DNA of 64,000 nt from a virus, in the IMG/VR virus record IMGVR_UViG_3300028394_000044, positions 98,300 through 162,299 of that record. One strand, given 5' to 3'. Below, piece by piece: positions 1 through 64,000 of the stretch. Each line of letters begins with the position of its first letter. Positions within the stretch are counted from its first letter, which is position 1. A program made the position numbers and the translations under genes. The notes beneath the pieces are model-generated. The model made no database searches, was not told where the DNA came from, and worked only from the letters and a program-made list of their open reading frames with translations.

Positions 1-27
1 AACGAATGTTTGGCTTGCGAAGGTTAA
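1..27 (+). CDS. nrdA: 3' end of upstream gene, probably ribonucleotide reductase alpha subunit (partial)
   Basis: Only the last eight codons are in the window; they read NECLACEG followed by TAA. A C-terminal Cys-x-x-Cys pair is typical of class I ribonucleotide reductase large subunits, where it passes reducing power to the active site. The beta subunit gene lies just downstream, which supports the call. Identification from eight residues is inference. Confidence 0.45.
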   Translation, partial: NECLACEG

Positions 28-158
28 TGGAAAAAAATATCAAAGCAAGAATCTCATAAACCATATGTTTGGTGGATTATGCGTATAATTGAAATGATAA
101 CGTGTTTACATATCATAGCGGGTGTTTGGAGACATTGGTAAAAAATTTAAGAAATAAA

Positions 159-815
159 ATGAAAACTATAGCATTATTCCAAGACGATAGAAATAAAGAA
201 TCAATATCTTGTGGGGATGGTGTGATTGAAGCACTATCTTCACATTATAATATCAAAATATTTAAGAAAGAAGAATGTACATTGGAAACATTTGAGAATG
301 TTGATATGCTGGTATTTCCAGGAGGTGTTGGTGATGCTGATGATTATTTTCATATGTTTCCCAGAAAAAGAGCAAATGCAATAGTTGAATTTATTGAAAA
401 AGGTGGTGCATATCTTGGCATATGCGTGGGTGCTTATTGGGCTGGTCCAGATTATTTTGATATACTAAAAGGTGCTGAACCTGTACAATATATAAAAAGA
501 CCAACCGCAGACATTACGAGAAGTTTTAATATTGCGGCTCATTGTATATGGGAAGGAGAAGAAGAACAAATATTCTTTCGTGATGGTTGTACATTTGTAG
601 GAGACCTTAGTCATTCAGAAATAGTAAGCACATATTTTAATAGAGAACCAATGTGTATTGTTCAAGGTAAGATTGGTGTGATGGGTGCATGTTTAGATTC
701 GTTAGAGTGGTGGTATGATAACAAAAAATTAAAACAATACTGGCATGAAGGTAGGCACCACAAATTGCTTTTAGATTTTGTAGACAAATTAATTAATTAT
801 AAAGAAAGTAGATAA
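159..815 (+). CDS. Class I glutamine amidotransferase-like protein (BPL_N type)
   Basis: A 218-residue protein starting MKTIALFQDD. A glycine-rich strand (FPGGVGDADD) and a nucleophile-elbow motif with cysteine (GICVGAYWAG) match the class I glutamine amidotransferase fold, most like the biotin-protein-ligase N-terminal family (PF09825). The ATG at 159 is preferred to one at 102 because the conserved fold begins there. It lies between the probable nrdA end and a nuclease gene, within a nucleotide-metabolism cluster. Substrate unknown. Confidence 0.65.
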   Translation: MKTIALFQDDRNKESISCGDGVIEALSSHYNIKIFKKEECTLETFENVDMLVFPGGVGDADDYFHMFPRKRANAIVEFIEKGGAYLGICVGAYWAGPDYFDILKGAEPVQYIKRPTADITRSFNIAAHCIWEGEEEQIFFRDGCTFVGDLSHSEIVSTYFNREPMCIVQGKIGVMGACLDSLEWWYDNKKLKQYWHEGRHHKLLLDFVDKLINYKESR

Positions 816-819
816 AGAA

Positions 820-1260
820 ATGGAAAAAATAATAACAACAATCCTATTGGCACTGTGTATCGCACCAGTATTTGCCCAAAAAGAAAAAAGTGGTGTAACT
901 TATGATGTGGTATTGACAAGGGTTATAGATGGTGATACCGTAGCGTTTCAAGCCAGCTGGTTACCTGATCCATTGAAGAAGGAACTAAGCCTTCGTGTCT
1001 TTGGTGTTGACACTCCAGAAAAAGGATTCCGTGCAAAATGTCCAAGTGAAGATGCCCGCGGTCAAGCTGCATCCACTTTCACTAAAGCACAAATTAATGC
1101 ATCACAGAAAAAACAGATTATCTTAATGGATTGGGACAAGTATGGTGGACGAGTATTGGGTGACTTGATACTTGATGGTAAGAGTTTAAGACAAATGTTA
1201 ATAGCAAATGGTTTTGCCCGTGAATATTACGGTGAAGCCAAAACTTCATGGTGCGAATAA
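820..1260 (+). CDS. Secreted staphylococcal-nuclease-like (thermonuclease family) protein
   Basis: 146 residues. An N-terminal signal peptide (MEKIITTILLALCIAPVFA, cleavage after AFA) is followed by an SNase fold: VIDGDTV, RVFGVDTPEKG and a DKYGGRVLGD segment corresponding to the catalytic Arg/Glu loops. The signal peptide implies a periplasmic or extracellular site. It sits 4 nt after the amidotransferase-like gene and 1 nt before nrdB. A possible role is degrading nucleic acid outside the cytoplasm; inference. Confidence 0.8.
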   Translation: MEKIITTILLALCIAPVFAQKEKSGVTYDVVLTRVIDGDTVAFQASWLPDPLKKELSLRVFGVDTPEKGFRAKCPSEDARGQAASTFTKAQINASQKKQIILMDWDKYGGRVLGDLILDGKSLRQMLIANGFAREYYGEAKTSWCE

Positions 1261-1261
1261 T

Positions 1262-2254
1262 ATGATTAAAAAAATAGCTTCTAAATTAACCGATGACAGA
1301 GATGCATTTAAGCCTTTCAATTATCCATGGGCATATGATGCATGGTTAAAACATGAACAAAGTCATTGGTTACACACTGAAGTGCCGATGCTTGAAGACG
1401 TTAAAGATTGGAAGAAACGCCTAACAGTTGAAGAGAAACAATTCTTAACCCATATCTTTCGATTCTTCACACAAGGTGATATTGATGTAGCCGGTGGTTA
1501 TGTTAACAACTATCTTCCTTACTTTCCACAGCCTGAAGTTAGAATGATGTTGTTAGGTTTTGCAGCTAGAGAAGCATTACACGTAGCAGCTTATTCACAC
1601 TTGATTGAAACTCTCGGTTTGCCTGAGACCATGTACAATGAATTCTTATCATACCAAGAAATGAAAGATAAGCACGATTATGTAATGGACATATCAGATA
1701 AAAATGGCACCAAAGAAAACACAGCCCGTCATATTGCAGTTTTTAGCGCATTCACTGAAGGTATGCAGTTGTTCTCTTCATTCATTATGTTGTTAAACTT
1801 CCCACGCCATGGCAAGATGAAAGGTATGGGTCAGATTGTTACTTGGTCTATCGTTGATGAAACAATGCACGCCGAGAATATGATGAAGTTGTTTAAAACT
1901 TACATCAATGAAAATCAGGAAATATGGACTGATGATTTGAAGAGTTCAATTTACACTATTGCTGAGAAAATGGTAGCACTTGAAGATAAATTTATTGATC
2001 TAGCATTTGGTATTAATGAAGGTGAAAACCTAACAAAAGAGGACGTGAAAAAATATATTCGGTATATTGCAGATCGTAGGCTGATTGGTTTGGGCATGAA
2101 GGGCATTTTTAAAGTCAAACGTAATCCATTGCCATGGGTTGAAGAAATGATTAATGCACCGACACACACAAACTTTTTTGAGAACCGAGCTACAGATTAT
2201 GCAAAAGGTGCATTGTCTGGCACATGGGGTGATGTTTGGGGTAAAGCTGCATAA
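1262..2254 (+). CDS. nrdB: Ribonucleoside-diphosphate reductase, beta subunit (class I)
   Basis: 330 residues. It holds the diiron/tyrosyl-radical cofactor used by NrdA to make deoxyribonucleotides. Visible: the E-x2-H-x3-Y pattern in REALHVAAYSH (iron ligands plus the radical tyrosine position), FTEGMQLF and DETMHAENM for the second ligand set. The ATG at 1262 directly follows the upstream stop; the in-frame codon at 1208 lies inside the nuclease gene. Likely co-transcribed with the probable nrdA upstream. Confidence 0.95.
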   Translation: MIKKIASKLTDDRDAFKPFNYPWAYDAWLKHEQSHWLHTEVPMLEDVKDWKKRLTVEEKQFLTHIFRFFTQGDIDVAGGYVNNYLPYFPQPEVRMMLLGFAAREALHVAAYSHLIETLGLPETMYNEFLSYQEMKDKHDYVMDISDKNGTKENTARHIAVFSAFTEGMQLFSSFIMLLNFPRHGKMKGMGQIVTWSIVDETMHAENMMKLFKTYINENQEIWTDDLKSSIYTIAEKMVALEDKFIDLAFGINEGENLTKEDVKKYIRYIADRRLIGLGMKGIFKVKRNPLPWVEEMINAPTHTNFFENRATDYAKGALSGTWGDVWGKAA

Positions 2255-2275
2255 CGGCAAACATCCAATATTCTA

Positions 2276-2304
2276 TTGACATTTGACAGAAAGAGAGCTA
2301 TAAT
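2276..2304 (+). promoter_or_regulatory. Consensus sigma70 promoter
   Basis: TTGACA (2276-2281), 17-nt spacer, TATAAT (2299-2304): a perfect match to the housekeeping consensus. A GAAAGAGA...TCTCTTTC inverted repeat spans the -10 and start region and could be an operator or 5' hairpin. It drives the small-gene run from 2332. Confidence 0.85.
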
Positions 2305-2331
2305 AAGTTCTCTTTCTTATTGGAACATACC

Positions 2332-2520
2332 ATGATTAAAATTACATTTATTTTCTTATTGATTCTTTTTGCCGTAGTATTCAGCCCACTCATATCAATT
2401 TGGTCATTGAATACAATATTCACAACAAATATTGCATATACCTTTGAAACTTGGGCAGCTACAGTTTGGTTGACTATATTAATTTTTGGTCGAATTAGCA
2501 TGAAAACCAATGAAAAGTAA
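2332..2520 (+). CDS. Small membrane protein
   Basis: 62 residues starting MIKITFIFLL. Two hydrophobic segments (about residues 3-23 and 33-52) predict an integral membrane protein with short ends. It is the first gene after the promoter at 2276. No family assigned with confidence. Confidence 0.6.
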   Translation: MIKITFIFLLILFAVVFSPLISIWSLNTIFTTNIAYTFETWAATVWLTILIFGRISMKTNEK

Positions 2521-2788
2521 AAAACTAACAGAATTAGCCAAACAAGCAGGCTTTGTTTTCTGGGAAGAAGATGAAGGTGCACCTTGGCATGACGAGACTG
2601 ATATCGATTGGTCTAGCGACTACACCAAAGAGGTTGAACGATTATATGGTATCATCTTGCTTGAAATATTAAAAACAATCGATGAGACAAATGTAAATTC
2701 CGTAGTATTTACATCATATGATGTTGACGTATGCAAGTATGTCAAGAATTTGATACGTAAGAACGTTGCTCAAAAATTTGGAGAATAA
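2510..2788 (+). CDS. Hypothetical acidic protein
   Basis: 92 residues, rich in Asp/Glu (WEEDEGAPWHDETDIDW), overlapping the membrane protein gene by 11 nt, which suggests translational coupling. No motif recognised. Confidence 0.6.
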   Translation: MKSKKLTELAKQAGFVFWEEDEGAPWHDETDIDWSSDYTKEVERLYGIILLEILKTIDETNVNSVVFTSYDVDVCKYVKNLIRKNVAQKFGE

Positions 2789-2839
2789 CAATGAGACTAA
2801 TTGATTTAATCCATTCATTTAACACAAAGGAAAATTAAA

Positions 2840-3010
2840 ATGGCAGACGAAAAAGAAAAAACATCTAAAGCAAAAGCTGTGCAAATTGCAACAGCAACCA
2901 CCAATACAGGTCAAGTTGTATTGTTTGCATTGCTTGATGATGGAACAATTCAGTCAATTCGACCAATGGCAGAGGAATCGGATTGGGTTGTAGTTAAAAA
3001 AGTAAAATGA
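2840..3010 (+). CDS. Small hypothetical protein
   Basis: 56 residues starting MADEKEKTSKAK, with an AAGGAAAA ribosome-binding site upstream. A charged Lys-rich start is followed by a short beta-like segment (TGQVVLFALLDDGTIQSI) ending in VVKKVK. The stop overlaps the next start (ATGA). Confidence 0.6.
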   Translation: MADEKEKTSKAKAVQIATATTNTGQVVLFALLDDGTIQSIRPMAEESDWVVVKKVK

Positions 3011-3168
3011 ACAAAACTCTAGTTGCATTTGGTGTTTTGTTGTATAATCTTGCCATTGTAGCCGGCACCGCATATATGTGTGCCGAATATGATTGGTCGC
3101 CTTGGACTTTTTTAGCTACATGGGTTTTTCTTATTACTTTTAAAGAGGATACGGATGATAAACATTGA
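3007..3168 (+). CDS. Small membrane protein
   Basis: 53 residues starting MNKTLVAFGVLL. Two hydrophobic stretches (residues 4-23 and 32-43). It overlaps both the previous stop (4 nt) and the next start (14 nt), an operon-like arrangement. Confidence 0.55.
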   Translation: MNKTLVAFGVLLYNLAIVAGTAYMCAEYDWSPWTFLATWVFLITFKEDTDDKH

Positions 3169-3457
3169 TACTGATAGAATAGATTTTTCGATCAAACACT
3201 ATGCTATTGGTGGTAAAATGCTCATTGGTAAATATGAGTTAGCTTCAAACGAATTTGAAAACTTTAAATTTGAACCAAAATTAGTTGATTATATTAAAGA
3301 AAAACTAGCATACGAGTTGGCTAAAAAAATGATTGAAGATAGACTGATCGGATTCACCGAGTATAAAAATATAAGTACAGATTCATCAACAATAGCCTTT
3401 CGTTGCTACTTAGCCCCCGATGACCAAATCAAAATATTAAGGGCATATAATGTTTAG
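3155..3457 (+). CDS. Hypothetical protein
   Basis: 100 residues starting MINIDTDRIDFSIK. A GAGGATACGG segment supplies the ribosome-binding site. No recognised motif. It overlaps its neighbours at both ends. Confidence 0.6.
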   Translation: MINIDTDRIDFSIKHYAIGGKMLIGKYELASNEFENFKFEPKLVDYIKEKLAYELAKKMIEDRLIGFTEYKNISTDSSTIAFRCYLAPDDQIKILRAYNV

Positions 3458-4007
3458 TAAAGCAGACAATGCTGAAATTTTATCAGTCAAAGCATTGATA
3501 AAAATTAAACTGAATACTGCATTAAAATCTTTGCCGCCAGAATTGAGTAAATTTATAAGTGATTTTGGTATCGTTTCAGGTGGTATTTCAGCATCAATTA
3601 TTCATAATGAAAAAGTCAATGATATTGATATATACCTCAAAACTGAAAAAGCTATCGATACCTTTAATCAAGCGATTTTACACGATTCGGTTAAGGATCA
3701 TATTTCTGATGTAGATGAAAATTATAGTAATGTCTTGGTAAAAGGTAAAATGGTTACATCATGTGCAGTTACTTTTGGCTGTAATATACAAGTTATTACC
3801 ATGTATGCATCAATTGCAAGAACAACTTTTGATTTTATTCATACGATGCCATACTATGATATTTCAATGGATACATATTTTATCTCGCGGGCTGAATATG
3901 ATTCTATTATTAGTAAAAAACTAATTGCAAATCCAAATGGGACAACCACACCAAAAAGAATAAAGAAATTCATAGACAGAGGATGGTCATATGATGAAAA
4001 CCAGTGA
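3450..4007 (+). CDS. Nucleotidyltransferase-fold protein
   Basis: 185 residues. The stretch IVSGGISASIIHNEKVNDIDIYL has the GG...(N)D-x-D layout of the DNA polymerase beta-like nucleotidyltransferase superfamily, with Asp-Ile-Asp as likely metal ligands. Substrate unknown; a nucleic-acid-modifying or toxin-like role is possible. Confidence 0.55.
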   Translation: MFSKADNAEILSVKALIKIKLNTALKSLPPELSKFISDFGIVSGGISASIIHNEKVNDIDIYLKTEKAIDTFNQAILHDSVKDHISDVDENYSNVLVKGKMVTSCAVTFGCNIQVITMYASIARTTFDFIHTMPYYDISMDTYFISRAEYDSIISKKLIANPNGTTTPKRIKKFIDRGWSYDENQ

Positions 4008-4119
4008 ATAAAAATAGAGCCGGCATTCTAGTAAATACTAGTGTTTATACTTAGTTTTTATTGCATTGCAGCATATATAATGTTATACTTATGCTCACTA
4101 AAGAGGTCACTATAATTTT
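4008..4119 (+). promoter_or_regulatory. Intergenic region with sigma70 promoter and dyad
   Basis: TTGCAT (4061-4066), 17-nt spacer, TATACT (4084-4089). A palindrome CTAGTA-AA-TACTAG (about 4028-4041) lies upstream and could bind a regulator. AAGAGG at 4101-4106 is the only candidate ribosome-binding site for the ATG at 4120, at a long 13-nt spacing. Confidence 0.6.
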
Positions 4120-4263
4120 ATGTTAAAAAAACTAATCGAACTATTCAAACCAAAATCTTTCCACTGCCAAATGGAAGAGTATATCAATTCAAAAAATCCA
4201 ACGTGTGAAGCTGATGTTGAACGACTGATGCGCCAATACACATTAAGAAGAGGTTCTCTATGA
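4120..4263 (+). CDS. Small hypothetical protein
   Basis: 47 residues (MLKKLIELFKPKS...), with a KN-x-x-x-EADVERL segment and an Arg-rich end. Short helical proteins of this layout occur in other large phages. It ends by overlapping the next start. Confidence 0.55.
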   Translation: MLKKLIELFKPKSFHCQMEEYINSKNPTCEADVERLMRQYTLRRGSL

Positions 4264-4322
4264 TTGAAATACTCCGTGAAATTTTAGAACTAATGAAAAA
4301 CCAACCAATCGCTTACCAATAA
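4260..4322 (+). CDS. Possible micro-protein
   Basis: 20 residues (MIEILREILELMKNQPIAYQ) overlapping the upstream stop as ATGA, with AGAGG as a ribosome-binding site. It could be a real helical micro-protein or only a coupling ORF. Low certainty because of its size. Confidence 0.3.
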   Translation: MIEILREILELMKNQPIAYQ

Positions 4323-4331
4323 GGATAAACA

Positions 4332-4559
4332 ATGACAAATTTTACCGACACAACCAAAATCTCCGACCTTGCACTAGCTATGATTACAGCTAATGACTCT
4401 GCTACAAAATCATATATTTCCGCACTGAACCAATTTGTAGGTTCTGAATATGCTACATATACGTATGGACTAACCTACATAGCATCAGAAATTACAAAAA
4501 ATGCAAGAAAAATCGTTGAAGAATTCGCTACTCTTGCGCCAGCAGGAATTAAAGGCTAA
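4332..4559 (+). CDS. Hypothetical protein
   Basis: 75 residues starting MTNFTDTTKISDL, helical and Ala/Thr/Ser rich. Preceded by AAGGATAAAC. No recognised domain. Confidence 0.6.
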   Translation: MTNFTDTTKISDLALAMITANDSATKSYISALNQFVGSEYATYTYGLTYIASEITKNARKIVEEFATLAPAGIKG

Positions 4560-4758
4560 TACAAAATATCATAGACCTGTTGTAAGAAACGGGTGGATCA
4601 TACAATTCTCAGTGTATAAAGACTCTGAGATTTTATTGTTTATGACCTCTCGATATACAGGTCAAACGATAGTTAGATTTTTCAGTGATGAAGATCCTGC
4701 TGTGAAGTTTATCAATATGCTGATGCATAGAGACTCAACAACAATTCAACGAATTTAA
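4501..4758 (+). CDS. Conserved phage-type hypothetical protein
   Basis: 85 residues if started at 4501. The conserved part is the C-terminal half (ILLFMTSRYTGQTIVRFFSDE...), a short beta-rich segment seen in small phage proteins. It overlaps the previous gene by 59 nt, so the true start may lie further in. Confidence 0.5.
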   Translation: MQEKSLKNSLLLRQQELKANTKYHRPVVRNGWIIQFSVYKDSEILLFMTSRYTGQTIVRFFSDEDPAVKFINMLMHRDSTTIQRI

Positions 4759-4779
4759 CCCACATTCAGTGGGTTTTTT
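4757..4779 (+). terminator. Rho-independent terminator
   Basis: AACCCAC stem, ATTCA loop, GTGGGTT stem, then a T tract. Ends the operon that starts near 4061. Confidence 0.85.
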
Positions 4780-4788
4780 CATTATTGC

Positions 4789-4817
4789 CTGACATAAATC
4801 TATTTTTGGTGTATAAT
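4789..4817 (+). promoter_or_regulatory. Sigma70 promoter
   Basis: CTGACA (4789-4794), 17-nt spacer, TATAAT (4812-4817), directly after the terminator and followed by AAGGAGC ahead of the ATG at 4835. Confidence 0.8.
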
Positions 4818-4834
4818 ACATTAAGGAGCAAACT

Positions 4835-5035
4835 ATGAGCATAATCCTATCGTGTCTACATGAAGTTGAAAACACATATGATGGACATACAATCATTACT
4901 AAAAATTATGATCGTAAGAGTAGGCGAGCTATATCTTACATGAGTGTATGCACAAAGTGTAAATTGCAATATGTAACGGATGATGCAATTTTTGCCAATG
5001 AAGATGAAGCTATTAACTGGATGTTTGGAGAATAA
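4835..5035 (+). CDS. Small putative zinc-binding protein
   Basis: 66 residues. Possible ligands: C-L-H near residue 7 and CTKC near residue 40. It ends with NEDEAINWMFGE. Good AAGGAG ribosome-binding site. First gene of an operon running to about 6200. Confidence 0.55.
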   Translation: MSIILSCLHEVENTYDGHTIITKNYDRKSRRAISYMSVCTKCKLQYVTDDAIFANEDEAINWMFGE

Positions 5036-5036
5036 T

Positions 5037-5282
5037 ATGACAGTATTTGAATTGATTGAACGATTGAAAGAACTTGACCAAGAAGCTATGGTCGTAGTAA
5101 ATGGCTACGAAGGTGGCGTAAACGAGGTCAAATATGCTACTGAATCAGAATTAGCATTGGATGTTAACACCGCTTGGTACTATGGCAAACACGAACTGGT
5201 GAGCCACAGTTACGAAGATATGAGTGAGTACAAAAAAATAAACTCGGTGCATCTTGGTGGACTTGGTGGATTAAGTGACTAA
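5037..5282 (+). CDS. Hypothetical protein
   Basis: 81 residues starting MTVFELIERLKELDQEAMVVV, a layout (short helix, then VVVNGYEGG strand) common in small phage proteins of unknown role. The GGAG of the previous gene's end serves as ribosome-binding site. Glycine-rich C-terminus. Confidence 0.65.
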   Translation: MTVFELIERLKELDQEAMVVVNGYEGGVNEVKYATESELALDVNTAWYYGKHELVSHSYEDMSEYKKINSVHLGGLGGLSD

Positions 5283-5284
5283 TT

Positions 5285-5461
5285 ATGGATCATAAACAAT
5301 ATATCAATTTTGAAGACTGGTTTGATGAACTTGAAAGTTATAGCATGAGGTCAGAAAGATTCTTTGAAAGCCTTGGTCAATTTAAAGAAGGCCAATTATA
5401 CCAAAGAAACTTAATCTTGTGGTTAGAATCAGCATTCCAAGCTGGAAGAGAAAGCAAATAA
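5285..5461 (+). CDS. Small hypothetical protein
   Basis: 58 residues (MDHKQYINFEDWFDE...), aromatic-rich and probably helical. Its stop overlaps the start of the exonuclease gene by one base. Confidence 0.6.
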   Translation: MDHKQYINFEDWFDELESYSMRSERFFESLGQFKEGQLYQRNLILWLESAFQAGRESK

Positions 5462-6036
5462 TGTTTGTATTTGATGTTGAGACCTTAGGTAAAAGGTCAA
5501 GTTCCGTGATATTATCCATGGCCGCTGTATATTTTAATCCAGATGAGAAGCCGGATCACATCCAGCTAAGACAAAACTCCTTCTTTATCAAGTTTGATGT
5601 ACAAGACCAAATTAAGAGATTAAACCGTGAGGTAGGTAAATCCACCATAGATTGGTGGGCTAAACAATGCGAGAATGTCAAAAACAAATCATTTAAACCA
5701 TCATCCAATGACGTACCATTTGAAACTGGGCATGAATTAATGCGTGAATGGGCTAAGTCAAAGAACGACAACAAATGTTGGGTATGGGCTAGAGGTAATC
5801 TAGATCAATTAGTGTTGGATGATATAGAAGAACAATTAGAGATAGAACCAATATGGGAATACAATCGTTGGAGAGATGTGAGAACAGCAGTAGATTTCCT
5901 GTATGGAACAACAACAGGCTACACCGAAGTCCACCATCCAGTATTTGATTCAAAGCTACATATAACGAAACACAATCCAGTAGATGATTGTATTTTTGAT
6001 GCTATGATGTTAATGTATGGGAACAAAAATGAATGA
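5461..6036 (+). CDS. dexA: DEDD-family 3'-5' exonuclease (DexA / DnaQ-like)
   Basis: 191 residues. Exo I motif FDVETLG at the N-terminus, Exo II around WARGNLDQLVLDD, and Exo III HNPVDDCIFDA, giving the DEDD metal-binding set of the RNase H-like exonuclease fold (Rv2179c-like/T4 DexA group). Likely degrades DNA or RNA 3' to 5'. The ATG at 5461 starts right at the first motif. Confidence 0.75.
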   Translation: MFVFDVETLGKRSSSVILSMAAVYFNPDEKPDHIQLRQNSFFIKFDVQDQIKRLNREVGKSTIDWWAKQCENVKNKSFKPSSNDVPFETGHELMREWAKSKNDNKCWVWARGNLDQLVLDDIEEQLEIEPIWEYNRWRDVRTAVDFLYGTTTGYTEVHHPVFDSKLHITKHNPVDDCIFDAMMLMYGNKNE

Positions 6037-6202
6037 ACAAACCAAAGCCAAACTGTATGAGTTAGTAGAGTACTATATCAATGGAAAAGTCCAAGAATTC
6101 CATAGTACCTCATATTCCAGTATAACATTTAAGAACAATAGATTCCAAGAGCTACAAAAAGAACATAGTGACCTGATGAACATGGTAGATTCTATTGAGT
6201 AA
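6029..6202 (+). CDS. Small hypothetical protein
   Basis: 57 residues (MNEQTKAKLYELVEYY...), helical and charged, overlapping the exonuclease gene by 8 nt. No family recognised. Confidence 0.55.
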   Translation: MNEQTKAKLYELVEYYINGKVQEFHSTSYSSITFKNNRFQELQKEHSDLMNMVDSIE

Positions 6203-6225
6203 ATGGGTATAATAATCTAAAATAG

Positions 6226-6245
6226 TGTGGATAAGCTGTGGATAA
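6226..6245 (+). promoter_or_regulatory. Tandem DnaA boxes
   Basis: Two exact TGTGGATAA 9-mers (6226-6234 and 6237-6245), each the complement of the consensus DnaA box TTATCCACA, 11 bp apart (about one helical turn) in an 89-bp intergenic gap. DnaA binding and any origin or regulatory role are inferred. Confidence 0.6.
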
Positions 6246-6291
6246 GTAAGTACTCACTAACTTGTGAACGCACTACTGAGGATTTTGCACT

Positions 6292-6606
6292 ATGAAACAA
6301 TGCCCACGATGTGGTGTTGAACACCAAAAAAGAGGTCCGTTTTGTAGCCAATCTTGCGGTAATGTCCGAGAACAACCAGCGGAGCTACGACAAGCAAAAA
6401 GCGAAAAGCTGAGAGCCTATCATGCATCACCGGAAGGTGCAGCCACGCGGTCGATATCCAGCGATTTTGCATCACGCCTTAATAAGAACAGAGCATTAGA
6501 AAGGGCTGGCGAATACGTTTTGACCGATCCAGACTGGATGCTAGACGTTCCGCTATCAGTTGACCAGATGCATACATATGACGATGATGATAACTCATGG
6601 TTATAG
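6292..6606 (+). CDS. Zinc-ribbon protein
   Basis: 104 residues. An N-terminal CPRCG...H...FCSQSCGN gives four cysteines as a treble-clef or zinc-ribbon, followed by a charged helical part and an Asp-rich tail. A nucleic-acid-binding role is plausible but unproven. Confidence 0.6.
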   Translation: MKQCPRCGVEHQKRGPFCSQSCGNVREQPAELRQAKSEKLRAYHASPEGAATRSISSDFASRLNKNRALERAGEYVLTDPDWMLDVPLSVDQMHTYDDDDNSWL

Positions 6607-6633
6607 GGCGATCAAAGCCCTCAAAGGATATGC

Positions 6634-6786
6634 ATGAAAACACTAAAGAACCATTGCGAGAATTGCGAAAGCACCTATAAAATCGTATATGATGAAGAAA
6701 CGATAACAGACGAACCACACTTTTGTCCAGTATGTGCTGAGTACATAACTGAAGATAGTGAGGACACGGATGAATTGGACCTATAG
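6634..6786 (+). CDS. Small zinc-ribbon protein
   Basis: 50 residues with CENC near residue 8 and CPVC near residue 31, a classic two-knuckle zinc ribbon, and an acidic tail. AAAGGA precedes the start. The end overlaps the GIY-YIG gene by 17 nt. Confidence 0.6.
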   Translation: MKTLKNHCENCESTYKIVYDEETITDEPHFCPVCAEYITEDSEDTDELDL

Positions 6787-7171
6787 AGGCACAGAGATAA
6801 CGCCAGAGGTCATTGGAGATTCATATGGATTCGTATACATCATAACCAATCTTAAGACCAATCGCCGATACATTGGTCGAAAGTATTTTACTAAAGCTGG
6901 TTACAAGACAGTAAAGGGTAAGAGAAAGAAGATTAGACTTTCCTCTGGATGGGAATCCTACTATGGATCCAATAAAGTATTGCTAGAAGACGTTGCTACA
7001 CTTGGTGCAGACTATTTTGATAGGGAAATTATTCACCTGTGCCGTAACCGGTCAGAGTGTTCCTACTGGGAAACGCATTACATCTTCCAGTATGAAGCCT
7101 TACTAAGTGACAGATGGTACAATGAGTGGTGCTCATGTAAAGTGATGAAGCGGAACTTGGTGCCTAAGTAA
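6770..7171 (+). CDS. GIY-YIG endonuclease-like protein
   Basis: 133 residues. The GFVYIITN and RRYIGRKYF strands match the GIY-YIG nuclease core, followed by a basic region (KGKRKKIRLSSGWESYYGS) and a conserved Glu in SYWETHYIFQYEALL. This is the Seg-like type found free-standing in phages. Start chosen at 6770 because a GAGG site lies about 7 nt upstream; a GTG at 6758 has none. Confidence 0.75.
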   Translation: MNWTYRGTEITPEVIGDSYGFVYIITNLKTNRRYIGRKYFTKAGYKTVKGKRKKIRLSSGWESYYGSNKVLLEDVATLGADYFDREIIHLCRNRSECSYWETHYIFQYEALLSDRWYNEWCSCKVMKRNLVPK

Positions 7172-7196
7172 ATTCTTGGTTTTTTCTTGTTATAAA

Positions 7197-7343
7197 TCAA
7201 CAACTTACAGCCGGGTTTTTCAGGAGTTTGCTGTTATTGCATGGGCATGTAGGGTAGAAGCTAGGCTGTGGCTTAACCTGCATTGGAGCAAGGCATTTGG
7301 TAGACGCCCACTCCCACCGTCCACCCCCACACTGTTCGACCAT
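7197..7343 (-). other. GC-rich minus-strand transcript region, possible small RNA or 48-codon ORF
   Basis: A promoter reading leftward (next entry) points into this stretch. It contains a 48-codon frame rich in Cys, Gly and Pro that is unlike other proteins here, and base composition is notably G-rich compared with the AT-rich neighbourhood. A non-coding RNA seems at least as likely as a protein. No clear terminator seen. Confidence 0.3.
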
Positions 7344-7346
7344 TCT

Positions 7347-7374
7347 ATTATACCAGGTTCTAGGTAATTGTCAA
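7347..7374 (-). promoter_or_regulatory. Minus-strand sigma70 promoter
   Basis: On the minus strand: TTGACA (7374-7369), 16-nt spacer, TATAAT (7352-7347) with TGG before the -10. It shares ACCTGGTATAATAGAA with the promoter at 8240-8267. Confidence 0.7.
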
Positions 7375-7388
7375 GTACAGTAAAAGTA

Positions 7389-7544
7389 CTACACGGAGTT
7401 CCACTTATCACAATAGTATTTGGCATCCCGACGAAGGTCAAAGGCATCCGTCACGAAGTCTCCGTCCATGACATACCACACCACCTTTTCTAGACCGGTC
7501 TTGGTCATGGTGTAGGCTCGTTTGATGGTATATTTTGGCGTCAT
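7389..7544 (-). CDS. Small hypothetical protein, probable leaderless gene
   Basis: 51 residues (MTPKYTIKRAYTM...), ending ...RRDAKYYCDKWNSV. It begins exactly 6 nt after a perfect -10 box and has no ribosome-binding site, so transcription probably starts at or next to the A of the ATG. Function unknown. Confidence 0.55.
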   Translation of the reverse strand: MTPKYTIKRAYTMTKTGLEKVVWYVMDGDFVTDAFDLRRDAKYYCDKWNSV

Positions 7545-7550
7545 GAGTTA

Positions 7551-7579
7551 ATTATACCATAGATACCGTGCGGTGTCAA
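7551..7579 (-). promoter_or_regulatory. Consensus sigma70 promoter on minus strand
   Basis: TTGACA (7579-7574), 17-nt spacer, TATAAT (7556-7551), with an extended TGG before the -10. The ATG of the gene it drives starts at 7544. Confidence 0.8.
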
Positions 7580-7598
7580 GTCAGAAGAAAGTTCTCTT

Positions 7599-7985
7599 TT
7601 ACCACAAGACGTGGTTATCGCCCCATTCCCTTATGTGAGCACCTCGTTCCCTCATTGAATCGATGGTTTCATCCGCTTCCTTATCCAGAAGGTCTTTAAT
7701 ATAATTGACCTCAGCATAGGATAATTCGAACCATTCGCCTTTAATTTTCCTCTTAGAGTAATTCTTATGTAAATACAATTCAACGTCATATGGTTCTGGA
7801 ATTTGAGGTGAGATATATTCTATACCCAACTGCACCCAATTTCCAGTATTCAAAGTTGACAGGCGTTTGGCTACACCTTTATTGCTTTTGGAGACACCAA
7901 TTTTGAATGGCCATGTTCCAGTTCCACTAGTCCAATCTTTGTGAGGTTTGATAGGTCCAATTAAGTATACGTGTCCAATGGCCAT
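7599..7985 (-). CDS. GIY-YIG (MUG113/T5orf172-type) domain protein
   Basis: 128 residues. It has the VYLIGPI strand, then FKIGVSKS...AKRLSTLNTGNW and a late ELYLHKNYS..K..GEWFELS segment, the pattern of the T5orf172/MUG113 branch of the GIY-YIG superfamily. Start taken at 7985 because CGGAG lies 5 nt upstream. It follows the small gene at 7987-8151 by a single base. Likely a phage nuclease; target unknown. Confidence 0.7.
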   Translation of the reverse strand: MAIGHVYLIGPIKPHKDWTSGTGTWPFKIGVSKSNKGVAKRLSTLNTGNWVQLGIEYISPQIPEPYDVELYLHKNYSKRKIKGEWFELSYAEVNYIKDLLDKEADETIDSMRERGAHIREWGDNHVLW

Positions 7986-7986
7986 A

Positions 7987-8151
7987 TCACTCCGACCAGT
8001 CGGAGATATACTCCTCAATGTTTTCAATCTCTGCACGAAGTACCTCAGGAGAAACCTTCTCCAATAGCTTTAGGATATCCGCTAGAGCATCTCCTAGGTC
8101 CATATCATACTGGTCTACCATATCAAGGTATTGTTGGGCTAATGTTTTCAT
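7987..8151 (-). CDS. Small acidic helical protein
   Basis: 54 residues (MKTLAQQYLDMVDQYDMDL...), strongly acidic and helical, ending SDWSE. GGAGA sits upstream. It is the first gene of the leftward island and is followed within 1 nt by the GIY-YIG gene. Confidence 0.6.
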   Translation of the reverse strand: MKTLAQQYLDMVDQYDMDLGDALADILKLLEKVSPEVLRAEIENIEEYISDWSE

Positions 8152-8239
8152 ACAGTCTCCATAAGTTCATCATTGTCCACCAGAAGGGAGGTTGCAGGCT
8201 CAGTGCGCCATGGACACCAAAGCGTCTTGGTATGGTTCT

Positions 8240-8267
8240 ATTATACCAGGTTTTTGGCAATTGTCAA
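8240..8267 (-). promoter_or_regulatory. Minus-strand sigma70 promoter of the leftward island
   Basis: TTGACA (8267-8262), 16-nt spacer, TATAAT (8245-8240), with TGG before the -10. About 90 nt of leader precede the gene at 8151. Divergent from the plus-strand promoter at 8302. Confidence 0.75.
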
Positions 8268-8301
8268 TAGGCAATCATTCAAATAGTTGCAAAAAAACAA
8301 C

Positions 8302-8330
8302 TTGACAACTTTGGACATACCAATTATAAT
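8302..8330 (+). promoter_or_regulatory. Consensus sigma70 promoter
   Basis: TTGACA (8302-8307), 17-nt spacer, TATAAT (8325-8330), a perfect match. It is followed by about 100 nt with no substantial ORF before a second promoter at 8398. Confidence 0.75.
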
Positions 8331-8397
8331 CCATGTGTTGGGTGTTTAAATGATATTTTGTAGTAAATGGTTCTCAGTAATTTTACTATGGTATTCG

Positions 8398-8426
8398 TTG
8401 ACACATTGGTAAAACTCTGGTATAAT
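8398..8426 (+). promoter_or_regulatory. Consensus sigma70 promoter, leaderless configuration
   Basis: TTGACA (8398-8403), 17-nt spacer, TATAAT (8421-8426), with TGG before the -10. The next ATG begins exactly 6 nt after the -10 box. Confidence 0.85.
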
Positions 8427-8432
8427 AGAGAC

Positions 8433-8531
8433 ATGATGAAACGAATTACTGAACTTTTTCAAGCCGCTGTAGTTGCGGTGGTGATGTTTTCACCTCTTTT
8501 TTACTACATTCTTTTTCAGATGGAACCTTAA
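8433..8531 (+). CDS. Single-span membrane micro-protein, probable leaderless gene
   Basis: 32 residues starting MMKRITELFQ with one hydrophobic segment (AAVVAVVMFSPLFYYILF). No ribosome-binding site; ATGATG starts 6 nt after the -10 box. The stop is 2 nt before the next start, suggesting coupling. Confidence 0.5.
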   Translation: MMKRITELFQAAVVAVVMFSPLFYYILFQMEP

Positions 8532-8533
8532 TT

Positions 8534-8782
8534 ATGCGAACTAAAAGACTCTTTGTTGGTCTTAGGAACTCCCAGCGGATCCGAGTGATTATGGATGGTA
8601 TAGGTTTTTATACCACCGTAGCCGGTACCAATGAACTTCCGTTTGTGAACCAACGGTTAGCTATCCAAATGAGCCTTATTCAGATTGGTAAAGAAAATAT
8701 AAGTGGACTTGGCACCACTTATAATTACTATGATGAAAAAATGGTATATAAAAGTATTCAAGTACAGGTGAATTTAGTATGA
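8534..8782 (+). CDS. Hypothetical protein
   Basis: 82 residues (MRTKRLFVGLRNSQ...), mixed alpha/beta. It lacks a good ribosome-binding site and probably relies on coupling to the micro-protein upstream. Overlaps the next gene by 4 nt. Confidence 0.55.
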   Translation: MRTKRLFVGLRNSQRIRVIMDGIGFYTTVAGTNELPFVNQRLAIQMSLIQIGKENISGLGTTYNYYDEKMVYKSIQVQVNLV

Positions 8783-8949
8783 AAAATAACGATTTAGCCA
8801 AACGGATTGGTCTTGCGGAAGACATTTTATATGAAGTTTGCTTGGAGATTGATGACCAAGCTACTGAGGAGCAATCCCGACTGATTGAGGAAGCTAAAGA
8901 AGCACTGGAAAATCTCTATTTTTCTCTCCGAGACTTAAAAATAGTCTAA
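8779..8949 (+). CDS. Small acidic helical protein
   Basis: 56 residues (MKNNDLAKRIGLAED...), very acidic and probably coiled-coil forming. Its start overlaps the previous stop (ATGA). Confidence 0.55.
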   Translation: MKNNDLAKRIGLAEDILYEVCLEIDDQATEEQSRLIEEAKEALENLYFSLRDLKIV

Positions 8950-8955
8950 AAACAC

Positions 8956-8983
8956 TTGACAATTACCCGGAATCGTGTATAAT
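8956..8983 (+). promoter_or_regulatory. Sigma70 promoter (CGTGTATAATAG family)
   Basis: TTGACA (8956-8961), 16-nt spacer, TATAAT (8978-8983). The block CCGGAATCGTGTATAATAGA recurs almost unchanged at 9541 and 9837. Confidence 0.85.
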
Positions 8984-9015
8984 AGAATCTTAGACAGTAA
9001 AGAAAAGGTTAGAAA

Positions 9016-9288
9016 ATGTCAGAACTTACAGAATACACACTGGAAATCTACAAAGCAGATAAACGTACCAAAGAAGGTAAACGTTTGGTTGCAAAACAAG
9101 ACTTTGCTCCTAGTACTAAAGCGTATATTAATATTGTAGCCGATGGTAAGCGTAAGTTGGGTTTCAGTGTTGAAGTGTTTGAGACCTTTGTTACCCGTAA
9201 AAATATTATGTCTGGTAAAGAGTTTCAGGAACGCTATGATACTCCGTATTACTGCTCTCCGTCCAGTGAATCTTTTTGGTCAATGTAA
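9016..9288 (+). CDS. Hypothetical protein
   Basis: 90 residues (MSELTEYTLEIYKADKRTK...), basic N-terminal half, aromatic and Ser-rich end. AAAAGG ribosome-binding site. Unknown function. Confidence 0.6.
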   Translation: MSELTEYTLEIYKADKRTKEGKRLVAKQDFAPSTKAYINIVADGKRKLGFSVEVFETFVTRKNIMSGKEFQERYDTPYYCSPSSESFWSM

Positions 9289-9298
9289 AGTTTTACAA

Positions 9299-9523
9299 AT
9301 GAAATCAAAAATCTTTATTGTTCAACGTGACAACGACAAGTATTTTAAGCAGAAACTGCCTACATGGCGCAATGGTTTCTGTGAAATCGTCCGGAATGTC
9401 ACTATTGAAAAGGACCCGCACGATATTTACCAAGATGGTGAATGGGGTTACATCACGGTCTATGGCCGTAAGATTTATGTCACACGGGCAGGCACTGAAT
9501 TTGCATTTGAAATTCGTGGCTAA
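9299..9523 (+). CDS. Hypothetical protein
   Basis: 74 residues (MKSKIFIVQRDNDK...), probably a small beta barrel (WGYITVYGRKIYVTRAG). It follows the previous gene by 10 nt. Confidence 0.55.
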   Translation: MKSKIFIVQRDNDKYFKQKLPTWRNGFCEIVRNVTIEKDPHDIYQDGEWGYITVYGRKIYVTRAGTEFAFEIRG

Positions 9524-9529
9524 AAAGAC

Positions 9530-9557
9530 TTGACAAGTACCCGGAATCGTGTATAAT
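9530..9557 (+). promoter_or_regulatory. Sigma70 promoter (CGTGTATAATAG family)
   Basis: TTGACA (9530-9535), 16-nt spacer, TATAAT (9552-9557). Confidence 0.85.
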
Positions 9558-9577
9558 AGAGCCATAGAGAGAAAAAA

Positions 9578-9796
9578 ATGAACGATTTAAATTCTATTTC
9601 AGTTGCTGATATGATGGCTGCCTTGGCTCGTTTGCCTGCGGATGCACGTTTGGTGGTTACTCATTCCGGTTATTACTGCTATGATGACTTTGCAGATATT
9701 TACGCACCTACTCCAGTGGATGCTAACGGTGACCGTGTTATGTATCCAGCGGATGCAGTTGCTTGGTCTATCGGTCATTCTCATCAGTCTTATTAA
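9578..9796 (+). CDS. Hypothetical protein
   Basis: 72 residues (MNDLNSISVADMMAALARLP...). A helical N-terminus and an ARLVVTHSG strand resemble small phage proteins with the same layout as the one at 5037. GAGAG upstream. Confidence 0.6.
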   Translation: MNDLNSISVADMMAALARLPADARLVVTHSGYYCYDDFADIYAPTPVDANGDRVMYPADAVAWSIGHSHQSY

Positions 9797-9825
9797 TACC
9801 TGACTAAACCGGTCAGGTATTTCTT
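9796..9825 (+). terminator. Probable rho-independent terminator
   Basis: ATACCTGAC (9796-9804), 7-nt loop, GTCAGGTAT (9812-9820), then TTCTT. The T tract is short and runs into the next promoter. Confidence 0.6.
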
Positions 9826-9851
9826 GCCATGGGTACGGAATCGTGTATAAT
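9824..9851 (+). promoter_or_regulatory. Sigma70 promoter (CGTGTATAATAG family)
   Basis: TTGCCA (9824-9829), 16-nt spacer, TATAAT (9846-9851). Its leader (ATAGATTAGAGAAAAGG) is shared with the promoter at 11167. Confidence 0.8.
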
Positions 9852-9881
9852 AGAGCCATAGATTAGAGAAAAGGTTAGAAA

Positions 9882-10082
9882 ATGTCATTCGAGAAAAATG
9901 TCCTGGAAGTTGTAGGTAATACTGTCGGTATTGAAGTTTTTGCTAAATTTGAGTACGGTACTTTGTTCGTTGAGTGTACACCGCGTGAAGCCTCTAAGAT
10001 TGAAACTGCATTGCTCAAAGTGGTTAATTGTGGTGTTATCGTTTCACCTGTTGCTGGTGAATTTGCTTTTGATTTTACCTAA
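9882..10082 (+). CDS. Hypothetical protein
   Basis: 66 residues (MSFEKNVLEVVGNTVG...), predicted alternating strands. AAAAGG ribosome-binding site. Unknown. Confidence 0.6.
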   Translation: MSFEKNVLEVVGNTVGIEVFAKFEYGTLFVECTPREASKIETALLKVVNCGVIVSPVAGEFAFDFT

Positions 10083-10090
10083 GGAATAAA

Positions 10091-10240
10091 ATGTCCGTTA
10101 TGTCTGACCTCTACATCCAGATTCAGGAAATGCTTGAATCTGATGAAAGTTTTTATTACATCTCCAAAAAACTTGACATTCCGGTGTCATGGGTCCTGCA
10201 AGTAAACCAAGATATGCAGGAAGATTATGTCCAAGATTAA
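10091..10240 (+). CDS. Small protein with possible helix-turn-helix
   Basis: 49 residues. SFYYISKKLDIPVSWVLQV resembles a helix-turn-helix, a layout common among small phage proteins. AAGGAATAAA precedes the start. Overlaps the next gene by 14 nt. Confidence 0.55.
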   Translation: MSVMSDLYIQIQEMLESDESFYYISKKLDIPVSWVLQVNQDMQEDYVQD

Positions 10241-10403
10241 ATCTCAATTTGTAACTTCCGATGGTGTTAAAATCACCATTTATAAGCCTTCTGGACCTAG
10301 AGCTGGTGAAAAGACTTGGCGTAATAATAAGTACTCAGTTTATAACCTAGGTGCTCAAGCATGTAAGACTGGGCGGCGTAGCGTTTTTGCAACACCCGGT
10401 TAA
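10227..10403 (+). CDS. Small basic hypothetical protein
   Basis: 58 residues (MSKIKSQFVTSDGVK...), Lys/Arg-rich with a KTGRRSVFATPG end. Overlaps the preceding gene. Unknown. Confidence 0.5.
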   Translation: MSKIKSQFVTSDGVKITIYKPSGPRAGEKTWRNNKYSVYNLGAQACKTGRRSVFATPG

Positions 10404-10410
10404 ATAATTG

Positions 10411-10438
10411 TTGACTATTTCCCGGGAACGTGTATAAT
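10411..10438 (+). promoter_or_regulatory. Sigma70 promoter (CGTGTATAATAG family)
   Basis: TTGACT (10411-10416), 16-nt spacer, TATAAT (10433-10438), followed by a GTTGAGTTGA leader shared with promoters at 14631 and 33087. Confidence 0.85.
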
Positions 10439-10474
10439 AGGTACTGTTGAGTTGATAAATTGTTTGGAGTTTTT

Positions 10475-10558
10475 ATGTTGACCTTTGTTTTGTGTGTTTT
10501 TACTGTTTGTGTCTTGGCTGGCGCTTTTGTTGGTGGTTCAGTCAAAACTTTGGGTTAA
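10475..10558 (+). CDS. Membrane micro-protein
   Basis: 27 residues, one hydrophobic span (LTFVLCVFTVCVLAGAFVGG) and a short SVKTLG tail. TTGGAG ribosome-binding site. Very short but well placed behind a strong promoter. Confidence 0.45.
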   Translation: MLTFVLCVFTVCVLAGAFVGGSVKTLG

Positions 10559-10578
10559 TTTTTACACAGGAGAATAAA

Positions 10579-10773
10579 ATGTCCTACTATTTTGCTATGT
10601 TTACTGATGCTGGTAATGCGGCTGTTTTAGATGTGTGCGTTTATGCTAAGACCAATGGTCTAAGTTGGAATAATGTCTGTGACCAATTAGAGGATTTGTC
10701 GAGACTTGAAGGTTTTGGTGAAGCTACGGATACAGAAGTCCGTGAATGTGTTTGGTTATATCTTGGCTACTAA
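10579..10773 (+). CDS. Hypothetical protein
   Basis: 64 residues starting MSYYFAMFTDAGN, helical C-terminal half. CAGGAG ribosome-binding site 8 nt before the ATG fixes the start. Confidence 0.6.
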   Translation: MSYYFAMFTDAGNAAVLDVCVYAKTNGLSWNNVCDQLEDLSRLEGFGEATDTEVRECVWLYLGY

Positions 10774-10790
10774 GATAAGAGGACTCAAAA

Positions 10791-11165
10791 ATGACTACAG
10801 AATTGAAATCTTGGGATAAGTTGACAGTGTTGGAACAGGCTCATTATACCTATTGGGAAATGCACAAGGATGCATACGGTTTCCGTCCCCGTGGTATTGA
10901 TACTTCAACTTGGACCTTGGCCGAGTTTGAGGCTGAGTTCGTAGTCCTTGGCCAAGCTATTGAAGCTGGAGAAAAGGCTCGTCTAGAAGAAGAATCTCGT
11001 GCTATTGTGGAGTTTGAAAACCGTGTTACAAATTTAATGCACCCCGGTACTAACCGTGAGCGTGTTATTTCATGGTTGATGGATGCTGAAAGTGCTAACG
11101 GAGATTTTGAGTACTTTTGTTTCACACAGGGTTTACCCTATCAATACTTTCATAAGGTAGCATAA
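10791..11165 (+). CDS. Conserved phage hypothetical protein
   Basis: 124 residues. The EMHKDAYGFRPRGIDTSTW segment is of a kind widespread in tailed phages; the rest is acidic and helical with NRERVISWLMDA near the end. Function unknown. AGAGGA ribosome-binding site. Confidence 0.7.
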   Translation: MTTELKSWDKLTVLEQAHYTYWEMHKDAYGFRPRGIDTSTWTLAEFEAEFVVLGQAIEAGEKARLEEESRAIVEFENRVTNLMHPGTNRERVISWLMDAESANGDFEYFCFTQGLPYQYFHKVA

Positions 11166-11166
11166 C

Positions 11167-11195
11167 TTGCCAATAAATGGGTATTGTGCTATAAT
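11167..11195 (+). promoter_or_regulatory. Sigma70 promoter
   Basis: TTGCCA (11167-11172), 17-nt spacer, TATAAT (11190-11195), with the same ATCATAGATTAGAGAAAAAGG-type leader seen after 9851. Confidence 0.8.
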
Positions 11196-11226
11196 AGAAT
11201 CATAGATTAGAGAAAAAGGAATTAAG

Positions 11227-11556
11227 ATGCTTACAGATACAGACTTTCCTGCGGTACATGCTACTGCATCCATGGCCGCTAGAAAAACAACCGAAGACTT
11301 TTTAGCAAAAAATGGTGACCGTGATTGTTGCGGTTTTGCTTGGGTTAATGTGTACAAAGTGCGATCCAATAGCAAATTGGGTAAGGCTCTGGTAAAAGTT
11401 GGATTTTCAAAATCCTATGAAGGCGGTTTACAGTTGTGGAATCCAAGCGGTTCATTTACACAATGCATCACTGCTAAAGAGGAAGGCGCTAGAGCATATG
11501 CCTCCGAGTTGCGAAAATATGGTATTGAAGCCTATGCTGGTTCAAGAATGGATTAA
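11227..11556 (+). CDS. Conserved phage hypothetical protein
   Basis: 109 residues. N-terminal helical part (AARKTTEDFLAKNGDRDCCGFAW) and a C-terminal KEEGARAYASELRKYGIEA segment. The GFAWV and LGKALVKVGF elements suggest a compact alpha/beta fold. Unknown function. Confidence 0.65.
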   Translation: MLTDTDFPAVHATASMAARKTTEDFLAKNGDRDCCGFAWVNVYKVRSNSKLGKALVKVGFSKSYEGGLQLWNPSGSFTQCITAKEEGARAYASELRKYGIEAYAGSRMD

Positions 11557-11595
11557 ATTATACAGTATGTTTAACCTGTTATAAGAAAGATCCAG

Positions 11596-11817
11596 ATGAA
11601 CGAACGAATTGAAGAACTTGCCATACAGTCTGGTTTACCAACTGCACTTGATTATCACCAAAAACGATACGAGAAGTTCGCCCACCTGTTGATGCGTGAA
11701 ATTATGAGAGTTCAAGTCTCGTATCAAACAGGCATGGACTTAGAGAATAAAAAAATGGATAACCCAGCAAGAGAATTGACTTGGGCAGTGATTGAACATT
11801 TCGGAGTTGAAGAATGA
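11596..11817 (+). CDS. MNERI-family small protein (copy 1)
   Basis: 73 residues starting MNERIEELAIQSG and ending VIEHFGVEE. It shares the MNERI(E/K)ELA start, a KFA.L(L/I) segment and a V/I-x-(E/D)-x-(F/Y) end with two genes downstream. Unknown function; a widespread small phage family. Confidence 0.65.
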   Translation: MNERIEELAIQSGLPTALDYHQKRYEKFAHLLMREIMRVQVSYQTGMDLENKKMDNPARELTWAVIEHFGVEE

Positions 11818-12023
11818 ACAAGCGTAAAATCACCACCCGAGTTATCCTTGACGGTGTTGTGGATAATACCTTTACACAGATGCGACAGGTTTACGTTGAC
11901 GATAAAGGTGAGTATGTAAATTGCGACCGCAATCGGTATCACATTACTAATGATAGTTTTGACATTGTTTATACTACTGGTCGAGCATTTACATTCGCAG
12001 AAGTGTTAAAGGATTTGGTATGA
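11814..12023 (+). CDS. Hypothetical protein
   Basis: 69 residues (MNKRKITTRVILDG...), mostly beta. It overlaps copies 1 and 2 of the MNERI family at each end by 4 nt, so the run reads as one translationally coupled unit. Confidence 0.6.
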   Translation: MNKRKITTRVILDGVVDNTFTQMRQVYVDDKGEYVNCDRNRYHITNDSFDIVYTTGRAFTFAEVLKDLV

Positions 12024-12214
12024 ACGAACGAATTAAAGAACTGGCTGAACAAGTGGATAAAGAGTTCAATAGTCCTTATGACAGGCATAAAGCGATTGAA
12101 AGATTCGCCCAGTTGATTGTTCGGGAATGTGCCCTTACTGCTGGTTTGATGGAACGTGAAGGTCGCATGGGTATTGGAGCACAAATATTAGATAATTTCG
12201 GAGTTGAAGAATGA
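12020..12214 (+). CDS. MNERI-family small protein (copy 2)
   Basis: 64 residues starting MNERIKELAEQVDKEF and ending LDNFGVEE. Tandem paralogue of the genes at 11596 and 12211. Confidence 0.65.
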   Translation: MNERIKELAEQVDKEFNSPYDRHKAIERFAQLIVRECALTAGLMEREGRMGIGAQILDNFGVEE

Positions 12215-12417
12215 ACGAACGAATTAAAGAACTTGCTGAACAGGCTACTACTTACATTGAGCCAACATCAAACAGTGGTGAAGGTTGGATCTTTGATAAA
12301 GAAAAGTTCGCCGAGTTGATTGTGAAAGAAACGATGCAAGTTGTTGCTAACCAATTGCCAAGCAATCAATATCTTGATGTGGCACATGCAGTAATAGAAC
12401 ATTACAAGGAACATTGA
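12211..12417 (+). CDS. MNERI-family small protein (copy 3)
   Basis: 68 residues starting MNERIKELAEQATTYI. Tandem paralogue; it keeps the KFAELIVKE segment and ends AVIEHYKEH. Overlaps copy 2 by 4 nt. Confidence 0.65.
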   Translation: MNERIKELAEQATTYIEPTSNSGEGWIFDKEKFAELIVKETMQVVANQLPSNQYLDVAHAVIEHYKEH

Positions 12418-12530
12418 TGTTACTTGAAATTCTAGGATTTGTTATTGGAGTGATTGGTTTGCTTTTGCTTTTCCGTTGGGTAGACCGGGTTAGAACCGAT
12501 CCTTTAGATTACCCTCAAGATTATTATTAA
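12417..12530 (+). CDS. Single-span membrane micro-protein
   Basis: 37 residues with one hydrophobic span (LLEILGFVIGVIGLLLLF) followed by a charged tail (WVDRVRTDPLDYP). Start overlaps the previous stop by one base (TGATG). Confidence 0.5.
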   Translation: MLLEILGFVIGVIGLLLLFRWVDRVRTDPLDYPQDYY

Positions 12531-12551
12531 GAAACATTTTGGAGTTGAAGA

Positions 12552-12740
12552 ATGATTGAATTAGATGATGAAATTGCTGATGGTATCACTAAGGCTTCCT
12601 TGAAGTGGCACCGAGACAATACAAAAGATATGGTGGAAAAACATCAAAGAGGTGAGTATGTCCATCCTGATGATGTTGTTTATAATATTGAGTTGCTAAG
12701 AGCATTGAATGTGGTTCTAGCGTATTTTGGAGAAAAATGA
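12552..12740 (+). CDS. Conserved phage hypothetical protein
   Basis: 62 residues (MIELDDEIADGITKASLKW...). Pattern with HPDDV...LLRALNVVLAYFGE is widespread in T4-like phages. TTGGAG ribosome-binding site. Unknown role. Confidence 0.65.
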   Translation: MIELDDEIADGITKASLKWHRDNTKDMVEKHQRGEYVHPDDVVYNIELLRALNVVLAYFGEK

Positions 12741-13747
12741 TGCGTAAAATGGCTACTCTACGGAAGATTGATGCATTGCTGCCTATTGAAGGAGCTGATG
12801 CTATTGAGGCTGCTGTTGTTGGTGGCTGGAAAGTTGTAGTTAAAAAAGGTGAGTTTACAGTCGGTGATTTGGCTGTGTACTGTGAAATCGATTCTTGGAT
12901 TCCTACTGAATTGGCTCCATTCCTCTCTAAAGGTAAAGAACCGCGAGAGTATGAGGGTATTAAAGGCGAAAGGCTCAAAACGGTTAAACTCCGTGGTCAA
13001 TTGTCACAAGGTCTATTGCTGAATCTTGATAATGTTTTACAGGATACTAATTCGTTCCAAGAAGGTGATGATGTTTCCGAAGTATTGAATATTGTGAAGT
13101 GGGACCGCCCTATGCCAGCACAATTAGCTGGCATGGCTAAAGGTAACTTTCCATCATTGATTCCTAAGACGGATCAGGAACGTGTTCAAAACTTGACTAA
13201 GGAAATTGAAGCGGCTAAATCATTGCGGTTCGAGGTGACTGAAAAGCTGGAAGGCTCTTCTATGACCGTATACATGATTGATGGCGAATTCGGTGTTTGC
13301 TCACGTAATATGGACTTGAAGCGGGATGAAAATAACTCATTCTGGAAAGTTGCTATTCGTGATAACATTGAATTGAAGATTCGTTCTATGGACATGGACA
13401 ATGTTGCTATTCAAGGTGAATTGATTGGTCCTGGTATTCAAGGCAATATCTATAAACTAGACTCACTGGAATTCTATGTTTTTGATATGTACAGCATTAA
13501 AGCTGGTCAGTACATTTCTCCAAAGATGCGGGAATATTATGCGAATCAACTTAGGATGAAACATGTTCCAGTGTTGATGGTGAACGAAGACCTTGGTACT
13601 GGTTCTATTGATGAACTTCTACAGTGGGCGGAAGGTAAATCTAAGTTGAACCCTAAACAGGAACGTGAAGGTATCGTTTTTAAACAGGTTGATGGTGGAA
13701 TGACTTTTAAAGCTATTTCAAACAAGTACCTTCTTGGAGAAAAGTGA
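12737..13747 (+). CDS. RNA ligase, DRB0094 family
   Basis: 336 residues. The adenylated-lysine motif is KLEGSS (in VTEKLEGSSMTVYM), followed by nucleotidyltransferase motifs around FGVCSRN, IQGELIGPGIQGN and EREGIVFKQ. The N-terminal ~150 residues form a separate domain (AVYCEIDSWIP...), as in the DRB0094-type ligases. It seals RNA ends, plausibly repairing host-cleaved tRNAs, which fits the large tRNA array nearby (inference). Overlaps the upstream gene by 4 nt. Confidence 0.85.
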   Translation: MMRKMATLRKIDALLPIEGADAIEAAVVGGWKVVVKKGEFTVGDLAVYCEIDSWIPTELAPFLSKGKEPREYEGIKGERLKTVKLRGQLSQGLLLNLDNVLQDTNSFQEGDDVSEVLNIVKWDRPMPAQLAGMAKGNFPSLIPKTDQERVQNLTKEIEAAKSLRFEVTEKLEGSSMTVYMIDGEFGVCSRNMDLKRDENNSFWKVAIRDNIELKIRSMDMDNVAIQGELIGPGIQGNIYKLDSLEFYVFDMYSIKAGQYISPKMREYYANQLRMKHVPVLMVNEDLGTGSIDELLQWAEGKSKLNPKQEREGIVFKQVDGGMTFKAISNKYLLGEK

Positions 13748-13785
13748 TAATACTTGACCGGAGAGTGTGAATACTTTTTACTGAC

Positions 13786-13813
13786 TTGACAACTGGCGTG
13801 GTTGTGTTAAACT
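13786..13813 (+). promoter_or_regulatory. Sigma70 promoter, leaderless configuration
   Basis: TTGACA (13786-13791), 16-nt spacer, TAAACT (13808-13813) with an extended TGT before the -10. The ATG at 13820 follows by exactly 6 nt. Confidence 0.65.
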
Positions 13814-13819
13814 GTACCT

Positions 13820-14041
13820 ATGTTGAAAGTTATTGAGTTTGTTGGTGTTTTTTGTGGTATTCTTGGGTCATTCTTGGTGGCTCGGGGAGTACTTTCCATT
13901 GGTTTCTGTCTTTTCTTGGTCTCTTCTGTAGCATTATGTTACTCAGCTATTAAGCAAAAGAATTGGAATTTAACATTGTTGCAAAGTGCATTCTTATTTT
14001 CGAATGTACTTGGTGTTTCTAATTATGTTTTTGGAATTTAA
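13820..14041 (+). CDS. Small membrane protein, PnuC-like topology
   Basis: 73 residues, three hydrophobic segments (about 5-20, 25-43, 52-70). The LSIGFCLFLVSSVALCYSAIK layout recalls small membrane proteins related to the PnuC/SWEET-like group; function unknown. No ribosome-binding site; candidate leaderless mRNA. Confidence 0.55.
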   Translation: MLKVIEFVGVFCGILGSFLVARGVLSIGFCLFLVSSVALCYSAIKQKNWNLTLLQSAFLFSNVLGVSNYVFGI

Positions 14042-14043
14042 TC

Positions 14044-14598
14044 ATGTTTAAAATTGAAACTCTGAAGGTAAAAGGTAGTGTTGCGGATTTTCTTACTGAA
14101 ATTCAAAATATTATGGGTATGAAATATCTTGGTTCTGGTATTAATGGTCGTGCATTTGCAGTTGATAATACAGAAATTATCAAAGTTTTTTATAAAGATG
14201 ATGCATATCGATATTTCATTAAGAAATTATCAAAATTAAAACAAGAAAATAGTTTTGCACCACGTATCAACTATGTCTTGAAATTAAAAGGTAATTTTGA
14301 AACCTGCTACATGGTTTCTATGGAACGTTTATTAGGTGTTAATGAATTGAAGAAACCAGAACGTGAGAAATTTTATGAATTTCAGCGTTTTATTGAGAGA
14401 TATATTAGTGATGATTTGCCTTTTCCTAAAAAAATTATTGATCCAATCTTTCCAAAAGAATTGATTGATATTCTTGAGATTATCGAGACTGGTACAAAAA
14501 AACTTCGTTTTGCTTGTGATTTACATGCAGGTAATGTAATGGTCCGTGCAAATGGTGATTATGTTATTACCGATCCTATGGTTGGTGATTACGATTGA
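14044..14598 (+). CDS. Protein-kinase-fold protein
   Basis: 184 residues. A glycine-rich loop (YLGSGINGRAFAV), a lysine in IIKVFYKD, and a catalytic-loop/metal pair DLHAGNVMVR...VITDPM match the compact kinase/aminoglycoside-phosphotransferase fold (H-x-x-N, D-P in place of DFG). It could phosphorylate host protein or a small molecule. The compact length suggests a reduced C-lobe. Confidence 0.6.
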   Translation: MFKIETLKVKGSVADFLTEIQNIMGMKYLGSGINGRAFAVDNTEIIKVFYKDDAYRYFIKKLSKLKQENSFAPRINYVLKLKGNFETCYMVSMERLLGVNELKKPEREKFYEFQRFIERYISDDLPFPKKIIDPIFPKELIDILEIIETGTKKLRFACDLHAGNVMVRANGDYVITDPMVGDYD

Positions 14599-14630
14599 TG
14601 TTGTATTTGTGCAACAATGCAAAAAAGTTG

Positions 14631-14658
14631 TTGACATGTTGGCTGGAACGTGTATAAT
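14631..14658 (+). promoter_or_regulatory. Sigma70 promoter (CGTGTATAATAG family)
   Basis: TTGACA (14631-14636), 16-nt spacer, TATAAT (14653-14658), then a TGTTGAGTTGAAAAGG leader. Confidence 0.85.
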
Positions 14659-14687
14659 AGATTATGTTGAGTTGAAAAGGAATTGAT

Positions 14688-14939
14688 ATGACTGTTTATT
14701 GCCTCTGGTCTTCTGGTTACAGCGTTTCCGCTTCTTTAGCGGTTTCTATTGTGAAGGAATCTGATAAAGCTATTCAGTTCCAGGTTCTGGACAATGAAAA
14801 ATGTCTCTTCTGGTTGCCTAAAAAAGCGGTGAAGTTTGATACGAAAACTGAAGGTGTCATAAATCTGGCTTCTTGGTTTGCAAAAGATTCGTTTTTAGCT
14901 TCTATGTTCAATCGGTACGGCAATCACTACAAAAGGTAA
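14688..14939 (+). CDS. Hypothetical protein
   Basis: 83 residues (MTVYCLWSSGYSVSASL...), probably beta-rich at the start. AAAAGGAATTG upstream. Unknown. Confidence 0.55.
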   Translation: MTVYCLWSSGYSVSASLAVSIVKESDKAIQFQVLDNEKCLFWLPKKAVKFDTKTEGVINLASWFAKDSFLASMFNRYGNHYKR

Positions 14940-14940
14940 T

Positions 14941-15159
14941 ATGATTCGCAAAAAAAACATTCATAGAGGTCCATTGATTATTGATTTGACTGGACCTGAA
15001 GGTAATGCATATTGTCTTATGGGTTATGCAACAAAATTTTCTAGGCAACTAGGGCTTGATTCTGAGTCTATCATTGATGAAATGAAGTCTGGCGACTATG
15101 AAAACTTAATTAAGGTTTTTGATAGTTATTTTGGTAATTATGTTATTTTGGAGAAGTGA
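14941..15159 (+). CDS. Conserved phage hypothetical protein
   Basis: 72 residues. IIDLTGPEGNAYCLMGYATKF then a helix and FGNYVILE: a small family seen across phages, function unknown. One base after the previous gene. Confidence 0.65.
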   Translation: MIRKKNIHRGPLIIDLTGPEGNAYCLMGYATKFSRQLGLDSESIIDEMKSGDYENLIKVFDSYFGNYVILEK

Positions 15160-15161
15160 AA

Positions 15162-15539
15162 ATGGGTACTCGTTCTTTGACTTTTGTGTATGATGATTTG
15201 TCTCCTGTTATGTGTATGTACCGTCAATTTGATGGTTATCCTTCAGGTCATGGTCGTGAGCTTGCTACATTCTTGACTGGTTTTGATGCTATCGTAAATG
15301 GTATTCCTGTTGGTGATAAACGTAAAATCGCCAATGGTATGGGTTGCCTTGCTGCTCAATTGGTTGGTAATTTTAAAGTTGGAGTTGGTGGTTTTTATTT
15401 GTATCCTACCGATACCACTGATGTTGGTGAGGAATATGTGTATCACTTGTACTCCGATAAAATTGTCGTGAAAGATGGTGATGGTGCAAAACTGTTCACT
15501 GGTACTTGGTCCGAGTTTTCTAAATACTGCCAAGAATAA
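15162..15539 (+). CDS. Conserved phage hypothetical protein (MGTRSLT family)
   Basis: 125 residues starting MGTRSLTFVYDD, with MYRQFDGYPSGHG and YVYHLYSDKIVV. This start and the YRQ-x-DGYP motif define a widespread phage family of unknown function. Start 15162 chosen over a GTG two codons upstream. Confidence 0.75.
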   Translation: MGTRSLTFVYDDLSPVMCMYRQFDGYPSGHGRELATFLTGFDAIVNGIPVGDKRKIANGMGCLAAQLVGNFKVGVGGFYLYPTDTTDVGEEYVYHLYSDKIVVKDGDGAKLFTGTWSEFSKYCQE

Positions 15540-15542
15540 TAT

Positions 15543-15656
15543 ATGTGGCTAAAACTTAAAATTTTATGTTGGAAAATGTCAATACAATCCGTTCTCATAG
15601 AGTGGATTGTGCTTGTGGCATTAGGAATATTGTTGCTAACTGCAATTGCAATTTGA
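15543..15656 (+). CDS. Single-span membrane micro-protein
   Basis: 37 residues with a C-terminal hydrophobic segment (IVLVALGILLLTAIAI). Weak ribosome-binding site; probably coupled to the gene upstream. Confidence 0.4.
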   Translation: MWLKLKILCWKMSIQSVLIEWIVLVALGILLLTAIAI

Positions 15657-15669
15657 TTGGAAAAACTAA

Positions 15670-15870
15670 ATGGCATATATTGACGTTGATTTATCTGAAT
15701 TCAGTGATGAAGAATTGATGGAAGAATTAGAAGACCGGGGTTTATATGAATCTAAAGGCATAAACGTGTCAGAATTGGTTGATAAAATTTATCAACTACG
15801 TAGATTAGGAAAAAACTTCGATAAAGAATTGGACCTATTGCTTTATGATATGACGGGTCACACTCTATAA
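15670..15870 (+). CDS. Small acidic protein
   Basis: 66 residues (MAYIDVDLSEFSDEELMEELEDRG...), acidic N-terminal helix, of a layout common in small phage genes. Unknown. Confidence 0.6.
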   Translation: MAYIDVDLSEFSDEELMEELEDRGLYESKGINVSELVDKIYQLRRLGKNFDKELDLLLYDMTGHTL

Positions 15871-15879
15871 GGATTAAAA

Positions 15880-16017
15880 ATGTTTAAGCCGAGGAATTTC
15901 ATAGCAAAAGATTTACGCACACCAAAATATCGAATGCGGGTAATTCCTTTGGCAAAAATGTATGACAGAAAAAAAGAAGTTGCTAAATTCATTCGAGAAT
16001 TAAAAGATGGAAACTAA
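15880..16017 (+). CDS. Small basic protein
   Basis: 45 residues (MFKPRNFIAKDLRTPKYR...), Lys/Arg-rich with a YDRKKEV segment. Similar basic micro-proteins occur in many phages. Overlaps the next gene. Confidence 0.55.
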   Translation: MFKPRNFIAKDLRTPKYRMRVIPLAKMYDRKKEVAKFIRELKDGN

Positions 16018-16366
16018 AATGCAAGATTATGATGGCATGATGTTTCTGCCTATGGATACTGATAATGAAGATGAGGATGCGCTTGAGTTTAAGTTCATTA
16101 CATTCAATGAAGATTTTGGTAAAAAGATAGAGGGTAATACTCTTGGTGAAAAATATCACGTGGCATTTTTTAAATGTGATGATGAAGGTGAATATACCTT
16201 CGATGAAACGTTTGAGGCTATCTTTATGGATCCTGTAGAGTATGCTAAAACATTTGTTGGTATGAATCTAGCCGGCACATTTATCAAAAAACGCGAAAAA
16301 ACAACGGAATGGTTTAAAAATTACTTGCAAGGTATCTTAGATACGTGTAAAATACAGAATGTTTAA
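16007..16366 (+). CDS. Hypothetical acidic protein
   Basis: 119 residues from 16007; an ATG at 16019 is an equally possible start. Very acidic (DTDNEDEDALEF). Unknown role. Confidence 0.6.
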   Translation: METKMQDYDGMMFLPMDTDNEDEDALEFKFITFNEDFGKKIEGNTLGEKYHVAFFKCDDEGEYTFDETFEAIFMDPVEYAKTFVGMNLAGTFIKKREKTTEWFKNYLQGILDTCKIQNV

Positions 16367-16379
16367 TGAAAGGATTATT

Positions 16380-16670
16380 ATGAATGTTTTTTCTGATGGT
16401 GTGAATGATGTTGCTGGTCGTGAATGGTTAATTGGTGCATTGACAAAAGGCACTTTGACTGTCAAGTTTGTAAAATTGGATGGTACAGTTCGGAGTATGA
16501 CTTGTACTTTGGATCCTGCTTTACTTCCGAAATCTGTGAACACAGAAAAACCTAAAGTTGAACGAAAGAAATCACCAGATGTTCTTGCTGTGTATGATAC
16601 GATTGAACAGGGTTGGCGATCATTTCGTTGGGATTCGGTTGAGTCTGTAATTTTTGATTCTAATAATTAA
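16380..16670 (+). CDS. SH3-beta-barrel small protein (DUF2693-like)
   Basis: 96 residues. TLTVKFVKLDGTVRSMTCTLDP and, after a linker, VYDTIEQGWRSFRWDSVESV match the widespread phage SH3-barrel family. Start at 16380 set by the AAAGGATT site. Possibly nucleic-acid or protein binding. Confidence 0.65.
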   Translation: MNVFSDGVNDVAGREWLIGALTKGTLTVKFVKLDGTVRSMTCTLDPALLPKSVNTEKPKVERKKSPDVLAVYDTIEQGWRSFRWDSVESVIFDSNN

Positions 16671-16687
16671 ATTTTAAAAGGTAAAAA

Positions 16688-16975
16688 ATGAAATATATTG
16701 TGGAAACTTTGAGTTTGTTTAAGCTGTATCATGTAGTAGAAGCCGAAAATGAGGCTGATGCTATGTTGATTGCAGAAAATGCTGATGATAATTATCAAGA
16801 CTGGCTTGGTATTACTAAATGTGACATTGAAGAATGTACGGATATTAGACTTGAGAAATTAAAAGGTAAAGAATATTTTTTTGACGGTGTTTCCTTTATC
16901 AATGATGAAGGTTTTATTGCATATAAACATGCTGACGGAAATACTCGTACCATCGATAGTGTTAAAGTAAAGTAA
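16688..16975 (+). CDS. Hypothetical protein
   Basis: 95 residues (MKYIVETLSLFKLYHVVEAEN...), ferredoxin-like start (YIVET..... HVVEAENEADAMLIAEN) common in phage proteins of unknown role. Confidence 0.6.
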   Translation: MKYIVETLSLFKLYHVVEAENEADAMLIAENADDNYQDWLGITKCDIEECTDIRLEKLKGKEYFFDGVSFINDEGFIAYKHADGNTRTIDSVKVK

Positions 16976-16996
16976 AAAATATTTTCAAAAAGTCTA

Positions 16997-17024
16997 TTGC
17001 CAAAAGAAAAAAAGCATATATACT
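16997..17024 (+). promoter_or_regulatory. Sigma70 promoter, leaderless configuration
   Basis: TTGCCA (16997-17002), 16-nt spacer, TATACT (17019-17024). ATG at 17031, a 6-nt gap. Confidence 0.6.
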
Positions 17025-17030
17025 AGTACT

Positions 17031-17156
17031 ATGATGAATAAACATTCCTTTAAACAACCAACGCGAATTAATTCGTGGTTAGCCAACTATTGCCTTGAGG
17101 ATTCAAGAGTAATTGGTGAAAGTGGAAAAGGGGTTAGTGAAGGTCGAGACAACTAA
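17031..17156 (+). CDS. Small hypothetical protein, candidate leaderless
   Basis: 41 residues starting MMNKHSFKQPTRINSW. No ribosome-binding site. It is a single-gene unit, closed by the terminator at 17178. Confidence 0.45.
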   Translation: MMNKHSFKQPTRINSWLANYCLEDSRVIGESGKGVSEGRDN

Positions 17157-17177
17157 AAGAAGTCTAAACTAATTTGC

Positions 17178-17213
17178 AAACCCCTAGAATCCAAAGTTCT
17201 AGGGGTTTTTTCT
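17178..17213 (+). terminator. Strong rho-independent terminator
   Basis: AAACCCCTAGAA stem, 7-nt loop, TTCTAGGGGTTT stem and a T tract. Separates the early genes from the tRNA operon. Confidence 0.9.
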
Positions 17214-17250
17214 TATGTGTTGTTTTTTTACAGCATATTAGAAAAAAGAG

Positions 17251-17279
17251 TTGACAGTTGCATCGCCATCTGTTACAAT
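17251..17279 (+). promoter_or_regulatory. Promoter of the first tRNA unit
   Basis: TTGACA (17251-17256), 17-nt spacer, TACAAT (17274-17279). Confidence 0.8.
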
Positions 17280-17284
17280 GAGGT

Positions 17285-17307
17285 AGTTCTTTAAAAATTT
17301 GTAGAGT
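17285..17307 (+). promoter_or_regulatory. boxA-like tRNA leader element (copy 1)
   Basis: A 22-nt block starting GTTCTTTAAAAATTTG lies directly upstream of tRNA-Gln and is repeated exactly before tRNA-Glu. It resembles the bacterial rrn boxA antitermination signal (consensus around TGCTCTTTAACA). Nus-factor recruitment is inference. Confidence 0.55.
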
Positions 17308-17314
17308 AATATTT

Positions 17315-17389
17315 ACCCGGTTAGCCAAGCGGAAAGGCAATGGACTTTGACTCCATGATGCGTAGGTTCGATCCCTCCACCGGGTGCCA
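17315..17389 (+). tRNA. tRNA-Gln (TTG)
   Basis: Cloverleaf with acceptor ACCCGGT/ACCGGGT, anticodon loop CTTTGAC, T-loop TTCGATC, encoded CCA. First gene of the array. Confidence 0.95.
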
Positions 17390-17427
17390 TATTAAAATTC
17401 ATTTAATGAGTGAGTTTCAGTATGTCT

Positions 17428-17519
17428 GGAAAGTAATGCAGGTGGGTTGGTCCGCCGACCAGCCTTGAAAACTGGGTTCTCAGAAATGGGATGGGGTTCG
17501 ACTCCTCTGCTTTCCGCCA
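17428..17519 (+). tRNA. tRNA-Ser (TGA)
   Basis: Type II tRNA with long variable arm; CTTGAAA anticodon loop, GGAAAG/CTTTCC acceptor, encoded CCA. Same loop as E. coli tRNA-Ser(UGA). Confidence 0.95.
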
Positions 17520-17539
17520 ATTTTTAAGGAGTGAATTAT

Positions 17540-17920
17540 ATGTTGTGTGTAAATTTTGAATCCCTATTAGGGAAAGTTTTAAAAGAAGTTGATGTTGATA
17601 ATGATAACATCAAATTTGTTACTGTTGATGGTGAAGTGTACAACATGTACCATGACCAAGATTGTTGCGAGTCTGTTTCAGTTGAGTCCGTTGTTGGTGA
17701 TGTTCAAGACCTGATCGGTGTTCCATTGCTTGTTGCTGAAGAGTCATCGAGCAATGAAAATCCAGAAGGTGCTGAAGTGCCAAATTACCAAGATTCGTTC
17801 ACATGGACATTCTACAAGCTAGCCACTATCAAAGGTTATGTTGACATTCGTTGGTATGGTGAGTCTAATGGCTACTATTCCGAAAGCGTTTCATTGCATA
17901 AAGTGGTAAAAGGAGTTTGA
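17540..17920 (+). CDS. Conserved phage protein (DUF7448-like)
   Basis: 126 residues. LLGKVLKEVDVDNDNIKF, YHDQDCCESV, VVGDVQDLIG and FYKLATIKGYVDIRWYGESNGYYSE are the marks of a widespread phage family of unknown function. Start 17540 follows AAGGAG by 8 nt. It sits inside the tRNA array. Confidence 0.75.
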   Translation: MLCVNFESLLGKVLKEVDVDNDNIKFVTVDGEVYNMYHDQDCCESVSVESVVGDVQDLIGVPLLVAEESSSNENPEGAEVPNYQDSFTWTFYKLATIKGYVDIRWYGESNGYYSESVSLHKVVKGV

Positions 17921-17921
17921 T

Positions 17922-18485
17922 ATGCCATCAGTATTTCTCGTAAGTGACACACACTTTGGTCATGCCGGTGTATGTCGTTTCACAGATTCTAAAACAAATG
18001 AAAAGATTAGACCATGGACGGATCCAAATGAAATGGATGAAGAAATGGTCAAACGTTGGAATGAAACCGTTGGTCCAAAAGATAAAGTGTATCATCTGGG
18101 TGACGTTGTTATTAACCGTAAATCACTTAGCATTATGCATAGGCTGAATGGTGACAAAGTTCTCATCCGAGGTAACCATGATATTTTTCGTGATGATGAA
18201 TATCGAGTACACTTTCGGGAACTCCGTGCATATCACGTAATGAACGGAATGATTCTTTCTCATATTCCACTTCACCCTGAAAGTCTTGGTCGATTTGGAG
18301 TTAACATTCATGGACACCTTCATACAGGACGTGTTATGAAGGATGAAAAGATTGATACAAGGTACCATTGTGTATGTGTAGAACAAACTGATTTTACTCC
18401 TATTCTTTTTGAAAATGTTATCAAACGAATCAAAGAAGAAGGTGGTGAAGTAGGATTTAGGAACGGTAACGGTCCTACAATGTAA
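17922..18485 (+). CDS. Calcineurin-like metallophosphoesterase
   Basis: 187 residues. Metal-site motifs in order: DTHFGH, HLGDVV, RGNHD, LSHIPLH and HGHLHTG, the standard dinuclear phosphoesterase set. Many phages carry such enzymes; the substrate (phosphoprotein, nucleotide or RNA 2',3' end) cannot be told. Lies between tRNA genes, 1 nt after the DUF7448-like gene. Confidence 0.9.
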   Translation: MPSVFLVSDTHFGHAGVCRFTDSKTNEKIRPWTDPNEMDEEMVKRWNETVGPKDKVYHLGDVVINRKSLSIMHRLNGDKVLIRGNHDIFRDDEYRVHFRELRAYHVMNGMILSHIPLHPESLGRFGVNIHGHLHTGRVMKDEKIDTRYHCVCVEQTDFTPILFENVIKRIKEEGGEVGFRNGNGPTM

Positions 18486-18488
18486 TTT

Positions 18489-18578
18489 GGAGAGTGGGCA
18501 GGACGGTAATGCAGTAGATTGCTAATCTATAGACTATAGTAATATGGTCACAGGGTTCGACTCCCTGACTCTCCACCA
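18489..18578 (+). tRNA. tRNA-Ser (GCT)
   Basis: Type II tRNA with long variable arm, anticodon loop TTGCTAA, acceptor GGAGAGT/ACTCTCC, encoded CCA. The base before CCA is A rather than the usual G of bacterial tRNA-Ser. Confidence 0.95.
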
Positions 18579-18584
18579 AAAAAT

Positions 18585-18660
18585 GTAGGTGTGACCCGAA
18601 AGGCTAGGGAACAGATTGCAAATCTGTTTTATGCAGGTTCGATTCCTGTCACCTACTCCA
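18585..18660 (+). tRNA. tRNA-Cys (GCA)
   Basis: Acceptor GTAGGTG/CACCTAC, loop TTGCAAA, T-loop TTCGATT, encoded CCA with U73 as expected for Cys. Confidence 0.95.
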
Positions 18661-18692
18661 GTTGTTAAAAAACAACAACATGCAAATAGATG

Positions 18693-18720
18693 TTGACAAA
18701 ACCTCTGGTTGTGTTATACT
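18693..18720 (+). promoter_or_regulatory. Promoter of the second tRNA unit
   Basis: TTGACA (18693-18698), 16-nt spacer, TATACT (18715-18720). Confidence 0.8.
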
Positions 18721-18745
18721 CTATTCATGAGTTGAGAAATCAACA

Positions 18746-18768
18746 TGTTCTTTAAAAATTTGTAGAGT
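18746..18768 (+). promoter_or_regulatory. boxA-like tRNA leader element (copy 2)
   Basis: Exact second copy of the 22-nt block at 17286-17307, here preceded by T to give TGTTCTTTAAAAA, 10 of 12 bases matching the rrn boxA consensus quoted above. Precedes tRNA-Glu by 7 nt. Confidence 0.55.
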
Positions 18769-18775
18769 TTAATTT

Positions 18776-18850
18776 ACTCCGTTCGTCTATCGGTTAGGAC
18801 ACCGGGTTTTCAACCCGATAAGACCAGTTCGATTCTGGTACGGAGTACCA
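18776..18850 (+). tRNA. tRNA-Glu (TTC)
   Basis: ACTCCGT/ACGGAGT acceptor, anticodon loop TTTTCAA, TTCGATT T-loop, encoded CCA. Confidence 0.95.
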
Positions 18851-18960
18851 TATTAAAACATATTACAGGTTGGGCAGTATTCGCGGTGCTGCTATTTGGG
18901 TATTATGAACTAGATAATTACTAGCATCGATACTAAGATACGTAGTATGTTTTAATATGG
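18848..18960 (+). ncRNA. Hairpin-closed spacer between tRNA-Glu and tRNA-Ile
   Basis: No ORF. The ends (18848-18866 and 18942-18960) pair over 19 bp with one G-U wobble, CCATATTAAAACATATTAC against its complement, starting at the tRNA's own CCA. Smaller hairpins lie inside. Could guide tRNA processing or be an unrecognised RNA. Confidence 0.4.
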
Positions 18961-18967
18961 TAGAAAT

Positions 18968-19042
18968 GCCTTGGTAGCTTAATGGTAAAGCAGGCGACTC
19001 ATAATCGCTTGAGTGGGAGTTCAATTCTCTCTCAAGGCACCA
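18968..19042 (+). tRNA. tRNA-Ile2 (CAT, probable lysidine-modified)
   Basis: Anticodon arm GCGACTCATAATCGC matches E. coli tRNA-Ile2, whose C34 is changed to lysidine to read AUA, rather than elongator tRNA-Met. Encoded CCA. AUA-reading would suit this AT-rich genome. Confidence 0.8.
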
Positions 19043-19048
19043 AGATTC

Positions 19049-19123
19049 GGGGGTATAACTTAACGGCTAAAGTATCTGGCTTTTAACCAGGTAATCCGAG
19101 TTCGATTCTCGGTACCCCTACCA
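19049..19123 (+). tRNA. tRNA-Lys (TTT)
   Basis: Anticodon loop CTTTTAA, acceptor with G1-U72 wobble, TTCGATT T-loop, encoded CCA. Confidence 0.95.
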
Positions 19124-19134
19124 AAACAATTTTA

Positions 19135-19216
19135 GGAGATGATGCTCTAATGGTAGGGCAGCGGACTGTAACTCCGTGGCTTCGGCAAGTAGGTTCGATT
19201 CCTACCATCTCCACCA
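19135..19216 (+). tRNA. tRNA-Tyr (GTA)
   Basis: Bacterial type II tRNA-Tyr with a long variable arm (GGCTTCGGC hairpin), loop CTGTAAC, encoded CCA. Confidence 0.95.
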
Positions 19217-19289
19217 AGCCGAACAGTGTAGCAATACACTCAATGTTTGTTAGTTTTAATGGGTACGTATAGAAACTATCACAAATTTA
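19217..19289 (+). other. Structured spacer
   Basis: 73 nt with an AGTGTA-GCAA-TACACT hairpin and a second small ATAG-AAA-CTAT dyad. No gene seen. Confidence 0.4.
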
Positions 19290-19364
19290 GGTGCGTTCAT
19301 ATAATGGTCATTATCTCGGATTGTCTATCCGAAGACGGGGGTTCGATTCCCCCACGCATCGCCA
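19290..19364 (+). tRNA. tRNA-Asp (GTC)
   Basis: Acceptor GGTGCGT/ACGCATC, loop TTGTCTA, G73 as expected, encoded CCA. Confidence 0.95.
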
Positions 19365-19369
19365 ATTTT

Positions 19370-19443
19370 GTGGCAAGGAAAGTAAAAGGAGAATGGGCAA
19401 CGAAAAGGATTTGAAGCCTTTAGTGGATACCTCACCTGCCATA
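19370..19443 (+). other. Possible degenerate tRNA-like spacer
   Basis: Ends pair as TGGCA/TGCCA and an AAAGG...CCTTT hairpin lies in the middle, but there is no T-loop or CCA. Could be a decayed tRNA. Confidence 0.2.
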
Positions 19444-19455
19444 AATTTTTATTAT

Positions 19456-19531
19456 TCCCCAATAGCTCAGTTGGTAGAGCGTTCCGCTGTTAACGGAAAT
19501 GTCGGTGGGTCGGAGCCATCTTGGGGAGCCA
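19456..19531 (+). tRNA. tRNA-Asn (GTT), atypical T-loop
   Basis: Acceptor TCCCCAA/TTGGGGA, loop CTGTTAA, encoded CCA. T-stem GGTGG/CCATC closes a GTCGGAG loop that lacks T54 and A58, so function or folding may be altered. Confidence 0.85.
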
Positions 19532-19754
19532 AATTTTGTAAGTGTCAGCAAGTGAAGTCACGCTATTCAGTATTCTTCAAAGGTACTGTATAGTAGAAGG
19601 TTTTGGGTTCAACTCCCACCCGCGGGGAACTGCGGAGGTCTGTAAAGGAGACAAACTGGATGAATCCCAAGTGACGTACCGAGTCCCGGCCGGCTTAATT
19701 ACACGGGTGAATGGTTGCTATAACGATGGGGCAACAACTTACAAATTCAACATT
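19532..19754 (+). other. Structured gene-free spacer
   Basis: 223 nt without a credible gene. Visible elements: a 9-bp CTAT(T)CAGTA/TACTG(T)ATAG hairpin, a TGGG-TTCAACT-CCCA element like an isolated tRNA T-arm near 19600, CCGC...GCGG, and GTCT...AGAC hairpins. May hold a decayed tRNA or an unknown RNA. Confidence 0.35.
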
Positions 19755-19830
19755 GCCCCGGTGACGGAATGGTATACGTGTTGGTCTTAGAAACCAAATT
19801 TTAGGAGTTCGAGTCTCCTCTGGGGCACCA
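19755..19830 (+). tRNA. tRNA-Leu (TAG), short variable region
   Basis: Acceptor GCCCCGG/CTGGGGC, loop CTTAGAA, TTCGAGT T-loop, encoded CCA. Only about 5 nt lie between anticodon stem and T-stem, unlike the long arm normal for tRNA-Leu. Confidence 0.9.
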
Positions 19831-19885
19831 AATATCGCCGTGACTGGTGGCGTACAATGAGATAAGTAATCAGTTAACCAAATTT

Positions 19886-19960
19886 GGGCTGTTAGTGATA
19901 ATGGTAGCACAGTGGCTTTGCAAGCCTCGGGCAGGAGTTCGATTCTCCTACGGTCCACCA
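19886..19960 (+). tRNA. tRNA-Ala (TGC)
   Basis: Loop TTTGCAA, acceptor GGGCTGT/ACGGTCC with G-U pairs, encoded CCA. Confidence 0.92.
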
Positions 19961-19966
19961 AATTTA

Positions 19967-20041
19967 GCTCTTAAAGCATTGCTGGCGATGCACGGGTCTT
20001 GTAAGCCTGAGAATACAGTTCGATTCTGTATGAGAGCACCA
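19967..20041 (+). tRNA. tRNA-Thr (TGT)
   Basis: Loop CTTGTAA, acceptor GCTCTTA/TGAGAGC, encoded CCA. Confidence 0.94.
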
Positions 20042-20048
20042 AGTTTTT

Positions 20049-20122
20049 CTCCGATTAGTGAAATGGCATCACCCGTGGTTTGGGACCATGAAGCGCAAGT
20101 TCGATTCTTGCATCGGAGACCA
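20049..20122 (+). tRNA. tRNA-Pro (TGG)
   Basis: Loop TTTGGGA, acceptor CTCCGAT/ATCGGAG, TTCGATT T-loop, encoded CCA. Confidence 0.94.
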
Positions 20123-20130
20123 GTTTTTAT

Positions 20131-20201
20131 TGCGGGTATTCAGGGTATCGGTAAGTCTCATAAGCTCTACCTAGTGGGTTCGAATCCCACACCCGCTACC
20201 A
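20131..20201 (+). tRNA. tRNA-Met-like (CAT), initiator-type acceptor, short D region
   Basis: Acceptor TGCGGGT/ACCCGCT leaves positions 1 and 72 unpaired (U-U) above GCGGG/CCCGC, as in bacterial initiator tRNA. Loop CTCATAA, TTCGAAT T-loop, encoded CCA. Only 71 nt: the D arm is shortened, and the anticodon stem has a bulge and lacks the initiator GGG/CCC pairs. Confidence 0.7.
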
Positions 20202-20206
20202 GTTTT

Positions 20207-20281
20207 GGTGATATAGTTCAATGGTAGAACACCACCTTCATACGGTGACTGTTGGGAGTTCAAGTCTCTCTATCACCACCA
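20207..20281 (+). tRNA. tRNA-Met (CAT), elongator
   Basis: Loop TTCATAC, acceptor GGTGATA/TATCACC, TTCAAGT T-loop, encoded CCA. A regular cloverleaf, unlike its neighbour. Confidence 0.9.
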
Positions 20282-20286
20282 AATAT

Positions 20287-20364
20287 GCGTCCTTAGTTCA
20301 ACTGGATAGAGCACCGGGCTACGAACCCGTGAGGTTGGGAGTTCGAATCTCTCAGGACGCACCA
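20287..20364 (+). tRNA. tRNA-Arg (ACG)
   Basis: Loop CTACGAA, acceptor GCGTCCT/AGGACGC, encoded CCA. A34 would need deamination to inosine. Confidence 0.95.
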
Positions 20365-20593
20365 AGACCCGTCAGAGTAACGTCTGGCTACTGTGACACG
20401 CAGGAAGTGAAGTGAGTTCGTTACTCAAGTGTGGTACTACTCTTACCGAAGTAGCGTTGGCAATACGAGAATTCTTTTTGGTTGGGAAGCGGGTGGAAGG
20501 TGTGTGTTACAAGGCGTTGAACCGAACGGGGAGCCGAAGTAACAACGGTGCGAGCTGACACACTAAATTACCGCCGCAGAAAGAAAGCATTAT
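20365..20593 (+). ncRNA. Structured non-coding spacer, candidate RNA gene
   Basis: 229 nt with no credible ORF. Nested helices in the second half: GTGTGT (20500-20505) with ACACAC (20558-20563), GTTAC (20506-20510) with GTAAC (20539-20543), GGC/GCC and GTT/AAC inside. The first half has a GTCAGA/TCTGGC hairpin and TGAGT...ACTCA. Matches no RNA family I recognise. Confidence 0.4.
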
Positions 20594-20669
20594 ACCCTAA
20601 TAGCTCAGCGGTAGCAGCACCGTCTTGATAAGGCGTAGGTCGGTGGTTCGAATCCACCTTAGGGTACCA
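20594..20669 (+). tRNA. tRNA-Ile (GAT)
   Basis: Acceptor ACCCTAA/TTAGGGT, loop TTGATAA, TTCGAAT T-loop, encoded CCA. Confidence 0.94.
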
Positions 20670-20701
20670 GATTGCACAGTAGTTCTCAAGACTGATGTTA
20701 T

Positions 20702-20709
20702 TATAAATA
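20702..20709 (+). promoter_or_regulatory. T4-type late promoter box
   Basis: Exact TATAAATA 18 nt upstream of the HNH gene. T4 homing endonuclease genes are often tied to late promoters, so the position is meaningful. Confidence 0.65.
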
Positions 20710-20726
20710 TCCATAAAGGAGATTGT

Positions 20727-21077
20727 ATGAAGACAATTACATCAGGAAAAAACTACCAAGGATTATTAAAGTTTAATAAGAGTAGAAAATTTCCAACAGA
20801 AGATATTCTTGTTGAAAACTCAAGTTATGCTAGACATAACTTAAAAAGAAGAATATTGGAAGAAAAATTAATTCAATATAAATGTGCATGTTGTAATCTT
20901 GATAATGAATGGAATGATAAGCCAATTGTTTTACAATTGGATCATATTAACGGTGTAAACAATGACCATAGATTGGAAAATTTAAGGTTTCTTTGTCCAA
21001 ATTGCCATTCACAACAAGACACATATGCAGCTAAAAATAGGTTTAATCCGAAAAGAAAACCTAAAAAATATGTATAA
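20727..21077 (+). CDS. HNH endonuclease (free-standing, probably homing)
   Basis: 116 residues. Zinc and catalytic layout: CACCNLDNEW...LQLDHINGVNNDHRLENLRFLCPNCHSQ, with two CxxC pairs and the H-N-N/H core. A C-terminal basic tail (NPKRKPKKYV) may bind DNA. AAAGGAGA site sets the start. Between tRNA-Ile and tRNA-Trp; typical of mobile endonucleases in phage tRNA arrays. Confidence 0.88.
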   Translation: MKTITSGKNYQGLLKFNKSRKFPTEDILVENSSYARHNLKRRILEEKLIQYKCACCNLDNEWNDKPIVLQLDHINGVNNDHRLENLRFLCPNCHSQQDTYAAKNRFNPKRKPKKYV

Positions 21078-21078
21078 A

Positions 21079-21152
21079 ATCTCCGTAGTGTAATGGCAGC
21101 ATAAGGATCTCCAAAATCTTTGGTGGGAGTTCGAATCTCTCCGGGGATGCCA
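21079..21152 (+). tRNA. tRNA-Trp (CCA)
   Basis: Loop CTCCAAA, acceptor ATCTCCG/CGGGGAT, G73, encoded CCA. Starts 1 nt after the HNH stop. Confidence 0.95.
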
Positions 21153-21172
21153 AGTTTTTAAAGGTTATCAAT

Positions 21173-21661
21173 ATGAAAAAATTCGATATAAACGAAGTCA
21201 AAGAATTCCTTGCAAAACAAGGACCAAACACCAAAGTATATCTTGGTGCTGACTCTGAAAGAATCAGAGTGAATGAAGTTTGGTATGCTGACTACGCTTT
21301 AGCTGTTGTAGTTCATATTGATGGATGTCATGGCTGTAAGATTTTTGGTTTTGTTGACCGTGAATTAGATTACGACCATAAGAAAAGTAAACCTGCTATG
21401 CGTCTAATGACAGAAGTGTATAAGGTTTCGGAATTGTTTCAATCATTACAAGATGTGTTGGAAGATTATCATGTTGAAGTCCATTTGGATTTAAATAAAT
21501 CAGATGAGTTCGGTAGTTCTTGTGTTGTTCAGCAAGCGATTGGTTATATCAAAGGTACATGTAACATGACACCAATGGTTAAACCTGATGCGCCTGCGGC
21601 TTCATTCTGTGCAGATCGTTTAAAACGGATTTTAGCAGAACAAGAATTAGCGACTACATAA
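21173..21661 (+). CDS. RNase H-like fold protein (DUF458/YkuK family)
   Basis: 162 residues. VYLGADSERI (first acidic strand), YALAVVVHI, an HLDLN segment and SSCVVQQAIGYIKG...PDAPAASFCADRL give the DUF458 pattern, an RNase H-like fold with probable nuclease activity. Located inside the tRNA array, so an RNA substrate is plausible. Confidence 0.7.
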   Translation: MKKFDINEVKEFLAKQGPNTKVYLGADSERIRVNEVWYADYALAVVVHIDGCHGCKIFGFVDRELDYDHKKSKPAMRLMTEVYKVSELFQSLQDVLEDYHVEVHLDLNKSDEFGSSCVVQQAIGYIKGTCNMTPMVKPDAPAASFCADRLKRILAEQELATT

Positions 21662-21667
21662 TATTAT

Positions 21668-21741
21668 GCGGGATTAGTTTAGTGGTAAAACGTCATCCTT
21701 CCAAGTTGAAGTTGCGAGTTCGATTCTCGCATCCCGCTCCA
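21668..21741 (+). tRNA. tRNA-Gly (TCC)
   Basis: Loop CTTCCAA, acceptor GCGGGAT/ATCCCGC, U73, encoded CCA. Confidence 0.94.
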
Positions 21742-21821
21742 TATACAAACACATTTTGATGCCTATAAGATTGTAGATTTGATCGCCTACGATACGGTGC
21801 GTGATGAGTGTGTTTCTATAT
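21741..21821 (+). ncRNA. Hairpin-closed spacer between the two tRNA-Gly genes
   Basis: Ends pair as ATATACAAACACA/TGTGTTTCTATAT with one C-C mismatch; an inner ATTGTAG/CTACGAT hairpin is visible. Same design as the spacer at 18848-18960. Confidence 0.4.
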
Positions 21822-21895
21822 GCGGGTATGATGTAAAGGTAGCCTGTGACCTTGCCAAGGTTAGTGTGAGAGTTCGATTCTCTCTACCCGCTCCA
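21822..21895 (+). tRNA. tRNA-Gly (GCC)
   Basis: Loop TTGCCAA, acceptor GCGGGTA/TACCCGC, U73, encoded CCA. Confidence 0.94.
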
Positions 21896-21916
21896 ATCAA
21901 TTAAAGGTGGTTCATT

Positions 21917-22525
21917 ATGGTTATTGTTCCTGTTTTTGCAACAAATATTTTTATGACAGAGTTAAAACCTGAAGACTATGAATTGGTCCAGGAAGAATTG
22001 CAAAGAGTGTATGATGATAATACACAAAATAAATTATTTAATGATCCGTGGAATAACGGACGTATGAGATTAAGTCACAATGCATTTGAAGGTGATATTA
22101 TAAAAAAATATGACCTCAAAAATTTCAAACGAGTTCTGACTGATGCTGTTGCTTTCTTAAATGAAGATGGTAAAGTTAGAGCGTTTAATGTTGTGAATTC
22201 TTGGATGACAAGCCTGAAAAAAGGCATGTATGCTCATAATCATCAACATATTGCCCCGTATGGTTCGCATATTTCTGGTGTCTATTACTTTAAAACGGCA
22301 GAAGACGATTCACCAATTGTTTTTGAGAATCCAAATTTGTCTAATGTTTGTTTTAGTCCAGCATTAGGTTCTGAAGAAACACTATCATGTAAACCTATTC
22401 AAGGACACTTGCTGATGTTCCCATCTTGGTTGAGACACTATATTGAAACTCAACTTGATGACCGAGAAAGAGTTAGTGTTTCTTTTACTTTAGGTCTAGA
22501 AAATCCATATCTCGATAAATGGTAA
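21917..22525 (+). CDS. 2-oxoglutarate/Fe(II)-dependent oxygenase-like protein
   Basis: 202 residues. An AHNHQHIAPYGSHISGVYYF segment (metal histidines and the SGVYY strand) and a distal FPSWLRHYIETQ...RVSVSF (third histidine and 2OG-binding Arg) match the putative 2OG-Fe(II) oxygenase family common in T4-like cyanophages. Substrate unknown. Lies in the tRNA array. Confidence 0.8.
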   Translation: MVIVPVFATNIFMTELKPEDYELVQEELQRVYDDNTQNKLFNDPWNNGRMRLSHNAFEGDIIKKYDLKNFKRVLTDAVAFLNEDGKVRAFNVVNSWMTSLKKGMYAHNHQHIAPYGSHISGVYYFKTAEDDSPIVFENPNLSNVCFSPALGSEETLSCKPIQGHLLMFPSWLRHYIETQLDDRERVSVSFTLGLENPYLDKW

Positions 22526-22529
22526 TTAT

Positions 22530-22604
22530 GGAGTTGTTAGTTTAGTGGTAAAACCGCGGGTTGTGATTCCGCTATCACGGGTTCGATTCCCGTACTTCTC
22601 CCCA
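22530..22604 (+). tRNA. tRNA-His (GTG)
   Basis: Loop TTGTGAT; G-1 opposite C73 as required for His. The acceptor has two U-U mismatches (positions 4-69, 5-68). Encoded CCA. Confidence 0.9.
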
Positions 22605-22607
22605 AGC

Positions 22608-22682
22608 GCCTTGTTAACTCAGCGGTAGAGTGTCTCCCTTACAAGGAGAAGGTCGGCGGTTCGATCCCGTCACAAGGTACCA
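22608..22682 (+). tRNA. tRNA-Val (TAC)
   Basis: Loop CTTACAA, acceptor GCCTTGT/ACAAGGT with G1-U72, encoded CCA. Confidence 0.94.
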
Positions 22683-22685
22683 ATT

Positions 22686-22760
22686 TGCTCCCATAGTACA
22701 GTGATAGTACACGCCCTTGGTACGGGTGAGACCTGAGTTTGATTCTCGGTGAGAGCACCA
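22686..22760 (+). tRNA. tRNA-Thr (GGT)
   Basis: Loop TTGGTAC, acceptor GCTCCCA/TGAGAGC with one mismatch, T-loop TTTGATT, encoded CCA. Confidence 0.92.
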
Positions 22761-22765
22761 ATTTA

Positions 22766-22841
22766 GCAACTTTAGCTGATGTGGTCATAGCGGTGGTCTG
22801 AAGAACCATTGAAGTAGGTTCGATTCCTACAGGTTGCACCA
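22766..22841 (+). tRNA. tRNA-Phe (GAA)
   Basis: Loop CTGAAGA, acceptor GCAACTT/AGGTTGC, encoded CCA. Confidence 0.94.
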
Positions 22842-22848
22842 AAATTCT

Positions 22849-22924
22849 GCGGATATAGCGCAAAGGTAGAGGCAAGGGACTTAAAATCCCTCAAGTCTGG
22901 GTTCGAATCCCAGTATCCGCACCA
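22849..22924 (+). tRNA. tRNA-Leu (TAA), short variable region
   Basis: Loop CTTAAAA, acceptor GCGGATA/TATCCGC, encoded CCA. Variable region about 5 nt. Confidence 0.92.
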
Positions 22925-22927
22925 TAT

Positions 22928-23004
22928 GCCCTTGTAGCCCAATTGGTAGAGGCAATGGATTCAAAATCCATTCAGTGTCGGTTCGAATCTGACCAAGGGT
23001 ACCA
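22928..23004 (+). tRNA. tRNA-Leu (CAA), short variable region
   Basis: Loop TTCAAAA, acceptor GCCCTTG/CAAGGGT with G1-U72, encoded CCA. Variable region about 5 nt, as in the other two leucine tRNAs here. Confidence 0.92.
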
Positions 23005-23010
23005 CACAAT

Positions 23011-23085
23011 GTCTCTATAGTTCAACGGACAGAATAGGGACCTCCTAAGTCCCGGATACAGGTTCGATTCCTGTTGGAGACACCA
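23011..23085 (+). tRNA. tRNA-Arg (CCT)
   Basis: Loop CTCCTAA on a perfect GGGAC/GTCCC stem, acceptor GTCTCTA/TGGAGAC, encoded CCA. Confidence 0.95.
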
Positions 23086-23108
23086 AATGGTAAACATGTA
23101 AATAATAT

Positions 23109-23127
23109 ATTAACTCTACAAATTTTT
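23109..23127 (-). repeat. Inverted partial copy of the tRNA leader block
   Basis: TTAACTCTACAAATTTTTT is the complement of the AAAAATTTGTAGAGT part of the leader blocks at 17286 and 18747. It lies just before the last tRNA, so copies bracket the array in opposite orientation. Confidence 0.5.
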
Positions 23128-23130
23128 TAT

Positions 23131-23205
23131 CTGGCGTTCGTTCAATGGATAGGACAAGATTCTTCTAAAGTCTTTATAGAGGTTCGATTCCTCTACGCCG
23201 GACCA
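23131..23205 (+). tRNA. tRNA-Arg (TCT)
   Basis: Loop CTTCTAA, acceptor CTGGCGT/ACGCCGG, encoded CCA. Its 3' end overlaps, on the opposite strand, the last codons of the racemase gene. Last tRNA of the array. Confidence 0.93.
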
Positions 23206-23894
23206 CCAATATAATATTTTTTTAAAACGGCATCAACTAAACTATCGATACTGTTTACGATTTGCACGCCATTACATTCGACTTCTCTAATCGCTAATGG
23301 TATCTCTGTGCAACCTAATACAATAGATTTTGCACCACGCTCTATTAAACTTTGTATTACAATCATCAATATTGAATGTGCTTGATCTATATTTCCACCC
23401 TTGATTAAATCTATTGCATGTTGAACTAGTGTGTCCATTTCTACTATAGAAGGCACAATACAATCCCATCCAAATTTATTCAACATGTATTGATACAACC
23501 CGAATTCGATTGTGCTTTGGGTTCCTATAATTCCTATGGTTGTATTACTGATGCCTATGGAATTTAATGTATCTGCAACACTATCTACAATGTGTATAAT
23601 GGGAACCTCTAATTTAATTAGTTCCTGATACCAAAAATGTGCGGTGTTACATGGTATGACTATTAAATCACAACCTGTAAATTTCAATGCTTGTACACCT
23701 TCTATCAAGTAGGGTAATGGCTCATCATTGCCTTTTCGCATACTTGTGCTACGGTCTGGAATTCTTGGTTCATTCCAAAGAACAAATGGAATATGATCTT
23801 GATCTTTATTAGCAGGAGTTTTTTTAATTAATCTAGTTATAAACTCTGCACTTGCTGCTGGACCCATTCCACCCAAAACTCCCAACTTTTTCAT
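23193..23894 (-). CDS. Aspartate/glutamate racemase family protein
   Basis: 233 residues. N-terminal KLGVLGGMGPAASAEF and the two catalytic-cysteine motifs PCNTAHFWY and LGCTEIPLAI are the hallmarks of cofactor-independent aspartate racemases, which interconvert L- and D-aspartate (or Glu). Start at 23894 chosen at MKKLGVLGGMG; a longer frame adds a non-conserved extension. Last gene of a four-gene minus-strand operon with an acidic amino-acid transporter. Stop lies inside the complement of tRNA-Arg. Confidence 0.9.
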   Translation of the reverse strand: MKKLGVLGGMGPAASAEFITRLIKKTPANKDQDHIPFVLWNEPRIPDRSTSMRKGNDEPLPYLIEGVQALKFTGCDLIVIPCNTAHFWYQELIKLEVPIIHIVDSVADTLNSIGISNTTIGIIGTQSTIEFGLYQYMLNKFGWDCIVPSIVEMDTLVQHAIDLIKGGNIDQAHSILMIVIQSLIERGAKSIVLGCTEIPLAIREVECNGVQIVNSIDSLVDAVLKKYYIGGPA

Positions 23895-23955
23895 AACAGT
23901 ACAACCAGTAAAATAATTATTATGATGACACAGAATATAACAGAAGGAAGTCTCA

Positions 23956-24564
23956 TCATTTTTTAAATAATAAACTACTAGCAACATGCATCACAGCTTG
24001 CTCATTAGCAACCTCATCTGGGTCAGGTTTTGATTTCCATCCAACTGAAATTTGTCCAATAAATGTACCGGGTTCCGCAGGTACACTTATACGACACATA
24101 TATTTTACGCCTCTTTCAACATAAACGAATCCCATAAAACTTTGAGGTGTTAGGTAATCTTGACATGGTACTTTTCCTGACATCATTGAAATCACATCAT
24201 TATTATTGTCGTAATTTTTAGTCAGTAGACCAACATCTGTGCCATAGTAATCTTTTTCAATTCCACCGCTGCGAGTAGTAAAATAAACTAGCTTGCGCGT
24301 GTTTAATATTGTATTGACTTGAAATACTGCAATCAATTCCGCTTGGCTATATTTCAATATAAAATTTGAGGCTTTTTCATACTCTCCGTTCATATGCGGT
24401 AATGCTTTTTCGGCACGATAACTTGCCATAAATGCATCTTTTTCGGAATATAAAAACCAACCACCGAATCCAAATACACATAAAATTATAACCGCAAATA
24501 GGCGAAATGGACTCTCGCCTATCCAAGTCAATAAACTAAGAAGTATTTCCTTAGCTTTGTCCAC
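23956..24564 (-). CDS. Membrane-anchored protein of the amino-acid operon
   Basis: 202 residues. One transmembrane segment (LFAVIILCVFGFGGWFLY, about residues 22-39) then a ~160-residue soluble domain with two cysteines (VPCQDYL, KYMCRISVP) that may form a disulfide, and a GTFIGQISVGW strand. Topology suggests a periplasmic or cytoplasmic sensor-like domain, GAF/Cache-like at best guess. Overlaps the transporter gene by 14 nt, so probably functions with it. Confidence 0.65.
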   Translation of the reverse strand: MDKAKEILLSLLTWIGESPFRLFAVIILCVFGFGGWFLYSEKDAFMASYRAEKALPHMNGEYEKASNFILKYSQAELIAVFQVNTILNTRKLVYFTTRSGGIEKDYYGTDVGLLTKNYDNNNDVISMMSGKVPCQDYLTPQSFMGFVYVERGVKYMCRISVPAEPGTFIGQISVGWKSKPDPDEVANEQAVMHVASSLLFKK

Positions 24565-25825
24565 CGATAGCTACCTCTTTATCACAGACAAATGCTGTTA
24601 CTGCAATATTACCGTGTACATGACTTGCTGTGCGAATCATATCCATTAATGGATCAACTGCAATTAGCAAAACTAATACAGCTTCACTTGGTAGTTTTAA
24701 CAAGTCACAAACAACTGCCACGGTTGCAACAGTAAGGATACCTGTTGTACCTGCACTTGCCAAACCAGCCAATATACTACCAAACAGTACTACTAACAAT
24801 CCCACAGCACCTAATGGTGAATCATAAATGTTAGCAATAAACACTGTAGCAATCGCATAATAAACAATACTGCCAATTCTGTTGACTGTAAAACTCAGCG
24901 GAACAGTTAGTTCAACACCACCTTTGTCAAAATGCAATCTGTGTAATGCTTCCTGTGCGTATGGAATACAAGCTAATGAACTGCGTGAACTAATAGCAAC
25001 AATCAATGTTTCTTTAGTTTCTTTAATAACAGTCATCAAACTCAACCCACTACGCATCCATATTACCACAGTACCTGCAATAACCACTAATACTCCACCA
25101 ACAAACTGTTGAAATACAAAATCAAACATGGTCATAAAGATGCCCACCCCAACTTTGCCAACTTGACTGCTAATCATTGCTAACAATGCGAATGGTAAGA
25201 AGTAGTTTAGGAATTTAAAGATACTGATACTTGCCTGTTGAACACTCTTTAATACTTCAACCAACATACGTTGACCTTCTGTTTGTAAATGCCCTAATGC
25301 AACACCAAAAATTAAACAGAAGATAACAATCTTCAAACTCTCACCATTGTTTAGTGTGTTGAAAATGTTTTCTGGAATAAATTTCTCTGCCATCTTACCT
25401 GCACTGATTGGAGGTGATGTTGGCATTGGCTCATGTAACGTGATGTTTAAATCAGTTCCTGTGTCCTTGTTGTTCACTAGTACACCAAATTCTGTTTTCT
25501 TTTGCGGAGTCATTTCTGTGCCTGTAACCAACACAGTTCCTACACCAATGACCGCGGCTAAGAACATACTTCCTATAAATCCAATAATAATTTTACGTAT
25601 CAGTGTTTCACTACCTTCTTTTTGTAATAGTCCTATAATACCAACTAGAATAGTTGCCAACAAGAATGGTAGCACAACTACTTTTAATAAACTGATGTAG
25701 ATACTACCAATGCTGTCAAGGTTCATACTAAACTCAGGGGTATAAACTCCACCAAGAATACCCAGTACAATTGAACCAAGAATAGTCCACGGACTAGTTA
25801 AGAAGGTTTTCAAGTGGGAGATCAT
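24551..25825 (-). CDS. Dicarboxylate/amino-acid:cation symporter (DAACS, glutamate/aspartate type)
   Basis: 424 residues with about eight hydrophobic segments. The HP1 serine-rich loop reads ISSRSSLACIP; HP2/TM7 region SILAGLASAGTTGI; TM8 has DPLMDMIRTASHVHGN, matching the D...D-x-x-R-T...V-x-G-(D/N) signature of the GltPh/GltP family. The retained Arg and second Asp are the residues that, in this family, bind the substrate side-chain carboxylate and amino group, arguing for acidic amino acids. Two family positions differ (Asn to His, final Asp to Asn). Overlaps both neighbours, so strictly co-translated. Confidence 0.92.
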   Translation of the reverse strand: MISHLKTFLTSPWTILGSIVLGILGGVYTPEFSMNLDSIGSIYISLLKVVVLPFLLATILVGIIGLLQKEGSETLIRKIIIGFIGSMFLAAVIGVGTVLVTGTEMTPQKKTEFGVLVNNKDTGTDLNITLHEPMPTSPPISAGKMAEKFIPENIFNTLNNGESLKIVIFCLIFGVALGHLQTEGQRMLVEVLKSVQQASISIFKFLNYFLPFALLAMISSQVGKVGVGIFMTMFDFVFQQFVGGVLVVIAGTVVIWMRSGLSLMTVIKETKETLIVAISSRSSLACIPYAQEALHRLHFDKGGVELTVPLSFTVNRIGSIVYYAIATVFIANIYDSPLGAVGLLVVLFGSILAGLASAGTTGILTVATVAVVCDLLKLPSEAVLVLLIAVDPLMDMIRTASHVHGNIAVTAFVCDKEVAIGGQS

Positions 25826-26649
25826 TTTTTATCCTTTTTCTCTGCTTTATATCTGTCCATCAACTTTTTAGTGTCAATGTTGTTATATTCATTTCTAATA
25901 ACATAATTAACCATACTTAGCAATTGAATTGCTTTTGGATTAACTGCCACTGCAATATAGTCCACACTGTCAGAAATTGTAATTGTCTTGGTGCTGATTG
26001 CAGCATCTGGCTTTTCAAAACTAATTTTCTTAATTTCAAACTCGTCACGGTAAGCAGCAGCAATATCTCCACGTGTGACTCTATCAATGATTACATCCCA
26101 CTTTTCTTCAGGAAGAAATGTTGCATTAGGAAAATTAATTCGTGCAAATGTATCATAGCTGGAGTTTTTGATGAAACTTATTTTTCCATTGAAATCACGA
26201 ATCACTTGATATGTTTCTTTACCCTGACTGTTTTGACTGAGCCATAACCTGTTGATAATTAAACTCTGTCTTAGTTTGATATACGGCTCACTAAATCTAA
26301 CAACTTGTAAACGCGGACCAGTTACGGATAATTTACTAACCGCAATGTCTGCTCTACCGTCTCTAACTTGTTCCACAACCTCAGCAAAACTTTCTGCATC
26401 TCGTCTAAACTGAACAGGAACTCCAAGTAATACACCAATTCGTTGTGCAATTTCAACGTCAAGACCATGAATGTTATCTCCTTCTCCTGAAAAGAAAGGA
26501 GGAACATCTTTTTTGGTCATTGCCACAATAAGAACATTGGCTTTCTTAATTGCAGCGATATCTGGTGGCAAAGGAATAGTTGATGTGGGTAATTGTGCAT
26601 ACGTAGCCGCAATAAACAACAAAGCCAACAAAGCAAATAATTTTTTCAT
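25822..26649 (-). CDS. Periplasmic amino-acid-binding protein (solute-binding family 3)
   Basis: 275 residues. Signal peptide (MKKLFALLALLFIAATYA). Then NVLIVAMTKKDVPPF, GLDVEIAQRIGVLLGVPVQF, VVEQVRDGRADIAVSKLSVTGPRLQVVRFSEPYI and a C-terminal DYIAVAVNP, the SBP_bac_3 pattern for polar amino acids. The protein normally feeds an ABC transporter; none is visible, and its partner here is a symporter gene overlapping by 4 nt. First gene of the operon. Confidence 0.9.
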   Translation of the reverse strand: MKKLFALLALLFIAATYAQLPTSTIPLPPDIAAIKKANVLIVAMTKKDVPPFFSGEGDNIHGLDVEIAQRIGVLLGVPVQFRRDAESFAEVVEQVRDGRADIAVSKLSVTGPRLQVVRFSEPYIKLRQSLIINRLWLSQNSQGKETYQVIRDFNGKISFIKNSSYDTFARINFPNATFLPEEKWDVIIDRVTRGDIAAAYRDEFEIKKISFEKPDAAISTKTITISDSVDYIAVAVNPKAIQLLSMVNYVIRNEYNNIDTKKLMDRYKAEKKDKK

Positions 26650-26700
26650 TGAAAATTTCCATTAAACTTGATAAAATTGATAAAATTATCATATTTTTAG

Positions 26701-26708
26701 TATTTATA
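26701..26708 (-). promoter_or_regulatory. T4-type late promoter box of the amino-acid operon
   Basis: TATAAATA on the minus strand, 52 nt upstream of the binding-protein start. Places the operon under gp55/gp33-type late control. Confidence 0.65.
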
Positions 26709-26751
26709 TTCCAAATACTTGACCAAAAATGTTGAGAACTTTTTTCTTATA

Positions 26752-26779
26752 TTGACATTCTTGCAAATTTCTGTATAAT
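26752..26779 (+). promoter_or_regulatory. Sigma70 promoter
   Basis: TTGACA (26752-26757), 16-nt spacer, TATAAT (26774-26779), divergent from the late promoter at 26701. Confidence 0.85.
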
Positions 26780-26811
26780 AGGTCTTGTTGATTGATTGAA
26801 AAGGATTTAAA

Positions 26812-27222
26812 ATGGCTTATATGAACCAAGAACGCAAAGCTAAAATTAAAGCGATGCTGGACAAAAACCTCAAAGGCACCGGCGTTAAATTTTCGTTGCG
26901 TTGCACCTCTCTTTCTATTACTTGTACAATTAAATCAGCACCAATTGATTTGATTGCTAATAGTAATGAAACTTGCTCCAAAGATTTCTATCAAGTAGCC
27001 CGTGGGTTTAAACCAAATACGACTGCATATGAACAAGTAAATCAGTATCATTATAAAAATCATTTTTCTGGTGAAGCACTAGATATTATGAATCGAATCG
27101 TAAAATCAATGTATGCCGCTGATTATTATGATAATTCGGATGCAATGACTGATTATTTTGATACTGCATACTATGTAAATATTCAAATTGGTCAATGGGA
27201 TAAACCTTTTATTGTAAAATGA
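26812..27222 (+). CDS. Conserved phage/plasmid hypothetical protein
   Basis: 136 residues. AKIKAMLDKNLKGTGVKFSLRC, YEQVNQYHYKNHFSG and a C-terminal TDYFDTAYYVNIQIGQWDKPF are marks of a family widespread on mobile elements, function unknown. AAAAGGA upstream. Confidence 0.75.
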   Translation: MAYMNQERKAKIKAMLDKNLKGTGVKFSLRCTSLSITCTIKSAPIDLIANSNETCSKDFYQVARGFKPNTTAYEQVNQYHYKNHFSGEALDIMNRIVKSMYAADYYDNSDAMTDYFDTAYYVNIQIGQWDKPFIVK

Positions 27223-27341
27223 AAAGATGCATAGTTATTGCCGATAACCAAATTGTCGGCATCTTTATCGTTTTTGCTTGTGCCGAAATTTATGCCAGAG
27301 GCTTAAAAAACACTTGCATTGAAATTGTAGATATGTTATAA
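27219..27341 (+). CDS. Small hypothetical protein
   Basis: 40 residues (MKRCIVIADNQIVGIF...). Start overlaps the previous stop (ATGA), and the stop lies inside the -10 box of the next promoter. Confidence 0.5.
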   Translation: MKRCIVIADNQIVGIFIVFACAEIYARGLKNTCIEIVDML

Positions 27342-27342
27342 T
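27314..27342 (+). promoter_or_regulatory. Sigma70 promoter, leaderless configuration
   Basis: TTGCAT (27314-27319), 17-nt spacer, TATAAT (27337-27342), extended TGT. ATGATG starts 6 nt downstream. Confidence 0.7.
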
Positions 27343-27348
27343 GGACTT

Positions 27349-27483
27349 ATGATGAAAAATATTGAAACACTCCAAGATTTGTATGAAGATTCGCCAGCCT
27401 CTCCCGAGTTGACCGATGGTGAATTGTTAGCTATGGCTAAATATTATGGGTATGAGGATGAACCAGAATGTGAGTTTGGATAA
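27349..27483 (+). CDS. Small acidic protein, probable leaderless gene
   Basis: 44 residues (MMKNIETLQDLYED...), acidic. No ribosome-binding site. Stop and next start share a base (TAATG). Confidence 0.5.
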   Translation: MMKNIETLQDLYEDSPASPELTDGELLAMAKYYGYEDEPECEFG

Positions 27484-27773
27484 TGCGCGGAATTTATATA
27501 CTAATGACTAGTGACGGTTTTCGTGTTGCTGGTATGGACAACTATGAAGATTTGTATGACGGTTATGCATGTGATATGAAACGTTACATCAATACTGAGG
27601 TATTAACAAAAACTTTTAATGATTGTGTGCCTTTATTAGAACTTGATGCCCGTGAAGTAGCAAACAATATGGCAAAAGCCTACCGCGAATTACCTGATGG
27701 CATTCGCACCGTAGTAACCTACCGTAATTATTCTTTTGAGGATTTAAAAAATGGCTCGGCTTCCAAAAATTGA
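27483..27773 (+). CDS. Hypothetical protein
   Basis: 96 residues (MRGIYILMTSDGFRVAGMD...), alpha/beta, C-terminal helix AREVANNMAKAYREL. Overlaps the next gene by 23 nt. Confidence 0.6.
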   Translation: MRGIYILMTSDGFRVAGMDNYEDLYDGYACDMKRYINTEVLTKTFNDCVPLLELDAREVANNMAKAYRELPDGIRTVVTYRNYSFEDLKNGSASKN

Positions 27774-28797
27774 AGAACCAAAATTTGTTGGTGAAATGTC
27801 CAATATTAATTTTATGAATGCATTAAATTGGTATCATCAAAATTTTGAGAACAAAGATGCCCAAAATTTTATTTTAGAATATGCCAAGAAAAATAAAATT
27901 TCTGGTCGCATTAATACTTCCGGCAGTTATTTAACTCTCGGTTGGATTTGTCGTCTTTTGACTAATGGAAATAACATTGGTGAAAAAGGCAATTTATTTA
28001 TTACTAACCAATTAAAACAAGTATTGGTGGCTGAAGTACAGGCACCAACTGTTGTTACTGAAACAGTACCGACAATTTCAATCCAAGAACGTTTGCGTGA
28101 AAAGATTGGTGAAATTGCCGGAGAGTTAGAAGGCGCCATAGATGAGTATATTGAAAGTGATTTTAAGATTGAAAAATCGCCAATGGCTTTGATGCAAGAA
28201 AAAGCCAAAGGTATGCACGCCGCCAAATTAATTGAAATTTTCAGAAAACGCCGTATAGAATTTGATGAAGTCCTGAATACGGATGACAAACAAATAAAAG
28301 AAGGCTATAGTAATTTCACAAGACCTCAATTAAAAAAATTGATTGCTTATTGTGATAGTATTATTCTAGATGCAATGAAAATTGCAGGCGAAGCAAAGAT
28401 TAATCGTAAGCCACGTAAAGTTAAGAAAAAAACACCCGAACAATTGGTGTCTAAAATGCTTTACTTGGATAAATTTGATGAGTTGAAATTGCAGTCGATT
28501 CCAGCTAAACAAATAATTGGTGCTACGCAACTTTGGGTGTACAATACCAAATACAAAAAACTTGGTGTTTATATTGCTGAGGATGCCGGTGGATTTACCG
28601 TAAAAGGTTCATGTTTGCTTAATTACAGTGAATCAAAATCCGTACAAAAAGCAATACGTAAACCTGCGGAGATTTTACCTGAAGCCATGAAAGCTGGCAA
28701 GATTGTTCTCCGTAATTTACTTGGTAAACTTACCACCAAAGAATCTTTGTTGGGTGGTCGTATCAATCGAGATACAATCCTTCTCCGTGTGTTATAA
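27751..28797 (+). CDS. Phage hypothetical protein, possibly nucleic-acid binding
   Basis: 348 residues. Mixed fold with a very basic patch (KINRKPRKVKKKTPEQ, ~residues 212-227) before a C-terminal beta-rich domain (QLWVYNTKYKKLGVYIAED). The layout recalls uncharacterised proteins next to the RNase H gene of T4-like phages. Position before rnh suggests a DNA-metabolism role; inference. Confidence 0.6.
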   Translation: MARLPKIEEPKFVGEMSNINFMNALNWYHQNFENKDAQNFILEYAKKNKISGRINTSGSYLTLGWICRLLTNGNNIGEKGNLFITNQLKQVLVAEVQAPTVVTETVPTISIQERLREKIGEIAGELEGAIDEYIESDFKIEKSPMALMQEKAKGMHAAKLIEIFRKRRIEFDEVLNTDDKQIKEGYSNFTRPQLKKLIAYCDSIILDAMKIAGEAKINRKPRKVKKKTPEQLVSKMLYLDKFDELKLQSIPAKQIIGATQLWVYNTKYKKLGVYIAEDAGGFTVKGSCLLNYSESKSVQKAIRKPAEILPEAMKAGKIVLRNLLGKLTTKESLLGGRINRDTILLRVL

Positions 28798-28824
28798 TTG
28801 CCTACATTTTATACCTACCTGTGT

Positions 28825-28830
28825 TATACT
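28825..28830 (+). promoter_or_regulatory. Extended -10 promoter of the RNase H gene
   Basis: TGTTATACT with the -10 hexamer at 28825-28830, 6 nt before the ATG at 28837. The -35 is weak (TTGCCT at 28798 is too far). Confidence 0.5.
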
Positions 28831-28836
28831 TAACTT

Positions 28837-29676
28837 ATGATAATTTTTGATTTTAACCAGGTTGTAATTGCCAACCTCATGGAGCAAATTGGTTCCAGTA
28901 AAAATGCAGTTGAAGAATCATTGGTTCGCCATATGGTTCTCAATACAATTCGGGCTAATGTTCGTAAATTTCGAGAATATGGTGAGGTTATTATTGCATG
29001 TGATAGTAAAAATTACTGGCGCCGTGAAGTATTTCCTGCTTATAAAGGATCACGTAAGAAAAATCGTGATGCATCAGGACATAATTGGTCATCTATTTTC
29101 GATTGTATGTCCAAGATTCGTGAAGAGTTAAAAGTTAATTCACCATATAAAGTAATTGAAATTTATGGTGCCGAAGCTGATGACGTTATTGGTGTACTTA
29201 CTCAAACATATTGTCAACGAGAGAAGATTATGATTCTTTCAAGTGATAAAGATTTTGTTCAGCTACAAACCAATTCAAATGTTTTTCAATATTCTCCAAG
29301 TATGAAAAAGAATATTGGGACAGATGATGCCAAAAAACAACTTCTTGAATTGATTATTCGTGGAGATAGTGGTGATGGTGTTCCTAATGTATTATCGCCA
29401 GATAATTGTTTGATAGAAGGCATTCGGCAAAAACCTATTACTGAGAAGGCTATGAATACTATTATGGAACAAGTCCATGGTGAAATGTCGGAAAGTCTCA
29501 AACGCAATTGGTCACGCAATAAACAGTTGATTGATCTTTCATGCATTCCAAAAAATCTTTCCAAAAGCATCATAGATACATACGTAGAGATGAAGCCAGC
29601 TAATCGCCAACAATTTATGAATTATATGATTATAAATAAGCTAACAAATTTATTGGCTGTTATTGATGAATTTTAA
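28837..29676 (+). CDS. rnh: T4-type RNase H (5'-3' exonuclease, FEN/PIN fold)
   Basis: 279 residues; removes RNA primers during lagging-strand synthesis. Motifs: FDFNQ, IIACDS, YKGSRKK, EADDVIG, SSDKDFVQL and GDSGDGVPN (helix-hairpin-helix region). Slightly shorter than T4 Rnh. No ribosome-binding site, candidate leaderless start. Confidence 0.9.
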   Translation: MIIFDFNQVVIANLMEQIGSSKNAVEESLVRHMVLNTIRANVRKFREYGEVIIACDSKNYWRREVFPAYKGSRKKNRDASGHNWSSIFDCMSKIREELKVNSPYKVIEIYGAEADDVIGVLTQTYCQREKIMILSSDKDFVQLQTNSNVFQYSPSMKKNIGTDDAKKQLLELIIRGDSGDGVPNVLSPDNCLIEGIRQKPITEKAMNTIMEQVHGEMSESLKRNWSRNKQLIDLSCIPKNLSKSIIDTYVEMKPANRQQFMNYMIINKLTNLLAVIDEF

Positions 29677-29687
29677 AATGGAAATAT

Positions 29688-30122
29688 ATGAATAATTTAA
29701 TGTATCATGAGATTTTTGATCTGTTTGAGAGAACAGAAAAACGAGTCGATAAAATTGAGGTATTGCGTAAAAATGCAGACAATAATTTTATTCAATTTTT
29801 AATTATGGCATTCAATCCGAATGTGAAATTTGATGTTGAAATTCCTGAATATAAATCATCGGTTGATCCTGCAGGACTAAATATTTTATATTTACACAAT
29901 GAGGTTACAAAAATGTATCGTTTCATTGTGAATCATCCACGCCGGGCAGTAGGATTAACCTCAGAAAAACAAAAGAGTCTTCTAATTTCTGTTTTAGAAG
30001 CACTTCATAAAGATGAGGCTAATTTAATGGTTCGTTGCATTCAAAAAGATTTAAAAATTCCTTTCCTCACAAAGAAACTTATTGGTGAGGCTTTTCCCGA
30101 TATTGACTTGGGAGAAAAATAA
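29688..30122 (+). CDS. Conserved T4-like phage protein (DUF6433-like)
   Basis: 144 residues, helical. DPAGLNILYLHNEVTKMYRFI, LLISVLEALHKDEANLM and LIGEAFPDIDLG match a family conserved in T4-like cyanophages near replication genes. Function unknown. Confidence 0.65.
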   Translation: MNNLMYHEIFDLFERTEKRVDKIEVLRKNADNNFIQFLIMAFNPNVKFDVEIPEYKSSVDPAGLNILYLHNEVTKMYRFIVNHPRRAVGLTSEKQKSLLISVLEALHKDEANLMVRCIQKDLKIPFLTKKLIGEAFPDIDLGEK

Positions 30123-30337
30123 TGAGTGACGGTGGAAAAGGAAGTAAGCCAAGACCATACAGTGTAACACATGCAGAATATGAAAGCCGGTGGGATGCAA
30201 TTTTTGGTCGTGATAAATTCTCCGAGATTACAGAAAAAGCCAACCGTGAACGTGCATTGGATAAGATGGTGCGTGTTAACCAAGAATTAGGATTATATGA
30301 TGAAAGTAGCGATAGTAACACCGACAATCGGAACTAA
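30122..30337 (+). CDS. Conserved small phage protein (SDGGKGSKPRP family)
   Basis: 71 residues. N-terminal MSDGGKGSKPRPYSV then WDAIFG, a widely shared small phage protein. The stop of the previous gene overlaps its start. Confidence 0.65.
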   Translation: MSDGGKGSKPRPYSVTHAEYESRWDAIFGRDKFSEITEKANRERALDKMVRVNQELGLYDESSDSNTDNRN

Positions 30338-31013
30338 ACATCTTTCCAAATGCATAGAATCGGTAGACAAACAAAGCTACCAAAACTTAACGCATTATTT
30401 GTTTGTTGATGGAAGAGATTCATTCACCGCTGTTCTACAGCAGAGCGAAGGTTCAACTAAAACAAAAATAAATTTATTGGAAGAGAATATTGGTAAAGGT
30501 TGGTATGGACACCGTGTTTATGCTGCATGTTCTTTTCTGGTAAATGCTGATGCTATCATCTATTTGGATGAAGATAATTGGATTGATGAAAACCATGTGC
30601 AAGATATGGTTGAGGTTTTACATAGAGGTAATGATTGGGCTTACTCGCTAAGGAAAATTTATGATAAAAATGGCAAAATGTTATGTGAAGACAATTGCGA
30701 ATCTCTGGGAAAATGGCCTGTATTCTTTGATGAAAAAGTCCATCATATTGATACCTCTTGTTTTGCCATTCGGCGTGATATTGCTGTTCGTATTGGCCAT
30801 GCTTGGTATGGTAAATGGGGAGCTGACCGACAGTTTTATCAAGCACTATCCACCCATTTTCCCAATTACGACTGCACAAAATCACATAGTCTATGTTATC
30901 GTTTAGATGGTAATGATAATTCGGTAAAATTTGAATTTTTCGAATCTGGTAATGCTATACAAGCAACAAAATATTTCGGTAAATTTCCTTGGTCTAAAAT
31001 AACAAATATCTAA
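30297..31013 (+). CDS. Glycosyltransferase, family 2-like (GT-A fold)
   Basis: 238 residues. N-terminal VAIVTPTIGTKHLSKCIESV, then IIYLDEDNWID as the D-x-D sugar-nucleotide/metal site and a WGADRQFY acceptor-side region. Could modify phage DNA, virion or host glycans. Overlaps the previous gene by 41 nt. Confidence 0.85.
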   Translation: MMKVAIVTPTIGTKHLSKCIESVDKQSYQNLTHYLFVDGRDSFTAVLQQSEGSTKTKINLLEENIGKGWYGHRVYAACSFLVNADAIIYLDEDNWIDENHVQDMVEVLHRGNDWAYSLRKIYDKNGKMLCEDNCESLGKWPVFFDEKVHHIDTSCFAIRRDIAVRIGHAWYGKWGADRQFYQALSTHFPNYDCTKSHSLCYRLDGNDNSVKFEFFESGNAIQATKYFGKFPWSKITNI

Positions 31014-31015
31014 AT

Positions 31016-31636
31016 ATGATTAAACATATACCGTATCGCACAGCAAAAATTCGTAGTAGAGAAGACCTTGTGACAGAAAAAGAAATGATTTTTAGTATAC
31101 AAGACCGCATGGAAAATGTTTTCTTGGACAACCATATTCACTTTTTGTATGGTGATATTGTAGAAGAAAACGTTCAGAGAGCTATCGAATGGATCATTTA
31201 TGAAAATTCCATGGAATGTAGTAAAGAAACTGTTCTCCAATTGCATGTAAATTCTATTGGCGGTGATCTTTATCAAGCACTCGGTTTAATTGATGTTATG
31301 AGACTAAGTAAAATTCCTATTCGTACCATAGGACTCGGTGCAGTTATGTCCGCAGGCTTTCTTATTTTTGCATCGGGCACTCCTGGACAAAGATATATTA
31401 CTAAAAATTGTGGTATCATGTGTCACCAATATTCAGACACATATGAAGGTAAACACCACGATTTAAAATCTTTTACTAAAGAAGCTGAATTAACCAATAG
31501 GCGTATGCTTCAAATTCTTCAAGATGCCAGTGGCATGACAGCTAAAGCCGTCAAAACTAAATTATTATCACCCAGTGACGTTTGGTTAACTGCGGAAGAA
31601 TTAGTAAGTTTAGGTGTTGCGGATCAAATTCTTTAA
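31016..31636 (+). CDS. clpP: ClpP-like serine protease (S14 family)
   Basis: 206 residues. LHVNSIGGDLYQALGLIDVMR (oxyanion strand), nucleophile Ser in VMSAGFLIF and catalytic His in IMCHQYSDTYEG fit the Clp protease proteolytic subunit. Related genes occur in T4-like phages. It may act with host ClpX or in virion assembly; a virus tmRNA is also present (39257). Confidence 0.85.
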   Translation: MIKHIPYRTAKIRSREDLVTEKEMIFSIQDRMENVFLDNHIHFLYGDIVEENVQRAIEWIIYENSMECSKETVLQLHVNSIGGDLYQALGLIDVMRLSKIPIRTIGLGAVMSAGFLIFASGTPGQRYITKNCGIMCHQYSDTYEGKHHDLKSFTKEAELTNRRMLQILQDASGMTAKAVKTKLLSPSDVWLTAEELVSLGVADQIL

Positions 31637-31659
31637 CGGAGGTTTATTTAAAAACAGAT

Positions 31660-31839
31660 ATGATTGGTGCAATTAAAATTGAGCGAACCGCGAAAACGAA
31701 GTTTCGAAAAAATAATGATGGTAATCGTGAACAACAAAACAAACAAAAACATCACGACAGGTCCTTTTATAGATTAATGAAAGAGGAACAAGAATATGCA
31801 AATGATCCAAAAAATTCAAAAAGAGATACGAGAGATTGA
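31660..31839 (+). CDS. Small basic hypothetical protein
   Basis: 59 residues, Lys/Asn/Gln-rich. GGAGG lies about 20 nt upstream of the only ATG, so the start is uncertain. Confidence 0.4.
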   Translation: MIGAIKIERTAKTKFRKNNDGNREQQNKQKHHDRSFYRLMKEEQEYANDPKNSKRDTRD

Positions 31840-31963
31840 AGAACGAATCTCCGGAGAAAAAGGCGACCTCGATCAGTTGAAACGTTTATTGGAACGTTTG
31901 AAAATGCAAGAATTTGAGGAAGACCTTAGAGAATCCGACAATAGGCAATTACTCAAAGGTTAG
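31796..31963 (+). CDS. Small coiled-coil protein
   Basis: 55 residues, almost wholly heptad-like Glu/Lys/Leu helix (IQKEIREIEERI...LKRLLERLKM). AGAGGAACAAG site upstream. Overlaps the previous gene in another frame; this frame looks the more protein-like of the two. Confidence 0.5.
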   Translation: MQMIQKIQKEIREIEERISGEKGDLDQLKRLLERLKMQEFEEDLRESDNRQLLKG

Positions 31964-31985
31964 TTGTTTTTTAACAACAAAATGG

Positions 31986-32013
31986 TTGCACAATCCTTTC
32001 ATTGTGTTATAAT
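31986..32013 (+). promoter_or_regulatory. Sigma70 promoter
   Basis: TTGCAC (31986-31991), 16-nt spacer, TATAAT (32008-32013). Confidence 0.75.
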
Positions 32014-32037
32014 AGAATTATCAATTCAGGAGATTTT

Positions 32038-32265
32038 ATGAATGACTGGGATAAAGACAATTTAAATTTCATTATGTCGACCGATAAAAATACTTATATG
32101 GAATGGGTATTATCGTTGGATGAAGATGGTTTAGATTATGCAATTAAATTGGTTCACACATATAGAGCCACATTAATTGAACAGGATTTGGATTGGATGG
32201 AAAATGATTTAGAAGATTTCTCCGAATCATATTTTATTTTGAGTAAGTTTACATTAAAAGGTTGA
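32038..32265 (+). CDS. Hypothetical acidic protein
   Basis: 75 residues (MNDWDKDNLNFIMSTD...), acidic and helical. CAGGAGA ribosome-binding site. Confidence 0.6.
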   Translation: MNDWDKDNLNFIMSTDKNTYMEWVLSLDEDGLDYAIKLVHTYRATLIEQDLDWMENDLEDFSESYFILSKFTLKG

Positions 32266-32267
32266 TT

Positions 32268-32459
32268 ATGGATTCGTTTGCTATGATGGTTGATTATCTT
32301 GAGAAAAGATATATGCGGGTGTTTGATAATATTAATTACAACGATGAACAAATTGAAAATTCATCATTAGCATTGGTTGAAAGTGTGTTATTGAATGGCT
32401 ACACGATTAATGATTGTGCTCAATATAAACCAATGAATAAAATTGTAAGAGTTAATTAA
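32268..32459 (+). CDS. Hypothetical protein
   Basis: 63 residues (MDSFAMMVDYLEKRY...), helical. Two bases after the previous gene. Confidence 0.55.
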   Translation: MDSFAMMVDYLEKRYMRVFDNINYNDEQIENSSLALVESVLLNGYTINDCAQYKPMNKIVRVN

Positions 32460-32461
32460 AT

Positions 32462-32575
32462 ATGACAGAGTTTTATTTTTATCTCGATGCGTGGAATTAT
32501 TGTCAAAAAAATAATATTCCATTAAATTTTATTAGTCGTAGAGACTGGAAAACTTGGCAAATAGAAATTATATGA
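32462..32575 (+). CDS. Small hypothetical protein
   Basis: 37 residues, aromatic-rich (MTEFYFYLDAWNYCQ...), ending DWKTWQIEII. Its stop overlaps the next ATG. Confidence 0.45.
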   Translation: MTEFYFYLDAWNYCQKNNIPLNFISRRDWKTWQIEII

Positions 32576-32925
32576 TGATATATTGTCGTGATAAGGGCAA
32601 ACGTAAAAACCCTACACAAAAACAAAAATCGGAATATCAGGCTTGGTTAGATTCGGTTAATAATATGCCAAACATATCTGGTCGTAAATTCAATTCGGTT
32701 AAACCAAAATCTGTTGCTGTTATTCCAGCATTAACTACACCAGCTGGTCGTATAACTACAAAGTATTCAAGTTTCTCAACTCCTGGCGGTCTTTGCACCA
32801 AACCAGTTGAAACTAAAGTCTACACAGGAACTGCCATGAAAGGCATCGGCACGCTACACAAAAGCAATGCTGTTCCAATATTCTCAGATGAAGAGGCCAG
32901 GGACCAGGCGATGATGCGGAGATAA
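32572..32925 (+). CDS. Conserved phage hypothetical protein
   Basis: 117 residues. Basic N-terminus (CRDKGKRKNPTQKQK) and a C-terminal YTGTAMKGIGTLHKSNAVPIFSDEEA...MRR typical of a widespread phage family of unknown role. Starts at one of two adjacent ATGs. Confidence 0.7.
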   Translation: MMIYCRDKGKRKNPTQKQKSEYQAWLDSVNNMPNISGRKFNSVKPKSVAVIPALTTPAGRITTKYSSFSTPGGLCTKPVETKVYTGTAMKGIGTLHKSNAVPIFSDEEARDQAMMRR

Positions 32926-32926
32926 C

Positions 32927-33055
32927 ATGTTACTTACCCTATCAACAGATACAATTTTCGTCCTAGGCGCGTTCCTAGGCGCTTTGGTGGGCAGAACTTT
33001 TACATTCTTTTTAATGTCCATTTGGCTCATATGTTTTTTAATACTAAAGTACTAG
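32927..33055 (+). CDS. Small membrane protein
   Basis: 42 residues with two hydrophobic stretches (TIFVLGAFLGALVG and FFLMSIWLICFLIL). Confidence 0.5.
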   Translation: MLLTLSTDTIFVLGAFLGALVGRTFTFFLMSIWLICFLILKY

Positions 33056-33086
33056 TGTTGTATTTTTGCACCTCTTGAAAAAAGTG

Positions 33087-33114
33087 TTGACTTTATTGCC
33101 TATTCGTGTATAAT
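33087..33114 (+). promoter_or_regulatory. Sigma70 promoter (CGTGTATAATAG family)
   Basis: TTGACT (33087-33092), 16-nt spacer, TATAAT (33109-33114), then TATTGTTGAGTTAATAAAG. Confidence 0.85.
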
Positions 33115-33146
33115 AGGTATTGTTGAGTTAATAAAGAGGTATGAAA

Positions 33147-33896
33147 ATGAAATTACTTTCCACTGGTAACCCCAAAATTCTTAAAGGTATTAGTCAAGGC
33201 TTTAATACTTACATCTTACATCTTGCGCCCGCAAATGTGTCTGGTTATGAAACATGTCCAAAACGTACCGCTGGTTGTACGGCGGCATGTTTGAATACAG
33301 CCGGTCGTGGTGGTATGTTTAAGCGTGGAGAATCTACTAACGTTATCCAAGAGGCACGTAAACGTAAAACCCGTATGTTTTTTCAAAATCGTACCGAGTT
33401 TATGGCTCTATTGGTCAAAGATATCGAATTGGGTATTAAACAATCGGCTCGATTGAATTTAGTTCCTGTGTTTCGTTTGAATGGCACTTCCGATTTGTCG
33501 TTTGAAAAATATGAAGTAATTCGTAATGGCGTTACTTATTTTAATATTTTTCAAGCATTTCCTGAAGTTCAATTTTATGATTACACCAAGGTTCTTGGTC
33601 GTAAAGTAAAAAATATTTCAAATTATCAATTAACATTCTCCGCGGCTGATGGTAATGATGCGGATGTTTTCCGTGCTATTTCTGAAGGTTTGAATGTTGC
33701 TACTGTGTTTGGTTTGAAAAAAACTGAACCAATGCCTACAAAATATCTGGGTCGCCCAGTGTTTAACGGCGATGAATCCGACTTGCGTTTTCTTGATCCA
33801 AAAGGCGTTATTGTTGGTCTCTATGCAAAAGGTAAAGCTAAAAAAGATACTAGCGGTTTTGTTAAGTATCCTACCTTGTTATTGCTAGCCGCATGA
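33147..33896 (+). CDS. Gp88-like conserved phage protein
   Basis: 249 residues. LLSTGNPKILKGI near the start, a cysteine-rich CPKRTAGCTAACLNTAGRG segment and a RNGVTYFNIFQAFPEVQFYDYTK core match the gene-product-88 family found on mobile elements; function unknown. Start at 33147 has AAGAGG at 7 nt; the ATG at 33141 is too close to it. Confidence 0.7.
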   Translation: MKLLSTGNPKILKGISQGFNTYILHLAPANVSGYETCPKRTAGCTAACLNTAGRGGMFKRGESTNVIQEARKRKTRMFFQNRTEFMALLVKDIELGIKQSARLNLVPVFRLNGTSDLSFEKYEVIRNGVTYFNIFQAFPEVQFYDYTKVLGRKVKNISNYQLTFSAADGNDADVFRAISEGLNVATVFGLKKTEPMPTKYLGRPVFNGDESDLRFLDPKGVIVGLYAKGKAKKDTSGFVKYPTLLLLAA

Positions 33897-33910
33897 TTGC
33901 CGCTAAATGG

Positions 33911-33939
33911 TTGCCAAAAACCATTATTCATGTTACAAT
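33911..33939 (+). promoter_or_regulatory. Sigma70 promoter
   Basis: TTGCCA (33911-33916), 17-nt spacer, TACAAT (33934-33939). Confidence 0.65.
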
Positions 33940-33969
33940 TGTTTATGTTTAATTTGATAGGAATTTACT

Positions 33970-34335
33970 ATGGCTAAAGTCATTTCACCAGCTAAAATTA
34001 CAAAAATCAAACCCTTTGAAAAAGTTTTGAATGTTTTGTTAACTGGCAAACCCACATCCAGAGAAGAAATTGATGCCTTGGTAGGCAAAGAAATCTATAT
34101 GTATAGAATTTCCAATTATATCTATTGTTGCAAAATATTTGCTGATGCTGTCATTCGTGTGAATAAATCTGGACGAAAAGTTTCAAGCTATCAGCTAATG
34201 AATGTTGATACTGCTAAAAAATATTTGATTATGATGAATGCTCTCTTAGAACAATCAGTTGTTGCTAAACTTACAGACTTGGGCGCCGAACCTGGGGTGG
34301 TCGAAAACTGCTATGCAGAATCGGAAACCGCTTAA
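33970..34335 (+). CDS. Hypothetical protein
   Basis: 121 residues. The middle (REEIDALVGKEIYMYRISNYIYCCKIFADAVIRVNKSGRKV) looks like a small winged-helix-type DNA-binding unit; family not recognised. Confidence 0.55.
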   Translation: MAKVISPAKITKIKPFEKVLNVLLTGKPTSREEIDALVGKEIYMYRISNYIYCCKIFADAVIRVNKSGRKVSSYQLMNVDTAKKYLIMMNALLEQSVVAKLTDLGAEPGVVENCYAESETA

Positions 34336-34354
34336 TTTTTAATTCCTTTAATCT

Positions 34355-34376
34355 AGCCTGATTCGTCAGGCTTTTT
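34355..34376 (+). terminator. Rho-independent terminator
   Basis: AGCCTGA-TTCG-TCAGGCT stem-loop then T tract, 5 nt before the next ATG. Confidence 0.85.
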
Positions 34377-34381
34377 GTGCT

Positions 34382-34921
34382 ATGAATATTTTTTATCTCG
34401 ACCATGATGTGCAAAAATGTGCAGAAATGCACAACGATAAACATGTTGTTAAAATGATCCTTGAATATGCTCAATTACTTTCTACTGCTCATCGGTATCT
34501 TGATGGTACTGAATCTGTTGGCCTCTCTAAAACTGGTCGAAAACAAACTCGATATGTTCTTCCTGACGGCCGTGAATCTAATTTGTATTTTGCTACTCAT
34601 ATCAACCATCCTTCCTCTGTTTGGGTAAGACAATCGCAAGCTAATTATGTTTGGCTTTATGAATTGTTTGGATGGCTATGTAATGAATACGCCTATCGTT
34701 ATGGTAAACACCATGCAACCATACGATTAGATTCAGAATTAATGATTCCTCCAAAAAATATTCCAATTGGAGAATTTACCGAACCTACTCCTGCAATGCC
34801 CAATGAAGTGAAAATTCCTGGTAATTCTATTGCATCATATCGGAATTACTACATAAACAACAAAGCACATCTTGCAAATTGGAAAAAACGTCCAATTCCA
34901 GAATGGTTTTCGACTAAATAA
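34382..34921 (+). CDS. Conserved phage protein, sometimes annotated as pyrimidine-dimer glycosylase-like
   Basis: 179 residues. MHNDKHVVKMILEYAQLLSTAHRY, HPSSVWVRQSQANYVWL and a C-terminal ASYRNYYINNKAHLANWKKR...PEW are conserved in many phages. The DNA-repair label rests on weak similarity. No ribosome-binding site: only 5 nt separate it from the terminator. Confidence 0.65.
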   Translation: MNIFYLDHDVQKCAEMHNDKHVVKMILEYAQLLSTAHRYLDGTESVGLSKTGRKQTRYVLPDGRESNLYFATHINHPSSVWVRQSQANYVWLYELFGWLCNEYAYRYGKHHATIRLDSELMIPPKNIPIGEFTEPTPAMPNEVKIPGNSIASYRNYYINNKAHLANWKKRPIPEWFSTK

Positions 34922-34929
34922 GAGTATAC

Positions 34930-35247
34930 ATGCCAACATATGATTTTCTCAATAGTGAGACTGGCGAAGTATTTGAAACGTTTATGAAAATTTCAGAACG
35001 TGAAGAATATCTGAAAACCAATTCTCACATTCAACCTGTTATGACTGCACCTGCTATTGTGTCTGGTGTATCCACTTCAACTCAAACCAAAGTACCCACC
35101 GGCTTCCAAGAGGTTCTCTCTAAGGTAGCAGAGGCACATCCAGCAAGCACCGTAGGCGATAGATACGGTAAAAAGTCCATTAAACAAGTCAGAACCGAAC
35201 AGGTTGTTAAGAAGCATGTAGAAAGGGTTACTGGCGTAAAAACTTAA
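34930..35247 (+). CDS. Conserved T4-like phage protein
   Basis: 105 residues (MPTYDFLNSETGEVFETFMKISERE...). An FmdB-like start without the usual cysteines; found in T4-like cyanophages. Unknown. Confidence 0.65.
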   Translation: MPTYDFLNSETGEVFETFMKISEREEYLKTNSHIQPVMTAPAIVSGVSTSTQTKVPTGFQEVLSKVAEAHPASTVGDRYGKKSIKQVRTEQVVKKHVERVTGVKT

Positions 35248-35259
35248 TGGAAGTTCCTC

Positions 35260-36015
35260 ATGGCAAGAAAAACTGCAAACACCAAAATTAGAATTGTTGA
35301 TGAAACTGATATCCAAATTCGTCCTACAAACGGATTAAAAATTAGAATAGATGATCTAAAAACTTTTGATCCTTTGACACAAAATCAAAAAATATTTTTT
35401 GATGCGTATAAGAGGGGAGATTATTTTGTAGCATTACATGGTGTTGCTGGCACAGGTAAAACCTTTTGTGCAGTATACAAAGCATTAGAAGAAGTTTTGG
35501 ATAAAAATAATCCGTTCAAAAAAATTATCATTGTTCGTTCCGCTGTTCAATCCCGTGAAATTGGACATTTGCCTGGTGACGTAACAGAAAAAATGGAGAT
35601 TTATCAACAACCTTATATTCAAATTTGCGATACACTTTTCGGAAGAAAAGATGCATATCAAAGACTTGAAGAGCAAGGTTACATAGAATTTATTTCCACG
35701 TCCTTCATTCGCGGTATGAGTTTTGATGATGCTATCATTATTGTTGATGAAATGCAAAATTTGACATTTGAAGAAATTGATACAGTTATGACTCGTGTAG
35801 GTTATCGTTCTAAAATTCTATGGTGTGGTGATTATCGCCAGACTGACCTGAATAAGAAACGTAATGACATGAGTGGTATCTTGAAATTCTTTGATATTGC
35901 CGAAAGAATGGGAGCATTCACTAAAATTGAATTTACTCCTGATGACATTGTGAGAAGTTCTTTGGTGAGAGATTACATTCTTGCCAAACTTGAATATGAA
36001 GATGAGATTAATTGA
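35260..36015 (+). CDS. phoH: PhoH-like P-loop ATPase
   Basis: 251 residues. Walker A GVAGTGKTF, Walker B IIIVDEMQN, VRSAVQSREIGHLPGD and a final WCGDYRQTDL sensor typical of PhoH. PhoH-family genes are frequent in aquatic phages and belong to the Pho regulon in several bacteria. Close to a PlcP-Agt-like pair also linked to phosphate stress. Confidence 0.92.
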   Translation: MARKTANTKIRIVDETDIQIRPTNGLKIRIDDLKTFDPLTQNQKIFFDAYKRGDYFVALHGVAGTGKTFCAVYKALEEVLDKNNPFKKIIIVRSAVQSREIGHLPGDVTEKMEIYQQPYIQICDTLFGRKDAYQRLEEQGYIEFISTSFIRGMSFDDAIIIVDEMQNLTFEEIDTVMTRVGYRSKILWCGDYRQTDLNKKRNDMSGILKFFDIAERMGAFTKIEFTPDDIVRSSLVRDYILAKLEYEDEIN

Positions 36016-36683
36016 TGTTCGAATTCGTAAAACTACCCGAGTTAGATTTCGATATGAAAGCCGTGACTACATACTTGGGTAGAGTTTACGTCACACCTTC
36101 TGGATTTAAATATCCTTCTGTAACAACGGTGCTATCACCATACGGAAAGAAGGCTCTATTTGAATGGAGAGAACGTGTGGGTGCGGAAGAAGCTAATCGT
36201 GTGGCTGCCAAGGCATCACGCCGTGGAACTGCATTGCATAAAGTTTGTGAAAAATACTTATTGAATGAAATGTCTAGCACAAAACTTGCTAGTATGCTTC
36301 CAACAACAAAAGAGCTATTCTACAAAATAAAACCACATATTGATACCAGTATTGGTAAAATTTATTCTCTTGAACAAGCATTGTATTCTGATGGTCTACG
36401 TATTGCTGGTCGTGTGGATTGTATTGCTGAATGGAATGGAAAACTATCCATCATCGACTTTAAATCTTCTACCCGACAAAAAGAAAAAAATGGAATAGCC
36501 AACTATTTTATGCAGTGTACAGCATATGCAGTTATGTTTGAAGAGTTGACTGGTAAGCCTATTGAACAAATTGTGGTTTTAATTGGCACAGAAAACGGAC
36601 CAGGTCAGGTGTTCATTGAGGAAAAGACTAAATATTATGAGGAACTGAAGAGATATATCTCAAACCATTACTCAAAGCTATGA
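36015..36683 (+). CDS. PD-(D/E)XK nuclease (RecB/Cas4-like)
   Basis: 222 residues. RGTALHKVCEKYL (motif I), GRVDCIAEWNGKLSIIDFKSS (D...D-x-K catalytic core) and QCTAYAVMFE (motif Q/Y) define the RecB-type exonuclease fold. Start shares a base with the phoH stop. Likely DNA recombination or host DNA breakdown. Confidence 0.88.
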   Translation: MFEFVKLPELDFDMKAVTTYLGRVYVTPSGFKYPSVTTVLSPYGKKALFEWRERVGAEEANRVAAKASRRGTALHKVCEKYLLNEMSSTKLASMLPTTKELFYKIKPHIDTSIGKIYSLEQALYSDGLRIAGRVDCIAEWNGKLSIIDFKSSTRQKEKNGIANYFMQCTAYAVMFEELTGKPIEQIVVLIGTENGPGQVFIEEKTKYYEELKRYISNHYSKL

Positions 36684-37462
36684 TAGAAAATAAAAAATAT
36701 CGCTCTATCTTTATTTCTGATGTACACCTTGGAACTAAAGATAGTCAAGCAGAAAAGTTAAATAATTTTCTTAAACACAATTCTTGTGATACTTTGTATC
36801 TTATAGGTGACATTATTGATGCATGGCGCATACAGCAAAATAAATGGCGATGGAAACAAAGTCATACCAATGTTGTCCGTAGAGTATTAGGTCATGCTAA
36901 ACGTGGGACAAAAGTTATATACATAGCAGGCAATCATGATGAGTTTTTGAGACCAATGATACCGTATGGTTTTAGTTTTGGTTTAGTAGAAATACACAAT
37001 CAGATAGAACACATAGGTGCTGACGGTAAACACTATCTCGTTGTGCATGGTGACCTATTTGATGGAATTACAAGACTAGCGCCATGGTTAAGTTTTTTAG
37101 GAGACAAAGCATATGATTTCATTTTATCTCTTAATAGCAAATTCAATTGGGTACGCCATCGCATGGGTTTTGGGTACTTTAGTCTTAGCCAATATCTTAA
37201 AAGAAAAGTAAAAAAAGCAGTAGACTTCATTTTTCATTTTGAAAAAAATTTAGCGGCTTATTGTAAGAAGCGTGGATTTGATGGTGTCATTTGTGGTCAT
37301 ATTCATCATGCTGAAATTAAAGAAATTGATGGAGTTGTTTACATGAATGACGGCGATTGGGTAGAGTCCTGCACAGCATTAGTTGAACATCATGATGGTC
37401 GTTGGGAAATCATAACTTGGACTAAAGATAATGACAAAGACAATATTAATAATAACGGATAA
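36680..37462 (+). CDS. plcP: PlcP-like phospholipase C (COG2908 metallophosphoesterase)
   Basis: 260 residues. FISDVHLGTKDSQAE, LIGDIIDAWR, AGNHDEF, VVHGDLFD and CGHIHHAEI, plus the distinctive YMNDGDWVESCTALVEHHDG end, match the UDP-diacylglucosamine-pyrophosphatase-like group that includes PlcP, which cuts phospholipids to diacylglycerol under phosphate stress. The adjoining glycosyltransferase makes PlcP the better reading than LpxH. ATG overlaps the nuclease stop. Confidence 0.8.
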   Translation: MIENKKYRSIFISDVHLGTKDSQAEKLNNFLKHNSCDTLYLIGDIIDAWRIQQNKWRWKQSHTNVVRRVLGHAKRGTKVIYIAGNHDEFLRPMIPYGFSFGLVEIHNQIEHIGADGKHYLVVHGDLFDGITRLAPWLSFLGDKAYDFILSLNSKFNWVRHRMGFGYFSLSQYLKRKVKKAVDFIFHFEKNLAAYCKKRGFDGVICGHIHHAEIKEIDGVVYMNDGDWVESCTALVEHHDGRWEIITWTKDNDKDNINNNG

Positions 37463-38450
37463 CTTACCGGATCAAATTAATGGTGTGGTCACAACATATC
37501 AAAATATTGAGGCTTGTGCGATTCTGGATGGTTATAAGTTTGTGGTGTTGCATCCCGGGAGGTTCAGCTACATTGATTGCCCTCGCTACAACGAAGTCAA
37601 GATTGCCTATCCCCGGAACTTGGGCAAGAAGATTAAGGAGATCAATCCGGATTATATCCATATCGCCACAGAAGGTCCTTTGGGTTTGTGGGCTAGAAAG
37701 TATTTGTCATTATATAATATTAGGCACAATACCGCTTATCATACTAAGTTTCCTGAAGGGTTAAAAAAGCTGTTTGGCATTCCAGAATTTATAACTTGGA
37801 AATTTGTTAAGTGGTTTCACAAACATAGTGGAAAAGTTTTAACCACAACTGATAGTATGGTTAAGGAATTACAAGCACACGGTTTTGAAGGTGAAGTTGT
37901 TCCTTGGACACGTGGTGTTGACCGTGAAATTTTTAAACCTGACCTTAGAGAAGACACAACTGCTAAGTATCTTTTATGTGTTTCCCGTGTCAGTAAAGAA
38001 AAAAATCTAGAAGCATTTTTTGAGTTAGACTATCCTGGTTATCAAAAAATTATGGTGGGCGATGGTCCTATGCTTGAAACTTATAAGAAGAAATATCCAG
38101 AAGTAACATTTACAGGATTTAAGACAGGTATAAATTTGGCACGATACTATGCAAATGCAGAAGTATTTGTTTTCCCTAGCCGTTGGGAAACATTTGGACT
38201 TGTTATGATAGAAGCAATGGCTTGTGGAACTCCTGTTGCGGCTTATCCTTGTCAAGGACCAGAAGATGTAATTGAACAAGGTGTAACAGGATTTATGCAT
38301 ACAGATTTAAAGATTGCAGTAACGAATGCGCTAAATATGGATCGACAAAAAGTTTTAGAAGGTAGCAAACGCTGGACTTGGGAAGCCGCATGGCAAATAT
38401 TTAAAAATAATCTTGTCTCTGTCACATCACTGTCACACAATTTATCATAA
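37431..38450 (+). CDS. agt: Family 4 glycosyltransferase (Agt-like diacylglycerol glycosyltransferase)
   Basis: 339 residues, GT-B fold. N-terminal ITDNLPDQINGVVTTY, HIATEGPLGLWAR, AYHTKFPE, and the nucleotide-sugar site LLCVSRVSKEKNLEAF, VGDGPML, FPSRWETFGLVMIEAMACGTPV. This resembles the Agt enzymes that add sugars to diacylglycerol in bacterial lipid remodelling. Overlaps plcP by 32 nt. Confidence 0.8.
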   Translation: MTKTILIITDNLPDQINGVVTTYQNIEACAILDGYKFVVLHPGRFSYIDCPRYNEVKIAYPRNLGKKIKEINPDYIHIATEGPLGLWARKYLSLYNIRHNTAYHTKFPEGLKKLFGIPEFITWKFVKWFHKHSGKVLTTTDSMVKELQAHGFEGEVVPWTRGVDREIFKPDLREDTTAKYLLCVSRVSKEKNLEAFFELDYPGYQKIMVGDGPMLETYKKKYPEVTFTGFKTGINLARYYANAEVFVFPSRWETFGLVMIEAMACGTPVAAYPCQGPEDVIEQGVTGFMHTDLKIAVTNALNMDRQKVLEGSKRWTWEAAWQIFKNNLVSVTSLSHNLS

Positions 38451-38453
38451 ATA
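38446..38453 (+). promoter_or_regulatory. Candidate late promoter box
   Basis: CATAAATA, one base off the T4 late consensus, 41 nt before the next gene and with AAGGAG in between. Confidence 0.4.
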
Positions 38454-38493
38454 AGTATGTGCCAATTGGCATATAACCCCCAAGGAGTGATTT

Positions 38494-39141
38494 ATGAGAT
38501 TAGAAGACCTAGCCGTAAGATTAGTAGCAGTTGAAGCTAAGTTAGCATCCATAACTGGTACTACAGTTGATACAAACAGTGCCACAAGCATTGAAGAAAT
38601 GGATGCAAGATTGTCGGTTGTTGAGGTGCAAGTTGACCAATTGATTGCTGAGAAAACTGCCAACCATATTGATTCTATTATTATTGCCGCAGCAAATGAT
38701 GCTCCAGTTGACGTTTCCGAAGTTGTTGCTTTGTCCGCAAGTGTTTACAATGAAGAAGCTGCCAGCATCGTTGCTGATGTTGTAATAGCACAAACTGAAG
38801 CAGAAGCAATTGTTAATCCAGAAGTTGCAGATATTGTATCTGCTGCGGTTATGGCAGTTGTTACAGCCGAGCCAGAAGTTGTTTTAGATGCAGTAGCAAT
38901 TACTGCCGCTATTACAGACGCAGTTGCTGAAATGCCAGTGCCATCACCAGAAGTTGCTGAACAAGTAGCTACCGCCATTGCGGAAGTAATTGCTACAGCT
39001 ACAGGTGTTGATACAGTTTCTCCAGAAGTTCAACAACAAGTAGTTGATGCTGTCGCCGCGCCTTCTGATACTGCATTAGATAGTATTGAGAGTCGCCTAG
39101 ATGTTGCTGAGGCGAAGGTTGATTTTTTGTTGGGAAAGTAA
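38494..39141 (+). CDS. Ala/Val/Glu-rich low-complexity protein
   Basis: 215 residues. N- and C-terminal coiled-coil-like segments (VRLVAVEAKLASI and ESRLDVAEAKVDFLLGK) resemble each other, bracketing a long Ala/Val/Pro/Glu repeat region. Could be a virion decoration or fibre-like protein; unknown. A terminator follows. Confidence 0.6.
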   Translation: MRLEDLAVRLVAVEAKLASITGTTVDTNSATSIEEMDARLSVVEVQVDQLIAEKTANHIDSIIIAAANDAPVDVSEVVALSASVYNEEAASIVADVVIAQTEAEAIVNPEVADIVSAAVMAVVTAEPEVVLDAVAITAAITDAVAEMPVPSPEVAEQVATAIAEVIATATGVDTVSPEVQQQVVDAVAAPSDTALDSIESRLDVAEAKVDFLLGK

Positions 39142-39194
39142 TATCTGGCGTTAAACGCTGGTTCTCAAAACTTTTTTGAATAAAAGAAGGCAAT

Positions 39195-39218
39195 AAAGAG
39201 GTCGCAAGACCTCTTTTT
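39195..39218 (+). terminator. Rho-independent terminator
   Basis: AAAGAGGTC-GCAA-GACCTCTTT and T tract. Confidence 0.9.
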
Positions 39219-39220
39219 CA

Positions 39221-39249
39221 TTGACAAATTGGTCAAATAAATATATAAT
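39221..39249 (+). promoter_or_regulatory. Consensus promoter of the tmRNA
   Basis: TTGACA (39221-39226), 17-nt spacer, TATAAT (39244-39249), perfect consensus directly after the terminator. Confidence 0.9.
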
Positions 39250-39256
39250 GTAAGTT

Positions 39257-39607
39257 ATTGCTGTATGAAGCGATGTAAAATAAGTTCAAGACGCGGGGGC
39301 AGTGCCCGCCAGGTCCACCATAAAATACATTGGAGAACATAGGCAGACCTATGGGGTCCTGAGCAAAAACTCAGGAGCGTGGTTTATCGTAAAACGCTAG
39401 TGTATTTTATAATGGGCCTGACACAGGATCGATTGGGCAAAGAGTAACAAAGTGGACAGCACGGGAAAGCAGAACCTGTAGGATTGGGGTAACTCGATCA
39501 TAGAAGCAAAAAAAGTAAATGCAAACGACTCACGTTTCTTGATGGTAGCGTAAGCACCATCGGAGTTTTGCAAGTTGAACTTAGCAACAGAATCAACTTG
39601 CTTTTTT
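39257..39607 (+). ncRNA. ssrA: Two-piece (circularly permuted) tmRNA
   Basis: Acceptor piece first (about 39257-39320), ending CAGGTCCACCA; coding piece from 39413. P1: GGGCCTG (39413-39419) pairs with CAGGTCC (39310-39316). P2: TAAGTTCAA (39281-39289) pairs with TTGAACTTA (39575-39583), 9/9. The tag frame (39521-39553) reads ANDSRFLMVA then TAA, with the stop inside a GATGGT...ACCATC hairpin as in bacterial tmRNA. The excised loop (39321-39412) is closed by TAAAATACA/TGTATTTTA. The T-loop (GGCAGTG) is atypical. Rescues stalled ribosomes and tags proteins. Transcription start inferred. Confidence 0.87.
39570..39607 (+). terminator. Terminator at the end of the tmRNA
   Basis: GCAAGTTGA (39570-39578), 14-nt loop, TCAACTTGC (39593-39601), six T. 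It overlaps the P2 strand, so hairpin and P2 are alternatives. Confidence 0.85.
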
Positions 39608-39622
39608 AACCTAGGAGAAAAT

Positions 39623-40066
39623 ATGAAAAAATTAATTATCGCTATTGCAGCATTTACAATTGCATCTTTTGCATCTGCTATTGAAATTGATGTGTCCAAA
39701 GCTCACGATTTTAAAGCAAAGGCCGATGGTGTACGAGTTGAAGCACAAGTTGATGTATTCAAAGTACCGGTAACGGCATCTTATACTACGATTGATAAGA
39801 AATATAATCGTTATGCAGTTGGCGCAGAATATGGTGTTGCTAAAATTGGACCTGTTGCTCTTGCAGTAACCGGTAGTGTTGTTTATCAAGATACATATCT
39901 TTCAACTAGTAAAGATGGATATGGTTTAACCGCTGGCGCAATTGCAACACTTCCGCTTGTAAAAAATATTAGTTTATTCGCAAGCACTGAAGTATTCGCT
40001 GGCCAGAAACGTATTAATGCATTTAATGGTAACACCGGAACTATTGGTCTAACGGCCAAGTTCTAA
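39623..40066 (+). CDS. Exported beta-barrel-like outer membrane protein
   Basis: 147 residues. Signal peptide (MKKLIIAIAAFTIASFASA), then alternating strands and a terminal aromatic (TIGLTAKF), as in small outer-membrane barrels. AGGAGA ribosome-binding site. It may alter the host surface, for example receptor masking; inference. Confidence 0.7.
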   Translation: MKKLIIAIAAFTIASFASAIEIDVSKAHDFKAKADGVRVEAQVDVFKVPVTASYTTIDKKYNRYAVGAEYGVAKIGPVALAVTGSVVYQDTYLSTSKDGYGLTAGAIATLPLVKNISLFASTEVFAGQKRINAFNGNTGTIGLTAKF

Positions 40067-40084
40067 TCTTTTGAAGGAACAGTA

Positions 40085-40516
40085 ATGAATCGCTTATTAG
40101 CTTCACTATTTTTATTGAACGTATTGGTAGGTTGCGGCGGAGGTACTTCAACAGACGTATCAACACCACAAGTAGTAAAATTATCAACACAGTCACTTGC
40201 CGACATGCCTGCACCGTTTGTGGTTGGCCCACAACCACAAACACCCACTACGCCTCAGTTTGTTGTTGGACCTAGCGGAACTGTTCCCAGCCAGGTAGTT
40301 GTTGGACCTACACCACCTACTGTGACATTTGTAACAGGACCAGTAGTAGGACCAACGGTTACTATATCTCCGCCTGTAGTAATTGGACCCAGTGTTGTTC
40401 CACAACCTGTGATCAATTACTGCAGGGACGGTTTTATTGTTGGACCATGCACACCTTTGCCTACAACTTGTAGACCGGATGCCGGTGGGTTTGTAACGGG
40501 TCCATGCACACCGTAA
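40085..40516 (+). CDS. Lipoprotein with Val-Gly-Pro repeats
   Basis: 143 residues. Lipobox LVGC (Cys 17), then about eight [V/I]-x-G-P repeats (VVGP, VTGP, VIGP) and paired cysteines near the end. Likely lipid-anchored in the envelope; role unknown. Confidence 0.7.
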   Translation: MNRLLASLFLLNVLVGCGGGTSTDVSTPQVVKLSTQSLADMPAPFVVGPQPQTPTTPQFVVGPSGTVPSQVVVGPTPPTVTFVTGPVVGPTVTISPPVVIGPSVVPQPVINYCRDGFIVGPCTPLPTTCRPDAGGFVTGPCTP

Positions 40517-40591
40517 TAAATTTGACCACAAAGTTCTAATCACATGAGTTTGGTGGTTCTCACAAAACCATCACAGATAAAAAGGAGAAAA

Positions 40592-41146
40592 ATGCGAAGT
40601 AAACTTATACTTCTCAGTTTAGTACTCTCTTCCCTCATAGTAGGTCTTGGTATGGTAAATATTAGTCCACCTAAATTACCGTACAAAATTTCTTATGCCG
40701 ACCTCAATAAAGATAAACAGAAGCAAATTACTTGTTTAGCTGAAAATATTTATTTTGAAGCGGCACATGAGCCATTAGAGGGAAAGAAAGCGGTAGCATT
40801 TGTTACCATTAACCGAGTACAAACAGGCAACTATGCAAATACTATTTGTGAAGTTGTACAACAGAAAACGGGTACAGTATGTCAATTTTCTTGGTACTGT
40901 GTGAAAACAATTGCCGATAAACGCTTGACAATTAGAGACACTTCATTGTATAATAGCATCAGGCAGTTAGCAACAGACATAGTTGTTAATTATGAGTTCA
41001 TGGTAGATGTGACAAACGGTTCAACATATTACCATGCAGATTATGTAAATCCTCATTGGAACTTAAAGAAGATTCACCAGATTGGTCAACATATCTTCTA
41101 CAAGAACCACAAGGATAAAATTGATAAAACTAAGGAATTTATATGA
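40592..41146 (+). CDS. Cell wall hydrolase, SleB-like (probable endolysin)
   Basis: 184 residues. N-terminal hydrophobic anchor (LILLSLVLSSLIVGLG), then LAENIYFEAAHEPLEGKKAVAFVTINRV with the catalytic Glu, CQFSWYC, and TNGSTYYHADYVNPHW. This is the hydrolase_2/SleB fold (N-acetylmuramyl cleavage). Signal anchor suggests SAR-type export. AAGGAG sets the start. Confidence 0.85.
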   Translation: MRSKLILLSLVLSSLIVGLGMVNISPPKLPYKISYADLNKDKQKQITCLAENIYFEAAHEPLEGKKAVAFVTINRVQTGNYANTICEVVQQKTGTVCQFSWYCVKTIADKRLTIRDTSLYNSIRQLATDIVVNYEFMVDVTNGSTYYHADYVNPHWNLKKIHQIGQHIFYKNHKDKIDKTKEFI

Positions 41147-41364
41147 CTAAGAACTATGAAATCGTAACATTGATTATATGTTTATCAGTGATTATTGCGG
41201 GTTTAATTGCCGGCACTTTCATCTACAATATCAATGATAGAAACAACATGGCACAAAATATGGAATCGGCAATCGCAAAAGGTATTGATCCACTTTCAAT
41301 CAAGTGTGCATATGAGACCAATGCCAATCCAGTTTGTATCACCATGGCAGCTTCACGCAAATGA
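41143..41364 (+). CDS. Small membrane protein next to endolysin
   Basis: 73 residues. One transmembrane segment (IVTLIICLSVIIAGLIAGTFI) then a conserved NDRNNMAQNMESAIAKGIDPLSIKC tail shared with many T4-like phages. A lysis-linked (spanin- or holin-like) role is suggested by position only. Confidence 0.6.
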   Translation: MTKNYEIVTLIICLSVIIAGLIAGTFIYNINDRNNMAQNMESAIAKGIDPLSIKCAYETNANPVCITMAASRK

Positions 41365-42506
41365 GCAAAAATATAGATAGTCTTTTAGCCAGTCTAGGGG
41401 TATCTAGGCCAATTAGAACAATTAGAACGGTTGCTCGCGCAAGCCGTAGATCGAAAAAACAGTTTAAATCTTGGACATACGATTCGAGTGAAATTAATAA
41501 TAAACTTATGAATAACGAAAAAATCTTTATTGGCGCATCCGATTATGGAGATTACATCTTTTCACAATTGATGGACCTCCGTACAACAAATGAAAAATCT
41601 ACATTCAACCGTGAGGTAAAAATGTTGGGAAACAGAAATGTTTGGCAAACATTTATTGAATCTGATTTTCAAGATGAACATCTTATTGAATTTAATGAAT
41701 CGACTGGCATCATCATTACAAATGAAGAAAACTTCATTCGGTATGATGTAAATTCAAATTCTATTACAGCAAGACTTTATGGTGATAAAGAATTTGTAGA
41801 GAAATTTTCCGAATACTTGTTGAATAAATTTGAAGAAGTTAAATCTTATATTGAATGGGTTTATTCAAGTGATGGTAATTCTGTAAATGTTCCTTTGAAC
41901 ACCGAAAGACTTCCTCTGGATGAAATGTATCCATTTTTAGGTACAGAGAAGTTGACCGAATACTATGACCGCTACCTTGCATCAAATGCAAATATTTTAC
42001 TATTGATTGGACCACCAGGAACAGGAAAAACTACTTTTATTCGTGGTTTACTTGCACATAGTAATTCCTCTGCAATGGTTACATATGATGCAGCCATTCT
42101 AGAAAAAGACTACTTATTTGCTCGTTTTATTGAAGATGAAACTGGTGTAATGGTGCTGGAAGACTCTGATAACTTTCTAAAGGCTCGGAGTGATGGTAAT
42201 ACTATGATGCATCGTTTCCTGAACGTTGGAGACGGTTTGGTGACTACTAAAGGAAAAAAACTAATCTTCTCTACAAATCTTCCATCTATTCGTGATGTTG
42301 ATCCTGCATTAATTCGACCTGGTCGTTGTTTTGATGTATTATCGTTTGACCAATTGAATGGTGAACAGGCAACTAAACTAGCCGAAAAACTTGGTGTTTC
42401 ATATGAAACAAAAAATTCAGGCAAGTATAGCATTGCTGAAATTTTCAACAAAAAACTTGATGCCGATAATCCAAGAAAATTCGGTAGCAAAATGGGATTT
42501 ATTTAA
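41361..42506 (+). CDS. AAA+ ATPase
   Basis: 381 residues. An N-terminal ~190 residues of unknown fold, then Walker A GPPGTGKTT, Walker B VMVLEDSD, sensor 1 IFSTN and an arginine-finger DPALIRPGR. Common in T4-like phages near gp32/gp59, role not established. Start at 41361, inside the end of the previous gene. Confidence 0.85.
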   Translation: MSKNIDSLLASLGVSRPIRTIRTVARASRRSKKQFKSWTYDSSEINNKLMNNEKIFIGASDYGDYIFSQLMDLRTTNEKSTFNREVKMLGNRNVWQTFIESDFQDEHLIEFNESTGIIITNEENFIRYDVNSNSITARLYGDKEFVEKFSEYLLNKFEEVKSYIEWVYSSDGNSVNVPLNTERLPLDEMYPFLGTEKLTEYYDRYLASNANILLLIGPPGTGKTTFIRGLLAHSNSSAMVTYDAAILEKDYLFARFIEDETGVMVLEDSDNFLKARSDGNTMMHRFLNVGDGLVTTKGKKLIFSTNLPSIRDVDPALIRPGRCFDVLSFDQLNGEQATKLAEKLGVSYETKNSGKYSIAEIFNKKLDADNPRKFGSKMGFI

Positions 42507-42516
42507 GGAGTATATT

Positions 42517-42789
42517 ATGGCTGTGCAACAATTTTCAATCAATCAAATTTCAAATGAAGCTGACCGCAAGAAATTGCTAGATGCTATCAAAGAATGTTCC
42601 AATTCCATGGTCCGCATGGAAGGAGAAAAAGACTTTATTAAAGAAGCTATTAAGGCTGTATGTGAAGACTTGAAATTGCCTAAACGGATTGTGAATCGTT
42701 TAGTGAAAGTTTATCACAAACAAAATTATGATGAAGAAGTGGCAACACATGAACAGTTTGAACAACTGTATGAAACGATTGTTAAGTGA
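42517..42789 (+). CDS. dsbA: DsbA-like double-stranded DNA-binding protein
   Basis: 90 residues, same size as T4 DsbA, with the helical MEGEKDFIKEAIKAVCEDLKLPKRIVNRLVKVYHKQNYDEEV segment. In T4, DsbA binds near late promoters. AAGGAG upstream. Confidence 0.8.
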   Translation: MAVQQFSINQISNEADRKKLLDAIKECSNSMVRMEGEKDFIKEAIKAVCEDLKLPKRIVNRLVKVYHKQNYDEEVATHEQFEQLYETIVK

Positions 42790-43010
42790 TGCCAACCAAA
42801 GATGAAATGTATAAGTTTCAGATAGCAATTGAAGACCTTGTTATAGAAACATCTTTCAACTACATGGAAGCTATTTTGGAATATTGTGATAGAACTGGTA
42901 TGGAAATTGAATTAGCTTCTTCTTTGGTAAATAAAGATTTGAAGGCAAAAATTCAAATCAACGCTCAGGAATTGAACATGTTACCAAAAACTACTCGACT
43001 TCCTATTTGA
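42789..43010 (+). CDS. 33: gp33-like late promoter coactivator
   Basis: 73 residues, shorter than T4 gp33. YMEAILEYCDRTGMEIELASSLVNKDLKAKIQINAQELNML is the pattern of T4-like gp33 proteins that bridge RNA polymerase and the sliding clamp. Overlaps dsbA by one base. Confidence 0.75.
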   Translation: MPTKDEMYKFQIAIEDLVIETSFNYMEAILEYCDRTGMEIELASSLVNKDLKAKIQINAQELNMLPKTTRLPI

Positions 43011-43017
43011 TTTGTAA

Positions 43018-43023
43018 TACAAT
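43018..43023 (+). promoter_or_regulatory. -10 box of the gp59 gene, leaderless configuration
   Basis: TACAAT, exactly 6 nt before the ATG at 43030. Weak -35. Confidence 0.4.
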
Positions 43024-43029
43024 TATATA

Positions 43030-43611
43030 ATGACAGGATACGAAGCATTTTCAAATTATCATGTGCTTAAATTGCACTTTACAACCAGCTATGATTATTT
43101 CAAATATGGTGGTAAGTGCAATATCAACATTGAGTCTTTTGAAAAACGTAGAGACAAATACCACTTCTATAAATTATCACGTAAATATGAACTTGATGAA
43201 TACCGAGAATTTGTAATTTCAAGTTTACTTACCAATGATAATTGTTGGGCAGGTACTTTGTTAGAAGATGATTCTCAATTAGCTCACACTAAAAGAATGT
43301 CCATCTTACAATCTCTTGGGTATAATTTCAAAAATGACTGTGTAATAATTTCTGATGCTGGCAATTTAAATTCACTATTGAAAACTGAAGGCTCTTATCC
43401 AACACTTTTAACAATGACGTTGCAGAAAGTATTAAACATTGAAACATTGTGCATACTGAATGCATTAATGAATTTTTTACCGATGTGGGAAAGAAAAATA
43501 AATGATGATATTCGATGGCCAAACATACACCGAAAAATTGTGAAGTACAGTCCGTTCATACAATTTCCCAAAGATATATTCCGCAAACACGCAATTGAGA
43601 TTTTAAAATGA
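43030..43611 (+). CDS. 59: DNA helicase loader (T4 gp59)
   Basis: 193 residues. The diagnostic KRRDKYHFYKLSRKYEL segment matches T4 gp59, which loads gp41 helicase on gp32-coated forks. No ribosome-binding site. Overlaps the next gene by 4 nt. Confidence 0.85.
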   Translation: MTGYEAFSNYHVLKLHFTTSYDYFKYGGKCNINIESFEKRRDKYHFYKLSRKYELDEYREFVISSLLTNDNCWAGTLLEDDSQLAHTKRMSILQSLGYNFKNDCVIISDAGNLNSLLKTEGSYPTLLTMTLQKVLNIETLCILNALMNFLPMWERKINDDIRWPNIHRKIVKYSPFIQFPKDIFRKHAIEILK

Positions 43612-44090
43612 TTGAAAAACTATATTTGGATATGGATGGCGTTCTCTGTAATTTTGAGCGCCGATACTTTGAACTGTATGGTGAATTGCCCGGTTCAATG
43701 CGAGATAGGAAAGAATTCTCGTTACATTGGGAAGATTTCATTATGACCAAACAGTTTGAAACTCTCGATATGTGGCCTGGTGGTGAAACATTAATTCTGT
43801 ATGCAGAATCACTTAGCATTCCTGTTGAGATTCTTACATCTTCTGGTGGAAACAAACACCATGACAAAGTAGCTGAACAAAAAATGGTTTGGCTAAAAAC
43901 AAAAGGAATTGAATTTCCTTGCAATGTGGTATCTGGTCGTAAGAACAAAGCGAACTATGCTACATCTAAAACTATTCTGGTTGATGATACTGCTGATGTT
44001 ATTCAGGCATTTAATGCCGCTGGCGGAATAGGTATTCTTCATAAAGAAGCCGGCAATACTTTGATGATGCTGGAAAAGCTCTTGACTTGA
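43608..44090 (+). CDS. HAD-family phosphatase (5'-nucleotidase-like)
   Basis: 160 residues. Nucleophile motif YLDMDGVLCNF, LTSSGG (motif II), VSGRKNKANYA and ILVDDTADVI (motif IV). Likely a deoxynucleotidase or kin. Confidence 0.8.
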   Translation: MIEKLYLDMDGVLCNFERRYFELYGELPGSMRDRKEFSLHWEDFIMTKQFETLDMWPGGETLILYAESLSIPVEILTSSGGNKHHDKVAEQKMVWLKTKGIEFPCNVVSGRKNKANYATSKTILVDDTADVIQAFNAAGGIGILHKEAGNTLMMLEKLLT

Positions 44091-44110
44091 GCATATATAC
44101 ATGATATAAT
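44082..44110 (+). promoter_or_regulatory. Sigma70 promoter of gene 32
   Basis: TTGACT (44082-44087), 17-nt spacer, TATAAT (44105-44110). Confidence 0.8.
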
Positions 44111-44116
44111 GCATAT

Positions 44117-44125
44117 TGTGGATAA
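44117..44125 (+). promoter_or_regulatory. DnaA-box match in the gene 32 leader
   Basis: Exact TGTGGATAA about 7 nt after the -10 box, at the likely transcription start, where bound DnaA could block or tune transcription. Confidence 0.45.
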
Positions 44126-44163
44126 AAATATACAACGTAATACAACTTATACAAGGAAAAACT

Positions 44164-45048
44164 ATGTCTTTCGCAAATCTAAAGCGTAACCGCGACAGCC
44201 TCGATAAACTAACGAAGGCTATTGAGAGCACCTCACAAAATGCTGAAGCTGGCTCTAAAGATGATACTAGATTCTGGCAAGCAACTGTAGACAAATCAGG
44301 TAACGGGATGGCTACTATTCGCTTTCTGCCCGCTCCAAGTATCGATGGTGAAGATGGTCTCCCATGGGTTCGAAAATTCGACCACGGTTTCCAGGGGCCC
44401 GGTGGTTGGTTCATTGACAACTGCTTAACAACTCTTGGTGAGAAGTGTCCAGTATGTGAGCACAACAGCACACTATGGAATTCAGGTGTTGAAGCTAATA
44501 AAGAAATCGTTCGTAAACAAAAGCGCCGTTTGAGTTATATCGCAAACATTTATGTCGTTTCAGATTCTGCAAATTCTGAAAATGAAGGTACGGTTCGTCT
44601 ATTCAAATTCGGTAAGAAAATCTTTGATAAAATTATTGAAGCAATGAATCCAGAATTTGCTGATGAAACACCATTGAATCCATTTGACTTTTGGGAAGGC
44701 GCTAACTTCAAATTGAAGATTCGTAATGTTGAAGGTTATCGCAACTATGATAAATCTGAGTTTGCTGGTATTTCAGCCCTATTTGATGATGATGCAAAAT
44801 TGGAGAAAATTTACTCCGAGGAACACTCACTGAAAGAATTCACTGATAAGAAGAATTTCAAGCCATACGAACAATTGAAGGCTCGCCTAGATAAAGTTCT
44901 TGGCTTTGAAGGTGATATTGTTCCTGCAACACGGGCTGAAGATGTTGAATTGCCAACACCTGTTGCGAGAAGCGTAAAACCAACCGCACCTGTTGCGGCT
45001 AGTACTGATGATGACTTGGATTATTTCAAGTCTCTAGCAGAAGAGTAA
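44164..45048 (+). CDS. 32: Single-stranded DNA-binding protein (T4 gp32)
   Basis: 294 residues. N-terminal FANLKRNRDSLDKL (LAST/cooperativity region), RFLPAPSIDGEDGLPWVRKFDHGF, zinc site CLTTLGEKCPVCEHN, OB-fold core, and an acidic C-terminal tail (TDDDLDYFKSLAEE) that recruits partners. AAGGAAAAA site sets the start. Confidence 0.94.
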   Translation: MSFANLKRNRDSLDKLTKAIESTSQNAEAGSKDDTRFWQATVDKSGNGMATIRFLPAPSIDGEDGLPWVRKFDHGFQGPGGWFIDNCLTTLGEKCPVCEHNSTLWNSGVEANKEIVRKQKRRLSYIANIYVVSDSANSENEGTVRLFKFGKKIFDKIIEAMNPEFADETPLNPFDFWEGANFKLKIRNVEGYRNYDKSEFAGISALFDDDAKLEKIYSEEHSLKEFTDKKNFKPYEQLKARLDKVLGFEGDIVPATRAEDVELPTPVARSVKPTAPVAASTDDDLDYFKSLAEE

Positions 45049-45054
45049 AATAAG

Positions 45055-45078
45055 AAACCCACCTTTCGGTGGGTTTTT
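45055..45078 (+). terminator. Terminator between convergent genes
   Basis: AAACCCACC-TTTC-GGTGGGTTT and T tract. The symmetric stem may serve both strands, since the facing gene ends 2 nt away. Confidence 0.9.
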
Positions 45079-45079
45079 G

Positions 45080-47458
45080 TTACATAATAAAAGTTCTACT
45101 CATTACCTTTATGAATTCAGAATCAGAAGTATCCGCAAGTGCTATAGGAACACCAGAATTTTGTTTATTAACACCTTGTTGCACTGGTGTTTGAACAACT
45201 ACAGTTTCCGGTTTTTTAGCTAGTACAGAATCTCTCGTACTTCTAACATCATTTGATGCTGTAGTTAGCGTTTGGCCTTTATTACTTGGTGTATTAGCAA
45301 AGTCTGCAATTTTTTTATCTGTGGAATTTGCAGGAGTCCTCATACGTTCTTCCATTAGAGGTATAAAATCTTTAACTTTTGTTTTGAAAAGTTCTGGATT
45401 ATCTTTTTCGCGTCCAACAGAAAGTCGAGCGGCTTTTACTGCATCAGCAACTATCATATCTGGCGTGTTCTTAGCTGCTCTAAGAACAGCCATTGCTCCA
45501 CCCGCACCAAGATAATGTGCCATCTTTAAATTTCCCGGCGTCAATTCAAAACCAGCCTTGGTTAAAGATTTTTTATTATCACCAAGCAACATATCCTGAA
45601 GTCTCTCTTGTATTTTTGGATCAAATTTAGTAGTTTCAGGATTTAATGTTGTATCTTCTTTTAGTAATCGTGGTACTAGTCCTGGTTTATTTGGATATCC
45701 AAATAATGTTTCATTTGTAACTTGATATTTACCGACCGCGCTCGGGATACTGTTTTTTAATCTTCCTTCTTGATATTTCCGAACTTCTTCTAGTGTCATG
45801 TCGGTAAGAGATTTTCCTGTTGCAGTTGCTGCCTGATTTATGTACTTACCTTTATCTTTACCTTCTGTAATACGATAATCTCCATAAGATACATTATAAT
45901 TACCCGCAGATTCTGTCATAGCGATTCTTTGATTTTCATCTGAAACTTTTGGTATAGCTATAGGAGCCGGTGCCGTTGGTTTTGAAACGGGTGCTGAAAT
46001 TGGTGCTGGTGCAGGAACTGCCGTTGGTTTTGAAACGGGTGCTGGCGCATTGGATGGTGCTGGCGCATTGGATGGTGCTGGCGCAGAGGATCCATCGTCC
46101 CAATCACTGCCAGAGCCGGCGTCAAATCCGCCCAAGTCTGGGGCAGCTGGCGCATTGGATGGCGCTGGCGCATTGGATGGTGCTGGTGCAGGAACTGCCG
46201 GTGGTTTTGAAGCTGGCGGTGAGGCTGTGGCTTGCGATTCTCTATATGCAGCAAGTTCTTCTGCTGTTGCACCTCCCTGTCCACCTCTTCCACTTCCTTC
46301 ACCTAGTACGGGTGGCGAAATTACCATCTCTTTAGTTGGTTCTTTTTCGCCAGCAGCAACTGCTTTTAATTGCTTTTCTGTATATCCTTCTTCTTCATAA
46401 ACTGCTGGGCCCTTAACAAGAAGCTCTTCTGCATACTTTTTAGTCAGTTGCTTTTTTGATTCTTCTCTTTGTTCTTGGGCTATTTTTTCTGTTGATGGTT
46501 TATCGGTTCTTAATACATTTTTTATTGGATCATAACCCGTTTCATTTATAGTTGCAGAACGTATAGCCGGATTATTCAATTTTTTTAATCTTTCTTCTTC
46601 TTCTTTAGATAATGATCCTGTGGCTTTTTTCTTTTCGGCTAAGGCCTGATATTCTTTTTTATCTTCATCATAGCTGCCGCGCATGTAAGATAACATTGCA
46701 GCTGCCGTTCCTAGTGCGAGTAAGCCTAAGAATACAGGATTTGCAACAACTAGGGCAGCAACTCTAAAAATTCCAGATAAAGCATTTGAAGCAATACCCA
46801 TAACTGACATAATATTTTTAATGCTAAAAATTTCGGTAATAGATTTAAGAGCGCCACTAAGAATAGAACCTAACATATCTGGAATTTTTGATATTATGCC
46901 TTTTAGACCAGCAAATAAGATAGTTCCATATTCTAACAATTTACCAATAAAACCTTTTTTATCTTTTTCATCATTTGGTTTTTCACCAATTTTTGTAGGC
47001 TTATTTTTCTCCATAGCACTCTCATATTGTGCTTCACGTTCTTTAGCTTTACTAAAAAACATATCGGCTTTAGTGGATGGAGTGCCACCTTGCAACTTTA
47101 CCAATTTAACAATATTTTGGCGCATCACATTCATATCACGGCTCATCATAGGAATACCCATAGTATTCTTGGCGGTGATGGTTGCGTTTTGGTTAATGGA
47201 TTCTAATATTGTATTGTCAACAGCAGGTGTGGGTGTTACGGAAGCAGTTTGATTTGAGCTTAAATTTTTTGAAGGAGTAGCGGAATATCCTTTACCGAAC
47301 ACTTTTTGTCCAATAATAGAGCCAAGACCAGAACCACCAAACAACGCATTACGTATGTCTAGTTTTTCCCGTACTTTCTTGCCAATAGCACTGGCTGCAC
47401 CGGAAACAAGTCCTTTGGATTTATACTCGTTTTTTAAGATATCTGCTAATTTACTCAT
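45080..47458 (-). CDS. Large baseplate-hub/tape-measure-like protein with muralytic domain
   Basis: 792 residues. Residues ~170-260 hold hydrophobic spans as in tape measure proteins. A Pro/Ala/Ser repeat linker (APAPSNAPAPSNAP, ~425-505) leads to a lysozyme-like domain: MTESAGNYNVSYGD, SAVGKYQVTNETLFG, as in lytic transglycosylases. Probably gives the tail its wall-degrading activity. Position after gp51 and gp26 suggests the hub/tape measure (T4 gp29-like) role. Confidence 0.65.
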   Translation of the reverse strand: MSKLADILKNEYKSKGLVSGAASAIGKKVREKLDIRNALFGGSGLGSIIGQKVFGKGYSATPSKNLSSNQTASVTPTPAVDNTILESINQNATITAKNTMGIPMMSRDMNVMRQNIVKLVKLQGGTPSTKADMFFSKAKEREAQYESAMEKNKPTKIGEKPNDEKDKKGFIGKLLEYGTILFAGLKGIISKIPDMLGSILSGALKSITEIFSIKNIMSVMGIASNALSGIFRVAALVVANPVFLGLLALGTAAAMLSYMRGSYDEDKKEYQALAEKKKATGSLSKEEEERLKKLNNPAIRSATINETGYDPIKNVLRTDKPSTEKIAQEQREESKKQLTKKYAEELLVKGPAVYEEEGYTEKQLKAVAAGEKEPTKEMVISPPVLGEGSGRGGQGGATAEELAAYRESQATASPPASKPPAVPAPAPSNAPAPSNAPAAPDLGGFDAGSGSDWDDGSSAPAPSNAPAPSNAPAPVSKPTAVPAPAPISAPVSKPTAPAPIAIPKVSDENQRIAMTESAGNYNVSYGDYRITEGKDKGKYINQAATATGKSLTDMTLEEVRKYQEGRLKNSIPSAVGKYQVTNETLFGYPNKPGLVPRLLKEDTTLNPETTKFDPKIQERLQDMLLGDNKKSLTKAGFELTPGNLKMAHYLGAGGAMAVLRAAKNTPDMIVADAVKAARLSVGREKDNPELFKTKVKDFIPLMEERMRTPANSTDKKIADFANTPSNKGQTLTTASNDVRSTRDSVLAKKPETVVVQTPVQQGVNKQNSGVPIALADTSDSEFIKVMSRTFIM

Positions 47459-47640
47459 TTTGTCCTCTGCATTGCTTTTATACGTTCTCGTTCTTCTTCA
47501 AGATGCCTCAGTAACATATTTACATAAAGCTCTTTTTCCCACGGTATCATGGTTTCCAGTTCTGTCAGACTATACTTGTGGTGTTGCATTAATGCAAAGT
47601 TAGTCTGGTAATGATTTCCCAGATTATCGTGACAGAACAT
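47455..47640 (-). CDS. 51: Baseplate hub assembly protein (gp51-like)
   Basis: 61 residues (MFCHDNLGNHYQTNFALMQ...), ending EEERERIKAMQRTK. The pattern MQHHKYSLTELETMIPWE is conserved beside gp26 in T4-like phages. Overlaps its downstream neighbour by 4 nt. Confidence 0.65.
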   Translation of the reverse strand: MFCHDNLGNHYQTNFALMQHHKYSLTELETMIPWEKELYVNMLLRHLEEERERIKAMQRTK

Positions 47641-48377
47641 TACCCGAAAAAATTTTGAATTCCTTCTAACTCAATTTTATCTTCATGTTGGCATTTAAAA
47701 CATTTGAAATCCAAGGTCTTTTTTAATTTTGGCATTGTGTCAAAGAATTGTTTTATTTTTTCAATGTCACTCATTTGTAACTGTTCAATAAAATCTTGCA
47801 ATTCTTCATCGGAGAAATCTTTTGCATAGTAGACATTTTCAGCATCATAAACATAGTCAATACATTTAATCGTTATGTTCAATATTGCAGAAATATCATC
47901 TTTTGAATTGGCACTGTTCATTATAGTCAAGTCTGGATACTTCATAACAACACCAAATTTGTCAGTAATTTGAATTTTCTTATCGTGTTCTGATTCAAAC
48001 TCTGGCTCAATCTCAGTCAACTTCAAATCAATTTCGACTACATTTCCACAAGTTTTGGTTTCTTGGTTTTCATCCATAACTTGATTATTGCATTTGTATT
48101 TTAGATTGACAACTTCTCCAACAGACACGGCTCTCAAATTTAAAAATAAATATTCAATATCAAACAGTGGTAATTTGTCAACGTCAAAACCTTCAGTCAA
48201 AACACAATTATTTAAAATCTGTTTAATGGTGTTGATAACCGCTTCAATGTCTTCACTTTCATTTGCCATTAGGAATAGTTTTTCCTCTTTGACAGTGAAA
48301 GGACGATATTTCAATTTTTGACCATTTGATTTTAAGGTAATCGTGTAGGTCGGCACATCAATTCTTGGTAATCCCAT
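47640..48377 (-). CDS. 26: Baseplate hub subunit (gp26-like)
   Basis: 245 residues. LPRIDVPTYTITLKSNGQKLKYRPFTVKEEKLFLMA and a C-terminal FKCFKCQHEDKIEL zinc-like pair, as in T4-like gp26. Confidence 0.8.
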   Translation of the reverse strand: MGLPRIDVPTYTITLKSNGQKLKYRPFTVKEEKLFLMANESEDIEAVINTIKQILNNCVLTEGFDVDKLPLFDIEYLFLNLRAVSVGEVVNLKYKCNNQVMDENQETKTCGNVVEIDLKLTEIEPEFESEHDKKIQITDKFGVVMKYPDLTIMNSANSKDDISAILNITIKCIDYVYDAENVYYAKDFSDEELQDFIEQLQMSDIEKIKQFFDTMPKLKKTLDFKCFKCQHEDKIELEGIQNFFG

Positions 48378-48392
48378 AATAACTCCAGTAAA

Positions 48393-49157
48393 TTATAAAA
48401 GTATGTTTTTCAATGTCAAACTAGCAATCTGATTTTTCAATACACCTAAAGGTATTCCGTTGAGTAATGCTTCAGCAAGAACTGCATCAGCATTATAAAC
48501 ACCTTCATAAATTGTTCTATATTTTTTGTATGTAAATTGTACAGTTAATCTATGAAAATTGTCTTCACTCCAACTCAAAGGTTGTGGAGATATACTAATT
48601 GGATAAGCATCAATCAATTCAATTGCATAAATCTGTTTAATAAATTCATCGTATTGAATAATTTTAATATTGGTCAAATAACGAGTTGCATCATCATCGG
48701 GATAACGTAGGTTATTCGTATCGGTTGGCATAATTGATTCTAACCAACGATCAAACAATTTTCTCTCATAGAAATCATTTGTACAGAGAAATGTTAAATT
48801 GGTTCCTTCACCGTATTGTGTTTGATAAGGAACTTTATATATTGGTCCATAAACTTTAGCGTCATGTGTTATTAAAGATTTTCCTGGTAATTCGGCCGCT
48901 TCACACTGCAAAGATAGATATCTTGAAATCGAAGGATTACTGGTCTTTGATTGTTCATCAGTAACATCACGGTTAAAAACATCAGTAATATCTGAAATGA
49001 ATGTATTTTTTATATTGACTAATTGTTCAAGAAAAGATTGTCCAATAAACTTATTGATATAAGTTGGAATAGGCAATATAACTTGGAAACGGTTAGGTTT
49101 AGCCAGACCATTTTTTGCATTGATATTGGAAATAAACGATTGAGGTAAAAATGGCAT
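48393..49157 (-). CDS. 54: Baseplate tail-tube initiator-like protein (gp54-like)
   Basis: 254 residues. NGLAKPNRFQVILPIP then a beta-rich region (TNLTFLCTNDFYERKLFDRWLESI) shows a tail-tube-type fold. gp54 versus another tube-like protein cannot be settled here. Confidence 0.65.
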   Translation of the reverse strand: MPFLPQSFISNINAKNGLAKPNRFQVILPIPTYINKFIGQSFLEQLVNIKNTFISDITDVFNRDVTDEQSKTSNPSISRYLSLQCEAAELPGKSLITHDAKVYGPIYKVPYQTQYGEGTNLTFLCTNDFYERKLFDRWLESIMPTDTNNLRYPDDDATRYLTNIKIIQYDEFIKQIYAIELIDAYPISISPQPLSWSEDNFHRLTVQFTYKKYRTIYEGVYNADAVLAEALLNGIPLGVLKNQIASLTLKNILL

Positions 49158-49735
49158 TAGAATTTCTTTCTGGAGTCTGCCCAGACTTTTCCTGTGCTTG
49201 CTTTTTGAAATTGTTCAACGGGTAACAAAGCAGCAATGTCCCATTCATCAGCAAAAATTTCAACAAATCTTGACTTTACATGAGAACCGAGATATCTTTT
49301 GATACATGGAGTTGCTTCAAATGCTTTTGAGAACGCAGCAAGCATCTGATAATTCAGTCTAAGTCTTGTCTGCATATCAAATCTATTGTCTGTTGCATGT
49401 TCGCTCAATTTATCCAAAAGAATGATTCGTTGTTTTGGATGAATATAATGTAAATTTAATCCTAAAAATCCATCAGGATATGGTTGAATTGGTATTACCA
49501 ATGGAAATCTATCATAGTATGGCAAATTATCTTTTGTTTTTGGATCATAGTAGAAAAAGTACATATGACCAACGAAATGAGAATCTGTTTGTCGTTCTTT
49601 ATCGCGCATTATTTTTTGAGGAGTTGGGTTTAAATCCCCCATTTTTAAACGTAACCAGTCTCTAGCTTGGCGAGTACGTGCCTCGTAGCCAGTTTTAGTT
49701 AACTGTTGATTGATTCTGTCCATTAGATAAGCCAT
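49157..49735 (-). CDS. Conserved T4-like assembly protein (possible DNA end protector)
   Basis: 192 residues. TRQARDWLRLKMGDL, FFYYDPKTKDNLPYYDRFPLVIPI and GFLGLNLHYIHPKQRI are conserved in T4-like cyanophages, where it is often listed as a gp2-like or structural protein. Overlaps the gp54-like gene by one base. Confidence 0.6.
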   Translation of the reverse strand: MAYLMDRINQQLTKTGYEARTRQARDWLRLKMGDLNPTPQKIMRDKERQTDSHFVGHMYFFYYDPKTKDNLPYYDRFPLVIPIQPYPDGFLGLNLHYIHPKQRIILLDKLSEHATDNRFDMQTRLRLNYQMLAAFSKAFEATPCIKRYLGSHVKSRFVEIFADEWDIAALLPVEQFQKASTGKVWADSRKKF

Positions 49736-49767
49736 GATCTATTTATTACCTTTTTTGTGTTAAGTTT

Positions 49768-50220
49768 TCATTTAATGCCTAATTCCTTTTCCGTTAGTAT
49801 TTGGAATTTCCAGCCGTGGGTATGACAGAACTCCTCGGCTGCTCTCCATTTCATTTGATTGACAGCATAAGTTTTAACTTCTGTTAAGAATCTTTGTGTT
49901 CTTCTTTTACCCTGTATTGGTTTCTGTGTCTGGGCAAACGGTTTAACCTCGATAACATAAGTCATTACAGTATCATCTTTACGTTTAACTTTAATTATGA
50001 AATCTGGGAAGTATCTATGCCTCTTGTTATCAACTGGACTAATGTAAGGAATTGCTAATTCCTCTGAAGACCACCAGATAATTCCTGGATGTCCATCAAA
50101 GTATTTCATACAACGTAATTCCCAAGATGACCGAAAAACTATATTTTCAGCATTTCCGTTGTATTTTTCTGGATGAACTGGTTTAAACCAGCCCTTATAG
50201 GTATTCTTGCCATAACTCAT
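49768..50220 (-). CDS. 4: Head completion protein (gp4)
   Basis: 150 residues, same length as T4 gp4. IVFRSSWELRCMKYFDGHP, PDFIIKVKRKDDTVMTYVIEVKP (PD-(D/E)XK-like core) and WRAAEEFCHTHGWKFQILTEKELG match. First gene of the minus-strand structural run, divergent from gp48. Confidence 0.88.
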   Translation of the reverse strand: MSYGKNTYKGWFKPVHPEKYNGNAENIVFRSSWELRCMKYFDGHPGIIWWSSEELAIPYISPVDNKRHRYFPDFIIKVKRKDDTVMTYVIEVKPFAQTQKPIQGKRRTQRFLTEVKTYAVNQMKWRAAEEFCHTHGWKFQILTEKELGIK

Positions 50221-50227
50221 ATAAATA
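50220..50227 (+). promoter_or_regulatory. T4-type late promoter box
   Basis: TATAAATA, 21 nt before gp48 and at the divergence point of the two structural operons. Confidence 0.75.
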
Positions 50228-50248
50228 TGTAGTCAATCAAGGATCAAC

Positions 50249-51391
50249 ATGGCACTATTTAACCTAACAGACATTGAAATAAAACCTTTTTCTAGAACTG
50301 GAGTATATGATTCCCAGTCTAGAGTTTCGGGCACAAATAATGATGAAAAATACAATTTAAATCAACATCGTTATCCTTCTGATTTGGGTCAAATGGATAA
50401 AGGTCATTATATGATGATCTTCATTAATGAACAAGTACATACACAAGTTAATTTAGTCGATGCAATGTTGGATGATCCTACGGTTATTGCTAATGCCAAA
50501 GAATATGGAATAAGAAAACTTAATCAAGCAATCGGAGATACTTTAACTCCCATCGTTAATGCTGGAGCTAATCTAGTATCGACAATAGCATCTTCAGAAA
50601 AAGTAGCTGAAGCTGTAAAAATAACAAAAGATGCGTTTAAAAGGATAACAGACACGGTTGGTGTTCGCACAATCCGTAGAACCGCAGAAACTATTGCACT
50701 TTATATGCCAGATAGTTTGGTTTTTAGTCAACAACAAGGATATTCAGACTTGGAACTCGTTGGTGATTTAACAAAACTTGCTTCAGGAACTGCATCTGTA
50801 GTAGATGGAATGAAACGAGGAATAGATACAACAGAAAGCCTTAAAAATGGTGCAGTGAACTTATCACCTTTTCTTGCAAGTATGTTACCTGGTAAATTAG
50901 GACAGGCTGCATTTGCTGTAGGATTTGGTTTGGTTAATAATCCAATGTTAGAATTACTATACTCGGCTCCAGTATTAAGAGAATTTAATTTTGACTTTAT
51001 GTTCTATCCTCGTTCAGAAAAAGAAGGTAAAGAAGTTCAACAAATCTTAAAAACTCTAAAATTTCACCAAGCTCCGGAAATAAGAAAAGACAGTTATTCC
51101 AATTTTTTGATTCCACCTTCCGAATTCGATATAAAATTTTACTATAACGGATATGAAAATCCAAATATTCCTGAAATTTCAACTTGTATTCTAACTAGTA
51201 TCGATGTTAATTATGCTCCAAATGGATTTTCTACTTATGAAGTTCCTCGTGATTTTAAACCAAAGTCTGGTGGAACTGGTATGCCAGTTGCTATTGGTTT
51301 ATCTCTAAAATTTAGAGAAACAGAATTTATGACTAAAGATCATTATACTGACAAAAAGGAAAAAGGAATAGATTTTTATGGCGTCTATTAA
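50249..51391 (+). CDS. 48: Baseplate tail-tube cap (gp48-like)
   Basis: 380 residues (T4 gp48 about 364). N-terminal basic/Asn-rich part, GHYMMIFINEQ, and a C-terminal tail-tube-like fold (NFDFMFYPRSEKEGKEVQQILKTLKFH). First gene of the plus-strand baseplate operon, with AAGGAT site. Confidence 0.8.
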   Translation: MALFNLTDIEIKPFSRTGVYDSQSRVSGTNNDEKYNLNQHRYPSDLGQMDKGHYMMIFINEQVHTQVNLVDAMLDDPTVIANAKEYGIRKLNQAIGDTLTPIVNAGANLVSTIASSEKVAEAVKITKDAFKRITDTVGVRTIRRTAETIALYMPDSLVFSQQQGYSDLELVGDLTKLASGTASVVDGMKRGIDTTESLKNGAVNLSPFLASMLPGKLGQAAFAVGFGLVNNPMLELLYSAPVLREFNFDFMFYPRSEKEGKEVQQILKTLKFHQAPEIRKDSYSNFLIPPSEFDIKFYYNGYENPNIPEISTCILTSIDVNYAPNGFSTYEVPRDFKPKSGGTGMPVAIGLSLKFRETEFMTKDHYTDKKEKGIDFYGVY

Positions 51392-51429
51392 TCTGTTTAT
51401 GATACTAACACTTTAAATACCAATAAACA

Positions 51430-52065
51430 ATGTCAAAATATTTTAACTATTTCAACCAAGTCTTTTATGACATTTCTGGTGACAACAAAACGTATGACAC
51501 CATTACTAATCTGACAACTAAATTCTCCTTTAGTTCCGCAATAAAAGATAACTCCGTGCTTTTCTATAAATATTCAGTAATTGATGGAGAGACTCCAGAA
51601 GTTTTAGCTCATAAATTATATGGATCATCCGAAAAACATTGGATTTTATTATCTGTCAATAATATTACCGATCCAAGATTAGAATGGCCAATTGAACAAA
51701 GAAGTCTTATAGACTTGATAGAAAAAAATTATGTACAATATGCAGCTAACGGTCAATCCGGTTTGCAATGGGCGCAATCAAATATTCATTCTCGTTATAT
51801 TGTAGAAAAACAATTAAATCCAATAACTTCAGATATTACATCACGAACATATACGGTTGATTCCAATACATATAACACCACAGAAATTAGTACAACAAAT
51901 ATAAACTTGCCAGGTAGTGGCTTTGTAACGAACTCGACCGAAAAATTTACACAAACTTTTTATGAATATGAAGTTGAAAAAAATGATGATAAAAGAATAA
52001 TTAAAATTTTAAAACCTGAATATGCTCCTGCACTTGAGCAAGAATTTAGAAATATTTTTAAATAA
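51430..52065 (+). CDS. 53: Baseplate wedge protein gp53
   Basis: 211 residues. FYKYSVIDGETPEVLAHKLYGSSEKHWILLSVNNITDP matches T4-like gp53 (a LysM-like region). Confidence 0.85.
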   Translation: MSKYFNYFNQVFYDISGDNKTYDTITNLTTKFSFSSAIKDNSVLFYKYSVIDGETPEVLAHKLYGSSEKHWILLSVNNITDPRLEWPIEQRSLIDLIEKNYVQYAANGQSGLQWAQSNIHSRYIVEKQLNPITSDITSRTYTVDSNTYNTTEISTTNINLPGSGFVTNSTEKFTQTFYEYEVEKNDDKRIIKILKPEYAPALEQEFRNIFK

Positions 52066-53396
52066 TGAATACACCAACACTTGGCTTTGAAATAGTAAGT
52101 CTCACACTTGAGACCATAGATGGTAAAGGTGGAATAGACATTCGTAATATTTACGATGAGATAAACATCTTTGAAAATATAATGTTACCTTGCATGTCCG
52201 GAAATATTTTAATTCGTGATGCTATAGGTTTAGCAAATAAATTAAATTTTGATGGCAGTGAATATATCCGTGTAAATATCATTAAAGACTCAAAACTTTT
52301 AGATGCAGACTTTCAGATGAGTTTTAATAGAAGATTTGTAATCTATAAGATGAGTAATCGTAGCTCTGTTACTCAAAACTCAGAAACATATGTTTTACAT
52401 TTTGTATCAGAAGAATTTTTACTTTCACAACAAAAGAAAGTTAGAATAAACTTCAAAGGCACTCATTCGGATATGGTTGTTTCCATATTAAAAGATTATT
52501 TGGGATTAGAATATACCACTCCACAAATTGGTTCTATTCAACCTTCCACTGGAGTTTATGAATGGGTAAGTCCTAATATTTCACCATTTGAAGCAATCGA
52601 TTATTTGACAACAAGAGCAATCAGTACGGATGGTTTATCCGACTATGTTTTTTGGCAATCTCCGATAGGATATAATTTTAGACCACTTTCAGAATTGATG
52701 AAACAAGATGGGTATGTCAATATTACATTTGGTGCAAAAAATTTACCAGAAAATAGTTATGATTCCAGCAAAAGCAGGTATGTTTCAGAACTTTATGGCG
52801 CTAGAGATTTAAAAATTGTTTCACAGTTTAATCATTCTGAAAATATTCGTTCAGGAGTTTATGCTGGAAAATTTATTGGATTTGATACTCTGACTCGTAC
52901 TATACACAATCGTAAAATTAATTATAGCGACATTTATAAATTAAGTTCCGACCATGCTAATAAATTTCCTAACAACTATAAAATTCTAAACAAAGAATAT
53001 AATACATCAGATCAACAGTATGATTCCAGAATTACTTTATATCCATTTGAAACACCTAGGGCAAATAATCAATATTTAAAAAGCTCAAATGATTCTGAAA
53101 CAACAAATTATATTGATGATACTGAAAATTACATTTTACAGCGTAGATTGATATTTGCAAATTTAATGCAAAAGCGACTTAAAATTTCAATGCCAGGCAA
53201 TTTTCAGTATAGTGTAGGAATGATGTTAAATTTGAATATACCAAAAAATAATAATATTGATAATTTACAAACTGGTGGAGATAAAACTTTAAATGGTAAA
53301 TATATTTTGATTTCTTTGAGGCATGTTATCAGATTTGATAGACATGAAACTCTATTGGAAGTTGCAACAGATTCTACAAATTATGGAGCAAATTAA
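52065..53396 (+). CDS. 27: Baseplate hub protein (gp27-like)
   Basis: 443 residues, longer than T4 gp27 (391). N-terminal barrel (LGFEIVSLTLETIDGKGG) and later SPFEAIDYLTTRAIS, consistent with the hub ring that holds the gp5 spike. Starts on the last base of gp53. Confidence 0.7.
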   Translation: MNTPTLGFEIVSLTLETIDGKGGIDIRNIYDEINIFENIMLPCMSGNILIRDAIGLANKLNFDGSEYIRVNIIKDSKLLDADFQMSFNRRFVIYKMSNRSSVTQNSETYVLHFVSEEFLLSQQKKVRINFKGTHSDMVVSILKDYLGLEYTTPQIGSIQPSTGVYEWVSPNISPFEAIDYLTTRAISTDGLSDYVFWQSPIGYNFRPLSELMKQDGYVNITFGAKNLPENSYDSSKSRYVSELYGARDLKIVSQFNHSENIRSGVYAGKFIGFDTLTRTIHNRKINYSDIYKLSSDHANKFPNNYKILNKEYNTSDQQYDSRITLYPFETPRANNQYLKSSNDSETTNYIDDTENYILQRRLIFANLMQKRLKISMPGNFQYSVGMMLNLNIPKNNNIDNLQTGGDKTLNGKYILISLRHVIRFDRHETLLEVATDSTNYGAN

Positions 53397-54463
53397 TGCA
53401 AGAAGATTTCGCAGGTAAAAACGGTTTTGTTTGGTTCACGGGCGTAATAATGGCAAGAGATGATTCGGCAAAAGTCGGACGCTTACGTGTACGTATTTTA
53501 GGTTGGCATGATTCGGACGCTAAAATTGAAGATTTGCCTTTAGCTGAAGTATTGCTTCCAGTTAATGCATCTAGAACATTTTCTCTTCCTGCTGAAGGTG
53601 AATGGGTCCACGGTTTCTTCAAGGACGGAGAAAAAGGACAATATCCTGTGATTATGGGTGTTTATCCGGGTATTATTCCATCATCAGAAGTTACATATGT
53701 TGATAAAGGTTATCAAGACTGTAGAGCACCAAAAGACAAACTGAACGATCCAAAAACTCCTGTGGGTGTAGTTACTACGGAAGCTGGAAAACCAAACATT
53801 CCATTCTTATCCCAAGAAAGTATTTCACAAACTGGCATTGACATAATGAATTCTATTCGTTCACATAAATGTCCAGATTCAGATTACGTCAGAAGAAGTA
53901 TGGGTTATGCTAAAGGATTAACTTTACAGATTGCAACAGCAATTAGAACAGGCATTCAAGCATTATTGAAAGCTCTTGGTATTGCACCAGCAGCCGGAGG
54001 TATGGCTGCAATGATTAAAAGTTTAGCTCAACAAATTAAGAAAATTACAAAATTTATTAAAGATATTAATGATGCTATTGGTGTTTTTGTTACGTATGTT
54101 GCTAAAATTAAAGCTGTCATACAGTTTCTGTTAAATTTGCCTAAAGACCTTTTGGCGATGTTAAAAGATTGTTTGAAAAAAGCATATGCAGAATTGGCCG
54201 CAGGATTTATGGAAATTGCAAAAGATTTTAATTTGGATGGTGTTATAGATAATACTTCCGAAATCGTTAATAATGCAAAAAATGCACTTAATGATGTTAA
54301 AGCATTAGCAGTTGAAACAGGAAATTTATTGACTTCTCCCGGTAAAGTTTTAAATGCTGTTGCGAATCCCTCCAAATTAACTGAAACACAAGCTGCAACA
54401 CTTGTACAGGATTTTTTTCCTGGTGCTAAAAAATATGATCCTAAAGATTCAGAAAGACCTTAA
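53396..54463 (+). CDS. 5: Baseplate spike OB-fold protein (gp5 N-terminal part)
   Basis: 355 residues. The first ~110 are the gp5 OB domain (WFTGVIMARDDSAKVGRLRVRILGWH...GEWVHGFFKDGEKGQYPVIMGVYPG). The rest is helical with hydrophobic stretches, with no lysozyme domain. The needle domain is in the next gene. Confidence 0.75.
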   Translation: MQEDFAGKNGFVWFTGVIMARDDSAKVGRLRVRILGWHDSDAKIEDLPLAEVLLPVNASRTFSLPAEGEWVHGFFKDGEKGQYPVIMGVYPGIIPSSEVTYVDKGYQDCRAPKDKLNDPKTPVGVVTTEAGKPNIPFLSQESISQTGIDIMNSIRSHKCPDSDYVRRSMGYAKGLTLQIATAIRTGIQALLKALGIAPAAGGMAAMIKSLAQQIKKITKFIKDINDAIGVFVTYVAKIKAVIQFLLNLPKDLLAMLKDCLKKAYAELAAGFMEIAKDFNLDGVIDNTSEIVNNAKNALNDVKALAVETGNLLTSPGKVLNAVANPSKLTETQAATLVQDFFPGAKKYDPKDSERP

Positions 54464-54465
54464 TT

Positions 54466-55278
54466 ATGGCTAAAGTAGAAGTTCCTAGCGATGCAATGTG
54501 GATAGAACCGGAATCGGACTATAAAGCACAGTATCCTTATAATCAAGTTATGCAATCGGAATCCGGACATTTTCTGGAATTCGATGATACACTAGATGCT
54601 GAAAGAGTTAGATTACAGCATAGAACCGGTACATTCACCGAATTACAATCTGATGGTTCTCGCATCAACAAGATTATGGGTGATAATTATGAAATTGTTG
54701 CAAAAGACAATAATGTAATTATAAGTGGTCAATGTAATATAACGGTTCAAGGCAATTCATATCTAACTGTAAATGGTGATTGTGTACAAAGAATTAGTGG
54801 AGACTTTTTACAAGAAGTTGAAGGTAATTATCAACAAGTTGTAAAAGGTGACATTTCAATTAGTGGAGCAAATGATATTGATATTAATGCTGGCTCAACA
54901 TTAGGTTCAGTAAATATTACTGCACCAATGGTAATTCAACTTAACAGTGATGTAGAAATTGATGGTGGTGTAGCCGCAGAATCTGTTTTATCTAGAGGTG
55001 AAGTTACTGCTGGTACAGGCATTCATGCTGGTCTTTTGGGTTCAGTTAATCCTATGGCAGGTATTTCTACTCTTGGTGGTGTTTCTGCTGGATTTCCCGC
55101 TGCAACTGCCCCAGGTATAATTACTGGTCTTGTTTTAGCACAAGCGCCATTAGTGCAAGGCATTGTTGTCCAAGATATTTTGGGATCAATGATGATGATG
55201 AGATTGCAGTATGACTTACATACTCACATACACGTTGGCCTTTTTGGTATCACTTCCATGCCATTGATTTTGATGTAA
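54466..55278 (+). CDS. Spike needle beta-helix protein (gp5 C-terminal-like)
   Basis: 270 residues. Short repeats such as NVIISGQCNITVQGNSYLTV form a triple beta-helix as in gp5C/VgrG spikes, followed by a Gly/Ala-rich region. TYLT/LHTHIHVG near the end may bind metal. Two bases after the OB gene. Confidence 0.75.
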   Translation: MAKVEVPSDAMWIEPESDYKAQYPYNQVMQSESGHFLEFDDTLDAERVRLQHRTGTFTELQSDGSRINKIMGDNYEIVAKDNNVIISGQCNITVQGNSYLTVNGDCVQRISGDFLQEVEGNYQQVVKGDISISGANDIDINAGSTLGSVNITAPMVIQLNSDVEIDGGVAAESVLSRGEVTAGTGIHAGLLGSVNPMAGISTLGGVSAGFPAATAPGIITGLVLAQAPLVQGIVVQDILGSMMMMRLQYDLHTHIHVGLFGITSMPLILM

Positions 55279-55310
55279 ATAAATATGACAATATACATGG
55301 AGCTTATATT

Positions 55311-56249
55311 ATGACACAAAACGTTTTTAGTAGATTACAATACAGTTTTGACACCACAAAATTTGGTGATGCGGTAAACTTAAATCCTAAGGTTCTCAAA
55401 TTTCTAGAACAAGCTGCTATGCCTGTTCCAGAATGGCAGGCTAAAGATTTAAATGATAATGTTATTGCACCTAGCCGATATTATAAAAATCCTGCGGCTA
55501 ATATAGTGACTTCTCTCATCTCTAACGCTTCTAGTATTTCAGGAAGCACTAGCTCACCAAATGTATTTACCTATGCTTCCACTGAAGCTGCACAATTGAG
55601 TGCTGCGGTTGGAGGGTTTATTATTGAATTGGGCCATTTTAGAAGACACACAGATAATATGTCAGGTCTTGGAATTATGGGCACAGATGCTAATATTCCA
55701 AGTTTAGATATTGCAACTGCGGTAGGCAATAAAGTGTTGGAAGTGGTGTACAAAACAGATTATGCTGTACCACCAACACAAGTAGCTACATCAGGTACAA
55801 TTTTTGACCCAGCTAACAACGTAATAACGACAGCAAATACTCCGAAACCAAATGCAACAGCCATGTTAGGATCTTTTACCAGTTTATATGTTGTTCCAGA
55901 TTTAACTTATTACGATTCAATCATTACACCAAGCGCATATGCAATAGCAAATTCTTTAACATATGTTTCTGGTGGCGAAGGTTTTCCTGATTATTATGTT
56001 TCAAACGTTGCATTGAGTTTTGTAACTTCTGCATTGAGTGCAGTAACTGCGGCAAATACTTTGATTGCAACCCGAAGAACTCACGATTGGAATTTTTTCA
56101 AAAAATCTAAAAAGCTAATTGAAGATAATAACTATCTTGGAAGATTTAATGCTATGGGTAATACACAAAAATCTCTAGTTAACACACTAATTGGTACCGA
56201 CCTATTGAAGAATAATTTAGCTAATGTGGCAAACTCTACTTCTGGGTAA
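55311..56249 (+). CDS. Virion structural protein, unknown
   Basis: 312 residues between the spike and gp25, a slot occupied by structural proteins in T4-like cyanophages. Ala/Ser/Thr-rich; no domain recognised. AATAAATATG upstream resembles a late box. Confidence 0.55.
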   Translation: MTQNVFSRLQYSFDTTKFGDAVNLNPKVLKFLEQAAMPVPEWQAKDLNDNVIAPSRYYKNPAANIVTSLISNASSISGSTSSPNVFTYASTEAAQLSAAVGGFIIELGHFRRHTDNMSGLGIMGTDANIPSLDIATAVGNKVLEVVYKTDYAVPPTQVATSGTIFDPANNVITTANTPKPNATAMLGSFTSLYVVPDLTYYDSIITPSAYAIANSLTYVSGGEGFPDYYVSNVALSFVTSALSAVTAANTLIATRRTHDWNFFKKSKKLIEDNNYLGRFNAMGNTQKSLVNTLIGTDLLKNNLANVANSTSG

Positions 56250-56260
56250 ATAAATAAACA

Positions 56261-56665
56261 ATGGCAACAGTAATAGCAAATCTACAAAGAAGATATACGG
56301 ACCTCGACTTGAATTTTATGCCACATCCAGTAAAAAAAGATGTGAATAAAGTTGTTGATGAGATGGCAGTAATCAATTCAGTCAAAAACCTGATTTTGAC
56401 GAACCACTATGAGCGACTGTTCCATCCTGAAATTGGCTCAAATGTACAAAAGTTATTGTTCGATAACATGGATAGCATAACTTCCGCAACTTTGGAACGT
56501 GAAATAACTGATGTTATTCGAAATTTTGAACCTAGAATTTCTGTAGACTACATTAATATTTCACCAGATTTTGATGATAATACATATCAAATTTCCATGC
56601 AGTTCAGAATATTGAATAAAACTGAACCAGTATCAATTAAATTTTTCTTAAATCGAGCAAGATAA
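56261..56665 (+). CDS. 25: Baseplate wedge protein gp25
   Basis: 134 residues; conserved NHYERLFHPEIGSNVQKLLFD and NFEPRI (EPR motif) of the gp25/TssE family, which nucleates sheath assembly. Confidence 0.93.
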   Translation: MATVIANLQRRYTDLDLNFMPHPVKKDVNKVVDEMAVINSVKNLILTNHYERLFHPEIGSNVQKLLFDNMDSITSATLEREITDVIRNFEPRISVDYINISPDFDDNTYQISMQFRILNKTEPVSIKFFLNRAR

Positions 56666-56666
56666 T

Positions 56667-58712
56667 ATGGCTAACCGTTTAAATGTAACCGAATTGGATT
56701 TTGATGCAATCAAAACCAACCTAAAGGACTTTTTGAGACAACAAACGGAGTTTCAAGATTATGATTTTGAAGGTTCTGGCATGAATATCCTGATGGATGT
56801 TCTCGCATACAACACTCATTACAATGCATATTACTTGAACATGGTTGCGAATGAATCGTTTTTAGAATCCGCATCTCTACGAAACTCAGTAGTTTCTCAT
56901 GCAAAATCTTTAGGATATACTCCCAGATCAGTTACTGCTCCACAAGCAGTGGTGAATTTAACTGTTCTTACAGGAAATTCTAATTCCGAAACATTGACAC
57001 TTCCAAAAGGATTTATTTTTGTTTGTGAGCAAATTAATAATCGTGCATACACCTTTGTGAATTTAGAATCTTACACCGTAAGTAAAGTTGGAACAAATTT
57101 TACATTTAATGGTGTAAAGATTTATGAGGGTAAATCATTAACATACACATACACACATAGTACAGCATCTAATCCTAAACAAATCTTTACTATTCCAGAT
57201 GCATTCATTGATACCACAACTTTAGTAGTTACTGTAAAAAGTTCTTCTGGTTCCACAGATACCGCAGTTTATTCCAAAAGTGGAACAGACCTTACAATAA
57301 ATTCTTTATCTGAAATTTATTTCCTACAAGAAGGTATTGCCGGAAATTATCAAATTTATTTTGGTGATGGAGTTTTAGGTAAAAAATTACCTGATGGTGC
57401 TATTGTAACTGTTTCTTATTTGGTCACAGGTTATACCCAAGCTAATGGAGCGAGCCAATTTAGAATCAATTCTGCTATTGGAGGATATACTAATATTACA
57501 GTATCCACAGTTTCATCCGCATCTAGAGGCGCTGATAGAGAATCTATTGATGAGATTAAGTTTGGTGCACCATTGAATTTGCTTTCTCAAAATCGTGCAG
57601 TTACAAAAAATGATTATATTCGTCTTATTCAACAAAAGTATCCTTCATTTCAAGCTGTAAACGTTTGGGGCGGAGAAGAAAATGATCCACCAGTTTATGG
57701 CAAAGTATATATCTCTGCAAAACCAAGATTAGGATTTGAAGTTAGTGATACAGAAAAAGAATATGTAAAGACCAATATTTTAAAACCTATTAGTATGTTG
57801 ACTGTATCTCCTGAAATTGTAGATGTTGACTATAATTATTTAAAAATTTCATCTAGTGTTTTTTATGATAAAGCTAAAACAACTTTGGCTGATGCAGAAT
57901 TGAAAGCAAATATACGAACAGTAATTGCAAACTATTGTGACACCAATCTAAATCAATTTAATAGTTACTTTAAATATTCTGGACTTGAAACTGCAATCGA
58001 TTCGTACAGTAGAGGTATTATCTCAAATGAAATTTCTTTATTTGTTGGTAAAAAATTTAGGCCATCGCTAAATGTTTCTGACAACTATACATTAGATTTT
58101 GGATTTGAACTTGTTCGCGGAACAACTAATGATAATTTCTATTCATCACCCACATTTAGAGTTCCGGGTGCAGGAACAAAAGAATGTAATTTTGAAGAAA
58201 TACCATCTTCATTCACTGGTGTAGAAAGTATCACTGTGTTAACTGGTGGATATGGTTATAAGAGTACTCCGACTGTATTAATAAATGGAGATGGAACTGG
58301 TGCTACAGCAAATGCGGTGATTGTTAATGGAAAATTATCCGAAATTATTGTAACGAATCCCGGATTCGGTTATACTTCAGCATCTATATCGATTGTCAAA
58401 GTATCAACAGATACTGGCGTTGGTGCTACGGCTGAAGCAGTTCTTCAGGGTCGTTATGGCAAATTGAGAATTGCATATTATGATGATAACAGTACAAAAG
58501 TCATTATCAATTCCGATATTGGAGTTATTGATTATAAGTTAGGAAAAATTACACTGACAAAATTCCAACCAACCTTTATCAATAATGATTTTGGTGATAT
58601 CACTTTACACATGAAACCCACAATAAATATTATCCAATCAAAATTGAATAAAATGTTGGTCCTTGATGCTAATGATCCTACTAGTATTATTGTTAAAACT
58701 ACACAAATATAA
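56667..58712 (+). CDS. 6: Baseplate wedge protein gp6
   Basis: 681 residues. LDFDAIKTNLKDFLRQQTEFQDYDFEGSGMNILMDVLAYNTHYNAYYLNMVANESFL and SVVSHAKSLGYTPRS are hallmark gp6 (J-like) sequences; RGADRESIDEIKFGAP follows. Adjacent to gp25 as in T4. Confidence 0.95.
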   Translation: MANRLNVTELDFDAIKTNLKDFLRQQTEFQDYDFEGSGMNILMDVLAYNTHYNAYYLNMVANESFLESASLRNSVVSHAKSLGYTPRSVTAPQAVVNLTVLTGNSNSETLTLPKGFIFVCEQINNRAYTFVNLESYTVSKVGTNFTFNGVKIYEGKSLTYTYTHSTASNPKQIFTIPDAFIDTTTLVVTVKSSSGSTDTAVYSKSGTDLTINSLSEIYFLQEGIAGNYQIYFGDGVLGKKLPDGAIVTVSYLVTGYTQANGASQFRINSAIGGYTNITVSTVSSASRGADRESIDEIKFGAPLNLLSQNRAVTKNDYIRLIQQKYPSFQAVNVWGGEENDPPVYGKVYISAKPRLGFEVSDTEKEYVKTNILKPISMLTVSPEIVDVDYNYLKISSSVFYDKAKTTLADAELKANIRTVIANYCDTNLNQFNSYFKYSGLETAIDSYSRGIISNEISLFVGKKFRPSLNVSDNYTLDFGFELVRGTTNDNFYSSPTFRVPGAGTKECNFEEIPSSFTGVESITVLTGGYGYKSTPTVLINGDGTGATANAVIVNGKLSEIIVTNPGFGYTSASISIVKVSTDTGVGATAEAVLQGRYGKLRIAYYDDNSTKVIINSDIGVIDYKLGKITLTKFQPTFINNDFGDITLHMKPTINIIQSKLNKMLVLDANDPTSIIVKTTQI

Positions 58713-61504
58713 TGGAAAAAGTTTTAAATTCCAGTCTAATACGAAATCAAGTTCCTGATTTTGTACGTAGCGAATATCCAAAATTTGTAACATTCTTAGA
58801 GAAATATTATGAATGGTTGGAAACCACAGATATGGTTTCTGACGGGTTGTATCAAATTAAAAATTCTTATGATATTGACAATGCGGACGAATATTACTTA
58901 GAACAACTCAAACGACAATTACTGCCATATTTTCCAAATGAAATCGTAGCAGACAAAAGATTATTTCTAAAATTAGTTGCTGAGTTTTATCGCACCAATG
59001 GCACCCAACAGTCAATTAAATTTTTATTCAAAGCACTTTTTAATGAAAATATTGACATTTATTATCCCAAAGATGATATCTTAAAAACTTCCGATGGCAA
59101 ATGGGTTCTGCCTCTTGCACTAAGAATTGATACGGCAGACTCAAATATTATGAATATTGAGAAAACTCTATTAACGGGTCAAACTTCAAAAGCTACAGCG
59201 GTGGTTGAAAAAGTTTTACGTTCAGTTGACCGTCAATTGGGTATCACGTACACAGAAGTTTATATTTCAAATATTACCAGATTGTTTACTACGGGCGAAA
59301 CGGTCACTGCAACTTATAATAATGGAACAAATAATGTAACAGTTTCTGGTCGTTTAGTTGGCGCTTTATCAGAAATTAAAATTGATTCTTCTAATAGAGG
59401 TTTATATTACAATGGTTATGATACAACAACTGGTTATTCTGGCGATCCATTAACTATAGTTGGAGGTTTAAATCCTCTTGCTAACAATCCAATCGGCGCT
59501 ATAGCATATGTTGGACAAACAACAACTGGTGGCATTACAGACATTGCGGTCGATAATGGTGGGTTTGGTTTTAGAAAACAAGACGTTTCACCAAATAGTG
59601 TAATTTTAGATTTTACTGGTGGTTTTGAAGGTGCAGCCTTTGGAACAGAAGCTAAAGCTGAATTGTTATTGCTTGATGAAAATACACCCAGAACAATTAA
59701 TGTGTCTAATCTATCAATTGCAACATTAAATACTCTATATGCAAATATCGCAGTTGTAGAAAATAATGTAATTCGTACAATTTCAACAAGCACTTCATTT
59801 AATGTTTATCCAATGGCATTTGTAACTCTAACCGGTTCTGGTGGTGGTTATAGAAATAAACCCATATTAAATGCTTATAGCTTATACAATGAGAATAAGG
59901 ATGATACTCTAGTTTCTTCATCCGTAAACATTGTTAAAAACACCAGGATAATAACAGATAATACAATAAATTTTGGCTACTTTTTCCAAAACGGAGATTA
60001 TGTCAGATTGTTTCTAAACAACCGATATGAACAAATTTTGGTAATTGAAGATGTGTCAACGAACACTCTTAGATTTGCTGATTTATTTCCCAATGACATT
60101 TCCGGTGTTTCTATCTATAAATTAAATCGTAATGATTTATATAATATTGGATCTATTGGCAGAATAAATGTTATCAATGGTGGTAATGGATATGCATTGA
60201 ATGATATTATCATATTCCAAGGTGGTTCTGGTTATGGAGCTAACGCGGTTGTGTCTCAGTTATATACAGGAAATAATGGAATTAAAAAAGTCACAGTAAA
60301 TAATCATTCGTCTGGTGCATATATTATTGGTGGTGAAGGATATATGAGAGATTCTTTGCCTACACTAAGTGTACAATCGGTTTCTGGTGCAAATGCTTCT
60401 TTGATAGTGAGTGAAGTTACTGGTGACGGCGAGCAGTTCAGTTTAGACACCTCAAGAATTGGTGCAATTTCTAGTATAAGAGTTTTTAGTTATGGTTATG
60501 ATTATGTTTCGTCTCCTACTATTTCTTTACGTAATGCTGATATTATATTGAGTAATGTTACTACGGGACAACTTTTTGTTTCAAACACTGTAATATATCA
60601 AGGATCATCAAACGTATCAACAACATTTAAAGCAACAGTTGATGCATTTAATCCTGCAACTGGTTTGTTAAGAGTATTTAATTATAGAGGGACAGTTACT
60701 ATTGGACAATCATTAAAATCAGATGATAATTCTATATCTTCAATTGTAAATTCAGTAACATATTATGGTGATGGTCGTGCTAAAGCTACCGCGAAATTTG
60801 AGAATGGATTGATTCGTTATCCTGGAATTTATTTAAATACTGACGGACAAATTAGTGCAGACAAAAAACTTCAAGACGGTGAAAAATATCACAACTTCTC
60901 TTACATTATTAAAACAAAAACTGACTATGTTAAGTTCAAGAAGCCATTGAATGATATTTCGCACCCTATAGGTACAAAGAGTTTTATTACCAGAATTGAT
61001 GACAATCGAGAAAATATAAATTTCATCAACAGTCTGATTGATACAAGCAGTCTATTCCCATTGAATTACACATACAGTATAGCAAATGGTGCTAATACAA
61101 TTTATACCTCCAATGTTTCTGCTAATCTTGCAGCCTCAGTTAATGTTGCAGATTTCGTTATTGTTTATGGTGTTAATAAACGCCTTGCAAATACTGTAAA
61201 TGTAGTTTCTGGGTCAAATGTCTTGTTTGGTTCTTCAAATAGCGTCAACTTTATTAATGACCTGTTGGAAGGTGATACGATCTATCTTTCAACAGGAAAT
61301 ACAGTTTCAATTAAAGAAGTCAGTAATTCTTACTATGCAGTCTTAAACACGACAATAAATGTAACTTCAACTTCAGCAACCATAAATGTTGTATATGACT
61401 TGATTAAAAAAGTTGTTTCAGTAAATGCTAATACAATTATTGTAGATACTAATTTTAAACAAAATGGTAGTTCTTTATTGGCAACCGTTCAAAAAAGTAG
61501 ATAA
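58712..61504 (+). CDS. 7: Baseplate wedge protein (gp7-like)
   Basis: 930 residues (T4 gp7 is about 1032). RNQVPDFVRSEYPKFVTFLEKYYEWLET then repeated Gly/Asn-rich beta segments (INVINGGNGYALNDIIIFQGG) typical of T4-like wedge proteins. Position between gp6 and gp8 supports the call. Confidence 0.8.
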   Translation: MEKVLNSSLIRNQVPDFVRSEYPKFVTFLEKYYEWLETTDMVSDGLYQIKNSYDIDNADEYYLEQLKRQLLPYFPNEIVADKRLFLKLVAEFYRTNGTQQSIKFLFKALFNENIDIYYPKDDILKTSDGKWVLPLALRIDTADSNIMNIEKTLLTGQTSKATAVVEKVLRSVDRQLGITYTEVYISNITRLFTTGETVTATYNNGTNNVTVSGRLVGALSEIKIDSSNRGLYYNGYDTTTGYSGDPLTIVGGLNPLANNPIGAIAYVGQTTTGGITDIAVDNGGFGFRKQDVSPNSVILDFTGGFEGAAFGTEAKAELLLLDENTPRTINVSNLSIATLNTLYANIAVVENNVIRTISTSTSFNVYPMAFVTLTGSGGGYRNKPILNAYSLYNENKDDTLVSSSVNIVKNTRIITDNTINFGYFFQNGDYVRLFLNNRYEQILVIEDVSTNTLRFADLFPNDISGVSIYKLNRNDLYNIGSIGRINVINGGNGYALNDIIIFQGGSGYGANAVVSQLYTGNNGIKKVTVNNHSSGAYIIGGEGYMRDSLPTLSVQSVSGANASLIVSEVTGDGEQFSLDTSRIGAISSIRVFSYGYDYVSSPTISLRNADIILSNVTTGQLFVSNTVIYQGSSNVSTTFKATVDAFNPATGLLRVFNYRGTVTIGQSLKSDDNSISSIVNSVTYYGDGRAKATAKFENGLIRYPGIYLNTDGQISADKKLQDGEKYHNFSYIIKTKTDYVKFKKPLNDISHPIGTKSFITRIDDNRENINFINSLIDTSSLFPLNYTYSIANGANTIYTSNVSANLAASVNVADFVIVYGVNKRLANTVNVVSGSNVLFGSSNSVNFINDLLEGDTIYLSTGNTVSIKEVSNSYYAVLNTTINVTSTSATINVVYDLIKKVVSVNANTIIVDTNFKQNGSSLLATVQKSR

Positions 61505-61512
61505 ATAGAATT

Positions 61513-62841
61513 ATGTCAGCATTACTTACAAAAAATTTCAAAATCTTGATGGCTAAACAGGTATACGATTTGCTTGATTTAACATCAAATTCTTACTTGC
61601 CAGATGCGAAAAAAACATATATCTATGCTACTATCGGCAAACCTCTTCCATGGAACTCCGGTGCTGAAATTCCTCCTACTCCAAAAGAAGATGATGGAGC
61701 TATAAATGAATATTATAGAAGAGGAATTTACGCCAAACAGTTATCTTTGGAGAATGCATCACTTGTTGTTCCAAGAATAAATTGGGTAGCAAATACTGTA
61801 TACTCCACATATCTTTCTACAGGAAACTTTTATGTTCTAAACAAGAGTGACCAAGTTTTTAAATGTTTATCTAACGTTTCTTCAAATGTTGCATCCACTG
61901 TAGAACCAACATTGACATTATCCACAACTTCACTAGAAGAGCCATACATTCTAACTTCCGATAATTATAAGTGGAAGTATATGAACACACTAACTTCACT
62001 ACAAAAACAAAAATTTCTGAGTGATGAATGGATGCCGGTAACTTACAATAAATTTGTTCGTGCTGCTGCGGTTGGTGGTTCGATTGATATTGTTAAAATT
62101 ACCAACGCGGGTAATAACTATACTAATGGAACAGTACAAAGTATTATTTCAGTTACTGGTGACGGTACCGGAGCTATTTTAAAAGCTAACGTTTCTAGTG
62201 GGCATATACAAGACATAATTATTCAAAATAGAGGTTTCGATTATACATATGCTAATGTTGCATTTACTGATGTAACTGGTGGTGTTGGCACAGGTGCAAC
62301 CGCTACAATTTCAATTGCTCCACATGATGGACATGGTTATGATCCAGTCTATGAATTGGGAGCATCAACAATCATTTTTAACGTAGAATTTACTGGTGAT
62401 GAATCTGGTAAATTGCCTACAGAAAATGATTTTAGAGAAATCACACTGTTACAAAATCCTTTCAATCGAGGAACTACTACACTAGCCACAGATACATTTT
62501 ACACAATGTATACACGTATCAAAACTTCTCCTGGTGTAGGTGACTATAATAATGATGAGACCGTTTTTCAAGGCACAACATTTGCAGATGCAACTTTTAC
62601 TGCTGAAGTTATTTCTTTTGATGAAGTACAAAATTATCTGTATCTAAATAACATACGTGGTACCTTACAGAATAATCAAGCGATTAAAGGACTCAACTCA
62701 GGATCAATAAGAGTTGTAAACTCAATCGTTCAACCAACACTGGATCTTTTCTCTGGAAAAATTTTATATGTAGCAGATAAGCTACCAATTGCAAGAGATC
62801 CCTCACAAACGGAAAGAATCCGTTTCATAATGAGTTTCTAA
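61513..62841 (+). CDS. 8: Baseplate wedge protein gp8
   Basis: 442 residues. KTYIYATIGKPLPWNSGAEIPPTPKEDD, then VVPRINWVANTVYSTY, the gp8 pattern; longer than T4 gp8 (334) owing to Gly-rich beta repeats (ITNAGNNYTNGTVQSI). Confidence 0.85.
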   Translation: MSALLTKNFKILMAKQVYDLLDLTSNSYLPDAKKTYIYATIGKPLPWNSGAEIPPTPKEDDGAINEYYRRGIYAKQLSLENASLVVPRINWVANTVYSTYLSTGNFYVLNKSDQVFKCLSNVSSNVASTVEPTLTLSTTSLEEPYILTSDNYKWKYMNTLTSLQKQKFLSDEWMPVTYNKFVRAAAVGGSIDIVKITNAGNNYTNGTVQSIISVTGDGTGAILKANVSSGHIQDIIIQNRGFDYTYANVAFTDVTGGVGTGATATISIAPHDGHGYDPVYELGASTIIFNVEFTGDESGKLPTENDFREITLLQNPFNRGTTTLATDTFYTMYTRIKTSPGVGDYNNDETVFQGTTFADATFTAEVISFDEVQNYLYLNNIRGTLQNNQAIKGLNSGSIRVVNSIVQPTLDLFSGKILYVADKLPIARDPSQTERIRFIMSF

Positions 62842-62852
62842 AAGAGGAATAA

Positions 62853-64000
62853 ATGACAACGCTTTTTAATTACGATCCATATTACGATGACTTTGATGAA
62901 GACAAAAACTTTTTGCGAGTTTTGTTTCGTCCAGGCTATTCGGTCCAAGCTAGAGAACTAACGCAATTACAGACAATTTTCGCTAATCAAGTTCAGAAAT
63001 TTGGTAACAATATTTTTAAGAATGGTAGTCCTGTTCTTGGAGGTAGAGTTTCTTTAGATGACAAAGCAAATTATGTCATTTTAGAGCCACAATATGGAAA
63101 TCAAGATATTTCCGTTACTGACTTCCTCAATCAAATTGTTATTACGTATGATCCTAATAATATTACAGGAAAAGAAGTTGTCGCTAAAGTTATTGCCGTA
63201 GATACAACATCGGGTAATCCAGTACTTGTTTTGAAATATCAAAGTGGTGATAGATTTGCTGAAGGCGAAACATTACAAATTACAGGTAAAAATACATTTG
63301 CGACTGCGGTAGCAACTAATGCAACCGGCGGTTCTTATGTTGCTTACATTCAAGAAGGTGTTTATTATTTCAAAGGACAATTTGTTAAAGTTGTTCCTCA
63401 GTATGGTATCGTTGAACTATTTTATCGTTTAGGTAGTAGCGCCACAATCAATAAACTTCCATCATATAAAATTGGTTTGGAATTTACTGAAAATATTATT
63501 GATGAAATTGACGATACTTCACTATTGGATCCAGCACAAGGCGCATTTAACTATCAAGCTCCAGGCGCAAACCGTTACCAAATTGTACCATCATTAGCAA
63601 CAAGAACACTTGATTCCGCTGATGTTTCTTCGTTCTTTGAAATTGTACGTTTGGTTAATGGTATTCGCACAAAGGAAATTAATTATCCTATTTACAGCGA
63701 AATTGAGACTATGTTGGCTCGCCGTACATATGATGAATCTGGTAACTATACAGTTAATCCATTTATCATAACGTTGGAAGAAGGTGATAGTGCTAATGGA
63801 TTGTTTAATGTTGTTCTTGATCCTGGTAAAGCATACATTAATGGTTATGAATTTGAAACTATTGCTCCAACTACAATTGAATTGAATAGAGGTAGAGAAT
63901 ATTCGGCAGTTTCCGATTATGATCTTCCAACAAACTATGATAGTTCATTGATTTTGGATAGCGTAAGAGGAACTTTGAATATTACAACTTTTCCTAGTTT
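62853..64000 (+). CDS. Structural protein, DUF4815-like, 3' truncated by window
   Basis: An open frame from 62853 (MTTLFNYDPYYDDFDED...) runs to the end of the window. FLRVLFRPGYSVQARELTQLQTIF and FKGQFVKVVPQYG match the DUF4815 family that follows gp8 in T4-like cyanophages. AGAGGAAT site upstream. C-terminus missing. Confidence 0.8.
   Translation, partial: MTTLFNYDPYYDDFDEDKNFLRVLFRPGYSVQARELTQLQTIFANQVQKFGNNIFKNGSPVLGGRVSLDDKANYVILEPQYGNQDISVTDFLNQIVITYDPNNITGKEVVAKVIAVDTTSGNPVLVLKYQSGDRFAEGETLQITGKNTFATAVATNATGGSYVAYIQEGVYYFKGQFVKVVPQYGIVELFYRLGSSATINKLPSYKIGLEFTENIIDEIDDTSLLDPAQGAFNYQAPGANRYQIVPSLATRTLDSADVSSFFEIVRLVNGIRTKEINYPIYSEIETMLARRTYDESGNYTVNPFIITLEEGDSANGLFNVVLDPGKAYINGYEFETIAPTTIELNRGREYSAVSDYDLPTNYDSSLILDSVRGTLNITTFPS

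What the first reader, a model, noticed from the sequence alone, without database searches (positions are those of the whole stretch)
39257..39607. Virus-encoded two-piece (permuted) tmRNA with tag ANDSRFLMVA
Acceptor piece lies before the coding piece. P1 (7 bp, one G-U) and P2 (9/9) between separated pieces are visible, plus CCA, a tag frame with stop in a hairpin, a hairpin-closed excised loop, a perfect promoter and a terminator. Permuted tmRNAs are known from alphaproteobacteria, some betaproteobacteria and cyanobacteria; I do not know of one in a T4-like phage. The tag ends LMVA rather than the usual ALAA, which could change protease choice.
Basis: partly seen in the sequence, partly recalled or inferred. 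Interest (0 to 1): 0.93.

Follow-up and report, generated by a model that had tools for sequence, protein, structure and literature searches.

The report
Phage-encoded two-piece tmRNA, odd tag
A T4-like phage carries its own split rescue RNA (tmRNA) for stalled ribosomes, a kind of gene already known in related phages; what looks new is its degradation tag, whose LMVA/LMAA ending I found in dozens of viral sequences but in no bacterial tmRNA.

Summary
Window 39257-39607 encodes a permuted (two-piece) tmRNA: 92.6 bits against Rfam RF04321 (cut-off 47), 73.7 against alpha_tmRNA (cut-off 50). ARAGORN misses this copy but calls relatives, two with the identical tag ANDSRFLMVA. Across 63 distinct viral genes, P1 pairs 7/7 in all, proximal P2 6/6 in 57, and a helix closes the excised segment in 60.

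The claimed novelty does not hold. The nearest isolated phages (Mosig, Melnitz, HTVC008M) all carry permuted tmRNAs; Melnitz's was published in 2022 with a survey counting 53 two-piece forms in phages. Of 45 related IMG/VR contigs, 29 have one.

The tag is the interesting part. LM[AV]A endings occur on 59 IMG/VR contigs with RF04321 matches, on many backbones (at least 7 label changes forced by supported branches). In 85,462 species genomes the pattern gave 4 hits, none a tmRNA. The ending resembles the known working degron LVA, so a protease switch is unproven.

The phage record lacks SmpB but encodes a ClpP-family protein 7.6 kb upstream, besides a separate gp21-type prohead protease. A virus-run tag-and-degrade route is possible, not shown. 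Nothing here was tested in cells.

The parts
39221..39249 (+). sigma-70-type promoter TTGACA-17-TATAAT, start of transcription expected near 39256
   Evidence: 12 of 12 consensus positions; use in vivo inferred
39257..39320 (+). acceptor piece: P2 3' strands, T arm (39293-39309), P1 3' strand (39310-39316), A73 and encoded CCA (39317-39320)
   Evidence: RF04321 alignment; P1 and P2 comparison; 5' end inferred from the promoter
39321..39413 (+). excised intervening segment, closed by helix 39321-39333/39397-39409, 4 nt before the coding piece
   Evidence: helix of at least 7 pairs in 60 of 63 viral genes in the same register; removal inferred
39414..39607 (+). coding piece: P1 5' strand (39414-39420), D-loop, P2 5' strands (39433-39438, 39456-39461), hairpins before the tag, tag, P5, 3' stem
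   Evidence: RF04321 and RF01849 alignments; folds
39521..39553 (+). tag reading frame ANDSRFLMVA plus stop TAA
   Evidence: sequence; same peptide with synonymous codons in divergent viral tmRNAs, called independently by ARAGORN in L409 and L416
39539..39563 (+). P5 hairpin TTGATGGT/ACCATCGG holding the tag end and stop codon
   Evidence: fold; relatives
39570..39607 (+). 3' stem GCAAGTTGA/TCAACTTGC plus T6: conserved 3' element that can also serve as a terminator
   Evidence: fold; stem present in relatives, T-run not always
31016..31636 (+). ClpP-family protein, 206 aa; possible but unproven partner
   Evidence: PF00574 101.3 bits; PDB ClpP matches; Ser, His and Asp columns conserved in relatives

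Best explanation
A functional, phage-encoded permuted two-piece tmRNA. One precursor is made from a strong host-type promoter. The helix that closes the intervening segment stacks next to P1, and host tRNA-processing enzymes free the CCA end at 39320 and the 5' end at 39414. The two pieces stay together through P1 and P2. Host AlaRS charges the RNA through the G3-U70 pair, host SmpB helps it onto stalled ribosomes, the ribosome resumes at GCA and adds ANDSRFLMVA, and the tagged peptide is released and degraded by host ClpXP or a similar protease. The phage probably keeps its own copy so that rescue continues while mRNAs are being cut and host RNA is lost. Shown by sequence: gene form, helices, tag frame, conservation in relatives. 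Inferred: transcription, processing, charging, tagging, degradation and benefit to the phage.
For: Full-length RF04321 match at about twice the cut-off. P1 7/7 in 63 of 63 distinct viral genes, 5.6% when strands are swapped between genes with different P1. Proximal P2 6/6 in 57 of 63 with changes on both sides. Excised-segment helix in 60 of 63, mean 10.2 pairs against 5.6 swapped and 4.1 shuffled. Relatives, including the same tag, are called as two-piece tmRNAs by ARAGORN. The gene is carried by the three nearest isolates and by 29 of 45 related contigs. Perfect promoter. No second tmRNA and no SmpB in the own record.
Against: No transcript or processing data. ARAGORN misses this copy. The P1 search demanded at least 6 of 7 pairs with GGG and TCC ends, so invariance of G3-U70 in the relatives is imposed by the search. 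The free-energy fold does not show P2. The host is unknown.
Confidence: 0.88

Rival explanations
1. The LM[AV]A ending retargets tagged proteins, away from host ClpXP or towards the phage's own ClpP-family protease, giving the virus a private tag-and-degrade (or tag-and-spare) route. This adds to the best explanation and does not replace the rescue role.
For: LM[AV]A tags on 59 IMG/VR contigs with RF04321 matches and in none of 85,462 species genomes as a tmRNA. The own record encodes ClpP and a separate gp21-type prohead protease. In 15 of 17 records with both genes, tmRNA and ClpP lie within 1.2-10.2 kb on one strand.
Against: ClpP also occurs with ALAA tags and in a record without a tmRNA match; the three isolates have the tmRNA but no ClpP. 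The genomes with both are related, so the closeness is not 15 independent cases. LVA, a similar ending, is degraded in E. coli (PMC3511798). No phage ClpX or ClpA was sought.
Confidence: 0.15
2. A decoy or inhibitor: the phage RNA is charged and competes with host tmRNA, and its tag is stable so that products are spared.
For: A tag-less tmRNA-like gene of phage DS6A was reported to inhibit the host tmRNA when expressed in E. coli (PMC11915505).
Against: This gene keeps a full tag frame, stop, P5 and P2, and the tag peptide recurs with synonymous codons, as expected if it is translated.
Confidence: 0.06
3. A decayed or passively captured host ssrA, or host DNA misplaced in the viral record.
For: ARAGORN misses the gene, and phages are known to carry ssrA fragments (discussed in PMC9004378).
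Against: All helices tested are intact, the promoter is perfect, and the gene recurs near phoH and an exonuclease gene in related phages. No bacterial tmRNA with this tag ending was found.
Confidence: 0.03

Closest known systems
Permuted tmRNAs of Methylophilales phage Melnitz (MZ577097), Pelagibacter phage Mosig (MT647606) and Pelagibacter phage HTVC008M (KC465899)
   Same: Permuted gene form above the RF04321 cut-off; T4-like Kyanoviridae phages that are the nearest isolates by baseplate wedge protein; similar place, downstream of phoH and a PD-(D/E)XK nuclease gene in Melnitz and HTVC008M
   Different: Tags ANDNYVPVDYALAA, GEDNFALAA and ANFNEYALAA, all ending ALAA; no ClpP in those genomes; Melnitz's gene is reported with a glutamine riboswitch (PMC9004378), while Rfam shows none here
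Permuted tmRNAs of Alphaproteobacteria (RF01849)
   Same: Same gene order, T-loop of GGCAGTG type, conserved GCAACAGAA near the 3' end
   Different: Tag of 10 residues ending LMVA; extra hairpins before the tag; the two alphaproteobacterial examples here have tags ending LAA
ANDERFALAA-type bacterial tags
   Same: Same length and nearly the same first six residues as the viral AND[ES]RFLM[AV]A tags
   Different: ALAA is replaced by LMAA or LMVA; the ALAA type was found in 9 of 299 sampled genomes of one proteobacterial phylum
Two close viral relatives: IMG/VR 3300027782_000156 (L041/L301) and 3300047560_001198 (L039/L416)
   Same: The first is nearly identical over the whole gene; the second shares the tag ANDSRFLMVA and the 3' part
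   Different: The first has LMAA (one base); the second has a different 5' half of the gene

Membership tests
Permuted (two-piece) tmRNA, RF04321 | Match to the covariance model above its curated cut-off | tested here: met
   92.6 bits, cut-off 47, full model length
Permuted (two-piece) tmRNA, RF04321 | Acceptor piece lies before the coding piece, with an intervening segment between | tested here: met
   39257-39320, then 39321-39413, then 39414-39607
Permuted (two-piece) tmRNA, RF04321 | Seven-pair P1 between the pieces, with G3-U70 for alanine, and CCA | tested here: met
   7/7 pairs with G39416-U39314; CCA at 39318-39320
Permuted (two-piece) tmRNA, RF04321 | P2 between the pieces | tested here: met
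   Proximal helix 6/6, covarying in 57 of 63 genes; distal 6-pair helix by inspection; not in the free-energy fold
Permuted (two-piece) tmRNA, RF04321 | Short tag frame with resume codon and stop in P5 | tested here: met
   GCA to TAA, 39521-39553; same peptide called by ARAGORN in L409 and L416
Permuted (two-piece) tmRNA, RF04321 | Processing of the transcript into two pieces | not testable with these tools
   Needs RNA end mapping
Permuted (two-piece) tmRNA, RF04321 | Charging, SmpB binding and tagging of stalled peptides | not testable with these tools
   Needs experiments; no SmpB gene in the viral record, so the host's would be used
Alpha-type permuted tmRNA, RF01849 | Match to the alpha model above cut-off | tested here: met
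   73.7 bits, cut-off 50
Usual bacterial tag ending (ALAA or similar) | Last four residues x-L-A-A | tested here: not met
   Ends LMVA; 28 of 63 distinct viral genes carry LM-type tags, many of them sought by that pattern
ClpP protease (PF00574), for 31016-31636 | Family match and conserved Ser, His and Asp columns | tested here: met
   101.3 bits, cut-off 20.2; columns conserved in relatives; activity and partner not tested

The most novel reading that the evidence does not exclude
A group of T4-like phages runs its own tag-and-degrade pathway: a viral two-piece tmRNA adds a tag ending LM[AV]A, not found in bacterial tmRNAs, and that ending gives tagged proteins a fate chosen by the virus, perhaps through the phage's own ClpP-family protease.
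Probability: 0.15. Interest if true: 0.8.

Novelty: new variant of a known kind. Interest (0 to 1): 0.42.

Why it matters
It shows that a two-piece tmRNA is a recurrent trait of this phage lineage and not an oddity. If the LM[AV]A ending is truly confined to viruses, viral tagging could be told apart from host tagging by mass spectrometry, which would make the open question of what phage tmRNAs do during infection directly testable.

Tried and rejected
- Nucleotide search of the gene in isolated phages: no match; the tag region alone and an LM-tag relative gave only weak chance matches.
- Strict ANDSRF pattern in species genomes: 0 hits. Looser LM[AV]A pattern: 4 hits, none a tmRNA.
- Host through the dicarboxylate symporter: best matches only 35% identical, so no host could be named.
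- Strict link between tag class and ClpP: rejected, ClpP occurs with both tag types and without a tmRNA match.
- ClpP as prohead protease (PHROGs' best match): less likely, because a gp21-type protease is present.
- Simple terminator scan found none; its loop limit is 8 and this loop is 14.
- Literature for LM tags: nothing in the held library. Sharkady and Williams 2004 is not held.
- One search aligned the ClpP with a placeholder string of no meaning; it is discarded and supports nothing.

Full report
Observation. The window is the last 64,000 bases of a 162,299-base virus record. At 39259-39553 (+) Rfam's permuted tmRNA model matches end to end with 92.6 bits against a cut-off of 47, and the alpha-type model with 73.7 against 50. 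ARAGORN, run on the whole window, finds 27 tRNAs but not this gene. One correction: P2 is two helices of six pairs, not one of nine.

Comparative test. I collected related viral loci by a motif scan, by protein neighbours and by tag patterns, and scored them with RF04321. Parsing gave 65 distinct genes, 63 of them viral; 24 loci did not fit the parser. P1 pairs 7/7 in all 63; strands swapped between genes with different P1 pair 7/7 in 5.6%. The parser demanded at least 6 of 7 pairs with GGG and TCC ends, so the invariance of G3-U70 in the relatives is imposed by the search; the changes at positions 4-7 are not. The proximal P2 helix pairs 6/6 in 57 of 63, with forms such as CAGGGC/GTTCTG, TTGGGT/ATTCAA and TCTGGT/ATCAGA; swapped strands reach 6/6 in 28%.

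Excised segment. In 60 of 63 genes it is closed by at least seven pairs, which as a rule start 0-2 nt after CCA and end 4-6 nt before the coding piece. The mean is 10.2 pairs, against 5.6 with flanks swapped and 4.1 with flanks shuffled. I do not claim this is new; the older two-piece tmRNA paper I looked for is not held.

Known or not. The nearest isolates by baseplate wedge protein are Pelagibacter phage Mosig, Methylophilales phage Melnitz and Pelagibacter phage HTVC008M, at 40-43% identity. All three carry a permuted tmRNA. It is annotated as SsrA in Mosig and Melnitz but not in HTVC008M. PMC9004378 (2022) describes the Melnitz gene and counts 53 two-piece forms among 133 distinct tmRNA structures in a phage genome database, 50 of them from marine or aquatic samples. 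Of 45 IMG/VR contigs chosen only by relatedness of PhoH or the baseplate protein, 29 carry one above cut-off, although many are fragments.

The tag. The nearest relative (IMG/VR 3300027782_000156, L041/L301) has ANDSRFLMAA, one base away (GCA to GTA). ANDSRFLMVA itself recurs in three more divergent genes, with GTA or GTG for Val and GCG or GCC for Ala. Among 27 LM[AV]A genes of standard length, the Phe, Arg, Ala and Val codons vary synonymously, while Met is fixed and Leu is nearly always TTG. RNA pairing in P5 may contribute to the conservation of TTGATGG; in L402, though, both sides of P5 differ while the peptide end is the same (by inspection). Most of these genes were found by a pattern that demands the amino acids, so this shows that the ending exists in different RNA contexts; it is not an unbiased measure of selection.

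Virus restriction. The pattern A-[N/K]-[D/E]-x-[R/S]-F-[L/F]-M-[A/V]-A gave 65 IMG/VR contigs. RF04321 is above cut-off on 59 of them; several of the rest are cut by a contig end. In 85,462 species genomes the pattern gave four hits. None lies in a tmRNA by ARAGORN or Rfam, and two of those genomes have permuted tmRNAs elsewhere with tags ending LAA. As a control, ANDxRFALAA-type tags were found in 9 of 299 sampled genomes of the phylum of the Mesorhizobium hit. Limits: the pattern is narrow, the set holds one genome per species, and uncultured hosts may be missing. No paper in the held library contains such a tag.

Spread. On a tree of the backbone without the tag and the 3' part, the LM label needs 13 changes, at least 7 forced by supported branches. 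The tag end has moved between backbones or arisen repeatedly. Among close relatives the tag and 3' part are nearly identical on differing 5' halves, which points to recombination within the gene.

Function. P1, G3-U70, CCA, tag and stop are intact, so rescue of stalled ribosomes with host SmpB is the most likely role (established tmRNA biology; not tested here). The viral record has no SmpB match. The ending VA recalls the LVA variant of the E. coli tag, which still drives degradation: half-life about 13 minutes against 8 for LAA at 37 degrees (PMC3511798). A protease switch is possible but not needed.

ClpP. The record encodes a 206-aa ClpP-family protein at 31016-31636, 7.6 kb upstream of the tmRNA, and separately a gp21-type prohead protease, so the ClpP need not serve the capsid. 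Of 17 records with both ClpP and tmRNA, 15 have them within 1.2-10.2 kb on the same strand, with ClpP upstream in some and downstream in others. These genomes are related, ClpP also occurs with ALAA tags and in a record without a tmRNA match, and the three isolates lack it. I keep a viral tag-and-degrade route as a hypothesis at about 0.15.

Verdict. Real and well supported by comparison, a member of a known kind, with a tag ending that appears new and, so far, viral only. No experiment was run, the host is unknown, and expression, processing and tagging are inferred.

Noticed in passing
31016-31636 (+): ClpP-family protein in a T4-like phage that also has a gp21-type prohead protease (record position 42023-42499, outside the window); nearest isolate homologue is in Synechococcus phage BUCT-ZZ01 at 43.6% identity.
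   Followed up: partly
17315-23205 (+): Cluster of 27 tRNA genes.
   Followed up: no
23193-26649 (-): Asp/Glu racemase family protein and sodium:dicarboxylate symporter family protein next to each other, followed by a protein that looks like a periplasmic amino-acid binding protein (inspection); possible auxiliary metabolic genes.
   Followed up: partly
36680-38450 (+): Calcineurin-like phosphoesterase followed by a group 1 glycosyltransferase, overlapping, between the exonuclease gene and the tmRNA.
   Followed up: no
39623-40066 (+): 147-aa protein with a signal-peptide-like start right after the tmRNA; no Pfam or PHROGs match.
   Followed up: no
L306 / KC465899.1 145161-145370: Pelagibacter phage HTVC008M carries a permuted tmRNA (tag ANFNEYALAA) that its record does not annotate.
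   Followed up: yes
L301, L329, L424, L428 and the window gene: ARAGORN misses these permuted tmRNAs although RF04321 finds them, so counts of phage tmRNAs based on ARAGORN alone may be low.
   Followed up: partly
G032 and G044 (320 and 345 kb IMG/VR contigs): Jumbo-size viral contigs also carry a permuted tmRNA and ClpP-family genes, here more than 100 kb apart.
   Followed up: no
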